Source: a virus. From it: a stretch of 44,483 nt of DNA. Each line of letters opens with the position of its first letter. The first letter of the stretch is position 1. A program made the position numbers and the translations under genes. The DNA lies in the IMG/VR virus record IMGVR_UViG_3300025117_000116, positions 1 to 44,483 of that record. One strand, written 5' to 3'. This document shows positions 1 to 44,483 of this stretch, one piece after another. The notes under the pieces are model-generated. The model made no database searches and was not told the DNA's origin. It saw nothing but the letters and a program-made list of their open reading frames with translations.

Positions 1-2588
1 TCATCGGATTTGGATAAATCGTCCAGAATTTTATTAATTTTTTGATTAAAGTCATCCAAATTTTTAACTGATTGATCGTTGGATAAACTAATTTCCCCTC
101 TAGAATTTAATTCATCTACATTTGTTCTCAACTTATTAACAGCATCAGAAGTCATTAATATTTTTTCATTTAATACTGCTGTTTGTTTTGCATAATAAGC
201 ATTAAAATCATCTTTTCGAATTGTTAATTGCCGTTCTTCTACGCTAATTAATTCTTCTTTAGCTTTTTTTAATTTTTCAGTCTCTTCTTTTAATTGAGCG
301 GTAATTGTTTTTTGTGCATCCATTGCTCTAGAATTCTGAATTATTATATCGCCAAGAGAACTTTCAATTTTACTTATTTCAATTTCTTTAGCAAGTAATA
401 GTTTTGATTGCTTTTCAAATTCTCCGCTACCCTTACTTGCCTTATTAAGAGCATTTGCTATTTTTTCTCTTTCTTTAACAACTCTTTCTAAAACACTTAT
501 TTCTTCTTTATGTGCAGAAATTGAATCTTTTAAAGATTTAATTAATTCAGATTGGTCTTTAATTGTTTCTTCGGTAATCCCGGCAAAGTTTTTTATTTCT
601 CCCCCAAATGCTGCCCAACCAGCAACGAGCAGAGAAAGACCAGTCAAAATTAAATTCCACCATCCACCAATTGCTTTTATAGCAACTCCTAATGCTGTTG
701 TGGCGGCAGTAGCACTTATTTCTGCGGCTGTTAATGCGTTTACCCCAGTAGCAGCTTGCCATATTGCCCTAGAGAATAAATTAATTGATGTAACGCCTGT
801 TTTTTGCCATACAAAAGAAAGAGCCATACTAACGCCCTTAAGTATTAAAAATGTCCCACCAAGCGCAATTAAAGCAGTTGTAATTTTAGTTATTACGCCA
901 ATAAATGGGGAGTCTAATATTGACTTTATTGCCATAATAAATGATGAAAGCGGTTTAACTAAATTTGCACCTATTGAAACTTTAAATCGGTCGTAAGCAA
1001 CGTTTAAAGATTCTATCATTTTTGTGAAAGTCTGGACCTCTAATTGAGAAGCCGCACTAGCTGCTCCAAAAGAAGCCTGTGAAGCAACTACAGCATCTTG
1101 GGCTAAAGCAAAATTATTCATTAAAGCTATAAATTTAGAATACTGTCTTATCCCTGAAGTTACCTGTGCTATATGGGCTTGCATTGGCCCAGTTAAAGTC
1201 GGCCAAACCTTAGCCATATCTTGAAGAATGTCAAAGAAATTTCTAAATTCCCCTTCAGAATTCATCACTGCAATTCCCACATCACCAAAAGCTTTCATTA
1301 CTTCTGAGGTAGGAATTTTAGAAAAAATAGTTTTAAAGGCATTGCCAATTTCTTTTCCACTAGCTCTAGTAACAGCATTTACCGCTGAAATAATACCGTT
1401 CAACTGATCTATAGTAACACCAAACTGTTCTGCGGCGGCACCAGTAACAAAAAGAGCTTTGGCTAAATCCTGAGCGCTCACTGGAAATTTAGCTTGAACG
1501 GCCATCCACTTGTCAACCACGGTAGTAATATCTTCCACAGCTACCCCATAAGTAAACATGGCTGAAGTCAAAGCATCTACCGCCTCACTAGCACTCAAAC
1601 CAGTCGTGTTCACAGTCAAAAGAGCAGCTTCGGTAGCTTTGAGGGTCTGTTGCTGTGTCATACCCATTTGCGCCCAGACGGTCATTGACTTTAAGACTTC
1701 TCTAGCCCCTGTCCCAAAACGCTCGCCTAGATCAAAACCAGCCCGGCCTAGGGCCTTAACGTCTGATCCTATAGATGGGAGAACTTTTTCAAGTTGAGCT
1801 AGAGAATAATTAACATCTGAAAAAACTGTTATGGTATCTTTTAATTCCATGATACCAGCCCTCATTGCATAAAAAGCAGCCCGGTATCTAATTAATTTCT
1901 TAATAGCTTCATCTAATTTAGCTCCAAATGCCTCGTGCATATTAATTTGGTCATTCATTGACCTTTTAGTCAAATCCATCACAGATTTTTGCTCGTTAAA
2001 TCCACTATTAGCCTGTTTCTGAAATTCTCTTAATAATTTAAGTCTATCTGTTAATTTTTGATATGTGTCGCTGGTTTTTAATCCAGCTCTTTCTAGTTTA
2101 ATCATTGAATTTTGTAAATCATTAATTCCTTTTTTAGCAACTTCTGATGCTACTTTAAAATCTTCAAGAGACTTTGCCCCCTGCAATACCGAACCAAGTC
2201 CTGTAACCCTGTCAAATGTAATAGCTCCCTTAGTTACCCCTTTACCTATTTCAGTGTCAAATTCTGATGGAGAAATATTTTTCTTAACTCTAATATTTAT
2301 ATTTCTTAAATCTAGTGATAGATTTTTACCGGCCTTTTTCATTTCTTCTGTTAATTCAAGATTAATTCTTGCTGCGAGTTCATTAGTCCCAGTTAATAAT
2401 GTAGATTTTAAATCAACTTTAACTTTTGGAAGAATTTCTGTTGGGACGCCGGTTCCAAAACCAGCACCCCCTATTTTACTAGCAGCACTCTCAAGTTGTT
2501 TAAGTTCTAGGATAACCTGTCTCACCGCAGACCGGATATTCTGGATATCTGCACTAAATTTTAACAACCCTTCAGATACTTCTGGCAT
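1..2588 (-). CDS. Tail tape measure protein, TP901-type, partial (runs off left edge)
   Basis: The frame is open from an ATG at 2588 to the window edge, giving 862 residues with no stop, so the C-terminus is missing. The start has AGGA six bases upstream and lies just after the stop of the chaperone extension at 2597. Residues about 280-540 match the TP901 core of tape measure proteins: a helical segment rich in Gly/Ala with a motif resembling VGxAAEQFGVTIDQLNGII. Residues about 580-665 are hydrophobic and could form membrane-inserting helices; residues about 680-862 are charged heptad-like coiled coil. Tape measure proteins set tail length and are ejected ahead of the DNA. Position directly after tail tube and chaperone is canonical. 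The call is firm; the full length is unknown. Confidence 0.92.
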   Translation of the reverse strand, partial: MPEVSEGLLKFSADIQNIRSAVRQVILELKQLESAASKIGGAGFGTGVPTEILPKVKVDLKSTLLTGTNELAARINLELTEEMKKAGKNLSLDLRNINIRVKKNISPSEFDTEIGKGVTKGAITFDRVTGLGSVLQGAKSLEDFKVASEVAKKGINDLQNSMIKLERAGLKTSDTYQKLTDRLKLLREFQKQANSGFNEQKSVMDLTKRSMNDQINMHEAFGAKLDEAIKKLIRYRAAFYAMRAGIMELKDTITVFSDVNYSLAQLEKVLPSIGSDVKALGRAGFDLGERFGTGAREVLKSMTVWAQMGMTQQQTLKATEAALLTVNTTGLSASEAVDALTSAMFTYGVAVEDITTVVDKWMAVQAKFPVSAQDLAKALFVTGAAAEQFGVTIDQLNGIISAVNAVTRASGKEIGNAFKTIFSKIPTSEVMKAFGDVGIAVMNSEGEFRNFFDILQDMAKVWPTLTGPMQAHIAQVTSGIRQYSKFIALMNNFALAQDAVVASQASFGAASAASQLEVQTFTKMIESLNVAYDRFKVSIGANLVKPLSSFIMAIKSILDSPFIGVITKITTALIALGGTFLILKGVSMALSFVWQKTGVTSINLFSRAIWQAATGVNALTAAEISATAATTALGVAIKAIGGWWNLILTGLSLLVAGWAAFGGEIKNFAGITEETIKDQSELIKSLKDSISAHKEEISVLERVVKEREKIANALNKASKGSGEFEKQSKLLLAKEIEISKIESSLGDIIIQNSRAMDAQKTITAQLKEETEKLKKAKEELISVEERQLTIRKDDFNAYYAKQTAVLNEKILMTSDAVNKLRTNVDELNSRGEISLSNDQSVKNLDDFNQKINKILDDLSKSD

Positions 2589-2596
2589 CTATTATC

Positions 2597-2935
2597 CTAC
2601 TCTAAAATTTGAAAAACTTCTCCGCCTTTACCGGCATGTTGTAATTTTCCCTCATGTTCTTTGCGATGTTTTTGCATTTCTAACCATCTATCTAGACTTA
2701 GATCATTATCTAATATTTCGTCTGGAGGTTGCTCATTATCTTGTTTTGTAAATATACTCCTATAATAAAAACACCAACTAGTCAATTCTTTTTGACTTTC
2801 ATTCCAAAATATAACTGGACCACTAAAAAATCCAGTATGTAAACTTTCTGCTATACTGAAGTCGATTTGCCATCGGCTTCTTGCAAGTTTTCTGAGTCTC
2901 CTCCCCGGTGCATACTTTCTAAAACACCGGGGAGG
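2597..2935 (-). CDS. Tail assembly chaperone, -1 frame extension (gpT-like), probably made by ribosomal frameshift
   Basis: This frame is open from 2935 (just after a TGA at 2938-2936) to a TAG at 2597. It is exactly the -1 frame of the 254-residue protein upstream and overlaps its last 28 codons (2935-2851). On its own it has only a TTG at 2785 with a poor ribosome site, so independent initiation looks weak. The unique part is acidic and charged, ending about ten bases before the tape measure start. In lambda and most siphoviruses the gene before the tape measure is read as G and, by -1 slippage, as G-T, and this arrangement fits. I found no textbook slippery heptamer; AGAAAAC at 2893-2887 is the best partial candidate. 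The fusion is inferred from frame geometry and position. Confidence 0.6.
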   Translation of the reverse strand, partial: PPRCFRKYAPGRRLRKLARSRWQIDFSIAESLHTGFFSGPVIFWNESQKELTSWCFYYRSIFTKQDNEQPPDEILDNDLSLDRWLEMQKHRKEHEGKLQHAGKGGEVFQILE

Positions 2936-3615
2936 TCATAAAGAACCTCCCGGCCTATACCACTCCAAAACATTTGTGACTCTTGGATACATTGTGAAAT
3001 AAATAAACGGTCAATTTTTTCATTATAAAAATCCTCAATAGAATTCCATATTGATTTTCCTTCTGAGTCCTTAATACATAATACCATTTTCAAAAAAGTT
3101 TGATACTGTTCACAAATACTCTCAATAGAATTAGCGAAATGTTCATTCATCACTCTATTATGTTCGAATAGTTTATCTCGCATTTCAAAATACTGGGATC
3201 TCATTTCCTTCATTTTTTTATCAGAGGGTTTAGAGTTTGAAGTTAAGTAAAGATTATAGTCTTCAATTAATTTCTGAATGTTTTTGTTTAACTGTGCAGT
3301 CTTAGCTTCATCAATTGAAGTTATAACCCCGCGCTTTTTAAGTTCATTTTCAATTTCTTTTTTAGTAAAGTAAGTTCCATCTCTTACTAGTTCATTAAAT
3401 TTCTTAGTATATTCCTTATTGATTTTAAGTTCATCCCCTATACTGGGATTTTCAATTTTAATAGTAAATAAAGCCCCGTTACGAGAAATATCAACTTCTC
3501 TACAACCACTTTTTAATTCAGCCGTGGCCCTATCTAGATAATTTTCAGGAATTTTATCCCCAAGTTTAGGCTCTACTTCACCCTCACCTGGGACATTAAG
3601 TTTGTCTATTTCCAT
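2851..3615 (-). CDS. Tail assembly chaperone (gpG-like), putative
   Basis: A 254-residue acidic, helical protein encoded between the tail tube and the tape measure, the usual place of the tail assembly chaperone that coats the tape measure before tube polymerisation. The start at 3615 has a strong GGGAGGAAGG site. The N-terminal about 60 residues look like a small beta domain; the rest is helical with many Lys/Glu. No sequence signature proves the function; the call rests on synteny and on the -1 open frame overlapping its 3' end. It is longer than lambda gpG (about 140 residues). A GC-rich 11-bp inverted repeat lies within its 3' end at 2900-2935. Confidence 0.6.
   Translation of the reverse strand: MEIDKLNVPGEGEVEPKLGDKIPENYLDRATAELKSGCREVDISRNGALFTIKIENPSIGDELKINKEYTKKFNELVRDGTYFTKKEIENELKKRGVITSIDEAKTAQLNKNIQKLIEDYNLYLTSNSKPSDKKMKEMRSQYFEMRDKLFEHNRVMNEHFANSIESICEQYQTFLKMVLCIKDSEGKSIWNSIEDFYNEKIDRLFISQCIQESQMFWSGIGREVLYDLPGVLESMHRGGDSENLQEADGKSTSV
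2900..2935 (-). promoter_or_regulatory. 11-bp perfect stem-loop inside the chaperone 3' coding region
   Basis: CCTCCCCGGTG (2900-2910) and its exact complement (2925-2935) flank a 14-base loop. This is unusually GC-rich for the window and lies at the start of the -1 open frame. In the transcript the second arm contains a GGGGAGG purine tract that would be sequestered. It could be a frameshift-stimulating or translation-control structure; it is not followed by a U-tract, so it is not an intrinsic terminator. Confidence 0.5.
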
Positions 3616-3693
3616 TTTACCTTCCTCCCATAAGGGAATTTAAAACCCTGCCAAAAATTTTTATAAAGACGATAAAATTTAAAACCAATTATG

Positions 3694-3713
3694 ATGCCCT
3701 AAATTTAGGGCAT
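3694..3713. other. 20-bp perfect palindrome between tail tube and chaperone genes
   Basis: ATGCCCTAAATTTAGGGCAT is self-complementary and sits in the 106-base gap downstream of the tail tube gene. As RNA it would be a hairpin with a tiny loop followed on the minus strand by only short T-runs, so it may act as a weak terminator, an RNA-stabilising 3' end, or a processing site that lets tube mRNA accumulate. Confidence 0.4.
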
Positions 3714-3721
3714 ATTTACGA

Positions 3722-5173
3722 TTAGGTATTTGGATCAACCCCATTACCTTTCAATGAGAAATTGTCAGCTAAGAAAGTAACTTCCTGAGTAGAATTACCT
3801 CCAGCACTTACATTTGCGCGAACCCCAGTCACAGTCATATTTGAAACCTTGAGTGTAGCTGTTTTCCCTGCCGCTACTTTAGTTTCATCTCTAAAAACAT
3901 CAACTCTCAATTGATTATAATTATTGAAGTCCTCTAGTCTAATTTGTTTTGAGGATTGTGCTGTGCCAGCTAATCCAGCCCACATATCTAAATCACTATC
4001 GTTAGCGCTTACTGTAATATTAATAGGAATTGGCGTTTGACGAACATAACCATAGGGATTTTTTGCCCCAAGTTCAATTAAATTCTCAGCCCCAGGAGAA
4101 ACTTCAATATTAAGACTCTGTAAGCGTAAAGAAGCCCCTTTAGCTGTAGAAGTTCCCTCATTTCCACTTTCAGTAGAATTCCATAAGTAAGCTGTAATAT
4201 GTTGACGAGCTAAAGCGCCAATAGAACCAGCAGTAGAAACTATTTTTTCATTAGCCCAAAGACTTCTGCCAGAAGTAGAATAAATAATATAAGCTTTATC
4301 CCCATGTCTAGCATAAGGTGTCGAAAACTCAGCAACCCCAGCTGCCCAACTTGCGTTAGTTGACATTTTAACTTTATATCCAGATGTGGCAGTAAACATT
4401 GAAGTCCCAGCAGCTAAAACAGCCGTTTGAGCAAAAGTCCAACCTTTACTCTTAAAAAATATTTTTTCATTAATCGCCATGGCTATAACACTAGAACCTC
4501 TTGGAAAAGCACTATTAGGGAAATAAAATGTTTGACAGTTTGGTCCTTGTTTATCCCAAGCCCCCAATGTCCCAGACTTAACAGTGGCCATATTTATATT
4601 TACTAATTTATAACAATTAGCATAAGCCCATGCCCCAGCATACCACTGTAGATTATTACCCTGTAAAGTAAAGTTCTGGGTAGCATTACCATTGACATCA
4701 AATGACATCGAAAGCCCAGATAATGCACAACGATGCGCCCATGCCGTTCTAGTAATAGTAGTACCATCTTCTGTTACCGGGACAATAACATCAGAATAAG
4801 CAGTTAAAAAATCTGTTTCAGTTATTTCTCGATTTGAAGAATTTACACTTGCGGTTTTAATTTTATTAAAAAACTTATAAATTGCAGACGCCCCACTGGA
4901 CCTAACATCCTGAATAGTTGATGTAATAGATGTATTGGGAATTTTATTAGTTAAAAGAGCTAATGGATCAACATTGCCAATATTATTTGTATCTATGGTA
5001 ATTGATACACTTGGTATTTGCTCAATATATTCTACAACTCCAGAGTTTCCCAATTCCGATACTGGGTCACGAGCTTTATCCCCACTAATACTTAAAGTTT
5101 GAACGCGATTTAGCGCAATACCATCTACTCTAGGTGTAATTGCATGGTATCTCACAATTTCAGTCTTTGCCAT
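3722..5173 (-). CDS. Major tail tube protein
   Basis: A 483-residue beta-rich protein with a strong GGGAGGATAG ribosome site. The N-terminus (through a pattern like LGNSGVVEYIEQIPSVSITID) and the C-terminal about 120 residues have the alternating strands of a tail tube fold. Residues about 160-340, rich in aromatic and small residues, look like an inserted domain that would project from the tube. Tube proteins of siphoviruses are commonly 150-350 residues, so this one is long because of the insert. It lies between the tail terminator and the chaperone, the normal place. A sheath is unlikely: no sheath signature is seen and there is no second tube candidate nearby. Confidence 0.72.
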   Translation of the reverse strand: MAKTEIVRYHAITPRVDGIALNRVQTLSISGDKARDPVSELGNSGVVEYIEQIPSVSITIDTNNIGNVDPLALLTNKIPNTSITSTIQDVRSSGASAIYKFFNKIKTASVNSSNREITETDFLTAYSDVIVPVTEDGTTITRTAWAHRCALSGLSMSFDVNGNATQNFTLQGNNLQWYAGAWAYANCYKLVNINMATVKSGTLGAWDKQGPNCQTFYFPNSAFPRGSSVIAMAINEKIFFKSKGWTFAQTAVLAAGTSMFTATSGYKVKMSTNASWAAGVAEFSTPYARHGDKAYIIYSTSGRSLWANEKIVSTAGSIGALARQHITAYLWNSTESGNEGTSTAKGASLRLQSLNIEVSPGAENLIELGAKNPYGYVRQTPIPINITVSANDSDLDMWAGLAGTAQSSKQIRLEDFNNYNQLRVDVFRDETKVAAGKTATLKVSNMTVTGVRANVSAGGNSTQEVTFLADNFSLKGNGVDPNT

Positions 5174-5236
5174 ATCTATCCTCCCAAAAAATGCGATAAT
5201 CTAATTACAAATTTATAACCATTTAACTTTTAAAAA

Positions 5237-5497
5237 TTAAGGTTTCATCATTTCTGGTAAATCTGGCCCTGGTAAAATAATAATATTTTTTTCTGGTAAT
5301 ATAACCGAAGTAAATCCATCTAACTTGTTCATTTTTATTTTCCCCTTTTTTATAAGCGCCCAATCTTTAATGTTAAATTTTATATCATCTTTTATAGTTG
5401 GAGTTGAAACTGGGCCACCGGTTGCCATGACAAGATTAATTGATGTACCTTTTATCTTTTTCATATAAAAATCATATGTATCTACTGGAATATACAT
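5237..5497 (-). CDS. Small tail-module protein, unknown function
   Basis: An 86-residue protein with an AGGAGATAAAATG start, eight bases downstream of the tail terminator and upstream of the tube gene. It is basic in the middle (runs of Lys) and ends in a Pro-rich tail. There is no signal peptide or membrane segment and I recognise no family. The context suggests a tail assembly or joining role, but that is inference. Confidence 0.55.
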   Translation of the reverse strand: MYIPVDTYDFYMKKIKGTSINLVMATGGPVSTPTIKDDIKFNIKDWALIKKGKIKMNKLDGFTSVILPEKNIIILPGPDLPEMMKP

Positions 5498-5505
5498 TTT
5501 ATCTC

Positions 5506-5997
5506 CTAATCTGAAGGTGTTCTAATAGTCAATCTTAACTCTTGATGATGGTTAAACCCAAGTAAATCATTAATATCTGGCTCTATATTTGTAGACCCCG
5601 TAGATAAAACAATCATTTTTCCTATTGTGTTAATTCCAGTATAATCTCCTGGGGTTGTAGGGAATGTGGTGAAATTATAAATTGGTAATAGTCTTCCTCT
5701 TAAATTTTTTCTTAAAAAATAACCTAAATCATCCCTCTGGCCATCATCTTCAGCAACAACATCTATAATTACTAGAATTTCTGTACCATCAGAACTCCCT
5801 AATTCAATCGGATAATCATCCCCTCCAATAATAGATACGATTATAAGTGGTTTTATAATGGTTTGAACATCATCTTTTGTGGGATATCCCATCATTAAAG
5901 TGGCATTTCTATTCCCAGAGGTTACAAATCCTTCTTGATATAAAAGAGTATCAACTTTAGCTATAATTGACTGTATACATTGTCTCTCTAAATACAT
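5506..5997 (-). CDS. Tail terminator / tail completion protein, putative
   Basis: A 163-residue alpha/beta protein. The opening helix (about residues 1-20) followed by strands containing KPLIIVSIIGGDD and EILVIIDVVAEDDGQRDDL resembles tail terminator proteins (lambda gpU / HK97 gp10-type neighbours), which cap the tube and join it to the head. It lies directly after the gp10-like neck gene and before the tube, the expected site. The start at 5997 has TAAGG upstream. The function is inferred mainly from gene order and fold-like pattern. Confidence 0.55.
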   Translation of the reverse strand: MYLERQCIQSIIAKVDTLLYQEGFVTSGNRNATLMMGYPTKDDVQTIIKPLIIVSIIGGDDYPIELGSSDGTEILVIIDVVAEDDGQRDDLGYFLRKNLRGRLLPIYNFTTFPTTPGDYTGINTIGKMIVLSTGSTNIEPDINDLLGFNHHQELRLTIRTPSD

Positions 5998-6000
5998 ACC

Positions 6001-6705
6001 TTACCGTCTTCCTTTTACTGCCATATCTAGTACGGTTTTGAGGCCAGTTCTAGCCCAACGTGTTAAATAAATATTTCCCGCAGAAATAAAACTTCTAGGG
6101 TGAATCCCTGGGTGTCTTATTGTTAATGTAACTTTAGGATAATTAGGGTGAGAGGCAAACCATGCTTTGTTATAACTGATCCAATGAACCCCAATTTCAG
6201 CCATTGATTTTCTATAAGATCTAGACTTACCAGGCATACTATCAGAAGCTAATCTATTACCACTTTGAGCCACAACCATACCCGCACGATATCTATAAGG
6301 AACATATGACTCTTGAAAAGTATAACCAGGTAAAGTTCCTTTTTCTTGCCATTTCCAATAAACTGGGAGTTTAGTCCTATCACCTATATGTAATGTAAAA
6401 ACATCTCTACCTTTAGTGGCATTTCTAACAATTTTCCATCCTTTTAGAGAATTAACAATTGCCCCAGTTTTACGCCATGGTTTTCTATATACCATTGTTC
6501 TGTTAAACCTGCTAACCATTTCATCTTGAACCTCTTTCCCGATCCTATTAAGTTCAAAAAGTAACGCTTCTTCTAGATTTTTATCTAGTCTTTCTAGATC
6601 CTTTTTAATCTCTGGGAAATTTAAGGAAACCTTAATTGGAATTCCATTACCTAAAACCCCAGACACCAATCCAGCTATTCTATAATTTAATCTAGGCCCG
6701 GCCAT
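6001..6705 (-). CDS. HK97 gp10-like neck / tail completion protein
   Basis: About 234 residues. An N-terminal helix with a minor-tail-like pattern (ELNRIGKEVQDEMVSRF) leads into a basic segment ending in TGAIVNSLKGWKI, and the C-terminus carries the HPGIHPRSFI motif, typical of the HK97-gp10 family. These proteins help connect the head-tail joint. I prefer the ATG at 6705; a TTG six bases earlier (6711) is also in frame. It overlaps the preceding small gene by 14 bases. Confidence 0.72.
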   Translation of the reverse strand: MAGPRLNYRIAGLVSGVLGNGIPIKVSLNFPEIKKDLERLDKNLEEALLFELNRIGKEVQDEMVSRFNRTMVYRKPWRKTGAIVNSLKGWKIVRNATKGRDVFTLHIGDRTKLPVYWKWQEKGTLPGYTFQESYVPYRYRAGMVVAQSGNRLASDSMPGKSRSYRKSMAEIGVHWISYNKAWFASHPNYPKVTLTIRHPGIHPRSFISAGNIYLTRWARTGLKTVLDMAVKGRR

Positions 6706-6871
6706 TCTCAATTGTCCTTTTTAAAGTGTTAATTTCATCCAAAATTGTCCTTCTAAGAATGGCCTTTTCTTCGCTAGTAATTTTTATTAGGTCTAGACTA
6801 TTTAGAATTCTTTTAGCCGCTAGACTAAATTCAGGGGAATAATTATAAATATCGAAAATATATTTAACCAT
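6692..6871 (-). CDS. Small helical protein, unknown function
   Basis: About 59 residues from the ATG at 6871, which follows the stop of the upstream gene by one base, implying translational coupling; an in-frame TTG at 6886 is a weaker start. Mostly helical and charged, with no signature. It overlaps the gp10-like gene. It is kept because the coupling on both sides matches the packing of real genes here. Confidence 0.5.
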   Translation of the reverse strand: MVKYIFDIYNYSPEFSLAAKRILNSLDLIKITSEEKAILRRTILDEINTLKRTIENGRA

Positions 6872-6872
6872 A

Positions 6873-7331
6873 TTATATTTTATCAAATACCACCACTAGT
6901 ACTCGCTCATCACCTATCCCAACTCTAGTTTGATTTTTTGCCCTATAATAGCCCCCATTACACTCTACAGTTGATCCATTAGAAAATAATGTCGGCCCTG
7001 ATACACTATGAATATTAATTAAAACTGAATCAAGCCAAAAAGTACCTCTTGCAATTCCATCAGGTGCAACTTTACTTCTATATACTCCTTCGTCTAAATA
7101 ATTTAATCCTTTAGAAAAAGAATTGAGAATTCCCTTGGCCATATAGCAGGTTGATATCCACTCCTGTCCACTAGGAATTTTCGCCGTACTATAATTATAC
7201 TTCGTAATTGTTTTATAGTATGGGTCATAGCCTGTTACTGTGTTTGCGATTGCGTGCCTATACCAAATAGTAAAATCGGCCCCGGCAGCTTTTAGACCTT
7301 CTTTAAAAGTTCGTTTGATATTATAGTTCAT
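6873..7331 (-). CDS. Neck protein (head-closure-like), putative
   Basis: A 152-residue beta-rich protein with an N-terminal helix and a middle segment with conserved-looking Gly/Tyr turns. In transcription order the genes are connector (8114-8902), HNH gene, this gene, gp10-like gene, tail terminator. In HK97-like phages the slot between connector and gp10 is filled by the head-closure (stopper) protein. The sequence alone does not prove that, so the assignment is positional. The stop is two bases from the start of the next small gene. Confidence 0.5.
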   Translation of the reverse strand: MNYNIKRTFKEGLKAAGADFTIWYRHAIANTVTGYDPYYKTITKYNYSTAKIPSGQEWISTCYMAKGILNSFSKGLNYLDEGVYRSKVAPDGIARGTFWLDSVLINIHSVSGPTLFSNGSTVECNGGYYRAKNQTRVGIGDERVLVVVFDKI

Positions 7332-7334
7332 ACT

Positions 7335-8102
7335 TTACTCAAATTTATGAAATAGAATCTCTTCTCTTACACTTTGTTTAGGGAAATTATTATGAATTTT
7401 ATTGACCCAATTGAGCAACTGTTCAAGTGACATTTCTCTTTTAGCAAAATTGCATGTTCCACAACATGGAACCACGTTATCCATTGTATAACCCTTAGTG
7501 TTATCAATCCTATCAAGCCCATTATAAAGATATGCTCCATTATTATTATGACAAATAATTTGATTTGACTCTATCCAACAATAATAACAATTTTGTTTTG
7601 TCAATATCTTAACTTCTTCCTTTGTTAATTTCCATTCATATCCTCTTTTTTTTGCGTTTTGTTGTGTTCCACGATAAAAACGATTAAAAGAAGCTTCGCC
7701 CATTGGTAGTTTGTTTAAATCAATTTTTAAACATCCACAACTTTTTGTTCTTCCACTTCTTAAAGAAGTACCATTAACACAAACTTCTTTACCGCAATCA
7801 CACTTGCATAACCAAGTTGCAACTCCATTGTGTTTTTCGCTACCAATACGCCTAATAATAACAAGTCTTCCATACCTCTGTCCAGTTATATTTATCAAAC
7901 CAATTTGGCAAACAATCTCTTTTTGTAAACAACCACAACTTTTTGTGGCCCCATTTCGCAAACTTGCACCTCGTATCACAACTTCATTCCCACAATCGCA
8001 TTTGCAGAGCCAAATAACTGACCCTTGCTTATTAAATCCATTATTTTTAATAACCATAAGACGACCGAATCTATTATTTATCTCATCTTTTATTTTACAC
8101 AT
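7335..8102 (-). CDS. HNH homing endonuclease with two tandem zinc-ribbon DNA-binding repeats
   Basis: A 255-residue protein in three parts. Two near-identical units of about 55 residues (roughly 8-60 and 68-122) each begin with a GRLxVI element and contain WLCKCDCGxE and KSCGCL, a four-cysteine pattern that should bind zinc. They are followed by an HNH domain (about 165-235) with CYYC, a GLDRIDNTKGY stretch and CCGTCN. This is a free-standing nuclease as found in many large phages, cutting intron-less alleles and spreading by repair. It is squeezed between connector and neck genes with 3- and 11-base gaps. The start has AAGGA upstream. The duplicated zinc units are the unusual part. Confidence 0.85.
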   Translation of the reverse strand: MCKIKDEINNRFGRLMVIKNNGFNKQGSVIWLCKCDCGNEVVIRGASLRNGATKSCGCLQKEIVCQIGLINITGQRYGRLVIIRRIGSEKHNGVATWLCKCDCGKEVCVNGTSLRSGRTKSCGCLKIDLNKLPMGEASFNRFYRGTQQNAKKRGYEWKLTKEEVKILTKQNCYYCWIESNQIICHNNNGAYLYNGLDRIDNTKGYTMDNVVPCCGTCNFAKREMSLEQLLNWVNKIHNNFPKQSVREEILFHKFE

Positions 8103-8113
8103 ATTTTTCCTTA

Positions 8114-8902
8114 TTAATAATAACGTCTAATTATCGAGCCAACTGTTTCAGATAACTCACCATAATTATATGTGTCTATACTAGAACCACTGATAGAATT
8201 CATTTTTGCTTGTAAAATTGTTTTTGTAATCTCATTACGCATTTCTGTGACAGAAGACCGTCTCTCTCGATTTACATTTGTTAAATTTATTGACAAATCC
8301 CCAATATCCAAACTTCCACAACCCCATAAATTTTTATGTAATAAATGTTCTAAAATTTTAAAACAGGCCCCACAAATAAATAAATCTCTTGCAAGACTAG
8401 TTAATGTTTTATCAAAACTAATTGTAGTTTCTGTTTTTGTTACAGTATATCCTAAATTAAAATTCTTTTGTACAAAATCAACCCCGTCATTAATATACCG
8501 AATAATATCACTCGTAAGAATATTAAAATCATCAGGATCATCATCCCCAATAATCCTTCTTACATCATTCACAAATTCAGCCCCAGTATTTGGGCCTACT
8601 GGTATTCTAATAGCTTGAATATAACGTGGTTCATCTTGCTGTATCCCTAAACCACCTATCGTCCCAGACCAAAAAATCTGGTATAACCCTTCCACTACAG
8701 AAACAGCAGTAGAAAGGCTAAAATTATAATAATAAACTCCAGTGCTTTGAATTGATGGAGCCGCGCTATTTATTACTATAGTACCTTCAGGATTATAAAT
8801 ATCTATCCTAGGATTAGTAACATTTGTTAAAGAACCATTGCTATCACGAAACTCTGTAAATAAAGGTTCTGATCTCCCAAGTATAATTACTTTTCTAGGC
8901 AT
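8114..8902 (-). CDS. Head-tail connector / adaptor protein, putative
   Basis: About 262 residues from the ATG at 8902 (AGAGGGACTA upstream; a longer frame to 8935 lacks a site). Residues 1-90 are a beta-sandwich-like domain of the type attached to some head-tail proteins (LFTEFRDSNGSLTNVT, then GVYYYNFSL). Residues about 100-250 are helical, beginning with FVNDVRRIIGDDD and followed by IIRYINDGVDFVQK, which resembles the gp6/adaptor family that binds beneath the portal. Position between capsid-region and neck genes supports this. It overlaps the preceding HNH gene by eight bases. Confidence 0.6.
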   Translation of the reverse strand: MPRKVIILGRSEPLFTEFRDSNGSLTNVTNPRIDIYNPEGTIVINSAAPSIQSTGVYYYNFSLSTAVSVVEGLYQIFWSGTIGGLGIQQDEPRYIQAIRIPVGPNTGAEFVNDVRRIIGDDDPDDFNILTSDIIRYINDGVDFVQKNFNLGYTVTKTETTISFDKTLTSLARDLFICGACFKILEHLLHKNLWGCGSLDIGDLSINLTNVNRERRSSVTEMRNEITKTILQAKMNSISGSSIDTYNYGELSETVGSIIRRYY

Positions 8903-9263
8903 TAGTCCCTCTAAAAATAGATCCCATATCTTCACTTAAATCTGATATTTGTAAACCAATTAACCAATCTAGTTCTTCGTTTATAAATTTATTTTTTCTT
9001 TCATGTGGGCAATAACCATATTGTCCTTTTGCAAAGTTACAGTTAATACATAAGCATGTATAACCATCTCTAGGAAATCCTCTTTTTTTTAAATCTAAAT
9101 AAACAGAATTAACAGATTCTCTATGTTGTTTTCCATCCCCATGTATATGTTCTATCGTAAGAAATTCAATTCTATCTTCATCACAACATTCACACTTTCC
9201 CCCATAGGCATTCATAATTTCTTGTTTCAAGTTTTTTCGATATCTTCTAGAATAATCTGTCAT
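8895..9263 (-). CDS. Small HNH endonuclease
   Basis: 122 residues. The HNH core is clear: a CECC pair, then TIEHIHGDGKQHR carrying the catalytic His, then CLCINCNFAKG. A basic N-terminus (YRKNLKQEIMNAYGGK) probably contacts DNA. It is free-standing and joined by an ATGA overlap to the repeat-fragment gene upstream and by an eight-base overlap to the connector downstream. It is probably a homing or genome-spreading nuclease. Its place just after the truncated-looking repeat ORF raises the possibility that its arrival disturbed that region. Confidence 0.82.
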   Translation of the reverse strand: MTDYSRRYRKNLKQEIMNAYGGKCECCDEDRIEFLTIEHIHGDGKQHRESVNSVYLDLKKRGFPRDGYTCLCINCNFAKGQYGYCPHERKNKFINEELDWLIGLQISDLSEDMGSIFRGTNA

Positions 9264-9505
9264 CTGCGATCTCTCTTTGGTATCTGAAAGTCAATACTCT
9301 CAGTAAAATCATTATGCTCCCTAATCTCAGAAAGTTTATCCCTAACTCTAGTACGTATTATTGGGGCTATTGCATAAAATGTTATTATTCTTACCCCATA
9401 AGAAAGAGAACAAGCATAAGTTATTAAACGACTTGTACTTTTGAGGGTCCCACTTTTATAGGAAACTGTTTTTTGAATATATACTGTATAACTGATGTCT
9501 GGCAT
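9260..9505 (-). CDS. Short protein carrying the same beta-repeat as the upstream adhesin
   Basis: 81 residues, starting by TAATG overlap with the stop of the 1134-residue repeat protein. Residues about 8-48 contain three more units of the same repeat (QKTVSYKSG, SRLITYACS, VRIITFYAI), then a charged tail ending KRDRR. It may be a small partner, a capping subunit, or a piece split from the big protein. There is no other signature. Confidence 0.6.
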   Translation of the reverse strand: MPDISYTVYIQKTVSYKSGTLKSTSRLITYACSLSYGVRIITFYAIAPIIRTRVRDKLSEIREHNDFTESIDFQIPKRDRR

Positions 9506-12500
9506 TAATATCTCCTAGGTGCTTCTCTAAAAGACCAATCTGTAACTTTAGCCTGCTTTCTAATATTATCCACAAATCCATGTTGCTTATGGGTGTCAAT
9601 ATACGCCCCCAGTAATGCTGAATATGTATGAGAATTAAATGTCACTACATTATAATTTGTTAATAAAAATCCTTCTGCATTATATGTTACAGTAAAATTA
9701 GCGTTAAAAAAAGTTGTTGTAGCAAAAGTTACAACATTTATTCCGGTAGAATTTATCGAACCAGTATAGGTTATTGTATTTTCTAAAATTTCAGAAGAAC
9801 TTGAATAATAAATTATTACCCTGGTTAAGTCAGATAGAGCTTCACTTGCTTTAAAAGTTACTACATATTTATCAGAAGTAATATCCCCAGATGAAAACGT
9901 AATAGTCTTTTCTTCTGTTATACTTGATTGCGACAAATAAGTAATTGTATTATATAAGGTATTTGACGCCCTACCATAAAATGTTACAACATCATATTTT
10001 GATAAGAAAGATTTTGATTTAAATGTAATAGTCTTTAGTGATGTTAATAAACTTTTAGAATAAAATGTTACAACATATTTTTGGGTTAACGTTGCTTTAG
10101 AGTTAAACGTAGCCGAAAAATATCTTAAGTTAGAAGCCTTAGAGTTAAAGGAAATTACTTTTGCCTGAAGCCTAAATGATTTAGAATTGAATGTGATTAT
10201 TTTGGCTAAATTATTTATAAATTTAGAATTAAATGTAATTACCCTATATGTTAAGTTTGAGGATTTTGCATTATATGAAATAACCTTATACAATAGACTG
10301 AAGGTTTTACAATTATAACTTACCAATCTATAGTTTGAATCTATATTCTTAGATCTAAATGTAGTTGTTTTATTTTCTGAGAATACAAAACCACTTGCGT
10401 TATATGTAATTGCTAAAACTTTATTATAAATAACTCCAGACCTATAAGTTATTATTTTAAAATTTAGTAAAGATGATTTTGAATTATAACTTACTACAAA
10501 TTTTGAACTTAATAATGATTTTGAGTTAAATGTTATTGTTTTATACGTTAATATCGAAGCCCTACCATAATATGTTGTAACTTTAGATTGTGATTGTAAA
10601 TTTTTACAATTAAAAGTTATTGTCTTGTGCAACGAATAAGAAGACTTTGACCTATATGTAATTATGGAATATTTTAATTCAGAAGATTTTGAATTATAAG
10701 AAACAACATTGGTTAAAATTGTGCTTGATTTACAGTTAAAATTTACAACTCTTACTAAATTATTAATTGTTTTTGAGTTAAATGTTATTGGCCTATACCC
10801 TAAATTTGTATTTTTAGAATTATAAGAAATAACTTTATATGCTAGGCCAGCCGACTTACAATAATACGTTATTGTTTTATACCCTAATTTTATTGTTTTA
10901 GATCTAAATGTTACATTACGATATTCTGAGTATATATAACCACTACTATTATATGTAATAACCCCATAATTATTTGAAAGAATTCCTGAGCGATATGTGA
11001 TATAATTTATAAATAATAATGTTGATTTGCCGCTATAAGTAAAAACTTTATTCTTAGACTCTTGATTTTTAGAATTAAAAGTTATACATTTTATTTCATT
11101 ATTATAAGATTTAGAATTATATGTTACTGTTTTATATAATGAAGTAGCATTTTTTGAATAAAATGATACCGTCTTACGTGATAAATCAGAAGATTTTGAG
11201 TTATATGTAATTGTGGAATATTTTAATAATGTAGTCTTTGCCTTATAGGAAATTACTTTTAATACAGATTCTACAGATTTACCACCATATGTTACTGTAA
11301 ACTTTTCTGTTAAGAAAAACTTAGAATTGAATGCTACAACTCTATACAAAGAATTAGAAAATTTTCCATAATAAGAAATTGTTTTACGTAATAAATCTAA
11401 TGACTTACAATTATAACTAATTACCCTATAATTTAGCCCTATATTTTTAGAATTAAAAGTAATTGCTTTATAACTGGAAAATAAATACCCACTGCCATTA
11501 TATGAAATAGTTGAATAAGAACTAGATAGAATCCCTGACCGATATGAAACTACCCTGTAATTATAACTGAAATTTTTAGCATTAAACGTAACGTTTTTAT
11601 TGGATGAATCTACGCTATTGCAGTTAAAACTTATTGGTTTATATAATAAATTAGAATTTTTTGAATTATAGGTTAATACTTTGTAAAGTAATAATGAAGA
11701 TTCACAGTTATATGATATTGTTTTATATTCTAAACTAGAGTTTTTAGACCTATATGTTAAAACATTATGTAATAATAAAGAATTTTTCCCATAAAATGTT
11801 ATTGGTTTATATCCTACATTTGAAGATTTTCCATAAAAAGAAATTATTCTAAATAGTGGTAGTATACCTATACAGCTATAAGTTATTGATTTATAATTAG
11901 ATAATAAACTTTTAGAATTAAAAGTAATTGTTCTCTTTTCTGAAAAAACCGCATTAAAAGTAATTGTTCTCTTTTCTGAAAAAACCGCATTAAAAGTAAT
12001 TGTTCTCTTTTCTGGACTAAGTGCCCCGCCTCTAACTGTTATTGACTTAATTTCTCCACTTTTTGGGGCGATTTTTACATGACCAGCAATAACATCTTGC
12101 CCTAATCCGCGAATTGAAACATGTCCAGATATTCCCCTAAAATCATCCGTTGAGTTATAGTTTTTTGCAATACTTGAAGATGTTATTTGGGCATTAATTT
12201 CCTTATTTTTTACATAAATAGAATCTAAAAATAATCTTCTTGTTCCTGAGTAGTCTGGATTATCGTCATATGCTATTGAATATTCTACCCCATCACTATA
12301 ATAATATGCAAATCTTATTCTTAATGATTTTATATAAGAAGGTGCGGCTGTAGCTCCTATTGGTAAATCATTTAAATAAAAAACAACTTGGTTATTTGCT
12401 GTAGATCTAATAATAAGTTTATTTAAAGACCCAGGTTCAGCAGAATTAGTGCTTAATATATTCCACGAAACTGAAGAATCTTTTCTATAACTTGATTTAT

Positions 12501-12909
12501 TGTCCCATGCCGCATATTCAGGACCATAACTATATTGAGATGTCCCCAATTGAATAATTGGGACACTCTTATTATAATATTCGTTATTAACCCATGCAAC
12601 TGGATGACAAAAATATACCCCAACTTCATACCCATTTGGGCTAGAGTAAATTGCAGGGAAAACAGTGGAAATTTCAGGGCGTCTATAATACGGAGCTTGA
12701 ATTGCTATTGTTTTTTTACCTGCATCAAGATTAGTTGCTTGAATTGTATATTCTGTATTATATAAACTTCTTACTTCATATTTACATAAAGCGGTATCAT
12801 AGGTGATAAAATGGGGTTTAACCGAGGAAATTGCCCCATAAGATTCAAGGCCATCAAAAAGCCAATAAATATTTGATGGAATTGATTTTGGAGTACTAGT
12901 ATCAGCCAT
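9505..12909 (-). CDS. Giant repeat protein: lectin-like N-domain plus about 57 copies of a 14-residue repeat
   Basis: 1134 residues. Residues about 1-245 resemble a concanavalin/LamG-type sandwich (aromatic strands, FYLNDLPIGA). From about residue 288 to 1095 the chain is a tandem array with consensus Y-K-x-I-T-Y/F-N-S-K-S-S-x-L-x, one unit every 14 residues (42 bp). Units 13, 26 and 39 start YRSG and the next unit has 15 residues with an SG(Y/F) turn, giving a 13-unit super-repeat. Two early units have 12 residues. The pattern suggests a regular beta-roll or solenoid, like the 14-residue YadA head coil or insect antifreeze helices, but I do not recognise the family. It probably forms a virion fibre or adhesin. 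TAATG links to both neighbours suggest an operon with the BNR protein. Confidence 0.85.
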   Translation of the reverse strand: MADTSTPKSIPSNIYWLFDGLESYGAISSVKPHFITYDTALCKYEVRSLYNTEYTIQATNLDAGKKTIAIQAPYYRRPEISTVFPAIYSSPNGYEVGVYFCHPVAWVNNEYYNKSVPIIQLGTSQYSYGPEYAAWDNKSSYRKDSSVSWNILSTNSAEPGSLNKLIIRSTANNQVVFYLNDLPIGATAAPSYIKSLRIRFAYYYSDGVEYSIAYDDNPDYSGTRRLFLDSIYVKNKEINAQITSSSIAKNYNSTDDFRGISGHVSIRGLGQDVIAGHVKIAPKSGEIKSITVRGGALSPEKRTITFNAVFSEKRTITFNAVFSEKRTITFNSKSLLSNYKSITYSCIGILPLFRIISFYGKSSNVGYKPITFYGKNSLLLHNVLTYRSKNSSLEYKTISYNCESSLLLYKVLTYNSKNSNLLYKPISFNCNSVDSSNKNVTFNAKNFSYNYRVVSYRSGILSSSYSTISYNGSGYLFSSYKAITFNSKNIGLNYRVISYNCKSLDLLRKTISYYGKFSNSLYRVVAFNSKFFLTEKFTVTYGGKSVESVLKVISYKAKTTLLKYSTITYNSKSSDLSRKTVSFYSKNATSLYKTVTYNSKSYNNEIKCITFNSKNQESKNKVFTYSGKSTLLFINYITYRSGILSNNYGVITYNSSGYIYSEYRNVTFRSKTIKLGYKTITYYCKSAGLAYKVISYNSKNTNLGYRPITFNSKTINNLVRVVNFNCKSSTILTNVVSYNSKSSELKYSIITYRSKSSYSLHKTITFNCKNLQSQSKVTTYYGRASILTYKTITFNSKSLLSSKFVVSYNSKSSLLNFKIITYRSGVIYNKVLAITYNASGFVFSENKTTTFRSKNIDSNYRLVSYNCKTFSLLYKVISYNAKSSNLTYRVITFNSKFINNLAKIITFNSKSFRLQAKVISFNSKASNLRYFSATFNSKATLTQKYVVTFYSKSLLTSLKTITFKSKSFLSKYDVVTFYGRASNTLYNTITYLSQSSITEEKTITFSSGDITSDKYVVTFKASEALSDLTRVIIYYSSSSEILENTITYTGSINSTGINVVTFATTTFFNANFTVTYNAEGFLLTNYNVVTFNSHTYSALLGAYIDTHKQHGFVDNIRKQAKVTDWSFREAPRRY
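9620..12050 (-). repeat. 42-bp protein-coding repeat array with 549-bp higher-order period
   Basis: The array encodes about 57 units of 14 residues. The YRSG landmark recurs at 11541, 10992 and 10443, two intervals of exactly 549 bp (13 units, one of them 15 residues). Cys-bearing and SG-turn units recur at matching places in each super-repeat. DNA copies are diverged, so this expansion is old. Confidence 0.85.
11917..12014 (-). repeat. 36-bp exact tandem repeat, 2.7 copies
   Basis: Copies at 11917-11952, 11953-11988 and a partial one at 11989-12014 are identical. Each encodes a 12-residue unit (EKRTITFNAVFS), two residues shorter than the rest of the array. Identity at the DNA level shows a recent duplication, or an assembly artefact. 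Confidence 0.9.
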
Positions 12910-15900
12910 TAAGTTTTACCATAATATATGTAATAGTTACCTAAAAGTGAATAGGGATAATTAGTTGCCAATTCTGATTGCAATTTAAATTCTATTTTTG
13001 TTTGCTCGGAATTCCAGGTATCTGCCACGCGATCTATTTCTGTTCCTTGATAAACTATTCTATAATCATCCCCATCTGATCTCATATAAGATGGTTCTAA
13101 ATAATCTTTTGCATAATAAAGTTTATCTCCAATTTGTATTACACTTTCTAAAAATTTGCTATTATAATTTCTTTTTAAACATGGTCTTATTAACCCATGA
13201 CCATTATGGCCTGTAATAACCCTGGAACTCCAACTTGATCCATTGTCTATTGAATGAATCGCTAACATCATAGGGCCGCCACCCCAAGGTTTTGCTGAAC
13301 TTTCCCCATAACAATAATTTGTATATAATCTATTTCCATCTCCAAAAACTAATCCATATCCAACATACTCTCCACTAAAAAATCTTTGATTATTAGGATC
13401 GACTGTATGGGTTATCCAATTTTTAGATGATATATCAAATTTAGCTATTTGAAAATGAAAACCTTGATCAATTGGGTCTGCCGTAACATAACTATTAAAT
13501 AAAAAGAAAGCTCTTTTTAATCCAGGCGTAGAAATATCAATAGGATGTATAGCCATAGAATCAAAATTCCCACCATATTGTCTGGTCCCAACTGTTGGGT
13601 CACAAGTCCCCCTAATTACTAATGAAACTGTACTATAAGAATATGGGTTAGGAATGCCTGAAAGTGGAGGGCCACCATCATAATAAGCACTCCAAGGTTG
13701 ATTCTTTTTTAAATCATTCCACCTGTACCCATCAGATGTGCTATAAAAATATCCTATTCCTAAATCATGTGTGCCTTGAGAATAACCATTAGTAAATACT
13801 GGAGCAACATGTAAATTCCCGTCAGAATCTATTGCATTGCCAACGCTATAAATAGCTTTTTTTTCTTTTCCAGCTGGAGCACTATCAGTTCCCATAAATT
13901 TACATATATATAATGCGCTATGCCAACCATTGATTGTATCATCCCCTGAATCTTTTTTTGTTACAGCCCACATAGAGTTGTCCCCGCTTCTCCACCTATG
14001 GAAAACATATAAATTATTGTTAGAATCTACGTAAGGTCTTGGATAGGAAGCGGCTGGGGCTTTACTTGTTATACTATATGGCGTATTCCAAGATTCTAAA
14101 CTGTTAGGATTTAAACTTTTTATATATTTAATTGCTCCTTCAGAATCATGTGCGTTATATAATATGTGTATATATCCACTATGATCAACGCACATAGCTG
14201 GAGCATAATGTGTATCACCTATTGGAGAAAGTGAAGCTATTAATTTAGACGTGCTTAACCATACATCGTTAATATGATCGTAAGTTATACCTCTAACTTT
14301 CCAATCACTACTTAAATAAACTATATGTGTTTTATCGTTAGCATGATCTATGCAAAATTCCCAAGATTGAATCGCGGCATTATAAAATACAAACTTAGCT
14401 GGACACGATTTCAAATTCCCCGTTTTTGTTGTTATAGTTATAACATTTGATGTTGAATATCTTCCATGAGAATTCCCAAAACTAATTTTTTCTCGATAGG
14501 CATAATTCATCCCAGGGGAGGTTGGTTTGCCATTATCTTGCGTGGACCACCAATAAGATGCAGCACTTGAAGTTGCCGTAATAGATTTAACGGTATTATA
14601 GTTAGAATTAAAATTTGCAGAAGAATAAGCGTTTACGGCAAATGGTATAGTTGAGTAATCATAATCATATTTCACTATCTTCATTCCATTATGCCATGCT
14701 CTAGTTAACGGAATTTGATAATATCCAGAGGCGTCAGTTATGTCACATTTTGCCCAAGAATGAGTGGTATGTTGATTAACAATAACTTTACACCCGGTAT
14801 AAAAATTATTATCAAAAGATTTTACCGTTCCAGTTATAGCTCTTACTGAAAATTTAAAAGGAAGTTCATAATTATTTGCCTTATCTGTCCAACTTTTTCC
14901 ACTATCCGCAGAATAAGAATAAACTGGAGTTGCCCCCTGAAAAGAGAGATAATTTTTTTGGCTAGCAAAATTCATAAATATATTAAAATGATAATGAAAA
15001 CCACTTGTATTGGGAGTTGGGGTGCCAGTTAAAACTAAGGTATAATTACCTGTAGAAAAAGAATAATTAATAGAGGTAGATGACCATATTGATTTATTAC
15101 CTGTATTGTAATAAGCATTGGATGAATTAACAAATACAGCAGAAGCAACTAAAGAGTTATTTTTATTATATAGTTTATATATTAGATTCTCCGTTGGTCT
15201 TCTAATTATAGCACCAATACTTCTATAATCGCATATGGCTCCCAAATAAATTTTATCAGCGTAAAATGCAGTATTAATAAAAAATTTATACTTAATACAT
15301 TCATTACCCCCAACTCTAAAATTTAAATTTGCTTCACTAGCCCCCCCCAATGGTCTATATATTGCACTATGGGTATATCCTATATTTGAAAAAGAATTAA
15401 AATTAAGTTGATAACACCCTAGATGAGATTGTGGGGTCCCAGTCCATGACCCGCTATATATCCTAGTTTTTTTACAATTATGATCTCTATATGGGGGGCC
15501 ATAACTAAAATGCGTAACTAGTTCATTGGTACTATATATTTGGTCTATATATTCAGTATATATTGTTATTTTTACAGTAGAACTATATCCAGTAACCCCA
15601 GATACAACAACCCAATAAACTTGTTCACTAATAATTTGATAATTAAAAACACAATCAACCCAAGTCCCGCTAGCCCCTATTGTTGGATTAACAGTAGCTA
15701 GTGGCACTCCAGATGGAGCACCAGAAACATCTAATTCTAAAGTGCAATTAGGGGAATTAGGGAGGCCACTTTTTGTCCCCTGACGAAAATAGAAATGATT
15801 TAATGTGGTAGTTTTTGGAGCGGTAAAACAAAAAGCTATTTTTTTTGTTGGACTATCTAAAACAAATGTGGAACTATCAATTGAGTGAACTAATTTATCG

Positions 15901-15914
15901 TTTCCAACGTACAT
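12909..15914 (-). CDS. BNR/sialidase-type beta-propeller virion protein, putative carbohydrate-binding
   Basis: 1001 residues. The N-terminal about 330 residues are beta-sandwich modules of jelly-roll type. Residues about 355-430 resemble a carboxypeptidase-regulatory-like domain (TGTVKSFDN then DASGYYQIPL). Residues about 505-930 look like a BNR-4 type six-bladed propeller, with repeated strand-turn units such as DHSGYIHILYNAHD and DSNNNLYVFHRW. The last 50 residues resemble the small sandwich seen at the end of DUF2341-like proteins (VYQGTEIDRVADTW, YYIYYG). Such proteins bind or hydrolyse glycans on cell surfaces. I cannot place a catalytic Tyr/Glu pair, so binding only is possible. The start at 15914 has GAGG six bases upstream. 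It is not secreted: no signal peptide. Confidence 0.75.
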   Translation of the reverse strand: MYVGNDKLVHSIDSSTFVLDSPTKKIAFCFTAPKTTTLNHFYFRQGTKSGLPNSPNCTLELDVSGAPSGVPLATVNPTIGASGTWVDCVFNYQIISEQVYWVVVSGVTGYSSTVKITIYTEYIDQIYSTNELVTHFSYGPPYRDHNCKKTRIYSGSWTGTPQSHLGCYQLNFNSFSNIGYTHSAIYRPLGGASEANLNFRVGGNECIKYKFFINTAFYADKIYLGAICDYRSIGAIIRRPTENLIYKLYNKNNSLVASAVFVNSSNAYYNTGNKSIWSSTSINYSFSTGNYTLVLTGTPTPNTSGFHYHFNIFMNFASQKNYLSFQGATPVYSYSADSGKSWTDKANNYELPFKFSVRAITGTVKSFDNNFYTGCKVIVNQHTTHSWAKCDITDASGYYQIPLTRAWHNGMKIVKYDYDYSTIPFAVNAYSSANFNSNYNTVKSITATSSAASYWWSTQDNGKPTSPGMNYAYREKISFGNSHGRYSTSNVITITTKTGNLKSCPAKFVFYNAAIQSWEFCIDHANDKTHIVYLSSDWKVRGITYDHINDVWLSTSKLIASLSPIGDTHYAPAMCVDHSGYIHILYNAHDSEGAIKYIKSLNPNSLESWNTPYSITSKAPAASYPRPYVDSNNNLYVFHRWRSGDNSMWAVTKKDSGDDTINGWHSALYICKFMGTDSAPAGKEKKAIYSVGNAIDSDGNLHVAPVFTNGYSQGTHDLGIGYFYSTSDGYRWNDLKKNQPWSAYYDGGPPLSGIPNPYSYSTVSLVIRGTCDPTVGTRQYGGNFDSMAIHPIDISTPGLKRAFFLFNSYVTADPIDQGFHFQIAKFDISSKNWITHTVDPNNQRFFSGEYVGYGLVFGDGNRLYTNYCYGESSAKPWGGGPMMLAIHSIDNGSSWSSRVITGHNGHGLIRPCLKRNYNSKFLESVIQIGDKLYYAKDYLEPSYMRSDGDDYRIVYQGTEIDRVADTWNSEQTKIEFKLQSELATNYPYSLLGNYYIYYGKT

Positions 15915-16171
15915 CCGACACCTCTTGCCGGATCATAACTTTTTTCAATAATCTTGCCTTCCTGTTTAATTCCTATGTGGTATTCTAATCTCTCAGGTCC
16001 ATTTAAACTACAAAAATGTCTTATAAAAAAAAATGGTTCACCTGGACCCACTAGGGAAATTTTAACTATTCCGTTATCGACTAGTTTTATCCCTTCACAT
16101 CTTGGAGGCAATTTCTCGGTTATGATCCCGTTATCAGTTTGACATTGCCATTTAACCATTTTATTTATCAT
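15890..16171 (-). CDS. Small protein, unknown function
   Basis: 93 residues, overlapping the start of the BNR gene by 25 bases. It contains several Cys (WQCQTDNG, PPRCEGIK, GVGC) and predicted strands; there is no signal peptide. A second ATG at 16159 is also possible. I recognise no family; by context it may be a small virion or adhesin-assembly protein. Confidence 0.5.
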   Translation of the reverse strand: MINKMVKWQCQTDNGIITEKLPPRCEGIKLVDNGIVKISLVGPGEPFFFIRHFCSLNGPERLEYHIGIKQEGKIIEKSYDPARGVGCTLETIN

Positions 16172-16202
16172 CCATATTTTTTACAGCTATATGCAAAATT
16201 AA

Positions 16203-16712
16203 CTATGATTCATCAAAAGCATAATGCATGAGAGTGCGAGAACTATCAATTGTCCCAGTGCTTGCGCTACTATTTACATGGCATTGCACTACAACATAAC
16301 AAGTTGTGTTACCAACCGTCGTTAAAGAACCGGTTAATGATAAACTTTGAGAATAAGATGGATAGGTAGAATGTAAAGTATGAATCGCTTTAGTGCTTTC
16401 AGTTATTACTGGGGTAGTATAACTTGAAGTAGTTCCTACTTTAAAAACCACTCCAGGATCAGGGGAAGAAATAGTCCCTGACCAAAATTTAAAATTGCTA
16501 AATAAATTTTGAGGAGCTACTGTAACCTTTAATCTGATATATCTCTCATAACTATAAGCTGTATTAGTTATTCCATATGGTTTACCTATTGGAGAAGATT
16601 CTGATACAGACCCAGAAGAATCCTCTACAGTTAAATGAATCGCCCCAAGAATATCAACCTCAGACCCAGGTGAAATTCCATAAGTAGCGTATGGTTTTAC
16701 GCGACCAGACAC
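16203..16712 (-). CDS. Virion surface protein, beta-rich, unknown
   Basis: 169 residues, starting at a GTG with GGAG six bases upstream. Rich in Ser, Thr, Tyr and Gly with alternating strands, typical of phage decoration or fibre subunits. One of three similar-looking genes between the capsid and BNR genes. The function is inferred from composition and place only. Confidence 0.6.
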   Translation of the reverse strand: MSGRVKPYATYGISPGSEVDILGAIHLTVEDSSGSVSESSPIGKPYGITNTAYSYERYIRLKVTVAPQNLFSNFKFWSGTISSPDPGVVFKVGTTSSYTTPVITESTKAIHTLHSTYPSYSQSLSLTGSLTTVGNTTCYVVVQCHVNSSASTGTIDSSRTLMHYAFDES

Positions 16713-16800
16713 CTAAAACTCCATAAATATCCGATTAACATCCGAAAAGTTCCATAATTATACGAAATATATAACCCGTACAATATTGTAAATATTATTT

Positions 16801-17223
16801 CTACCATTTTCCTCCAGAATATTGAGAAATAAATAAACTTACCCCTTTATCTAGGTCAGAAGTTGACTGCCAGCATTGATTACTGTAAACATCAATTACT
16901 AAATGATGCCTTAAATAATTATCACTATAAGAAAGTTCTATATAACTATTTTCTGGGTTTTGATTTCCCATAGTTAAAGTGTCCCTGCGAGCCACCCAAA
17001 AAGAAGAAACGTTTCCCACATTTGAGAAACGTCCACTAGAATTATATGTTGGAGAATTGTATTCTATTCCGTTACAAATAATTTTTACATGACGAACTTC
17101 AAGGTTTTTTGATAAAACATAATCTACTAGATTAAGCCAAGGCGATCTTTTAACATCCCCGACATTTTTTGCCTCATCTAAGGTTTCTCCATTGCTAAGT
17201 GAAACTATCCATTTAGCGTTCAT
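16801..17223 (-). CDS. Putative virion protein, unknown
   Basis: 140 residues with an AAAGGAAAAAATG start. The first 60 residues repeat a strand-rich pattern (WIVSLSNGETLDEAKNVG and then HVKIICNGIEY), and the C-terminus ends ISQYSGGKW. There is no signal peptide or membrane helix. It sits between two beta-rich surface proteins. It is preceded by a 103-base non-coding gap that may hold a promoter. Confidence 0.55.
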   Translation of the reverse strand: MNAKWIVSLSNGETLDEAKNVGDVKRSPWLNLVDYVLSKNLEVRHVKIICNGIEYNSPTYNSSGRFSNVGNVSSFWVARRDTLTMGNQNPENSYIELSYSDNYLRHHLVIDVYSNQCWQSTSDLDKGVSLFISQYSGGKW

Positions 17224-17268
17224 TTTTTCCTTTCACCTTATCTTTCGATCAGGTAGGTTAACTTTAAT

Positions 17269-17276
17269 TATTTATA
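17269..17276 (-). promoter_or_regulatory. Possible late promoter (TATAAATA) upstream of the 140-residue gene
   Basis: The gap 17224-17326 is strongly AT-rich and contains TATAAATA on the minus strand 46 bases before the start codon at 17223. The octamer is the T4 late -10 element. In such AT-rich DNA it can occur by chance; the same octamer is inside a coding region at 30486. Low confidence. Confidence 0.25.
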
Positions 17277-17326
17277 AATCATTGGTGTTTATTAATATTA
17301 TTTTTTACAATTATATTTTTTATTGT

Positions 17327-18013
17327 CTAATAATATGTACACTCAGCTTTGATCCTACCCGTGCTATGAAAACTTACAGCCGTTGGGACTAACAATAATG
17401 AAACCCACCATGAATGCCCAGTACTTGTTTTATTATGGGCTGTCACAGTTAATTTACTTGTGGGTGTAACATGCCTCCATCCACCTCCAGATGTAAAAGG
17501 CGCAACAGAAGCTAATTCCAACATTTTAACATGACAACTCTTACTTTGCTCGGTAACTGGATCCCCAGAACCAAAATGAACAGTCACAGGATTGCAAGCA
17601 ACGGCTACATCATGATTAAAATGTAAAAGTATACCTTCATAGGGAGCAGGAGAAGAAGCGTTTGCACTAGGCATAAACGGATCAGTCAAAATCTGAGTCC
17701 CACTAGAAGCTGAATGTGCCCTCATCCAGCCAATTAGACCAGTTCCCGATCCAACATAACTATAATATTTACCTGTACTAATATTACATTGAGCATAAAA
17801 TGCATAAGGAGAATCTTCTATAATAGAAGGGGCTGAAGTTTGATCACTAGCTATATGTAAAACTGTCGCTGAAGTATTAACTGTAATAGTTTGACCTATC
17901 TGAGACCTAATACCTGATCCAAAATTAAATGCTTGCGTTGATAAACAACTAGAATATCCAGCTGTCATTGCCGTATTTGCTGTAGTCTTAACGCCCATCT
18001 GCCAATGCGCCAT
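17327..18013 (-). CDS. Putative capsid-associated surface protein
   Basis: 228 residues, Ser/Thr/Ala/Gly-rich with many short strands and several paired His/Trp near the C-terminus (TGHSWWVSLLLVP). Such low-charge, strand-rich sequences are common in head-decoration or fibre proteins. It lies between the 176-residue head-module protein and the other surface genes. There is no signal peptide. Function unproven. Confidence 0.55.
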   Translation of the reverse strand: MAHWQMGVKTTANTAMTAGYSSCLSTQAFNFGSGIRSQIGQTITVNTSATVLHIASDQTSAPSIIEDSPYAFYAQCNISTGKYYSYVGSGTGLIGWMRAHSASSGTQILTDPFMPSANASSPAPYEGILLHFNHDVAVACNPVTVHFGSGDPVTEQSKSCHVKMLELASVAPFTSGGGWRHVTPTSKLTVTAHNKTSTGHSWWVSLLLVPTAVSFHSTGRIKAECTYY

Positions 18014-18049
18014 TGTAACTCCTTATCCTATATAAACTTAACTTTTCAA

Positions 18050-18580
18050 CTATCTACTAATTGGTCTAGTAAACAACTCTCTATTTCGTTCAGCATCAGT
18101 TTGATACTGTTGACTTTTTATCCATTCAGCTTTCAGATTAGCTTCTCTTAAATCAACATACTGTAAATATCCAGATGGTCTACTAGTCTCAACTAACACC
18201 TTACGAATTCTTCCAAAAATATAATAAGAATCTAGTTTATCAATTTCCTTTTCAAATTTCTTAATACTAAGACTCGTCAATTCTTTAATTTTATCATCTG
18301 CCATACAATTTGAAAACCCATTATGATCTGGGTAAGTTTTAGTAAAAATTAAACATCCTTCTTTAAAAGCTTGATATTCAAGCATTTCTTCAATTTCAAC
18401 TTCATTAACATCAAATTCTTTATCGGCGTCTATAACCCTACCCTTACCTTGCTCGTCGTTAAAAACTATTTTACCAGTTGGAAGAATATTTTTTAACCTA
18501 TAAACTTTACGTCTTTTTTCATCACGATCTTGGTCTCCGTCTACACTGGTAGATACAATCTTTCTTTGTATTTTTGCCAT
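18050..18580 (-). CDS. Head-module protein, unknown function
   Basis: 176 residues directly downstream of the major capsid gene. The N-terminus is basic (DEKRRKVYRLKN); residues about 30-60 look like a small beta domain, and the rest is helical and charged. The start has GGAAG upstream. Genes in this slot often encode head-completion or adaptor proteins; no diagnostic motif is visible. Confidence 0.5.
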   Translation of the reverse strand: MAKIQRKIVSTSVDGDQDRDEKRRKVYRLKNILPTGKIVFNDEQGKGRVIDADKEFDVNEVEIEEMLEYQAFKEGCLIFTKTYPDHNGFSNCMADDKIKELTSLSIKKFEKEIDKLDSYYIFGRIRKVLVETSRPSGYLQYVDLREANLKAEWIKSQQYQTDAERNRELFTRPISR

Positions 18581-18617
18581 AACTTCCTTTCATGAAGGGT
18601 GCCAAAGCACCCAGAGT

Positions 18618-19541
18618 TTAAGTCGTCAAATAACGATATACAGCTTCAGGATAAAATACAGCCGCTCCAACTAGTACCCAAGCATGAATATGCCAATTCA
18701 AAGTACCAACTTCAATATCATCAACCGACTGCATTTCCTGCCACCAACCAAATCTACCAACATCCTGACCAATAACTAGAATGTCCTTAGACGATCCATA
18801 AGATCTTCCATCTGGTCCTTTATAATCCTTATACCCAACAAGAGGAAGACCTTTATAAACACCAAAAGTCCCACGTTTAATGATATCTTCTTTTACCGAT
18901 TCAGGAAAAATATCAAGAGTAGTAGTGCTCTGATTAAACTCCATACACGCAGAAAGAATATTCCTACGTCCAACAATAACCCTAGCCCCGCCAGCCTGAT
19001 CCTCAATTTGATTAATAGCGGTATTTAATGCTGTCTGACTAAAAGCGCCAGTAGCATAATTGCTAAGAGTTGAAGTACTAGGAACAGCAGCTATCATAGT
19101 GTCAAGAGCAATCTTATTGACTTGAGCTTGAATTGCCCTCTGTCCTTTAGATATTTGATCTGCAATCGTGCCATACCTCCCGCTTTGTAACTGTAAAAGA
19201 GGAAGCATAATATGGCAAGAAATCATTTCACTAGAGTATGTAAATTCCTTATTTCTAGGTTGTGTAATTGGAGCATAACTACCAGGTGTATGAATATATG
19301 CTTGGAGTTCTCCATCAAGTTCAAAATATGGTTGTTCATTTACACCATAAGTTTCCTTGGTATAAAGTAGAGATGTCAGATCAGTCTGTTCAACTCGATT
19401 CTGTAATGTCTTTACAACTTGAGTAGCAATAGATCTACGAGCTTCTTGATCCCCATGTATAATATCAGAAACACTAGAAGCAAGAGCCTTACGTAATTCT
19501 ACTGGATCAAATTCTTCATCCTTATCAATTAAATCACTCAT
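18618..19541 (-). CDS. Major capsid protein, HK97 fold
   Basis: 307 residues. The helical N-terminus is followed by an E-loop-like region (residues about 65-105, LDGELQAYIHTPGSY), a spine helix with IADQISKGQRAIQAQVNKIALDT split by a turn, and the A-domain pattern ARVIVGRRNILSACM and FGVYKGLPLVGYKDY. The length suits an HK97-type subunit with a separate scaffold. It follows protease, scaffold and decoration genes, the standard order. A strong GGAGG site lies upstream of 19541. High confidence from order and pattern, although not matched to a named family member. Confidence 0.85.
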   Translation of the reverse strand: MSDLIDKDEEFDPVELRKALASSVSDIIHGDQEARRSIATQVVKTLQNRVEQTDLTSLLYTKETYGVNEQPYFELDGELQAYIHTPGSYAPITQPRNKEFTYSSEMISCHIMLPLLQLQSGRYGTIADQISKGQRAIQAQVNKIALDTMIAAVPSTSTLSNYATGAFSQTALNTAINQIEDQAGGARVIVGRRNILSACMEFNQSTTTLDIFPESVKEDIIKRGTFGVYKGLPLVGYKDYKGPDGRSYGSSKDILVIGQDVGRFGWWQEMQSVDDIEVGTLNWHIHAWVLVGAAVFYPEAVYRYLTT

Positions 19542-19569
19542 ATAAATCCTCCAAAATATCTAAGTAAAA

Positions 19570-20178
19570 CTACAGAATAGCACCATTAAATGTCATTTCA
19601 CTACGATACGGATTAACATCCAGCCGTAAATATATACCCGTAGAGGTAGAACCAACCAACTCAAGAACTTTCACTTTAGATCCAAAATAAGCAGCAGCAG
19701 TTGTCCAAGCTACAATAGCGGTAGCAGCAAATCCAGTATATGTAAATGCAGATGTCCCAACCCATTTACCAACATACCCAGTTTTAGTGCCAATATATGC
19801 ATTACGCCAAAATGCTGTGGCAATATACTGTGCGGCAGTGGCCAGATTATCGCCCAACCAATATTTTGACCATGTGGGTTGATGAACGCATCCTCCATTA
19901 ACTTTAATTTCACATTCTCCAGTAAGAACAACAACTCTAGAACCCTTTACTAATTTATCGGTGGCATCAGCGGTATCGCTACCAGTCTGAATCATTGGAT
20001 ACTGATTTACTATTCCGGCAAATAACTTAGCCTGGGCGGAAGTTGCTGGGAGATTGACATACCAGTCGCTTCCAGATTTACCTGAAATATAAACTGGTGC
20101 CCCTCGATAAGCATCTGCGGTATTAATCTTATAACTGCCATTAAAATTTTCATCTTTTGCTTTAAGAATTTCCAACAT
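19570..20178 (-). CDS. Putative capsid decoration / head-stabilising protein
   Basis: 202 residues, with GGAGGAATTT upstream of the start. Beta-rich with many Ala/Gly/Thr; the pattern KGSRVVVLTGECEIKVNGG fits a small barrel like the gpD / DUF2190 type. It lies between scaffold and major capsid genes, where lambda-like phages carry the trimeric decoration protein. That placement is the main evidence. Confidence 0.6.
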   Translation of the reverse strand: MLEILKAKDENFNGSYKINTADAYRGAPVYISGKSGSDWYVNLPATSAQAKLFAGIVNQYPMIQTGSDTADATDKLVKGSRVVVLTGECEIKVNGGCVHQPTWSKYWLGDNLATAAQYIATAFWRNAYIGTKTGYVGKWVGTSAFTYTGFAATAIVAWTTAAAYFGSKVKVLELVGSTSTGIYLRLDVNPYRSEMTFNGAIL

Positions 20179-20204
20179 AAATAAATTCCTCCAATTATCC
20201 TAAA

Positions 20205-20924
20205 TTAACCTAACTTTGTGTGCTGTTTAATACCAGCCATAACCATATTTATAATTTTTGGTTTAGGGTCATCATCAATTACTTTTAGATCTATATTACC
20301 ACTAGCTTTTACTAAATCTAATTTAGGGCCAGATACTTTCAATTCAGTTTTAATAGTAGACAACACCCCAAGTGTAATGTCAAAATCTTCATCGCTCATT
20401 TTCTTAATATGTTCAGTCTTCTTCTCGTCAAAAGATTTAGTATCAACATTTGCCCCAGTCAACTTTTCAAGACGAGAGTTTAACTTGATCTGTGCCTGAG
20501 CATCCTCAATATCCCTCTCATACTTTTGAGTTTTCTCAGTTAATTCATTGACCTTCTTGTCAAGTTGATCAATAGTATTCTTTGCCTCTGTAAACTTAGT
20601 TTCAATATCAGTTTTTTCCTTAGTTAAATTTTCATTAGCAATTGTTAATTCATTAATCTTAATTTCACTTTCTTTTAAAGATTTCTCAACAACTTTTACG
20701 GTATTAACTTGTTCCGCTATAATACCCTTAAACTCATCAATTGAAAGTTTTCCAATTTCACTCATATCTTCTCCTCCAAAATTATCAATATTAATCCCAA
20801 ACTTAACAGTAGCAATTGCTATTTCATCAACTATTCTTAACTGTTCCTCCTTTTCCAAGGAATCTTTCTCTAAAAGAAACTTATTTATAGACTCTATTGT
20901 TTTTTCTTTTGTGTTAAAATTCAT
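20205..20924 (-). CDS. Scaffolding (prohead core) protein
   Basis: 239 residues, dominated by a long coiled coil (about 60-165, heptads with Lys/Glu and Leu/Ile) and a short helix-turn C-terminus with basic residues ending IKQHTKLG, typical of scaffold proteins whose C-terminus contacts the capsid shell. It overlaps the protease gene by 11 bases, so both are translationally coupled and the protease probably digests it during maturation. The start has GAGGAAAAG upstream. Confidence 0.78.
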   Translation of the reverse strand: MNFNTKEKTIESINKFLLEKDSLEKEEQLRIVDEIAIATVKFGINIDNFGGEDMSEIGKLSIDEFKGIIAEQVNTVKVVEKSLKESEIKINELTIANENLTKEKTDIETKFTEAKNTIDQLDKKVNELTEKTQKYERDIEDAQAQIKLNSRLEKLTGANVDTKSFDEKKTEHIKKMSDEDFDITLGVLSTIKTELKVSGPKLDLVKASGNIDLKVIDDDPKPKIINMVMAGIKQHTKLG

Positions 20925-21693
20925 ATCTTTTCCTCATAAATTTATAATAATCAAGCAAATCTGGCCCCAATAACTTAACTATCGCTTTATGTCTATTGCT
21001 AGCTGCCAAAGCTAGTCCAACCGCATCTCTATCTGCCGGATTTTTAACTACCCCGGCCCCCACAAACTTACTGCCCCTTAATATCCTATACGTATTTTTG
21101 GCTGTTGAAAAACGGTTTGAAAGATGTTCGCAATACTCATTGTCATAAACATACTTATTCCCACAGGTAGAACAAATTACATAATCAAAATAATCTTCCA
21201 TAGAACAATAAAGAGACTTATGTTCCCACCTTTTCTGAACCTCTTTAGCTCTTGCCTTATTCAAAATTTTCCACAATACCCCAGAAATATAAATAAAAGA
21301 CTTGCTTATATTAGCCCCTAATTCTTTAATACGCTCTGAGTTAGAAACATGAACAAACTCAGATTCACTAATTACCCCTATTACTTCGTCTGTATGTTCC
21401 CAGTCAAGTCTTTGTAGTTTAGCCGTTTGATAATCTTCTTTTAGCCCTTCCTCATCAAACCCGTCTTTATTGGAATTTGGGCCTTCAGTACAAAGTACAA
21501 ACCCTAATTTAAAATCATCCTTTATCCCAGCCTGAGAAAAATTCTCTAGATTTGAACTTAAATCACTTTTAATCTCTATATGATTAGCGTTAACTCGCTT
21601 CTCAAAACAATCTATACAGACATATTCATCCTGGAATATTGGATGTTGAAATTTCTTATCTTGTAATATAGATTTACAATTAAAACAAACCAT
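20914..21693 (-). CDS. Prohead maturation protease with zinc-finger-like modules, putative
   Basis: 259 residues. Residues about 60-170 resemble the herpesvirus/HK97-type head protease: GPNSNKDGFDEEGL, then LDWEHTDEVIGVI with a candidate catalytic His at 100, and SLYCSMEDYF with a candidate catalytic Ser at 164. Two cysteine clusters flank it: CFNC and CIDC at residues 3-29 and CSTCG then CEH at 174-190, likely zinc sites. The C-terminal 50 residues are basic. It is immediately upstream of the scaffold gene. The family assignment is good, the zinc role inferred; such fingers are not part of the usual protease. Confidence 0.68.
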   Translation of the reverse strand: MVCFNCKSILQDKKFQHPIFQDEYVCIDCFEKRVNANHIEIKSDLSSNLENFSQAGIKDDFKLGFVLCTEGPNSNKDGFDEEGLKEDYQTAKLQRLDWEHTDEVIGVISESEFVHVSNSERIKELGANISKSFIYISGVLWKILNKARAKEVQKRWEHKSLYCSMEDYFDYVICSTCGNKYVYDNEYCEHLSNRFSTAKNTYRILRGSKFVGAGVVKNPADRDAVGLALAASNRHKAIVKLLGPDLLDYYKFMRKRYEF

Positions 21694-21988
21694 TATAGTC
21701 CTTTTCTTTCATAACTCTAATCTTAATAAACATGTTATCATAATATGGATCAATAACTTGGAAATCTCCCGCCTTATCAAAAATCTTCTGATAAGTTTGC
21801 CCCCCCATATATGAGGATGCCCCAGGAAGAAGATCTGGAGACTCCCACTTTTCCCCACTCACCTTATGAACATTCTGCCCAGAATTTTCAAATGTAATCC
21901 AATCCCCAACTACTAAAGTAATATCTGATGGAGAAAAAGAAAAATCCTTTATAGATATCCAAAATCCCATATTCTTTATATCTGCCAT
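21680..21988 (-). CDS. Cupredoxin-like protein with incomplete copper site
   Basis: 102 residues forming one plastocyanin/azurin-type sandwich: FSFSPSDITLVVGDWITFEN, then the NVHKV strand with the first ligand His retained, the LLPGASS turn, IFDKAGDF and the final strand ending MFIKIRVM. At the second ligand loop the usual Cys-x2-His-x2-Met is replaced by D-P-Y-Y-D-N-M, so Cys and His are lost and only Met remains. It therefore probably does not bind copper as in blue-copper proteins. It has no signal peptide and overlaps the protease gene by 14 bases, suggesting a virion or head-assembly role. Confidence 0.7.
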   Translation of the reverse strand: MADIKNMGFWISIKDFSFSPSDITLVVGDWITFENSGQNVHKVSGEKWESPDLLPGASSYMGGQTYQKIFDKAGDFQVIDPYYDNMFIKIRVMKEKDYNGLF

Positions 21989-22036
21989 AATTCCTCCATA
22001 ATAAGTACGGTAAACCCATAAAAAACATTGGTTTGA

Positions 22037-22393
22037 CTATCTTATTTTTTTATCAAGTTTATGCACAGCATCTATAATCTGATCCTTAAAAATTCTGTTT
22101 TCATCCCTAAGTCCTTTGAATTCTAGTTTTATTTCTTCCATTTGTTTATTCCTAATCTTTTGCAGTTCCAAATGAGCAATAATTGACTCATCATGCTTTA
22201 ATATTGTTTCTCTAGTCTCATTAAATATTCTCTCATCACCTTCTTTTAGTGATGTAATAACTGAAGCATAAATTCTTGAATGCATATTATAACCAATCCC
22301 TATTATTGAAACTATCAAAACAATAATGGCAACAATAAATTGTGCCGTACTTAATGTTATAAACTCATTTCCAGAGTTATCTCTATGAACCAT
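22037..22393 (-). CDS. Membrane-anchored coiled-coil protein, unknown
   Basis: About 118 residues from the ATG at 22393, with GAGGAG upstream; the longer frame from 22405 begins at a TTG. There is one transmembrane helix (about residues 15-38, TAQFIVAIIVLIVSIIGIGY), then a long charged coiled coil. A single N-terminal helix with an extended coil is compatible with a holin/spanin-like or host-membrane protein. It lies inside the head module, so a scaffold-membrane or portal-associated role is also possible. No family recognised. Confidence 0.6.
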   Translation of the reverse strand: MVHRDNSGNEFITLSTAQFIVAIIVLIVSIIGIGYNMHSRIYASVITSLKEGDERIFNETRETILKHDESIIAHLELQKIRNKQMEEIKLEFKGLRDENRIFKDQIIDAVHKLDKKIR

Positions 22394-22643
22394 CCCACTC
22401 CTCAATTTCCCATAAATTTAATAATTTAAAAAACCTATCATAATATTCTATGTTATAAACTACACAATCAGAAATAGCTAAAGATGAATCCATTTCTTTA
22501 ACTGTTTTCCCATGTTTTTTATAAAACCAAATACTTGCCATTTTTTTACAATCCTGTATTTCTTTTTTACTTATTTTTCCCCCATTCTTTTTTTTCTTTT
22601 TTTCTATACAAGAATCTCTAACTACTAAATAATCCTTCGGCAT
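22383..22643 (-). CDS. Small lysine-rich protein, unknown
   Basis: About 86 residues from the ATG at 22643, which overlaps the last bases of the portal gene stop region; a longer version from 22670 lacks a good ribosome site. The N-terminal part is very basic (five Lys in a row around residue 15-20) and has the pattern KKEIQDCKKMASIWFYKKHGK, of the kind seen in small phage head proteins. Function unknown. Confidence 0.5.
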   Translation of the reverse strand: MPKDYLVVRDSCIEKKKKKNGGKISKKEIQDCKKMASIWFYKKHGKTVKEMDSSLAISDCVVYNIEYYDRFFKLLNLWEIEEWDGS

Positions 22644-22644
22644 A

Positions 22645-24483
22645 TTACACTCTACATTCACCAATCCCATTAATTAAGTTTTTATGAAAATCCCCAAGAC
22701 CTTCCAAAACAAGTTCAATTCCTATTTTCTCTGGATATAGTCTTAGAATTTCTAAAAATTTATCTCTTTCCTTTTCTAGAACATTTCTACAACTAGTAGC
22801 TATACCATAATATCCCAGACTTTCATTAATTCTATAAGATAAATCTAAAATTCTTTGAGATTGTCCTATAATATAACTAGTTAATTTTTCTCTATTTTCC
22901 ATTCTATTAGTATGGAGATAACTAGACATGCTAGAAAACACATCATCAAAAATATCATTTTCTGCCCCATTTAGAATTGATTGACTTGACGGCCCCGATG
23001 TTTTTGTTGGATCAAAAGTTTTTTCCTTTTCTTTCTTTTTAATATCGCTCTCTTTTGGCTTACCTTGGTCTGAAGAAGGATCATTTGAAAATGGAAGTTT
23101 AGGATGTATAAATAATTTATCCTCTCCATCTTTAAGAATTTGTTTCTTATTTACAATAATAATATCTGGGTCCCTACCACTTTCACTTAAAGCTGTCCTA
23201 GGATCAATTAACCCTCTATCATAAAAAGACAGAATAAGATTTTTCATTTCTACTTCACTGGTAAGATTCATTCTATCCCAAACTACTACTGGTTTTTTCT
23301 TAATAACAATGTTATTTTGATCTGCTATTTGTATAATAGTATCTTCAATCCAAACTGTAAGGCTTTTTCTCATAGATTGTAAAGTCTCAAGTAGAGCTAT
23401 GAACGAATCCCATACATTACTAGTTGGAGGCCCTCCAATCAAAGGATCTACTGCTCCTAAAGCATACTTCAATTGGGCTACAGCCTGATCATATCTTTTA
23501 TCAAATGAAAGTATTTTCCCATCTGGCCCAACCTGTAAAATATCAACATCATGCGCCCATACTAAATATTTATTTGGATCAACTCCATTTTGTTGCTTAA
23601 GTAGATCGGCAAATTTGTTTAATCTTCCTTGATCGGCTGGAAATGTATCACTGCCAATTCTAAAAACAGTAATTAAATTTATCATACCCTCTAAAGTGGC
23701 ATCATCTAATCTTTGTAACTTAGTCATAATTGAAAGAGGTTTAAAAGTCCTAGTTAAATACGGAATACCCCAATCTTCATAATCCATTGCCTTGCGTTTA
23801 ATATGAGTAACTAATTCTGCATCTAATGGAATATGGGCATTAAATCTAAAACCTATATCTTTAATAGATCTTTTATATTTTCTACGAATCATACTTGGTA
23901 TATTTTTTGTATTTTTATCTTTCCTAGCGTCTTTGATCAAAAGTTTAGCTAAATCGTCATTTACCCTATAAAGTATAGGTTTTGGGCCAAATTGAGAAAT
24001 GGTTTTATCTATAAAAATTCTTTCTGGGTTCAAAAGTGTAACCCTAGTAGGCCATACTTCATTATTTATTAATTGGTATGTTTTTAATGGGAACACATTA
24101 CCAGAAACTAGAAATCCTAAACCCATTCGTTGCATTAAATGATAAATTCCTGGCTCCACCCCGGCCCCAGTGTTAACATTATCAAAAAATTCTTCTATTA
24201 TCTTATCAAGTTTTTTATCGCCAGTTGGCTCAACTCTTAAATTTGTAGTAGCAAAATTATTCATTACATCAATTGTTGTTCCGCTAATTGGATCTAATTT
24301 ATGAATTTTTGAACACGCTAACATAATATCATAAATAGACTCACTATTATAGTCTAGTTCTGAAAGCGTATTCAAAAATGAAAGTGGATCTTTAATAGTG
24401 GAGGGAATCCTATATGCAGTAACAACATGACCATCAACTTGAGAAAGAATATTTAAAGAAGTTTTATCTTCAACTATCTTCAT
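22645..24483 (-). CDS. Portal protein
   Basis: 612 residues. The portal pattern is visible: an N-terminal clip/stem with SGTTIDVMNNFATTNLRVEP, a GNVFPLK turn and NPERIFID, and a helical centre with a DDATLEGMINLITVFRIG element and the crown pattern LETLQSMRKSLTVWIEDTI. The C-terminus is charged, with a flexible Lys/Ser stretch at about 470-500. The portal is the dodecameric DNA gate that docks the terminase. It lies directly downstream of the terminase gene. The start has AGGGG upstream. Confidence 0.88.
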   Translation of the reverse strand: MKIVEDKTSLNILSQVDGHVVTAYRIPSTIKDPLSFLNTLSELDYNSESIYDIMLACSKIHKLDPISGTTIDVMNNFATTNLRVEPTGDKKLDKIIEEFFDNVNTGAGVEPGIYHLMQRMGLGFLVSGNVFPLKTYQLINNEVWPTRVTLLNPERIFIDKTISQFGPKPILYRVNDDLAKLLIKDARKDKNTKNIPSMIRRKYKRSIKDIGFRFNAHIPLDAELVTHIKRKAMDYEDWGIPYLTRTFKPLSIMTKLQRLDDATLEGMINLITVFRIGSDTFPADQGRLNKFADLLKQQNGVDPNKYLVWAHDVDILQVGPDGKILSFDKRYDQAVAQLKYALGAVDPLIGGPPTSNVWDSFIALLETLQSMRKSLTVWIEDTIIQIADQNNIVIKKKPVVVWDRMNLTSEVEMKNLILSFYDRGLIDPRTALSESGRDPDIIIVNKKQILKDGEDKLFIHPKLPFSNDPSSDQGKPKESDIKKKEKEKTFDPTKTSGPSSQSILNGAENDIFDDVFSSMSSYLHTNRMENREKLTSYIIGQSQRILDLSYRINESLGYYGIATSCRNVLEKERDKFLEILRLYPEKIGIELVLEGLGDFHKNLINGIGECRV

Positions 24484-24513
24484 ATCTACCCCTAGTAATG
24501 GTCAAAAATATAT

Positions 24514-26130
24514 TTAAACCCAATTTCCAACTGCTAAACTCTTTTTTTCTGAGTCTTCTATCATTTGATTAATTCCAATTTCATTAGCTGCTAAATTAGC
24601 TAAACCTAGGGCAGTTGCCCGATCTTTCTTTTGTTTAGAACTTGTTGTAAATTTTACATATGGACCAGCACTTTCAGCCCTAAGCATGACTAATTCTTGT
24701 TTTAAATGTATTATATTTTGGCATATTTTTTCTAATCCTATATCAGGATCTCTTCGCCTATCTATTGGCAATTTTAATTTATCATGTTGCATACTTGCTT
24801 TTAATGAATGATACATTAAAGAAATAAATGGTTGAGTAAAGTTTTTCATATATAAAATTTTAAGTCCATTTATATTTTGTAACTCCTTATCTTCTGCGTC
24901 TATAATTGGCGAATGTTTTTTATTAGTTCTTACGTCAATCCAGTTAGTCATTAATAAATCTTTGAGTGCTGCCCCACCACCAGATGCATCCATATAAACA
25001 GCACTTAAGTTAAAATCCTCAATATATATACGTAAAATTTCCGACATAAATTGGAACGACAAACCTGAATCTGCCCAGCAATTTACGACCCTAAAATAAT
25101 TACCATCTATTTTAATAATACATACAGCAAAATTATCGCCTTTTGCCGACCTAGCGACATCAACCCCCATAACATATCTAACTCCTTGAACACCTTGGAG
25201 TTCAACTGGTGAACCTTCAAACACTATAGGTTCACCGCTAATCATTTTAATATATGTTTCTTGTAATGGACTAGGGGTACTTTGTTGTATTAATTGTGGG
25301 GTTATAAATCCATGACTTTCAGTTGGGAATTTGCAATAGTTTTCCATTAAAAATTCTTCTACTGTAGTATTTGGATCATCCTTCATTCTATTTACTAAAT
25401 CCATATCTAGTTCAAATGGGGAATCTTTAGTCATTTTTAAATCATCAATATCAAATTCACACACTGCATATTTAGAGTTTTCTTCCATTTCATAGTATCT
25501 ATAGGAAACATACGTAGAATAAAAATGTCCAAAGGTCCACCAAGCTGTAGAACAAAGTAACATTTTATTATCAATGCCTTTTTTCTTAATATTCATCATT
25601 GGTATTATAACTAATCTAACAACTTGATCATCCATTTGAGCATATTCATCAATTAAAACTACATTATAACGTCTCCCTCTAATCCGATTACCATCACCTA
25701 TCGGCAAACTTTCAATTATAGACCCATTTTTAAACCTTAAAATAGACCTCATATTCCCGCGAACAACATTCCTAGTTTTAACGGAATTTCTTATATATGC
25801 AGAATTATCTAGAAATTCATCAATAAAATCAAGCAAATAATATGTTTGCCTATATGATGGAGCTATAATACCTATTTTAGTTTTTGGATAAAGCATAGCC
25901 CAAAGCACCAAAAGGACTGAACCTAAAAAAGTCTTGCTCAATCCCCTTGAAAAAAGAAAAATAATAAATTTTTTATGCCAGAAAGCCCTAACAGCAATGC
26001 GTTGGAACCATGTAAGATCTATATTGAAGATTTCTTTAATAGCTACGCATGGATTTTCACGATAAAATTCTATTAATCGCTCTGAATCATTTACCCCAAA
26101 CTGCTCTTTAACTGTAAGTCTAGCGTCCAA
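24514..26130 (-). CDS. terL: Terminase large subunit (packaging ATPase/nuclease)
   Basis: 538 residues. Walker A is FSRGLSKT (60-67), Walker B VVLIDEYAQ with DE at 161-162, and a motif III-like LLCSTAWW near 191-198. The C-terminal RNase-H-like nuclease has VMGVDVARS (Asp 324) and VYMDAS (Asp 381). It cuts and pumps DNA into the prohead. The start is a TTG at 26130 with AAGG upstream, two bases after the stop of the small subunit. Very confident. Confidence 0.95.
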   Translation of the reverse strand: MDARLTVKEQFGVNDSERLIEFYRENPCVAIKEIFNIDLTWFQRIAVRAFWHKKFIIFLFSRGLSKTFLGSVLLVLWAMLYPKTKIGIIAPSYRQTYYLLDFIDEFLDNSAYIRNSVKTRNVVRGNMRSILRFKNGSIIESLPIGDGNRIRGRRYNVVLIDEYAQMDDQVVRLVIIPMMNIKKKGIDNKMLLCSTAWWTFGHFYSTYVSYRYYEMEENSKYAVCEFDIDDLKMTKDSPFELDMDLVNRMKDDPNTTVEEFLMENYCKFPTESHGFITPQLIQQSTPSPLQETYIKMISGEPIVFEGSPVELQGVQGVRYVMGVDVARSAKGDNFAVCIIKIDGNYFRVVNCWADSGLSFQFMSEILRIYIEDFNLSAVYMDASGGGAALKDLLMTNWIDVRTNKKHSPIIDAEDKELQNINGLKILYMKNFTQPFISLMYHSLKASMQHDKLKLPIDRRRDPDIGLEKICQNIIHLKQELVMLRAESAGPYVKFTTSSKQKKDRATALGLANLAANEIGINQMIEDSEKKSLAVGNWV

Positions 26131-26131
26131 A

Positions 26132-26899
26132 TTAACCTTTTAAATTAGACCCTGTTGGAAGAACCGGTTTTTCCTTTGTTTGTTCTTCCCTTTTTATTTC
26201 TGGTGATACATTTATAATATCAGTAATAAACGATTCATCCTTAAGAGATTCCATTGGTGGAAGTATATTTTGAGGTTCTTTTTCATTTTTCTTTGCCATA
26301 TAATGAGCTTCTTCATCTTCCCAGTTTTTATTCTGAATTTTTATATGTGCTAATTTTTTATCTAGAGAAGCCGAGAGAGATGCTATATCTCCACCTTCTT
26401 TATCAAGAATATCAGTTCTTTTACCTCTATTAATCCCTAAATTTTTAAGAGCATCTGCCAATCTTTTAGAGGAGTTATTAATTCTATCCTCAATTTCTTG
26501 ATTAAAACCCTTCTTGAGTCTTTCCGCCATACATCTATTATTGATAATTTCTTCAAAAAGAACCTGGCGAATAAGACTTTCATCACTAGAAAGATTAAAA
26601 GCAAAATCATCAATATAAGATTTTCTCCTCTTTCTCCAATATTCTATCTCATCAGTAGATAATTGTGGGAAAATAGGATCATCGCCATCTTCAAATTCTA
26701 TAATCTGTTTTGTTCTGGATGGAGGTTTTTTAAAAAATTTTGCCTGTATTCTATCCTCAATTGTTTTCGGAGCATGACCCCATCCTTTTTCACATTCATC
26801 TAATTTTTTATTAATTAAGTCAAAATCATATCCATCACCTAACTTCTCTGAAAGTAAATGATGCCACTTTTCACGTTCCTCTGGGAGGAGTTTATTCAT
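26132..26899 (-). CDS. Terminase small subunit, putative
   Basis: 255 residues, almost entirely helical and charged, directly upstream of the large subunit. It has a HTH-like N-terminal segment (EREKWHHLLSEKLGDGYDF) and long coiled helices about 85-200. Small subunits are poorly conserved, so the call is positional. The C-terminal 60 residues are Lys/Glu/Pro-rich and may dock the large subunit. The ATG lies in an AT-rich gap with no clear Shine-Dalgarno. Confidence 0.62.
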   Translation of the reverse strand: MNKLLPEEREKWHHLLSEKLGDGYDFDLINKKLDECEKGWGHAPKTIEDRIQAKFFKKPPSRTKQIIEFEDGDDPIFPQLSTDEIEYWRKRRKSYIDDFAFNLSSDESLIRQVLFEEIINNRCMAERLKKGFNQEIEDRINNSSKRLADALKNLGINRGKRTDILDKEGGDIASLSASLDKKLAHIKIQNKNWEDEEAHYMAKKNEKEPQNILPPMESLKDESFITDIINVSPEIKREEQTKEKPVLPTGSNLKG

Positions 26900-26926
26900 A
26901 TATATAATACGTTAAACTAATAGTTT

Positions 26927-28036
26927 TCAATAAGATAGTGGCAATATATGTGTTAACTTGCTGTCTTTTACAATAAAAAACTTGTCAGTAAATGAAACTT
27001 CTAAACTATTTTCCATTTTTTTAATAGCATTAAATAACCCATCAATTATTATTTTAAATTCAAAATCTATAGCCTCAGTTGGCACCGTAACCGACAAACG
27101 GGTTTCGATTGATTTTTCACTATATGCAAGTTTTATAATCATTTTATCTTTTACAATTCTACAACTAGTTATTGGTAACTGTTTACCAGATATAGACTTA
27201 ACCTTTTTTAAGGAATTAAGAAATAAATTATTCTCGACTAATATGCTCTTATTTGGGTAGCTATTAAAGATTTCGCTTACTTTATCAATTGGGTAATCAC
27301 CATTTAAATAAGAGCATACGCAAACTACGTGGTCTAAATCTCCAATATTAAAAGACATTGCAATATTTTTTTCTGTTGGATAAAAAGAAACGGAACATTC
27401 TTCATTAAGTTTTTGAGAAACACTAAACAAAAATAAAGGAATTGGTTTGTCAATATTAATTTGCTTCCCAATATTAAATTTAGACATAATAGAATGATCA
27501 ACACAATATGCGCTACCCTCGTGGAAATAAATAGAATCCAGGCATGAAGGGTTTCTTTTTAATGGAGCAACAACTAAAGATGAATAAAGTTCTTTAACGA
27601 TAGAATTTGGCAACGAAAAAGCAGCCAAATCTGACGTAATATTATCTATTTTTGATAACATTGGGAATGTTAAGTTAAAACTTTGTATGATATATTTATA
27701 TTCTTCTCCTATAATTTCCATTTTTCCGTCAATTATTTTGATATCAATTTCATCATCTAATGTTTTTGAAATCTTTACCATATCTTCAAACAATACCGGA
27801 ATAATAGAGTCATTACAGGTAATTTCCGCGCTATCACAATTGATAATTATTTCTGAAAATCTATTACGCTTGACTAAAAATAATTTACCATCTTCAATCT
27901 TAAAAAATAAAATATCACATTCAGGACTTGAATCCTGTTCTACTGATGCAAGTACATTAATTGCATTAGTTAAAAATCCTTTTGAAAGTTTAATTAAACC
28001 GATGCTCTCCGAGCTTAAGTTTTGCTTTTTTGACAT
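26927..28036 (-). CDS. DNA polymerase sliding clamp, beta (DnaN)-like
   Basis: 369 residues with the three-domain pattern of bacterial beta clamps: the N-domain, a middle domain with the strand SCLDSIYFHEGSAYCVDHS, and a C-terminal domain with NGDYPIDKVSEIFNSYPNKS followed by LFLNSLKKVKSIS. The final strand (SKLTHILPLSY) matches the usual ending. A ring clamp tethers polymerase to DNA and in some phages also activates late transcription. It overlaps the upstream HNH gene by 47 bases and is read from an ATG with GGAGAAAGAGG before it. Sequence similarity appears remote, yet the pattern is consistent. Confidence 0.78.
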   Translation of the reverse strand: MSKKQNLSSESIGLIKLSKGFLTNAINVLASVEQDSSPECDILFFKIEDGKLFLVKRNRFSEIIINCDSAEITCNDSIIPVLFEDMVKISKTLDDEIDIKIIDGKMEIIGEEYKYIIQSFNLTFPMLSKIDNITSDLAAFSLPNSIVKELYSSLVVAPLKRNPSCLDSIYFHEGSAYCVDHSIMSKFNIGKQINIDKPIPLFLFSVSQKLNEECSVSFYPTEKNIAMSFNIGDLDHVVCVCSYLNGDYPIDKVSEIFNSYPNKSILVENNLFLNSLKKVKSISGKQLPITSCRIVKDKMIIKLAYSEKSIETRLSVTVPTEAIDFEFKIIIDGLFNAIKKMENSLEVSFTDKFFIVKDSKLTHILPLSY

Positions 28037-28295
28037 CCTCTTTCTCCTCCCAATATTTTAATGCATTTATCCACCTAAAGTCTTTTCTATTCTCTAGTCT
28101 TTTTAATACCTTAACAATACTCAATGTATAATTATGGATTTTCATATGACATTTAAAACATAAGGTAATCAAATTAGACTCTGTATTATCCAACCCTCTA
28201 CTTCTGTAAACTATATGGTGGACATTAAGATTGTACCCAGTCCCACAAAATTGACACATATTTTTATCCAACTCTCTTATTTTATCTAAATCCAT
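27990..28295 (-). CDS. HNH endonuclease
   Basis: About 101 residues from the ATG at 28295 (a longer version from the TTG at 28322 is possible; neither has a clear Shine-Dalgarno). HNH core: CQFCG, NVHHIVYRSRG with the catalytic His pair, LCFKCHMKIH. Typical of the small phage McrA-like HNH family. It overlaps the clamp start by 47 bases and the HD gene end by 14 bases, so it is embedded in the operon. It could be a homing enzyme or have a role in DNA processing. Confidence 0.85.
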   Translation of the reverse strand: MDLDKIRELDKNMCQFCGTGYNLNVHHIVYRSRGLDNTESNLITLCFKCHMKIHNYTLSIVKVLKRLENRKDFRWINALKYWEEKEDVKKAKLKLGEHRFN

Positions 28296-29040
28296 ATCTA
28301 TATACACGCATAAAAAGTTCAATAAGAGGTTCTAAATATATATAATTTTTTGAACTTGCATATTTGTCTATTGCGGCCAAAATAATAGTAATTAGGCTTA
28401 TCGTCTTATCGTAATTATCTATAATAAATTTTTCTATTGCGTTATCACTCCAATTCTCCCCCCTTTGATAACCTAGCGGTCTCATGTGCGAATGAATCAC
28501 AATTGGGACAATAATATTCAAATTTTTTACTGAAACAAATTCTTCGAAATTTAAACATATATCTTTAGCGTAACTAGCCCCAATACTGGCATGTAATGAC
28601 ACATCATCAACTTTACCAATATCGTGAAGCAACGCCCCAAAATATAATATCTTCCTAACTTCTTCTGAATCTATATTAAAAATACTTCTTTTTAAATCCG
28701 CCAAATTAAATAATAAAAGTATCTCATCTACATGGGTATAACATAAAAGAGAATGCTCCCATAAATTTTTACCAAATTTCTTATCTTGACTTAATAAATG
28801 AATATCTTGGAATTCTGGAATATATTTCTCTAAAAATCCACTTAAATAAATATTGTTTAAGCAATTAAAACTTACTGGATGGCAAATCATTTTTGTTAAA
28901 ATAAATTGCCCAAACAAACGTGAATACTTTGATCCATTATAAATTTCATCCAAAAATTTTTCACATTCTTTAAAAGCCAGAGAATCTGAATCTCTCGCTT
29001 CGAACATTTCTATATATTCATTAATATTAAATATTTTCAT
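28282..29040 (-). CDS. HD-domain phosphohydrolase (resembles the tRNA nucleotidyltransferase HD module)
   Basis: 252 residues. The HD signature is ALLHDIGKV (His-Asp at 139-140) with metal-site partner His 96 in LWEHSLLC and a distal IVIHSHM motif (about 182-188). The stretch preceding WEHS resembles the C-terminal HD module of CCA-adding/poly(A) polymerases, but the nucleotidyltransferase domain is absent. It might hydrolyse nucleotides, cyclic dinucleotides or 2',3'-cyclic ends. It joins the upstream gene by an ATGA overlap. Substrate unknown. Confidence 0.75.
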   Translation of the reverse strand: MKIFNINEYIEMFEARDSDSLAFKECEKFLDEIYNGSKYSRLFGQFILTKMICHPVSFNCLNNIYLSGFLEKYIPEFQDIHLLSQDKKFGKNLWEHSLLCYTHVDEILLLFNLADLKRSIFNIDSEEVRKILYFGALLHDIGKVDDVSLHASIGASYAKDICLNFEEFVSVKNLNIIVPIVIHSHMRPLGYQRGENWSDNAIEKFIIDNYDKTISLITIILAAIDKYASSKNYIYLEPLIELFMRVYRYGFR

Positions 29041-29531
29041 ATAGATTTTAATTGGATTAATTCTTGTTTATTATATGCCAAGATTGTATTTCCAATAAAT
29101 AAACTTTTATCAATTGTATTAAGAATAGCCTTAAGTTTTTCTTTTAAAAAGACAACTCGCAACTTTAAATATATTAATTCTTGTATTGTTACTGATTTGA
29201 ACTCCTTTCCACAAATTACTACTGAAGAAATTTTTCGTTGTCTAGCTCTATCTTCTTTTTCTTTTTGTGTATGCTTCCCCGAATATACACTAGTTGATTT
29301 TTTCGTTTCATTCGCAACCAATTCATTGATAACTTCTGAAAATAAAGATTCAATGTACCCAACATCTGCTCCTAGATTAGAAATATACGAATAAGATGAA
29401 GTGAGTTCTGAAAGTAAATCTTTAAGTTCCCCGCCAAAACTATTATTTTCAATATGCATTGGGATATTAATTAAACTTAAAAATTTGACTATAGATTCGT
29501 CAGATTGAATTGCGTCCAATATGTTTTTCAT
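29037..29531 (-). CDS. Helical protein, unknown function
   Basis: 164 residues in the regulatory block between the HD and sigma genes. The C-terminal half is helical with hydrophobic positions (LIYLKLRVVFLKEKLKAIL); a basic stretch (KEKEDRARQRK) lies at about 90-102. No recognisable family, signal peptide or catalytic motif. It ends with an ATGA overlap to the HD gene, so it is coupled. It could be a clamp- or sigma-associated co-factor, which is speculation. Confidence 0.6.
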   Translation of the reverse strand: MKNILDAIQSDESIVKFLSLINIPMHIENNSFGGELKDLLSELTSSYSYISNLGADVGYIESLFSEVINELVANETKKSTSVYSGKHTQKEKEDRARQRKISSVVICGKEFKSVTIQELIYLKLRVVFLKEKLKAILNTIDKSLFIGNTILAYNKQELIQLKSI

Positions 29532-29977
29532 TATACCCGCGCTGTAGAATTTTTAATTTTTGTCAAAATATACATAACAGACCCTACTGGAATACCGGTG
29601 ATATTGGAAATTTCTTTTACAGAAACATTTGATATGGTTTTTAACTCATAAACTAATCTATATTTCCCGTATAGAGAATTATATTTTTTAGAAATTTCTT
29701 CCGTTGCGTGCTGATAAAGCCCATCACATTGCAACAAAAACATAAACTTATCATCAAGAACTTGTTTTCTTTTAAAATCAATTGCGGCATTAAACGCTAT
29801 ACGCTTTGCCCAATTAACAAATGGACGGCTAGAATCATATAAGTTAATATTTTTAAATATAGTTATAAAAACATTTTGGGTTATATCTTCTGCATCATCT
29901 TTATTGCAAAGAACCCTATAAACACATTGATAAACTTTAGAATAGTTATCTGAAAATAATTTATCTATATCAATCAT
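29531..29977 (-). CDS. ECF-type RNA polymerase sigma factor
   Basis: 148 residues with both ECF domains. Region 2 (residues about 8-72) has NKDDAEDITQNVFITIFKNI and FVNWAKRIAFNAAIDFKR, and region 4 (about 95-145) has KYRLVYELK and the helix-turn-helix VSVKEISNITGIPVGSV. It would redirect host RNA polymerase to phage promoters, likely for the late virion genes downstream. It overlaps the upstream gene by four bases (ATGA). An anti-sigma partner is not evident. Confidence 0.88.
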   Translation of the reverse strand: MIDIDKLFSDNYSKVYQCVYRVLCNKDDAEDITQNVFITIFKNINLYDSSRPFVNWAKRIAFNAAIDFKRKQVLDDKFMFLLQCDGLYQHATEEISKKYNSLYGKYRLVYELKTISNVSVKEISNITGIPVGSVMYILTKIKNSTARV

Positions 29978-30624
29978 AATTTTCTATAAACACTATTTGT
30001 AGAATAGTCCCAAATTATATGATCATTTTTACCAATCAAAACCGTTTGTATGTCTGTAAGCGGGAATTTTACAATTTCAAGTTTTTTATTTCCGCCAATA
30101 ACAATTAATTTTGGTTTTATCTTGAAAATTAACTCGTAAAATGATGGGGAAAATGTGGTTATATTATCTTTGTTTAAACTGTTAACGCACAATATATCAC
30201 ACCATGTCTCTTTTTCTGTCATCTTTTTAAGATAATCGTCGTTAAAGTTATAAATATCAGAAACCTCTCCATAAAATCCAGATATCCCTATAATTTTTTT
30301 TAGTGATTTCCCAACAAATGTTGTATAAAACATCCTATCAAAAAGGGATAAATACTTCATGGAGTTGCTGGTTTTTTTTAAATAAATTTTATCATCACTA
30401 CCATAACAATGAAGAACATTAGAGTGTAATTCTTTTTGATTTGTTAAATATAATAAAATTTCACTTCTTTGTTTAAGGTTCTTCTTATTTATATTTCTTC
30501 CTTTTAATAAAAATTTATTAAAAAGATTACCAATAACTATTGTTAGTTCTGTCCCAAGTTCTCTGGATTCTCTATTTATTTTTAATAATGGTAAGCCTGT
30601 CATTATGGAAATTGAATTTTGCAT
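29974..30624 (-). CDS. Protein of unknown function, possible alpha/beta core
   Basis: 216 residues. The strongest pattern is a C-terminal strand-turn (LIFKIKPKLIVIGGNK), superficially like the end of uracil-DNA glycosylase-type folds; active-site motifs of that family are not seen. The N-terminal part is basic and helical. The start has AGAGG upstream. It is the first gene after the glycan block and is coupled to the sigma gene. I do not assign a function. Confidence 0.6.
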   Translation of the reverse strand: MQNSISIMTGLPLLKINRESRELGTELTIVIGNLFNKFLLKGRNINKKNLKQRSEILLYLTNQKELHSNVLHCYGSDDKIYLKKTSNSMKYLSLFDRMFYTTFVGKSLKKIIGISGFYGEVSDIYNFNDDYLKKMTEKETWCDILCVNSLNKDNITTFSPSFYELIFKIKPKLIVIGGNKKLEIVKFPLTDIQTVLIGKNDHIIWDYSTNSVYRKL

Positions 30625-30639
30625 ATAAACCTCTAATTA

Positions 30640-31599
30640 TTAATGTAACACTTCCTGAATTACTTTATCAATTTGCTCAATTTCTCGCTCAATGGGAAAG
30701 TATTGTTTTACCCATTCTCTATGTAATTCCATTGTTTCTTCCCTGTTGCCACCAAAAATATTATTATTTTCATTCATATATACTTTTTGTGCAACCATCT
30801 GAGGCGTTGTAAATAACGAATGAGATGGGTAAATATTTTCTGCCCCACGCCATGATCTTACCAACGGGAAAACTCCACAAGCCATTCCCTCTAGAATGCT
30901 AAGGTGACATGATTCAAAAATAGAAGATGATAAAATATAGTCACAAGAATTTAACCATTCATTCATATCAGTTTGCCATGATTCAAATTTTAATGGGAAT
31001 CTTACTTTAGACATTGAATTAATAAATTCCAAATGATATCTTAAATCCTGATGTTGTCCCGCCCATACAAAATTTAAATTTGGGCAAGAGTTATATATAG
31101 CATCAAAACAGCACATTGCAAATGAAGGATCTTTTTTATAATTTATATATCCTGCTATTCCAACCCTATTAGTCTTTTTGCGATCTGATTTAATTATAAA
31201 TTTATTGGCATCAATCCCGTGGTAGATTACTTTTATTTTTTTAGATGAAATCGACTGTCTATACCTTAGCATATTGTCAAGACTATGATTTACTAGAATC
31301 AATTTATCAATATTATCCCAATTTACATAATCAGTATAACCTTCAAAAAACTCATAACTATGAAGTCTTGTAATAATCTTCCCAGTTTTTAAGCCCCTAC
31401 TCATCTCTATCAATGTTGGATCAGCCCAATCTATAAATGTTATGTCGCTATCTCTAATTTGTTCAAGTAAATCCATATACTTTTCATTATTTTTAAGATC
31501 TACCCCAAAAGCAGTACGGACGTTATATTTTTGTGAAAAAATATCTATAAATGGGCGAATAAATACTGGGTCTGATGCTATAAACAACACACTATACAT
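30640..31599 (-). CDS. Glycosyltransferase, GT-B fold (family 4-like)
   Basis: 319 residues. The second Rossmann domain carries VIYHGIDANKF, GIAGYINYKKD and the FESCHLSILEGMACG motif (about residues 233-247) that binds the sugar nucleotide in GT4 enzymes. There is no signal peptide or membrane helix, so it acts in the cytoplasm. It overlaps the WecB-like gene by eight bases. Substrate unknown; the cassette suggests a surface polysaccharide or virion glycan. Confidence 0.82.
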   Translation of the reverse strand: MYSVLFIASDPVFIRPFIDIFSQKYNVRTAFGVDLKNNEKYMDLLEQIRDSDITFIDWADPTLIEMSRGLKTGKIITRLHSYEFFEGYTDYVNWDNIDKLILVNHSLDNMLRYRQSISSKKIKVIYHGIDANKFIIKSDRKKTNRVGIAGYINYKKDPSFAMCCFDAIYNSCPNLNFVWAGQHQDLRYHLEFINSMSKVRFPLKFESWQTDMNEWLNSCDYILSSSIFESCHLSILEGMACGVFPLVRSWRGAENIYPSHSLFTTPQMVAQKVYMNENNNIFGGNREETMELHREWVKQYFPIEREIEQIDKVIQEVLH

Positions 31600-32668
31600 T
31601 AAATTCCTTCCTCATATATTCCGCAATTCTTTGAGAAGATTTTCCGTCCCAAAATCTAATATTAGATATTGGCTTGTCAATAAATTCATTATATTCATAA
31701 TTGTCATAATTAATTTTAGATAAGTCATTGCAAATAAAATTACTCCCGCATTCTACTGTCGATGGTCGTTCAGTCGCTTCCATAACAGTTATACATTTAA
31801 CTTTTAACGATGCACACTCTTCCTGAACGCCCCCACTATCTGTTATAACTAAATCTGAGAAAATTATAGAGTTTATAAAATCTTTATAATTCATTGGTTT
31901 TAAAATTTTAATAAGTGGGAATATATTATTTAATCTTATTCCAAGTTTATTATTCCAATTATTCATAGTTCTAGGGTGAATTGGGAATAAAACTTTTCTT
32001 GTGTCAGCAATTCTTGAAACATTATTTAAAATACTAAATAACTTACCATTATCGTCAACATTTTCTGGCCGATGCAAAGTAAGTAATAAAAATGCCTTTG
32101 TTTCTTTTCTAACAAAGTCTACATTATCACAATAATTCATTAAAGAATCTATCATTGTATTCCCAATTAATATTCCAGAAAGACTCTCATTTCTTAGATT
32201 TTTTATACCAGATTCTTCAGTACAAAACCTATATCTGCTTAATGCATCTACAACTATTCTATTATATTCTTCACGTTGTCCTTTAATAAAACTTCTCAAT
32301 CCAGCTTCAACATGAGCAACTGGGATATTGCATTTATAAGATGCTTTTGCTGCATATAAAGTGGTATTACAGTCCCCAAATACAACAGAAAAAATTGGGA
32401 AAGAATTTTTATAAAAACTAACTTCATGTAATAATTTAAATAAAAAATCTTGAAATAATTCTTCATTAAATTCTTTGATCCCTAAATTATAGTCTATTTC
32501 TATCCCCAAAGATTCTCTAAATTTTTCTCCTAATTCTTTATGCATAGAGTGCTGCCCAGAATCAATCACTATGCAAGTAAAATATTTATTTAATTCTTCA
32601 ATCAAAGGCGCGGCCTTTGTATAATTAGGCCGAGTACCTACGAACAATAATATGGCTGGTTTATTCAT
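31592..32668 (-). CDS. UDP-N-acetylglucosamine 2-epimerase (WecB-like)
   Basis: About 358 residues from the ATG at 32668 (AAAGGTGAAAGCT upstream; a GTG nine bases earlier is in frame). Signature segments: LFVGTRPNYTKAAPL, HVEAGLRS, LLTLHRPENVDD, TDSGGVQEE. WecB-type enzymes interconvert UDP-GlcNAc and UDP-ManNAc, precursors of enterobacterial-type surface sugars. The usual GTRPE is GTRPN here, a conservative variation. Supplies substrate for the neighbouring transferases. Confidence 0.88.
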   Translation of the reverse strand: MNKPAILLFVGTRPNYTKAAPLIEELNKYFTCIVIDSGQHSMHKELGEKFRESLGIEIDYNLGIKEFNEELFQDFLFKLLHEVSFYKNSFPIFSVVFGDCNTTLYAAKASYKCNIPVAHVEAGLRSFIKGQREEYNRIVVDALSRYRFCTEESGIKNLRNESLSGILIGNTMIDSLMNYCDNVDFVRKETKAFLLLTLHRPENVDDNGKLFSILNNVSRIADTRKVLFPIHPRTMNNWNNKLGIRLNNIFPLIKILKPMNYKDFINSIIFSDLVITDSGGVQEECASLKVKCITVMEATERPSTVECGSNFICNDLSKINYDNYEYNEFIDKPISNIRFWDGKSSQRIAEYMRKEFNV

Positions 32669-32942
32669 AGCTTTCACCTTTCATAATTCTATTGCGATGA
32701 TTCTTGCTATCAATCCTTAATCCGCAAACATCACAATTGATCTCTTTCCTAATAGTGTCTTCAGCAGAAAAAACTCCATGGCCGTTACAGTCAGTTTTAG
32801 GGCATTTTATAACCACCGCTACAACAATTCTAGGCTCTTTTAATATAAATAAAAATGGATCAAGAGATGTTTTTATATCTCTTAAAATATCTAGTTCATA
32901 TCCCTGGATTATTTCTAGAGAATCTTTAAATTCGTATCTCAT
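32661..32942 (-). CDS. Small zinc-ribbon protein, unknown
   Basis: 93 residues with two Cys pairs: CPKTDC and CDVCGL, about 25 residues apart, forming a likely zinc ribbon. The N-terminal 45 residues are charged, with a hydrophobic strand (IVVAVVIK). The start has AAAAGGTGAT upstream and it sits between the two sugar-modifying genes. No function recognised. Confidence 0.6.
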   Translation of the reverse strand: MRYEFKDSLEIIQGYELDILRDIKTSLDPFLFILKEPRIVVAVVIKCPKTDCNGHGVFSAEDTIRKEINCDVCGLRIDSKNHRNRIMKGESYE

Positions 32943-32952
32943 TTATCACCTT

Positions 32953-33942
32953 TTATGAAATCTTTATTAATGCCCTATTCAATTTATATTCTTTAATCAT
33001 CCAATTTAAAGTTAAAGGAATACCTTTCAACAAGAATATAGAGGGATCATGATTTAAAATTGTTTTAGCTTTCTCAATACCAGGTCGTTTACAAACTGTA
33101 TTATGTCCATCTTTTTCTAACATTGTTACAACAGATCGACAATATGGAATATTAGTTTTAATAATGCTATACATGTTTTCAATTGAACAATATTCTTCCC
33201 CCCCTATATTAATAACATTTTTATTTAAAAGTTCCCAATTTATTTCTGGTATTCTACAAAGTGTAATAATAAGATCATCTATGTGCATAAATACGCGATA
33301 ATAATCTCTATAAATTGTTATAGGTAAATTATAAAGCATTCTATAACAAAATAAACAAACTACACTGCGATAGTTAGTATAAAATTCTCCTTTGCCATAG
33401 GCGTTAAATAAGCGAACCCTAAAAATATTTAATCTTGGGTTTTCTTTTTGCGCGTTAATAATTTGTTTTTCGTTAACCCATTTAGTAATGGCGTAATCAT
33501 TATGTTGAATTACAGAATATTTAAGCATATCATCTTCATGAAGTATTCCATCAGGAGTTGTAAGCTCGCCATAAACCTCGCTGGAACTAAAAAAAATAAC
33601 CTTTGATTTAACATCATGTGTTTGAATAATGCTAAGTAAATTCTTTATACCAATAACATTAGTTTCCCACAAACGCTCATAAAAATCTTCGCCATTCATG
33701 CGCCCAAATTCAGCAGCCAGAACATATATATAATCATAATTATGAAGAAGCAAAATATTTTCTAGTTCTCTATATTTAGAGATATCGCATCTTGTAAATC
33801 CTTCAATATTGGCATATTGTGTGACCAATAAATCATGATTATGTTTTAAATCTGATGTAAATACAGTATGCCCTTTAGCTTTTAAACTTTCGACTAATGG
33901 TTTACCAATTGTTCCTTCACTCCCTATAACCAATATTACCAT
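32953..33942 (-). CDS. NAD-dependent sugar epimerase/dehydratase (extended SDR)
   Basis: 329 residues. The N-terminal Rossmann fold has VIGSEGTIGK (GxxGxxG at 7-13), and the catalytic set is SSS at 119-121 with YAITK (Tyr 150, Lys 154). Family members epimerise or dehydrate NDP-sugars such as UDP-Glc, UDP-GlcNAc or GDP-Man. It probably makes an unusual sugar for the cassette. TAGGAG lies upstream of the ATG. Confidence 0.85.
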   Translation of the reverse strand: MVILVIGSEGTIGKPLVESLKAKGHTVFTSDLKHNHDLLVTQYANIEGFTRCDISKYRELENILLLHNYDYIYVLAAEFGRMNGEDFYERLWETNVIGIKNLLSIIQTHDVKSKVIFFSSSEVYGELTTPDGILHEDDMLKYSVIQHNDYAITKWVNEKQIINAQKENPRLNIFRVRLFNAYGKGEFYTNYRSVVCLFCYRMLYNLPITIYRDYYRVFMHIDDLIITLCRIPEINWELLNKNVINIGGEEYCSIENMYSIIKTNIPYCRSVVTMLEKDGHNTVCKRPGIEKAKTILNHDPSIFLLKGIPLTLNWMIKEYKLNRALIKIS

Positions 33943-33949
33943 AATTCTC

Positions 33950-34837
33950 CTATAATGGGAAAAGCAACATTACAAAATCACATAATGCATAAAATTTTAA
34001 CCCTTTACGATTTATTATATTTTGCATCGTTCTTTCCCATTGACAACATGTTTCATAACCATTCGATGATGCTTTTGGGGCTAAATAATCTTCATTATAT
34101 GAAATATTTTTTAACGGGAAAATAGCTAATGATGTTGTAACTTGATTATTATAATCCTCTACCCCCTCTATTCCTCTAATCTTATGTGGATACATTGGAC
34201 ATGCCCCCCCACTTGGCTTATGTTTTAAATATGTATCAATAAATTCTCTTCCAATATTATAATCATACCAATATAATGGACGCCCAATTTTTATACTTTC
34301 AGATAATTCCCCATAAAACTCAAAACCTTTTTGGTCCCTCAAAAATCTCGATATACCGACATCTGAATATAAACTTAATATATGAGGCTTTGTGCAAACA
34401 TCAAATGAAAATTTATTTACAATTCCAACTTTGTCAATTAAATCTTTATTAAATGGCTTATAATTATTATGATCTACATATTCTACCCTATCAATAACTC
34501 CATTATTGACCCAAAAATTTAATATCTCCATATATTTAAATTCAGTTTTTAACTCATCAATAACTAAAATCTTTTCTGTAAAAAATTTAAACTGCATTAA
34601 AGATATGAAAATATTATATGCATTCCAAAGAAAATCCCCATTATAGGTTTTAATAACTAAAGACATTTCCTCATATTTTTTAAACTTAATATTATTATTA
34701 GAAGCTAAAAATTCTTCAAACATATTAATTAATATATTTTCATCATATAAATCAAGAATTTCTATTACTTCTAAGGGTAAAACACGCAAAAATCCAGGGA
34801 GACTATTTTTTAATTTTATGTCTCTGCATGGCCCCAT
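33950..34837 (-). CDS. Protein of unknown function in the glycan cassette
   Basis: 295 residues, cytoplasmic, with no signal peptide. It has GISRFLRDQKGF, a GGACPMYPHK Cys-containing loop and a CCQWE pair in the last quarter. Some secondary structure resembles sugar-handling enzymes, but no family fits by eye. It begins with a TAATG overlap on the upstream gene and is eight bases from the SDR gene. It may be an unrecognised glycosyltransferase or transferase partner; that is inference. Confidence 0.6.
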   Translation of the reverse strand: MGPCRDIKLKNSLPGFLRVLPLEVIEILDLYDENILINMFEEFLASNNNIKFKKYEEMSLVIKTYNGDFLWNAYNIFISLMQFKFFTEKILVIDELKTEFKYMEILNFWVNNGVIDRVEYVDHNNYKPFNKDLIDKVGIVNKFSFDVCTKPHILSLYSDVGISRFLRDQKGFEFYGELSESIKIGRPLYWYDYNIGREFIDTYLKHKPSGGACPMYPHKIRGIEGVEDYNNQVTTSLAIFPLKNISYNEDYLAPKASSNGYETCCQWERTMQNIINRKGLKFYALCDFVMLLFPL

Positions 34838-35070
34838 TACATTTTCAATTTTCTAAAAATATTTGAATTACCATTTTTAATTGACTGGCTAAACATTTCA
34901 TCTAACTCGTCAATCAGGTTATTTCTCTGAAAATTAGCTTCCACAACTCTATCAGCAGCCTTTAATCTTTCACAATCAGAAAGAAGTTTATCTTTTTGGC
35001 AATCTATCGAATGCCATATTTTTAGATTAACAATAATAAGTTGATCAATAATCCCAGCTATAGTTTGCAT
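34837..35070 (-). CDS. Small helical protein, unknown
   Basis: About 77 residues from the ATG at 35070 (GGGGAGATA upstream; a longer reading to 35109 lacks a site). The ATG shares an A with the stop of the dockerin-like gene. Helical and charged, ending RKLKM. No signature; the coupling suggests it is real. Confidence 0.55.
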   Translation of the reverse strand: MQTIAGIIDQLIIVNLKIWHSIDCQKDKLLSDCERLKAADRVVEANFQRNNLIDELDEMFSQSIKNGNSNIFRKLKM

Positions 35071-35654
35071 TATCTCCCCATACAATAATTTAACTGCCCT
35101 AACCCCCAAGATTTATCTGCAAGATAATTAGCTATAATTATTAAATCAAATACATCAATAGAACAGTCTCCATTCAAATCTGCTACAATAGAATCCTTTA
35201 TTTGAGATCCTGAAAAAATATAATCTTGCAATAACCTTAAATCAACTATATCAACCTTAAAATTAGCATCAAGATCACCTAAAAATCTAAAATAAACTCT
35301 AGTTGACCTCCATGGATTAAAAACAATAGGAGTTATAGTCTCTATTTCTCCGCAAAGATAAATCAATTCCGAGTAAAAACGAATCGTATCGCCATACCTG
35401 GCCCCATCTTTATATGAGGTTGTCCAATCATCCCCAACAACGTGAATTAACATCTTACCATTTTTAAATATTCTAGTATAACCGCAAACAATCTCTCCTA
35501 CTTTACAGGTTACAAGTAAATTGTCATTAAACCAATCACCTTGTGCCCAATAATTTGCAACAACCGGGGTAATACGATAGTTTGTGTCGCATTGAGAATG
35601 CGATATTTGTGTTAACCCCAATGTTAACAAAATTAATAATATAAAAGTTTTCAT
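35070..35654 (-). CDS. Secreted protein with C-terminal dockerin-like calcium-binding repeat
   Basis: About 194 residues from the ATG at 35654 with GAGGGGG upstream. Residues 1-21 are a Sec signal peptide (MKTFILLILLTLGLTQISHS then QC); no classical lipobox. Residues about 25-120 form an unknown beta domain with paired Cys. Residues about 125-180 contain two dockerin/EF-type loops: GDLDANFKVDIVD and ADLNGDCSIDVFD, each with the D-x-N/D-x-D spacing. Bacterial dockerins bind cohesins; here it may be a secreted or surface-attached calcium protein. I know of no common phage role. Confidence 0.8.
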   Translation of the reverse strand: MKTFILLILLTLGLTQISHSQCDTNYRITPVVANYWAQGDWFNDNLLVTCKVGEIVCGYTRIFKNGKMLIHVVGDDWTTSYKDGARYGDTIRFYSELIYLCGEIETITPIVFNPWRSTRVYFRFLGDLDANFKVDIVDLRLLQDYIFSGSQIKDSIVADLNGDCSIDVFDLIIIANYLADKSWGLGQLNYCMGR

Positions 35655-35700
35655 ACGCCCCCTCATACTTTATACGTGTATATCCAAATTTCGTTTGAAA

Positions 35701-37284
35701 TTAATTTCCAGATTCCAAAATTTCTTTATGGTGATGATAGACACAAATTTGCATATCCTTAAATAACGAACATGAATTACAAATTATACCAGGTTGTAAC
35801 CCAAATTCAACCGACCTCCCCCCCCGTAATTTTGACTCTATCATGGTAGAAACTTGTTCCACCTTTATTTCACTAACTGGTATCATCTCACGTTCTTTAA
35901 TAACTCCACACCAATAATGCCTAAAATGCCATAAAAACTTATGGTCTGTAATAGGAGGCTTAATAAAACTTATATTATCATTATTCCCAAATAAATGCCT
36001 ATACCTAGATGGAGGTAATACACATTTATCGGGGATTCCAGCCCAAACTGACTCATTATTTATTTCTTGTGAATTTAGAACTATTATTGGGACGCTAGTC
36101 ATAGGCCAAATCATGGCCGAAACCGATGTACTTATTGACACTAGTAAATCACAATATTGGGACATATATATTTGTTCTATAGCATTTAATTCACCAATTT
36201 CAAAAACATTTGGTAAATTAAATTTAGGATATGGTATATCTTTTGGACCATAAAAAGCAATAAACTTTATATCAGGCATTGATTTACAAAGCTCATAATA
36301 ATTATCAAAACCCCACCCACTTATTTCATACGGAAGGGACATATGTGGGCGACATGAATCTATAAAAATTGCAACTATAGTCCTTAAATTATTATCTATA
36401 AATTTTACAAAATCTTGATTATACTTAATTATGCCAGAATATTTCTCTATTTTTTTAATAGGAATATTTGCCGCTAATCCATTAGCTCTCATTTTTCCCC
36501 AAACTTTTGGATTATCTTTAATCCCATAAACCCATGGTTTCCATTTAGCATCAACATCAAAAGATTCTGATAAAACAAAAACATCTTTTGGAATTTTGAC
36601 GAGATTGTTAATTATCCCATCAATCCCATTTGCCACGCTAAATAACTTTTTTTCGATATCGTTGTTATAAACCATTTTAACTTTTTTGTTTGGATAATAA
36701 TATTTAAAAACTAAAGCTATAGGATAAGTTAAAAGTCTGTCACCAAAAACCTTTGCTTTATTGTTTATCCATATTTCATTATATTTAGACAGATTAATAA
36801 TCTTTTTTCTACAACTAACTCGAATATTTTGATCATTCTCATCCCCATATGAAAACTTAAATTCAAATCCAGCATTAGTTAAAGCAAACGCAAGAGTACT
36901 TACATCAAATATGTTGTTATGATAGTTGCCCTTATATTCTTGTCCGCCATATAAAAAATTAATTATTTTACGTCTATTATTTATATCCCCACTGCCGGAA
37001 TATTCTTCATTAAATTGTTTAATAATCCACAATAAATTTGGAGTTTCAAGTAAAAGTTCGCCATCTGGTTTGAGAATCCTCCACCAGTTGTATAGAACAT
37101 ATGGGACTTCATGATGTGGAAAATGTTCAATAACATGATGGGCTATTACAGTAGAGCAAGATTCATCTTCGATTGATTTAAGTGTAGAAATATCTTCAAC
37201 TATATCAGTAGTATTAAGTTTTCTAAAATCTACCGATAAAAACCCCTCTATTTCTCTATTTCCCGCGCCTAAATTTAATTTCAT
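35701..37284 (-). CDS. SAM methyltransferase fused to a glycosyltransferase-like domain
   Basis: 527 residues. The N-terminus is a class I methyltransferase (type 11): LNLGAGNREIEGFLSVD (motif I), DESCSTVIAHHVIEH and ILKPDGELLLETPN. From about residue 190 a second domain follows, with a GT-B-like pattern of ADP-heptose-transferase type: IVAIFIDSCRPH, IKFIAFYGPKD, CDLLVSISTSVSAMIWPMTSVPIIVLN. The C-terminus has several Cys/His (CNSCSLFKDMQICVYHHH). It probably transfers and methylates a sugar. The start has GTAGGAG upstream. Confidence 0.75.
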   Translation of the reverse strand: MKLNLGAGNREIEGFLSVDFRKLNTTDIVEDISTLKSIEDESCSTVIAHHVIEHFPHHEVPYVLYNWWRILKPDGELLLETPNLLWIIKQFNEEYSGSGDINNRRKIINFLYGGQEYKGNYHNNIFDVSTLAFALTNAGFEFKFSYGDENDQNIRVSCRKKIINLSKYNEIWINNKAKVFGDRLLTYPIALVFKYYYPNKKVKMVYNNDIEKKLFSVANGIDGIINNLVKIPKDVFVLSESFDVDAKWKPWVYGIKDNPKVWGKMRANGLAANIPIKKIEKYSGIIKYNQDFVKFIDNNLRTIVAIFIDSCRPHMSLPYEISGWGFDNYYELCKSMPDIKFIAFYGPKDIPYPKFNLPNVFEIGELNAIEQIYMSQYCDLLVSISTSVSAMIWPMTSVPIIVLNSQEINNESVWAGIPDKCVLPPSRYRHLFGNNDNISFIKPPITDHKFLWHFRHYWCGVIKEREMIPVSEIKVEQVSTMIESKLRGGRSVEFGLQPGIICNSCSLFKDMQICVYHHHKEILESGN

Positions 37285-37291
37285 TGTTCTC

Positions 37292-37750
37292 CTACGGTTT
37301 ATAGCAAATAAATACTATCTCTGGACAATAACTAAATTGTTCATAGCAATCAAAATTAACAAATTTATTAAAAATATTAAACAATTTATCTTTATAAATG
37401 CCTTGCTTATGGTAATCATAAGCGTGTGTATGGTTGGCATATAAATAACAATCTAACCAGTTTATATCTAGTTGTTTATTATATTCAGAAATAGCACCTT
37501 CAAAAGAGGGACAAACTGAATAAAATTTCCCACCGCTTTGTAAAATTCTAAAAGATTCATTTGCAAATTGTTTAAGTTCATTTTTATCTAGATGCTCAAT
37601 TAAATGTGAGCAATAAATCTCTTCTACTGAATTATCTCCTAATCCAGTTTGTAAACATGAAGCCAATATATCTGGTTCCTTGTCTGGGCAAATATCTAAG
37701 TTTAGATATCCATCCATCCTTATAACCCCAGACCCAATATTTAATTTCAT
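37292..37750 (-). CDS. Small SAM-dependent methyltransferase (type 11)
   Basis: 152 residues. Motif I-like LNIGSGVIRMDGYLNLD, then DNSVEEIYCSHLIEHL and FRILQSGGKFYSV, close in pattern to the N-terminal domain of the 527-residue neighbour, so these two may be paralogues. It joins the GT2 gene by an ATGA overlap. It probably methylates a sugar or lipid-linked intermediate. Confidence 0.78.
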   Translation of the reverse strand: MKLNIGSGVIRMDGYLNLDICPDKEPDILASCLQTGLGDNSVEEIYCSHLIEHLDKNELKQFANESFRILQSGGKFYSVCPSFEGAISEYNKQLDINWLDCYLYANHTHAYDYHKQGIYKDKLFNIFNKFVNFDCYEQFSYCPEIVFICYKP

Positions 37751-38544
37751 ATTAACTCCTTTAATATTTTTTGCTGCAAATTATAGCAATTTTCCATTTC
37801 TTCTTTAATGTCCTTTCTATCAATTTTCTTGCTAAACCAAATATCTTTTGTTTCAAATAAAACCGAGGTCTCTTTAAATAGGGGAGTCATCCAATCTATA
37901 GTGGAATTTTTTTTATAGTATTTTAACTTATTTAAAAGATTTTCATAATTAACTGAACTATAATGCAATAGCGGTAAACCTGTAATTAAAGTATTTTCAT
38001 CGCAGATAGATTTAGGCCACAAAATATTATGGAATCCAGGCCTAGAAATAATCTTGTCACGATCATCGTGCATCCACATCCTGGGTGGGGATAGACGACT
38101 TAACTGATCAGCCTTGCTATAGCCCTCCGAAAACCATAAATTAACCCATTTAAATTTTAATGCTTTTAAAATATGTTTTTTTAAATAACTTATTAATATT
38201 TCAAGATAATTTCTGGTAAAATAATATGGTAAAAGTTCATCAAAATCAAATGAAATAATAAAATCTGGGGCCATCTGCCTAACTGACTTATAAAGTTTAA
38301 TTTTATTGCCAACCTCGTTCCCACTTTGCCACGAGTTTTTACGATTTTTTATAATTTGATCATCTTTGCGAAGATTGAAATAAATTCTATCAAATGTATT
38401 ATCAGTGGAACAATCATCTAAGAAAATAATCCTATCGCATAATCCTTTATAAAAGTCTACAACCTTTTCAAAAAAAACTGGAGAAATTTTATCACACCTA
38501 GTTGACTCATTATAAATCTGGCACATACCTATAACATTAGGCAT
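37747..38544 (-). CDS. Glycosyltransferase family 2-like
   Basis: 265 residues with a GT-A core: opening strand NVIGMCQIYNE, nucleotide loop DDCSTDNTFD, and a metal-binding FDFDE acidic motif (about residue 98-102), seen in GT2 enzymes that act near Leloir donors. The C-terminal half is basic. It lacks a membrane segment, so it is probably soluble. It overlaps the next gene by eight bases. Confidence 0.78.
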   Translation of the reverse strand: MPNVIGMCQIYNESTRCDKISPVFFEKVVDFYKGLCDRIIFLDDCSTDNTFDRIYFNLRKDDQIIKNRKNSWQSGNEVGNKIKLYKSVRQMAPDFIISFDFDELLPYYFTRNYLEILISYLKKHILKALKFKWVNLWFSEGYSKADQLSRLSPPRMWMHDDRDKIISRPGFHNILWPKSICDENTLITGLPLLHYSSVNYENLLNKLKYYKKNSTIDWMTPLFKETSVLFETKDIWFSKKIDRKDIKEEMENCYNLQQKILKELI

Positions 38545-39586
38545 TTAAAATTCCGATTAGTTTATGAATATTTTTTTTAATAGACCATTGATCCCTGGCA
38601 AAATCATAAGAAGCTTTCATACGATCATATAGTTTATCTTTTTCGTTATAAAGTTTTACTATCACATTGTATAAATCATCTTCTGACTGCACAATCTCCC
38701 AAGGGGGGAATTCTCCAATATCTTTAGTAATTAAATCAATTGCATACTGATTTAATCTAACAATATTTACTAACCCTAAAGTCATATTTTCTACTGAAGA
38801 AAGACAATAGTATCCGTCAGATTGCATTTGGTCAAATGCCACAAAAGATTGTTTTTTAGAAATCAATGAATCAGCCTGACCACAATTTTCTATAAGAACT
38901 ATCTTGACTCTGTCTTCGCCTAAAACTTCATTAGCCCTATTAACAGCAGCAATTAATTCATCAGTATTTTTAATCCTGCGATCCGTTGGGGAATGGGAAA
39001 TAAATAAGGTGTCAAAATTAAACTTATTTTTGGATACAAAATCAAATAAACTATTTCTATATCTAGGATGTGTATCTGTTAAAAGAATTGGGATATAATG
39101 GCACTCCATTTTGGGAGAAACATTTCTATAAATATCTGGCTGGGGAGTAATCACTGGCCACCCGCGCATTTTGCAAAGTTTAATAAAAAATGGATAATTT
39201 CTACGCAATGAAGTAGACCCAGGAAAATATGCAAAAACTTTCTTTTTCATTTGGTCCAAAATTGCAGGAAAAGGAACATCATTTATTTTGAAATCAGCAT
39301 CATCATCTTTTCTATCTGCATTGCCAGCCCCAGGGACAACCCCCATTGAGACAATTACAGTGTCAGCCCATTCAACAAGCCTCATAAATTCGTGATGCCA
39401 ATATTCACTTGGCCTCATATTAAATGCGCCCCACAATTCTCTATTAAAAACAATATCCGAATCAAAACCCCTTGACTCATTAAAAGTCACAAGCCTATAT
39501 TCATGTTCCGTATATTCATTGATAGCTTGCCCCAACATTGAGGCCATTCCACCGGTATCTATCTGACCAAAGTGAAGAATTTTCAT
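38537..39586 (-). CDS. GT-B type glycosyltransferase, putative
   Basis: 349 residues. The start ILHFGQIDTGGMASMLGQAI matches the first Rossmann strand and glycine loop of GT4-type enzymes. The C-terminal half holds FISHSPTDRRIKNTDELI and a donor-site-like stretch ending VENMTLGLVNIVRL. The usual E-x7-E donor motif is degenerate, so family placement is moderate. ATG overlaps the upstream gene stop by four bases. Confidence 0.65.
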   Translation of the reverse strand: MKILHFGQIDTGGMASMLGQAINEYTEHEYRLVTFNESRGFDSDIVFNRELWGAFNMRPSEYWHHEFMRLVEWADTVIVSMGVVPGAGNADRKDDDADFKINDVPFPAILDQMKKKVFAYFPGSTSLRRNYPFFIKLCKMRGWPVITPQPDIYRNVSPKMECHYIPILLTDTHPRYRNSLFDFVSKNKFNFDTLFISHSPTDRRIKNTDELIAAVNRANEVLGEDRVKIVLIENCGQADSLISKKQSFVAFDQMQSDGYYCLSSVENMTLGLVNIVRLNQYAIDLITKDIGEFPPWEIVQSEDDLYNVIVKLYNEKDKLYDRMKASYDFARDQWSIKKNIHKLIGILNA

Positions 39587-40389
39587 TCATTTCCTTTAAC
39601 TATAAATTTTTGAAACATATCTGTTAATTCCCATGTCTTCTGTTTAATAAAATCTTCCTGTGAGTATAGAAACTGAGTTCGCCCTTTATGCTCTCTTCTA
39701 CTCATTAATGATTGCGGAACTATTGCTATATTTTTTATATTGCTATTATGAGCCATCCTTAACCATTGACTAAAATCCTGAATAAACTTATACTGTTCAT
39801 TAAACGGCCCAACCTCATCAAATAAAATTTTCTCAAAAATAAAACAACACCCGTTATATTGGCAAGATCTTCTGTGCAGGCATTTAATTAAAGAATCTTT
39901 AAATTCTTTAATATCAACTAATCTAGGTTGTTGGGCAATTGTAATATTTTCTGGAATAGGCGGTTTATACTGTGCTATTCCCTTTAGATTGTCATCCTTG
40001 TCATAAATAATTTCTGTATATCCTGAATAAGATATCTTACAATTCAAATTATTCAAAGCAAAAATATGTGTTTCTAAAAATTCAGGATAAAAGAAATCGT
40101 CCGAACTCAACCATGAAAAATATTTAAATTTTGGATTCGAAAATCTAATGCCATCATTTAACGCACAAGCCGTCCCACCATTTTCCCCTCTAACGTGAAC
40201 CTTAAAATTAATATTCCCCTTATCAAAAATAAATCCTGAAACATCTGGGGGAATATCTCCATCTTCTACAATAACAATCTCAATCGGAATTTTGCCTATA
40301 CATGTTTGATTTAAAATAGACTTTACCGCACAGTGCAGATATTCTTTTTTTTGTTTATAAGTGGGAATTATTATTGAAACACCGTTCAT
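39583..40389 (-). CDS. Glycosyltransferase family 2
   Basis: 268 residues with the classic GT2 N-terminus: VSIIIPTYKQKKEYLHCAVKSILNQ, IEIVIVEDGD, GTACALNDGI and the DxD-type WLSSDDFF (about 93-100). The C-terminal part has FNEQYKFIQDFSQWLRMA, the acceptor-side motif. It is the first gene in transcription order of the glycan cassette, with CTAGGATAATT upstream. Confidence 0.9.
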   Translation of the reverse strand: MNGVSIIIPTYKQKKEYLHCAVKSILNQTCIGKIPIEIVIVEDGDIPPDVSGFIFDKGNINFKVHVRGENGGTACALNDGIRFSNPKFKYFSWLSSDDFFYPEFLETHIFALNNLNCKISYSGYTEIIYDKDDNLKGIAQYKPPIPENITIAQQPRLVDIKEFKDSLIKCLHRRSCQYNGCCFIFEKILFDEVGPFNEQYKFIQDFSQWLRMAHNSNIKNIAIVPQSLMSRREHKGRTQFLYSQEDFIKQKTWELTDMFQKFIVKGNE

Positions 40390-40396
40390 AATTATC

Positions 40397-40771
40397 CTAG
40401 TGTTTGAGTTGCCTAGTTATATCCACTACCGCATTTTGGGCAGTTGAATCGCAAAAAGATTGAATGGTATTATTTTCTATAGCGTCCATAACGGCTTCAG
40501 TTTCTAAAATTTGTTGGCAATAAAGAGCTTTTCGACTATTCTTTATTTTTCCGTTCTTATAGTAAAATCTCAAACCAATTTCTTCTCCATTTGCATGAAT
40601 ACTAACAGTGTCTAAAGTGATATATCCATTAGCTTCATACGTTCTATTTTGAGCAGACCAATATTTTGCAAGTTGCAAACAGATTTCGTCGCAAACGCTA
40701 ATTTTTTCAAGACTCCACTTTGTAAAATCCTGATCATCCTCAAGTTTCTTAATAGTAATTGTCACCTTCAT
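40397..40771 (-). CDS. Small protein, unknown function
   Basis: 124 residues, with a strong AGGAGAAAAA ribosome site. Alpha/beta with an N-terminal strand KVTITIKKLED, several Cys, and a helical C-terminus. It lies between the patatin gene and the glycan cassette. No motif recognised. Confidence 0.55.
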   Translation of the reverse strand: MKVTITIKKLEDDQDFTKWSLEKISVCDEICLQLAKYWSAQNRTYEANGYITLDTVSIHANGEEIGLRFYYKNGKIKNSRKALYCQQILETEAVMDAIENNTIQSFCDSTAQNAVVDITRQLKH

Positions 40772-40779
40772 TTTTTCTC

Positions 40780-41754
40780 CTATTTAAAAATTTCTGAATT
40801 CAATGCTGTATTTCTAGCTATCTTATAACCTAATTCATAACCATGTCTAATTTTATCTGGATAAAAATCCAGTGTTCGCATAAATTCTTTATCTGGTTCT
40901 ATTATCAATAAATTTAATTTCTTATAATTTTGAAATTGTAAATTTAGATTGCGGATAGAATCTCTTAATAATTTATTCCCATAAAACCCTTGTAGTGAAA
41001 GTTCTTCTGATAAAACCAGATAGTCCCCAATAAAATCATTTATAAATTCCGCTTTGTCAATATCGTTATTATAAATTTCATTTACCAAAGTGTCTACTAC
41101 AGAAAGTAAAAGATCAATATCACTCGGAGCTTTCTGTAACTCTGGCAACTCTTGTGGAGAGCATTTTATAACAATAATTAAATCACATCCAGCCTTAATA
41201 GCTGGTTTAATTGGAGTAATTTCTCTAATACCACCATCAAGATAATAATTCCCATTTATTTCTACTGGAGGAAAAATACCTGGGATTGAACAGGACCCAA
41301 TCAGATATTTTCTAAAACTATCTTCGGTTAAACTTTGATCTTTAGAAGAAATATATCTTAACTTTCTAGTCCTTGTATTTACAACTGCACACTGATATTC
41401 CCTTCCAGATTTACGGATCTTATCGAGGCTAACTTTTTGGTTGAGAATATTAAATAAAGGGGATAAACTAGCATAAGAATCTGCGCCTAGAGCAAAACCC
41501 AAAATACCAAAAAATCTTTTTTTAAATACATTTTTTGGAGATTTTATATTAAACCAAACATTTTTCAAAACATCAATTTCTCCATCAGCAACCTTTACTC
41601 CGTTCAAAGAACCTATCGAAGTCCCAGATATAAACTTAAACGGGTTATAGCCAAAAAATTCATCTACAAAAAAATCTATAGCCCCAAGACTAAAACACCC
41701 CTTAGCCCCACCACCTGAGAGAACAATCCCTATTTTTTGAAAGTTTTTAAACAT
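40780..41754 (-). CDS. Patatin-like phospholipase
   Basis: About 324 residues from the ATG at 41754 (AGGT upstream; a GTG 15 bases earlier overlaps the barrel gene). It has the oxyanion GGGAKG at 14-19, the nucleophile elbow GTSIGS with Ser 46, and the catalytic Asp in YLDGGIREI (Asp 173). The dyad is complete, so it should hydrolyse acyl esters of membrane lipids. There is no signal peptide. It begins directly after the barrel gene; together they may act on the host envelope, in lysis or superinfection exclusion. The role is inference. Confidence 0.9.
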   Translation of the reverse strand: MFKNFQKIGIVLSGGGAKGCFSLGAIDFFVDEFFGYNPFKFISGTSIGSLNGVKVADGEIDVLKNVWFNIKSPKNVFKKRFFGILGFALGADSYASLSPLFNILNQKVSLDKIRKSGREYQCAVVNTRTRKLRYISSKDQSLTEDSFRKYLIGSCSIPGIFPPVEINGNYYLDGGIREITPIKPAIKAGCDLIIVIKCSPQELPELQKAPSDIDLLLSVVDTLVNEIYNNDIDKAEFINDFIGDYLVLSEELSLQGFYGNKLLRDSIRNLNLQFQNYKKLNLLIIEPDKEFMRTLDFYPDKIRHGYELGYKIARNTALNSEIFK

Positions 41755-41759
41755 TTTAC

Positions 41760-42296
41760 CTATCGCCACGCAGTTTCCAAACCAAGATAAAGAGTTGTTG
41801 TATAGGTCTTAGTTACCTGATCCACTGTGACAACATCAACACCTAAAAATGGGGTAAATCTATCATTCATTGCATAATAAACCCCAAACCCATTTACTTG
41901 TCCAAAATTATTGGCCCCACCTTCTAAACTTTGAGTTAACAAACTAAACTTAGCAAACGCCCCTAATCTTCGATAAACTCTCTCATGATACAGCCCAAAT
42001 AACCCATAACTTTGCAAATCTGATTCAGATAGAGAAGTTGGTGAAAATCCTATGGCACTATAAGTCCCCCCTATAGAAAAATTACTAGACGTGTGATAGA
42101 TAAAAAGAACAGACTTGGAAAATCCAGGCTTAAATTCCTCACTCCCAGGGGAAGTAGGGAAAGAGGCCCCAAAAGCCGTAGCTACCGCAATCCTTGCATA
42201 ATTTGCATTAGTTGAATCCCCATATCCAACGTTAGTTAAGACCAGAGACGCAAAAACAAAAACTGCCAAACAAATTAGTAACTTCTTAATAGACAT
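41760..42296 (-). CDS. Outer-membrane beta-barrel protein with signal peptide, putative
   Basis: 178 residues. A Sec signal (MSIKKLLICLAVFVFASLVLT then NVGYG) leads into alternating aromatic/glycine strands (FSIGGTYSAIGFSP, LGAFAKFSLL, GFGVYYAMNDRF, TLYLGLETAWR) with a C-terminal aromatic residue pattern close to barrel insertion signals. The family may be OmpA/Opa-like short barrels. It suggests a Gram-negative host and a possible host-surface-altering role. CGGAG lies upstream of the ATG. It is the first gene of the leftward unit started in the divergent promoter region 42297-42407. Confidence 0.7.
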   Translation of the reverse strand: MSIKKLLICLAVFVFASLVLTNVGYGDSTNANYARIAVATAFGASFPTSPGSEEFKPGFSKSVLFIYHTSSNFSIGGTYSAIGFSPTSLSESDLQSYGLFGLYHERVYRRLGAFAKFSLLTQSLEGGANNFGQVNGFGVYYAMNDRFTPFLGVDVVTVDQVTKTYTTTLYLGLETAWR

Positions 42297-42347
42297 ACAT
42301 TTACTCCGTTTCTATGAAAAATAACTAACAATTTTCACTCCCCTCTC

Positions 42348-42360
42348 GTATAGTATACGG
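42348..42360. promoter_or_regulatory. Palindromic -10 pair, CGTATAGTATACG, in the divergent promoter region
   Basis: CGTATA-G-TATACG is a perfect 13-bp palindrome. Read rightward it contains TATAGT, read leftward TATACT, so the same element could serve as -10 box for the nuclease (start 42408) and for the barrel gene (start 42296). No good -35 hexamers are visible; the palindrome could instead be an operator. CGTATAGT also precedes the gene at 44168. Confidence 0.35.
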
Positions 42361-42407
42361 AGAACTTAATGATTTTCGTTGAACTATTTTTTCAGGAAGG
42401 ATAAAAA

Positions 42408-42809
42408 ATGAGATTTGGCCATGTGAAACGGGGATGGAGAACGATTGACAACAAGCGTATATACTTTGACTCAAAAGCGGAGGCAAATTATTACAGAATA
42501 TTACTTTTTCTAAAGTCCCATAATTCAATACTCGACTTCCAATTTCATCCACCATCGTTCATATTCTCCGAAATTAAATTTGGGACTAAAAAATATGAAT
42601 TAGATTTTATGGTTAAAGAAATCAACGGGGCAGTAAAATACATAGAAATTAAAGGCACAGATGATTTAAGCAAAATGGACCCCAAAAGCAAAACTAAAAT
42701 CAATAGATTTAGAAAATATTTCCCAGCCCATAAATTGGATGTTATCAGCGTAAAAAGAGTTCAACAAATGTGCTCCCAGATGAAAGGTTTAATTAAAGAT
42801 CTGGAGTAA
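42408..42809 (+). CDS. DUF1064-type PD-(D/E)XK nuclease
   Basis: 133 residues and the only plus-strand gene in the window. It has the DUF1064 start FDSKAEANYYR (Glu 25), then YELDFMV (Asp 66) and YIEIKG (Glu 80, Lys 82), the PD-(D/E)XK core. Such proteins are phage endonucleases, possibly for Holliday-junction or nick cleavage in recombination or packaging. AGGAAGG before the ATG is a strong ribosome site. It converges with the zinc-ribbon gene, overlapping it by 17 bases at the 3' ends. Promoter in 42297-42407. Confidence 0.82.
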   Translation: MRFGHVKRGWRTIDNKRIYFDSKAEANYYRILLFLKSHNSILDFQFHPPSFIFSEIKFGTKKYELDFMVKEINGAVKYIEIKGTDDLSKMDPKSKTKINRFRKYFPAHKLDVISVKRVQQMCSQMKGLIKDLE

Positions 42810-43092
42810 TTTTATCTTTTAAATCTTCCTCGCCAACTTCTCTCAATACAACACTAAAATGATCATCTAAATCTTCTGAACGGCTTGTTTTCGTAAGACA
42901 AATTAAATTAACAAAAACCACATCGCCAACATCATAACTATCAAATCCAATTTCAAAAGAATATTTTCTTTTACATTTTTGGCACTGAAATATTTTTAAC
43001 CCTTCTTTCGTCTCTTCTGAGATTTTAACAATTTCATCTATATCGCAACCATTATCACAATTCATTTTCATACGATTAATTAACATCCCCAT
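42793..43092 (-). CDS. Small zinc-ribbon protein, unknown
   Basis: 99 residues, with paired cysteines (CDNGCD at 12-17 and CQKCKR about 36-41), a likely zinc ribbon, and a C-terminus rich in Asp/Glu. It overlaps the stop of the upstream gene and converges with the DUF1064 nuclease. The start at 43092 has AAGGGTAA upstream. Function unknown; DNA or RNA binding is possible. Confidence 0.6.
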   Translation of the reverse strand: MGMLINRMKMNCDNGCDIDEIVKISEETKEGLKIFQCQKCKRKYSFEIGFDSYDVGDVVFVNLICLTKTSRSEDLDDHFSVVLREVGEEDLKDKITPDL

Positions 43093-43841
43093 TTACCCTT
43101 ACGAAACAATCTCCAAATAATTGAATAGACACCAAGATCAAGAATATTCTGATCTAAATCTTCATGCTTAGGTTCTTTACCAACTTTCAACTGCCCAGTC
43201 ATGATATTAAACCCAACTAGATTCATCAAACGTGCAACCTTATCCCAAGTCCTTGTAGCTAAACCAACCTCCCCGGTCCCTAAAATATTGAACGGACTAT
43301 AATCTTGATTTTTAGATAAATGTAAACGGAACATTTCATTTATCGTAATTAAAAATTCTTTAACTTGATTAGGACATTTTTCCCAAACTGTATCTTTATT
43401 TTGGAAATGTTTAATAATGTCTGTAAAAGATTCTTCTATAAATTTTTCGTCAGGAACAATCAGATTAAATTCAACCATCCCTGTCGGACTAAAATATTTT
43501 TCATAATTATTAGAATAGAAAATAGGAATTCCTAATTTTTTTGCCCATTCATTTTCAATTCCTGCCCCTTTAGATTTTTCCCAATTAGGTAACATAAACA
43601 TTGCATGACAAGAAAGAATAATAGAATAATCTTCTTCTATAAAATTCTGCCAGGTTAATTCATCAGGAATAAATTCTGAATCTCCGCCGTTTGAATGGGG
43701 GCAAACAACAGCAAAACCTTTCAAGCGAAGAGCGTGAGCATATTTCTGAGCTATTTTTATATTCTGATCAACAGTAACATTTTCAAACGGAGTATATGGC
43801 CCTGAAACATAAACAACTGGTCTAATTTTTTTTATCTCCAT
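43080..43841 (-). CDS. Nucleoside deoxyribosyltransferase-like domain fused to DUF1599-like domain
   Basis: 253 residues. The N-terminal about 115 residues resemble DUF4406 / nucleoside 2-deoxyribosyltransferase: VVYVSGPYTPFENV, GFAVVCPHSNGG and the helix CHAMFMLPNWEKSKGAGIENEWAKKLG with the Glu typical of the family. The C-terminal about 100 residues resemble DUF1599 (nucleotide-modification-associated domain 1): SKNQDYSPFNILGTGEVGLATRTWDK and DQNILDLGVYSII. The pairing suggests salvage or synthesis of a modified nucleotide, possibly for hypermodified phage DNA. AAAAAGGAAAC lies upstream of the ATG. Confidence 0.78.
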   Translation of the reverse strand: MEIKKIRPVVYVSGPYTPFENVTVDQNIKIAQKYAHALRLKGFAVVCPHSNGGDSEFIPDELTWQNFIEEDYSIILSCHAMFMLPNWEKSKGAGIENEWAKKLGIPIFYSNNYEKYFSPTGMVEFNLIVPDEKFIEESFTDIIKHFQNKDTVWEKCPNQVKEFLITINEMFRLHLSKNQDYSPFNILGTGEVGLATRTWDKVARLMNLVGFNIMTGQLKVGKEPKHEDLDQNILDLGVYSIIWRLFRKGKWGC

Positions 43842-43885
43842 AGTTTCCTTTTTCTAATTCTTTCCAAGTCGGTTTTCCAAATAAA

Positions 43886-43909
43886 GCCGTTGATTATAGG
43901 CTCAACGGC
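43886..43909 (-). terminator. Rho-independent-type terminator (8-bp stem)
   Basis: GCCGTTGA (43886-43893) pairs perfectly with TCAACGGC (43902-43909) across an 8-base loop. On the minus strand it is followed by TTTATTT. It lies in the 99-base gap after the 44168 gene, and so would end or attenuate that transcript before the nucleotide-metabolism gene. Confidence 0.6.
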
Positions 43910-43940
43910 AAAAGCCCCCTTAGCCGCCCTTGCCAGACAA

Positions 43941-44168
43941 TTACCTAACCTCGAAATCAATCCCCCCACGATGAAACAAAAGATGACTAGTATCAACCTC
44001 CAACGGGGTCAAACGATGATAAGACGGATAACGAATTACAACACGGTCAAGACCACCGCGCTCAACAGTTGCCCAACGTCCATAATTTCTAAGTGCTGGG
44101 GAAAAGCTAATAAACATAGCCTTATCTCCCTTACGTGGGATTAAGTTCTTCTTGTTTTGATTCTTCAT
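43941..44168 (-). CDS. Small basic protein, possible early gene, unknown
   Basis: About 75 residues from the ATG at 44168 (AGGAGCAGAA upstream; a longer reading to 44210 lacks a site). A basic N-terminus (MKNQNKKNLIPRKG) is followed by a small beta-like domain with ATVERGG and RVVIRYPSYHRLTP. It could be a nucleic-acid-binding or host-takeover protein. It ends 32 bases before the terminator. Confidence 0.6.
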   Translation of the reverse strand: MKNQNKKNLIPRKGDKAMFISFSPALRNYGRWATVERGGLDRVVIRYPSYHRLTPLEVDTSHLLFHRGGIDFEVR

Positions 44169-44253
44169 TTCTGCTCCTGTTAAAGGGTTCATGTTCCTGC
44201 CTACACACACTATACGCTAGACTTCGGAAAAATGTTTGAACTATTTTTATTTC

Positions 44254-44297
44254 TTTCGATACCTGGTATCTTTGGATACCGGGTATCTTTCGATACG
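44254..44297. repeat. 17-bp iteron/operator array (GATACCnGGTATC)
   Basis: The 13-bp palindrome GATACC-n-GGTATC occurs twice (44258-44270 and 44275-44287), with TTTG/TTTC spacers and a further GATAC half-site at 44292. The direct period is exactly 17 bp. On the minus strand the spacers give GATAC-arm hairpins with GAAA and CAAA loops. It looks like a repressor or initiator binding array upstream of the 44168 gene. Confidence 0.65.
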
Positions 44298-44410
44298 TGA
44301 ATCTGCCAAACACTAAATTTTGGGGCTAACTTGTTGAATGCCAATAGATAAGCCTAAAAAGCCAAACACGTACCATTGGACTATATGAATATATTATTTA
44401 AATACTAGTT

Positions 44411-44460
44411 AATATATAAAAAAGAACTAGGTATAAGAACATATTCTAGTTTTATATATT
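44411..44460. repeat. AT-rich imperfect inverted repeat
   Basis: AATATATAAAA...ACTAG (44411-44430) is mirrored by CTAGTTTTATATATT (44446-44460), with a 15-base loop and a three-base insertion in one arm. It is in the most AT-rich part of the right end and could be an unwinding element or a promoter or terminator structure. Confidence 0.4.
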
Positions 44461-44483
44461 AATAAGCTCGCTCCGCTCGCTTG

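Follow-up and report, generated by a model that had tools for sequence, protein, structure and literature searches.

A DnaN-type sliding clamp and a compact ECF-type sigma factor are encoded ahead of the terminase genes in a group of related viral contigs, and we favor, at a probability of about 0.58, the reading that this is a late-gene sigma that ends a replication/recombination operon and is translationally coupled to the clamp. The starting point was a 44,483-base IMG/VR fragment (record IMGVR_UViG_3300025117_000116; hereafter the window), in which nearly all long open reading frames (ORFs) lie on the minus strand, from 43.8 kb to 2.9 kb. The window most likely belongs to the late arm of a phage from an uncultivated lineage; near relatives of that lineage carry genomes of about 100–117 kb. 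Relatives were recruited through terminase and portal alignments, and seven lineages besides the window carry both clamp and sigma: L007 (111,438 bases; record G001), L008 (58,196 bases), L045 (117,395 bases; record G007), L093 (103,045 bases; record G010), L098, L091 and L095. Two further contigs, L090 and L092, are nearly identical in sequence to L091. Single-sequence searches of viral contigs with the clamp and sigma gave no match, nor did a search of genome contigs with the large terminase (TerL). A second IMG/VR contig (L002; 25,644 bases) has an identical TerL fragment; it starts within TerL and so does not reach the clamp–sigma region.

In transcription order, the window's minus strand encodes a glycosyltransferase at the upstream end of the run considered here (30640–31599), a 216-aa unknown protein, the ECF-type sigma (148 aa, regions 2 and 4; 29531–29977), a 164-aa UvsY-like protein (29037–29531), an HD-domain phosphohydrolase (252 aa; 28282–29040; PF01966, 5.3e-8), an HNH endonuclease (110 aa; 27990–28322; PF01844, 1.3e-11) whose gene overlaps the clamp start, and the divergent clamp itself (369 aa; 26927–28036). 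These are followed by a small-terminase-like protein (255 aa; 26132–26899), TerL (24514–26130; PF17289, 6.5e-9; phrog_2, 8.6e-30), the portal protein (22645–24483; phrog_16240, 3e-15; relatives, 3e-103), a prohead protein and the major capsid protein (18618–19541; phrog_2522, 7e-9; relatives, 6.5e-63). The small-terminase-like protein (TerS) is assigned by position: its homologues stand immediately before TerL in L007, L008, L003 and L009 (E-values of 7e-27 to 2e-11). Its ATG has no evident ribosome-binding site (window 26900–26926); L008 has a GGAGG site there.

The first-pass annotation had placed a clamp and a sigma upstream of the terminase, and both ORFs are indeed present on the minus strand with TerS and TerL downstream. 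It had further described one coupled operon with two unknown proteins. Consistent with this, the genes from sigma to clamp form one run with overlaps of 1–47 nt at their junctions, but the HNH gene had been overlooked and both supposedly unknown proteins can be named, one as UvsY-like and the other as an HD-domain protein. In L007, the HD protein is similar to the HD portion of tRNA nucleotidyltransferases (phrog_2244, 1.8e-12).

Several other features of these genomes were recorded. Upstream of the sigma and on its strand, window positions 30640–40389 hold a long series of sugar-nucleotide, glycosyltransferase and methyltransferase genes, probably for glycosylation of the virion or of DNA, the order of which is partly kept in records G007 and G002. 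Within or beside this run are a dockerin type I repeat protein (35070–35666; PF00404, 1.6e-6) and a patatin-like phospholipase (40780–41769; PF01734, 1.7e-24). An HNH/endonuclease VII-like protein, likely a homing endonuclease, lies amid the virion genes (7335–8102; phrog_374, 1.4e-39). Large, intein-like internal insertions are seen in the ribonucleotide reductases of L008 (892–3858; 988 aa) and L045 (1401–4349; 982 aa), compared with 708 aa in L007, and in the TerL of L009 (8516–11389; 957 aa).

For validation, profiles were built from the relatives only, with the window left out, and searched against 108 window ORFs. The expected window ORF ranked first for the clamp (7.5e-7; n = 7), the sigma (4.7e-8; profile of seven relatives' late-position sigmas), the UvsY-like protein (1.9e-9; n = 6) and the HD protein (5e-22), and runner-up ORFs scored 0.014 or worse (0.26 for the clamp profile).

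The window sigma is ECF-type by its own sequence, being a short protein with only regions 2 and 4. It matches Pfam Sigma70_r2 (1.3e-13) and r4_2 (1.9e-4) as well as phrog_1740 (1.5e-14), and it aligns with SigW from the PDB over both regions (5e-16). The relatives' sigmas likewise align with phrog_1740 over both regions, with weaker scores. Among the relatives' proteins it matches the late-position sigma of G001 best (E = 0.0018), which rules out that it is a displaced early-arm sigma. A second sigma-like gene lies beyond the late arm in G001 (6862–7401, plus strand), G007 (4161–4661, plus strand) and G002 (43863–44342, plus strand). This gene has no detectable relation to the late-position sigma, and the two sigmas of these three genomes possibly form a cascade.

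Identification of the window clamp is secure because of the relatives' profiles; from its own sequence it would be insecure. Alone, it matches phrog_947 at 8.7e-5 and nothing in Pfam or the PDB, and its AlphaFold2 model (pLDDT 34) is too low in confidence for a reading of the fold. The relatives' clamps match phrog_947 singly at 2e-19 to 3e-28, and an eight-member clamp profile that includes the window, searched against the PDB, hits bacterial beta clamps (4e-17). The likeness to bacterial DnaN (phrog_947, PF00712) thus spans nearly the full bacterial length, but the clamps described here are highly divergent: the window clamp is 14–20% identical to the others, those of L045 and L008 share 32%, and no match is detectable among 50,697 named phage records. 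They also differ from bacterial DnaN at the C-terminal end, where all seven relatives have QFF plus a short tail and the window clamp has a different sequence. In bacterial clamps, the C-terminal end borders the protein-binding cleft.

All three relatives longer than 100 kb encode a C-family DNA polymerase (phrog_405; 3e-280 in G001, 5e-256 in G007 and 3e-295 in G010). The polymerase lies on the opposite strand, in the other arm, 43–50 kb from the clamp (polymerase and clamp at 35400–38405 and 87513–88610 in G001, at 100341–104309 and 48830–49930 in G007, and at 24129–27188 and about 70–71 kb in G010). The polymerase arm of G001 also encodes DnaB, primase, RecU and two clamp-loader-type proteins; five records yielded no B-family polymerase. 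The phage's own polymerase gene falls beyond the ends of the 44.5-kb window. Because the relatives encode this polymerase, the clamp can be given an ordinary role in replication. The unusual feature is the location of the clamp gene: with the sigma and recombination genes, away from the polymerase. The first-pass annotation had listed, as evidence against its proposal of replication-coupled late transcription, a phage polymerase to which the clamp could be attributed, and such a polymerase is encoded by each of these three relatives. It accounts for the existence of the clamp, yet a second role in transcription is still compatible with it, because T4 gp45 has both roles.

The 164-aa protein had been put forward as a possible transcriptional co-activator, a suggestion that its predicted fold does not support. 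An AlphaFold2 model made from a five-sequence alignment (pLDDT 85) has T4 UvsY, a recombination mediator, as its best Foldseek match in the PDB (4zwt; probability 1.00, TM (target) 0.76, E = 0.12), and further UvsY chains are plentiful among its top 50 PDB structure matches. Weak Foldseek E-values are expected because the protein is small and helical. A viral library also returned UvsY, along with other recombination proteins. The likeness to T4 UvsY lies in the predicted fold and not in the sequence, which is about 10% identical and gave nothing significant against UvsY in the PDB. We conclude from the model that the protein is most likely a UvsY-like recombination mediator, and on the strength of the predicted fold we rejected it as an unlikely gp33-like co-activator.

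We observed the order clamp, sigma, TerS, TerL in all seven lineages besides the window, and this recurrence confirms that the clamp–sigma module is above chance. The usual operon of the clade encodes ribonucleotide reductase, the UvsY-like protein, HD, HNH, clamp and sigma, and the terminase and virion genes come next. The UvsY-like, HD and HNH genes lie upstream of the clamp in the relatives as far as the contigs reach, with an HNH gene in the equivalent place in L007, L008 and L045. The clamp stop overlaps the sigma start in five of the seven lineages, by 1 nt in L007, L008, L045 and L098 and by 4 nt in L093; the exceptions are L095, with a 123-nt gap, and L091, with a DNA methyltransferase gene between the two. 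Genes intervening between HD and HNH differ by lineage, and the clamp–sigma–TerS series is unbroken by such turnover. The window is the sole exception to the order: its sigma precedes the UvsY-like gene, at the site occupied by ribonucleotide reductase in the relatives. The coupling of clamp and sigma proposed from the window thus concerns two real genes that are linked more tightly in the relatives, but the window itself separates them. In L009 and L003, a sigma-like or region-4-like protein is encoded just ahead of TerS, and no clamp was seen in these contigs.

A stable hairpin with a T-run is present between sigma and TerS in five lineages: L007, L008, L045 and L009 (z = -2.4, -6.0, -4.8 and -8.6, respectively) and L098. 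Where present, it fits a sigma that ends one transcript and a TerS that starts the next. The window lacks this hairpin, and none could be clearly recognized in L003, L091, L093 or L095.

The checks proposed at first pass for shared late promoters and for clamp-binding peptides both came back empty. No shared promoter motif was found ahead of the window's late genes, and canonical clamp-binding peptides (QL[SD]LF class) are absent from the sigmas and the UvsY-like proteins. In G002, a 23-base element, AAAAA(T/G)GCTGTATGTATA(A/T)TAGA, occurs upstream of TerS (15067, minus strand) and of the prohead gene (10107, minus strand) with two mismatches between the copies, and its core is matched at 14 of 17 positions at TerS in G007. 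This candidate late promoter is only a lead, because the TerS copies in G002 and G007 are also the 5' arm of a terminator-like hairpin and because the count of shared 16-mers (5) falls within the Markov null (maximum 6). Nothing comparable was found in the window or G001.

A motif in the linker between sigma regions 2 and 4, Q-x-x-F-E-x-x-F (with M as the last residue once), is present in all seven clamp-linked sigmas, and its Q, F and E make up three of their eight fully invariant columns. The motif is altered in the window sigma (KQVLDDKF) and lost in L009, where no clamp was seen. The window, in which the two genes are apart, thus differs both in the QxxFE motif and in the QFF end of the clamp. 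We regard this co-variation as weak evidence of contact, since there are two exceptions only, overall divergence is higher in the window proteins and the phage polymerases lack QxxFE. The absence of QxxFE from the polymerases also rules it out as a motif shared by sigma and polymerase. A scan of four genomes for the pattern Q..FE..[FM] returned three sigmas and, from the glycosylation run, one unrelated protein.

T4 gp55 is related to sigma70 through domain 2 only, lacks the region-4 domain and carries at its C-terminus a hydrophobic-acidic clamp-binding motif common to the polymerase and gp33 (PMC2988020, PMC7892883), and clamp-activated late transcription has been reviewed as peculiar to T4-related phages (PMC2988020). 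The system described here resembles that of gp55, gp33 and gp45 in that a phage-encoded replication clamp is paired with a phage sigma that has a region-2 domain, the likely target being the virion genes. However, region 4 is present in this sigma and a clamp-binding tail is missing, the clamp belongs to the DnaN type rather than the gp45 type, and the candidate co-activator is UvsY-like. Among nine sigmas there is no conserved C-terminal tail, the ends after region 4 being short and variable, and no peptide was seen to be shared between the sigmas and the C-terminal regions of the polymerases. No gp33-like protein was found among those of the relatives' small proteins that were scanned, which are part of the total. 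The T4 late-promoter core TATAAATA was dropped as a late promoter, as it has no excess on the late strand (late versus other strand: 9 versus 11 in the window, 24 versus 30 in G001, 6 versus 10 in G002 and 14 versus 42 in G007). The clamp–sigma system is therefore not a member of the T4 type. These missing marks lower the case for a T4-like system and leave the case for one that could work like T4 where it was.

Two other phage groups offer partial parallels. The Slashvirus Bacillus phage Stills (KP696448) has homologous TerL, portal and capsid proteins, and some 4 kb before its TerL is a gene annotated as an ECF sigma. However, phrog_947 finds no clamp across the 80.8-kb record G006, whose sigma coordinates are those of Stills, and the sigma of Stills is not the same protein and is longer. 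The sigma-W-type factors of crAss-like phages (phrog_1740) belong to the same broad compact ECF-like family, with near full-length matches at 25–31% identity. In the one neighborhood inspected, that of cr4_1, the arrangement differs: neither a clamp nor a terminase is annotated within 6 kb of the sigma, and this sigma has no QxxFE linker motif.

In the reading that we favor, the clamp would be the processivity factor of the C-family polymerase that the phage itself encodes, and the sigma, once the clamp–sigma operon is expressed, would direct the RNA polymerase of the host to the virion operon. The overlap of the two genes would cause both proteins to be made together, so that a late-gene sigma would appear alongside the replication apparatus. 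The specificity of the sigma for late genes, and its timing, are what we infer here. This reading is favored by the clamp–sigma–TerS–TerL order in seven lineages, by the overlap of clamp and sigma in five, by the remote polymerase and by the hairpins between sigma and TerS; the second sigma also fits a cascade, and a sigma or region-4-like protein stands before TerS even without a clamp (L009 and L003). Counted against it are the window, with neither adjacency nor hairpin and no shared late promoter, and the four contigs with no clear hairpin before TerS. Much of the same evidence could be read as a T4-like mechanism built from other parts, in which a DnaN-type clamp, loaded during replication, would bind the ECF-type sigma of the RNA polymerase holoenzyme and switch on late promoters, such that late transcription would depend on replication. 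The seven-lineage order, the overlap in five and the remote polymerase suit this too, as do the invariant QxxFE of clamp-linked sigmas, altered in the window and lost in L009, and the QFF end of their clamps, which the window clamp lacks. We nonetheless consider it unlikely: the sigma has no clamp-binding tail or QL[SD]LF-type peptide, QxxFE is absent from the polymerases and may instead have a function for RNA polymerase, the putative co-activator is UvsY-like, TATAAATA is unenriched and the window keeps clamp and sigma apart. By the same token, it is doubtful that replication-coupled late transcription has arisen a second time, outside the T4-related phages, by way of a two-domain ECF sigma and a DnaN-type clamp that touch through the QxxFE linker and a remodeled clamp C-terminal end.

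The arrangement might instead be inherited gene order only, in a clade with a syntenic late arm where clamp and sigma share just a transcript. The order of glycosyltransferase genes, NrdJ, UvsY-like, HD, HNH, TerS, TerL and portal is also constant, an inserted gene is tolerated between clamp and sigma in L091, and the window sigma sits elsewhere in the run. Though a serious competitor, this is in our view quite unlikely, given that clamp–sigma–TerS persists while HD–HNH genes change by lineage and the clamps themselves have diverged. A sigma for non-late targets, such as middle genes or host take-over, would fit the window's lack of an identified late promoter and the second sigma of the relatives, but it seems very improbable when a sigma or region-4-like protein directly precedes TerS even where no clamp is visible.

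These results provide annotation for a phage lineage whose clamp lacks detectable matches in named phages. T4 is the known case of a replication clamp that turns on late genes, and a conserved clamp–sigma pair found in phages unrelated to T4, where the clamp gene is remote from that of its polymerase, may serve as a test bed for repeated linkage of late transcription to replication.
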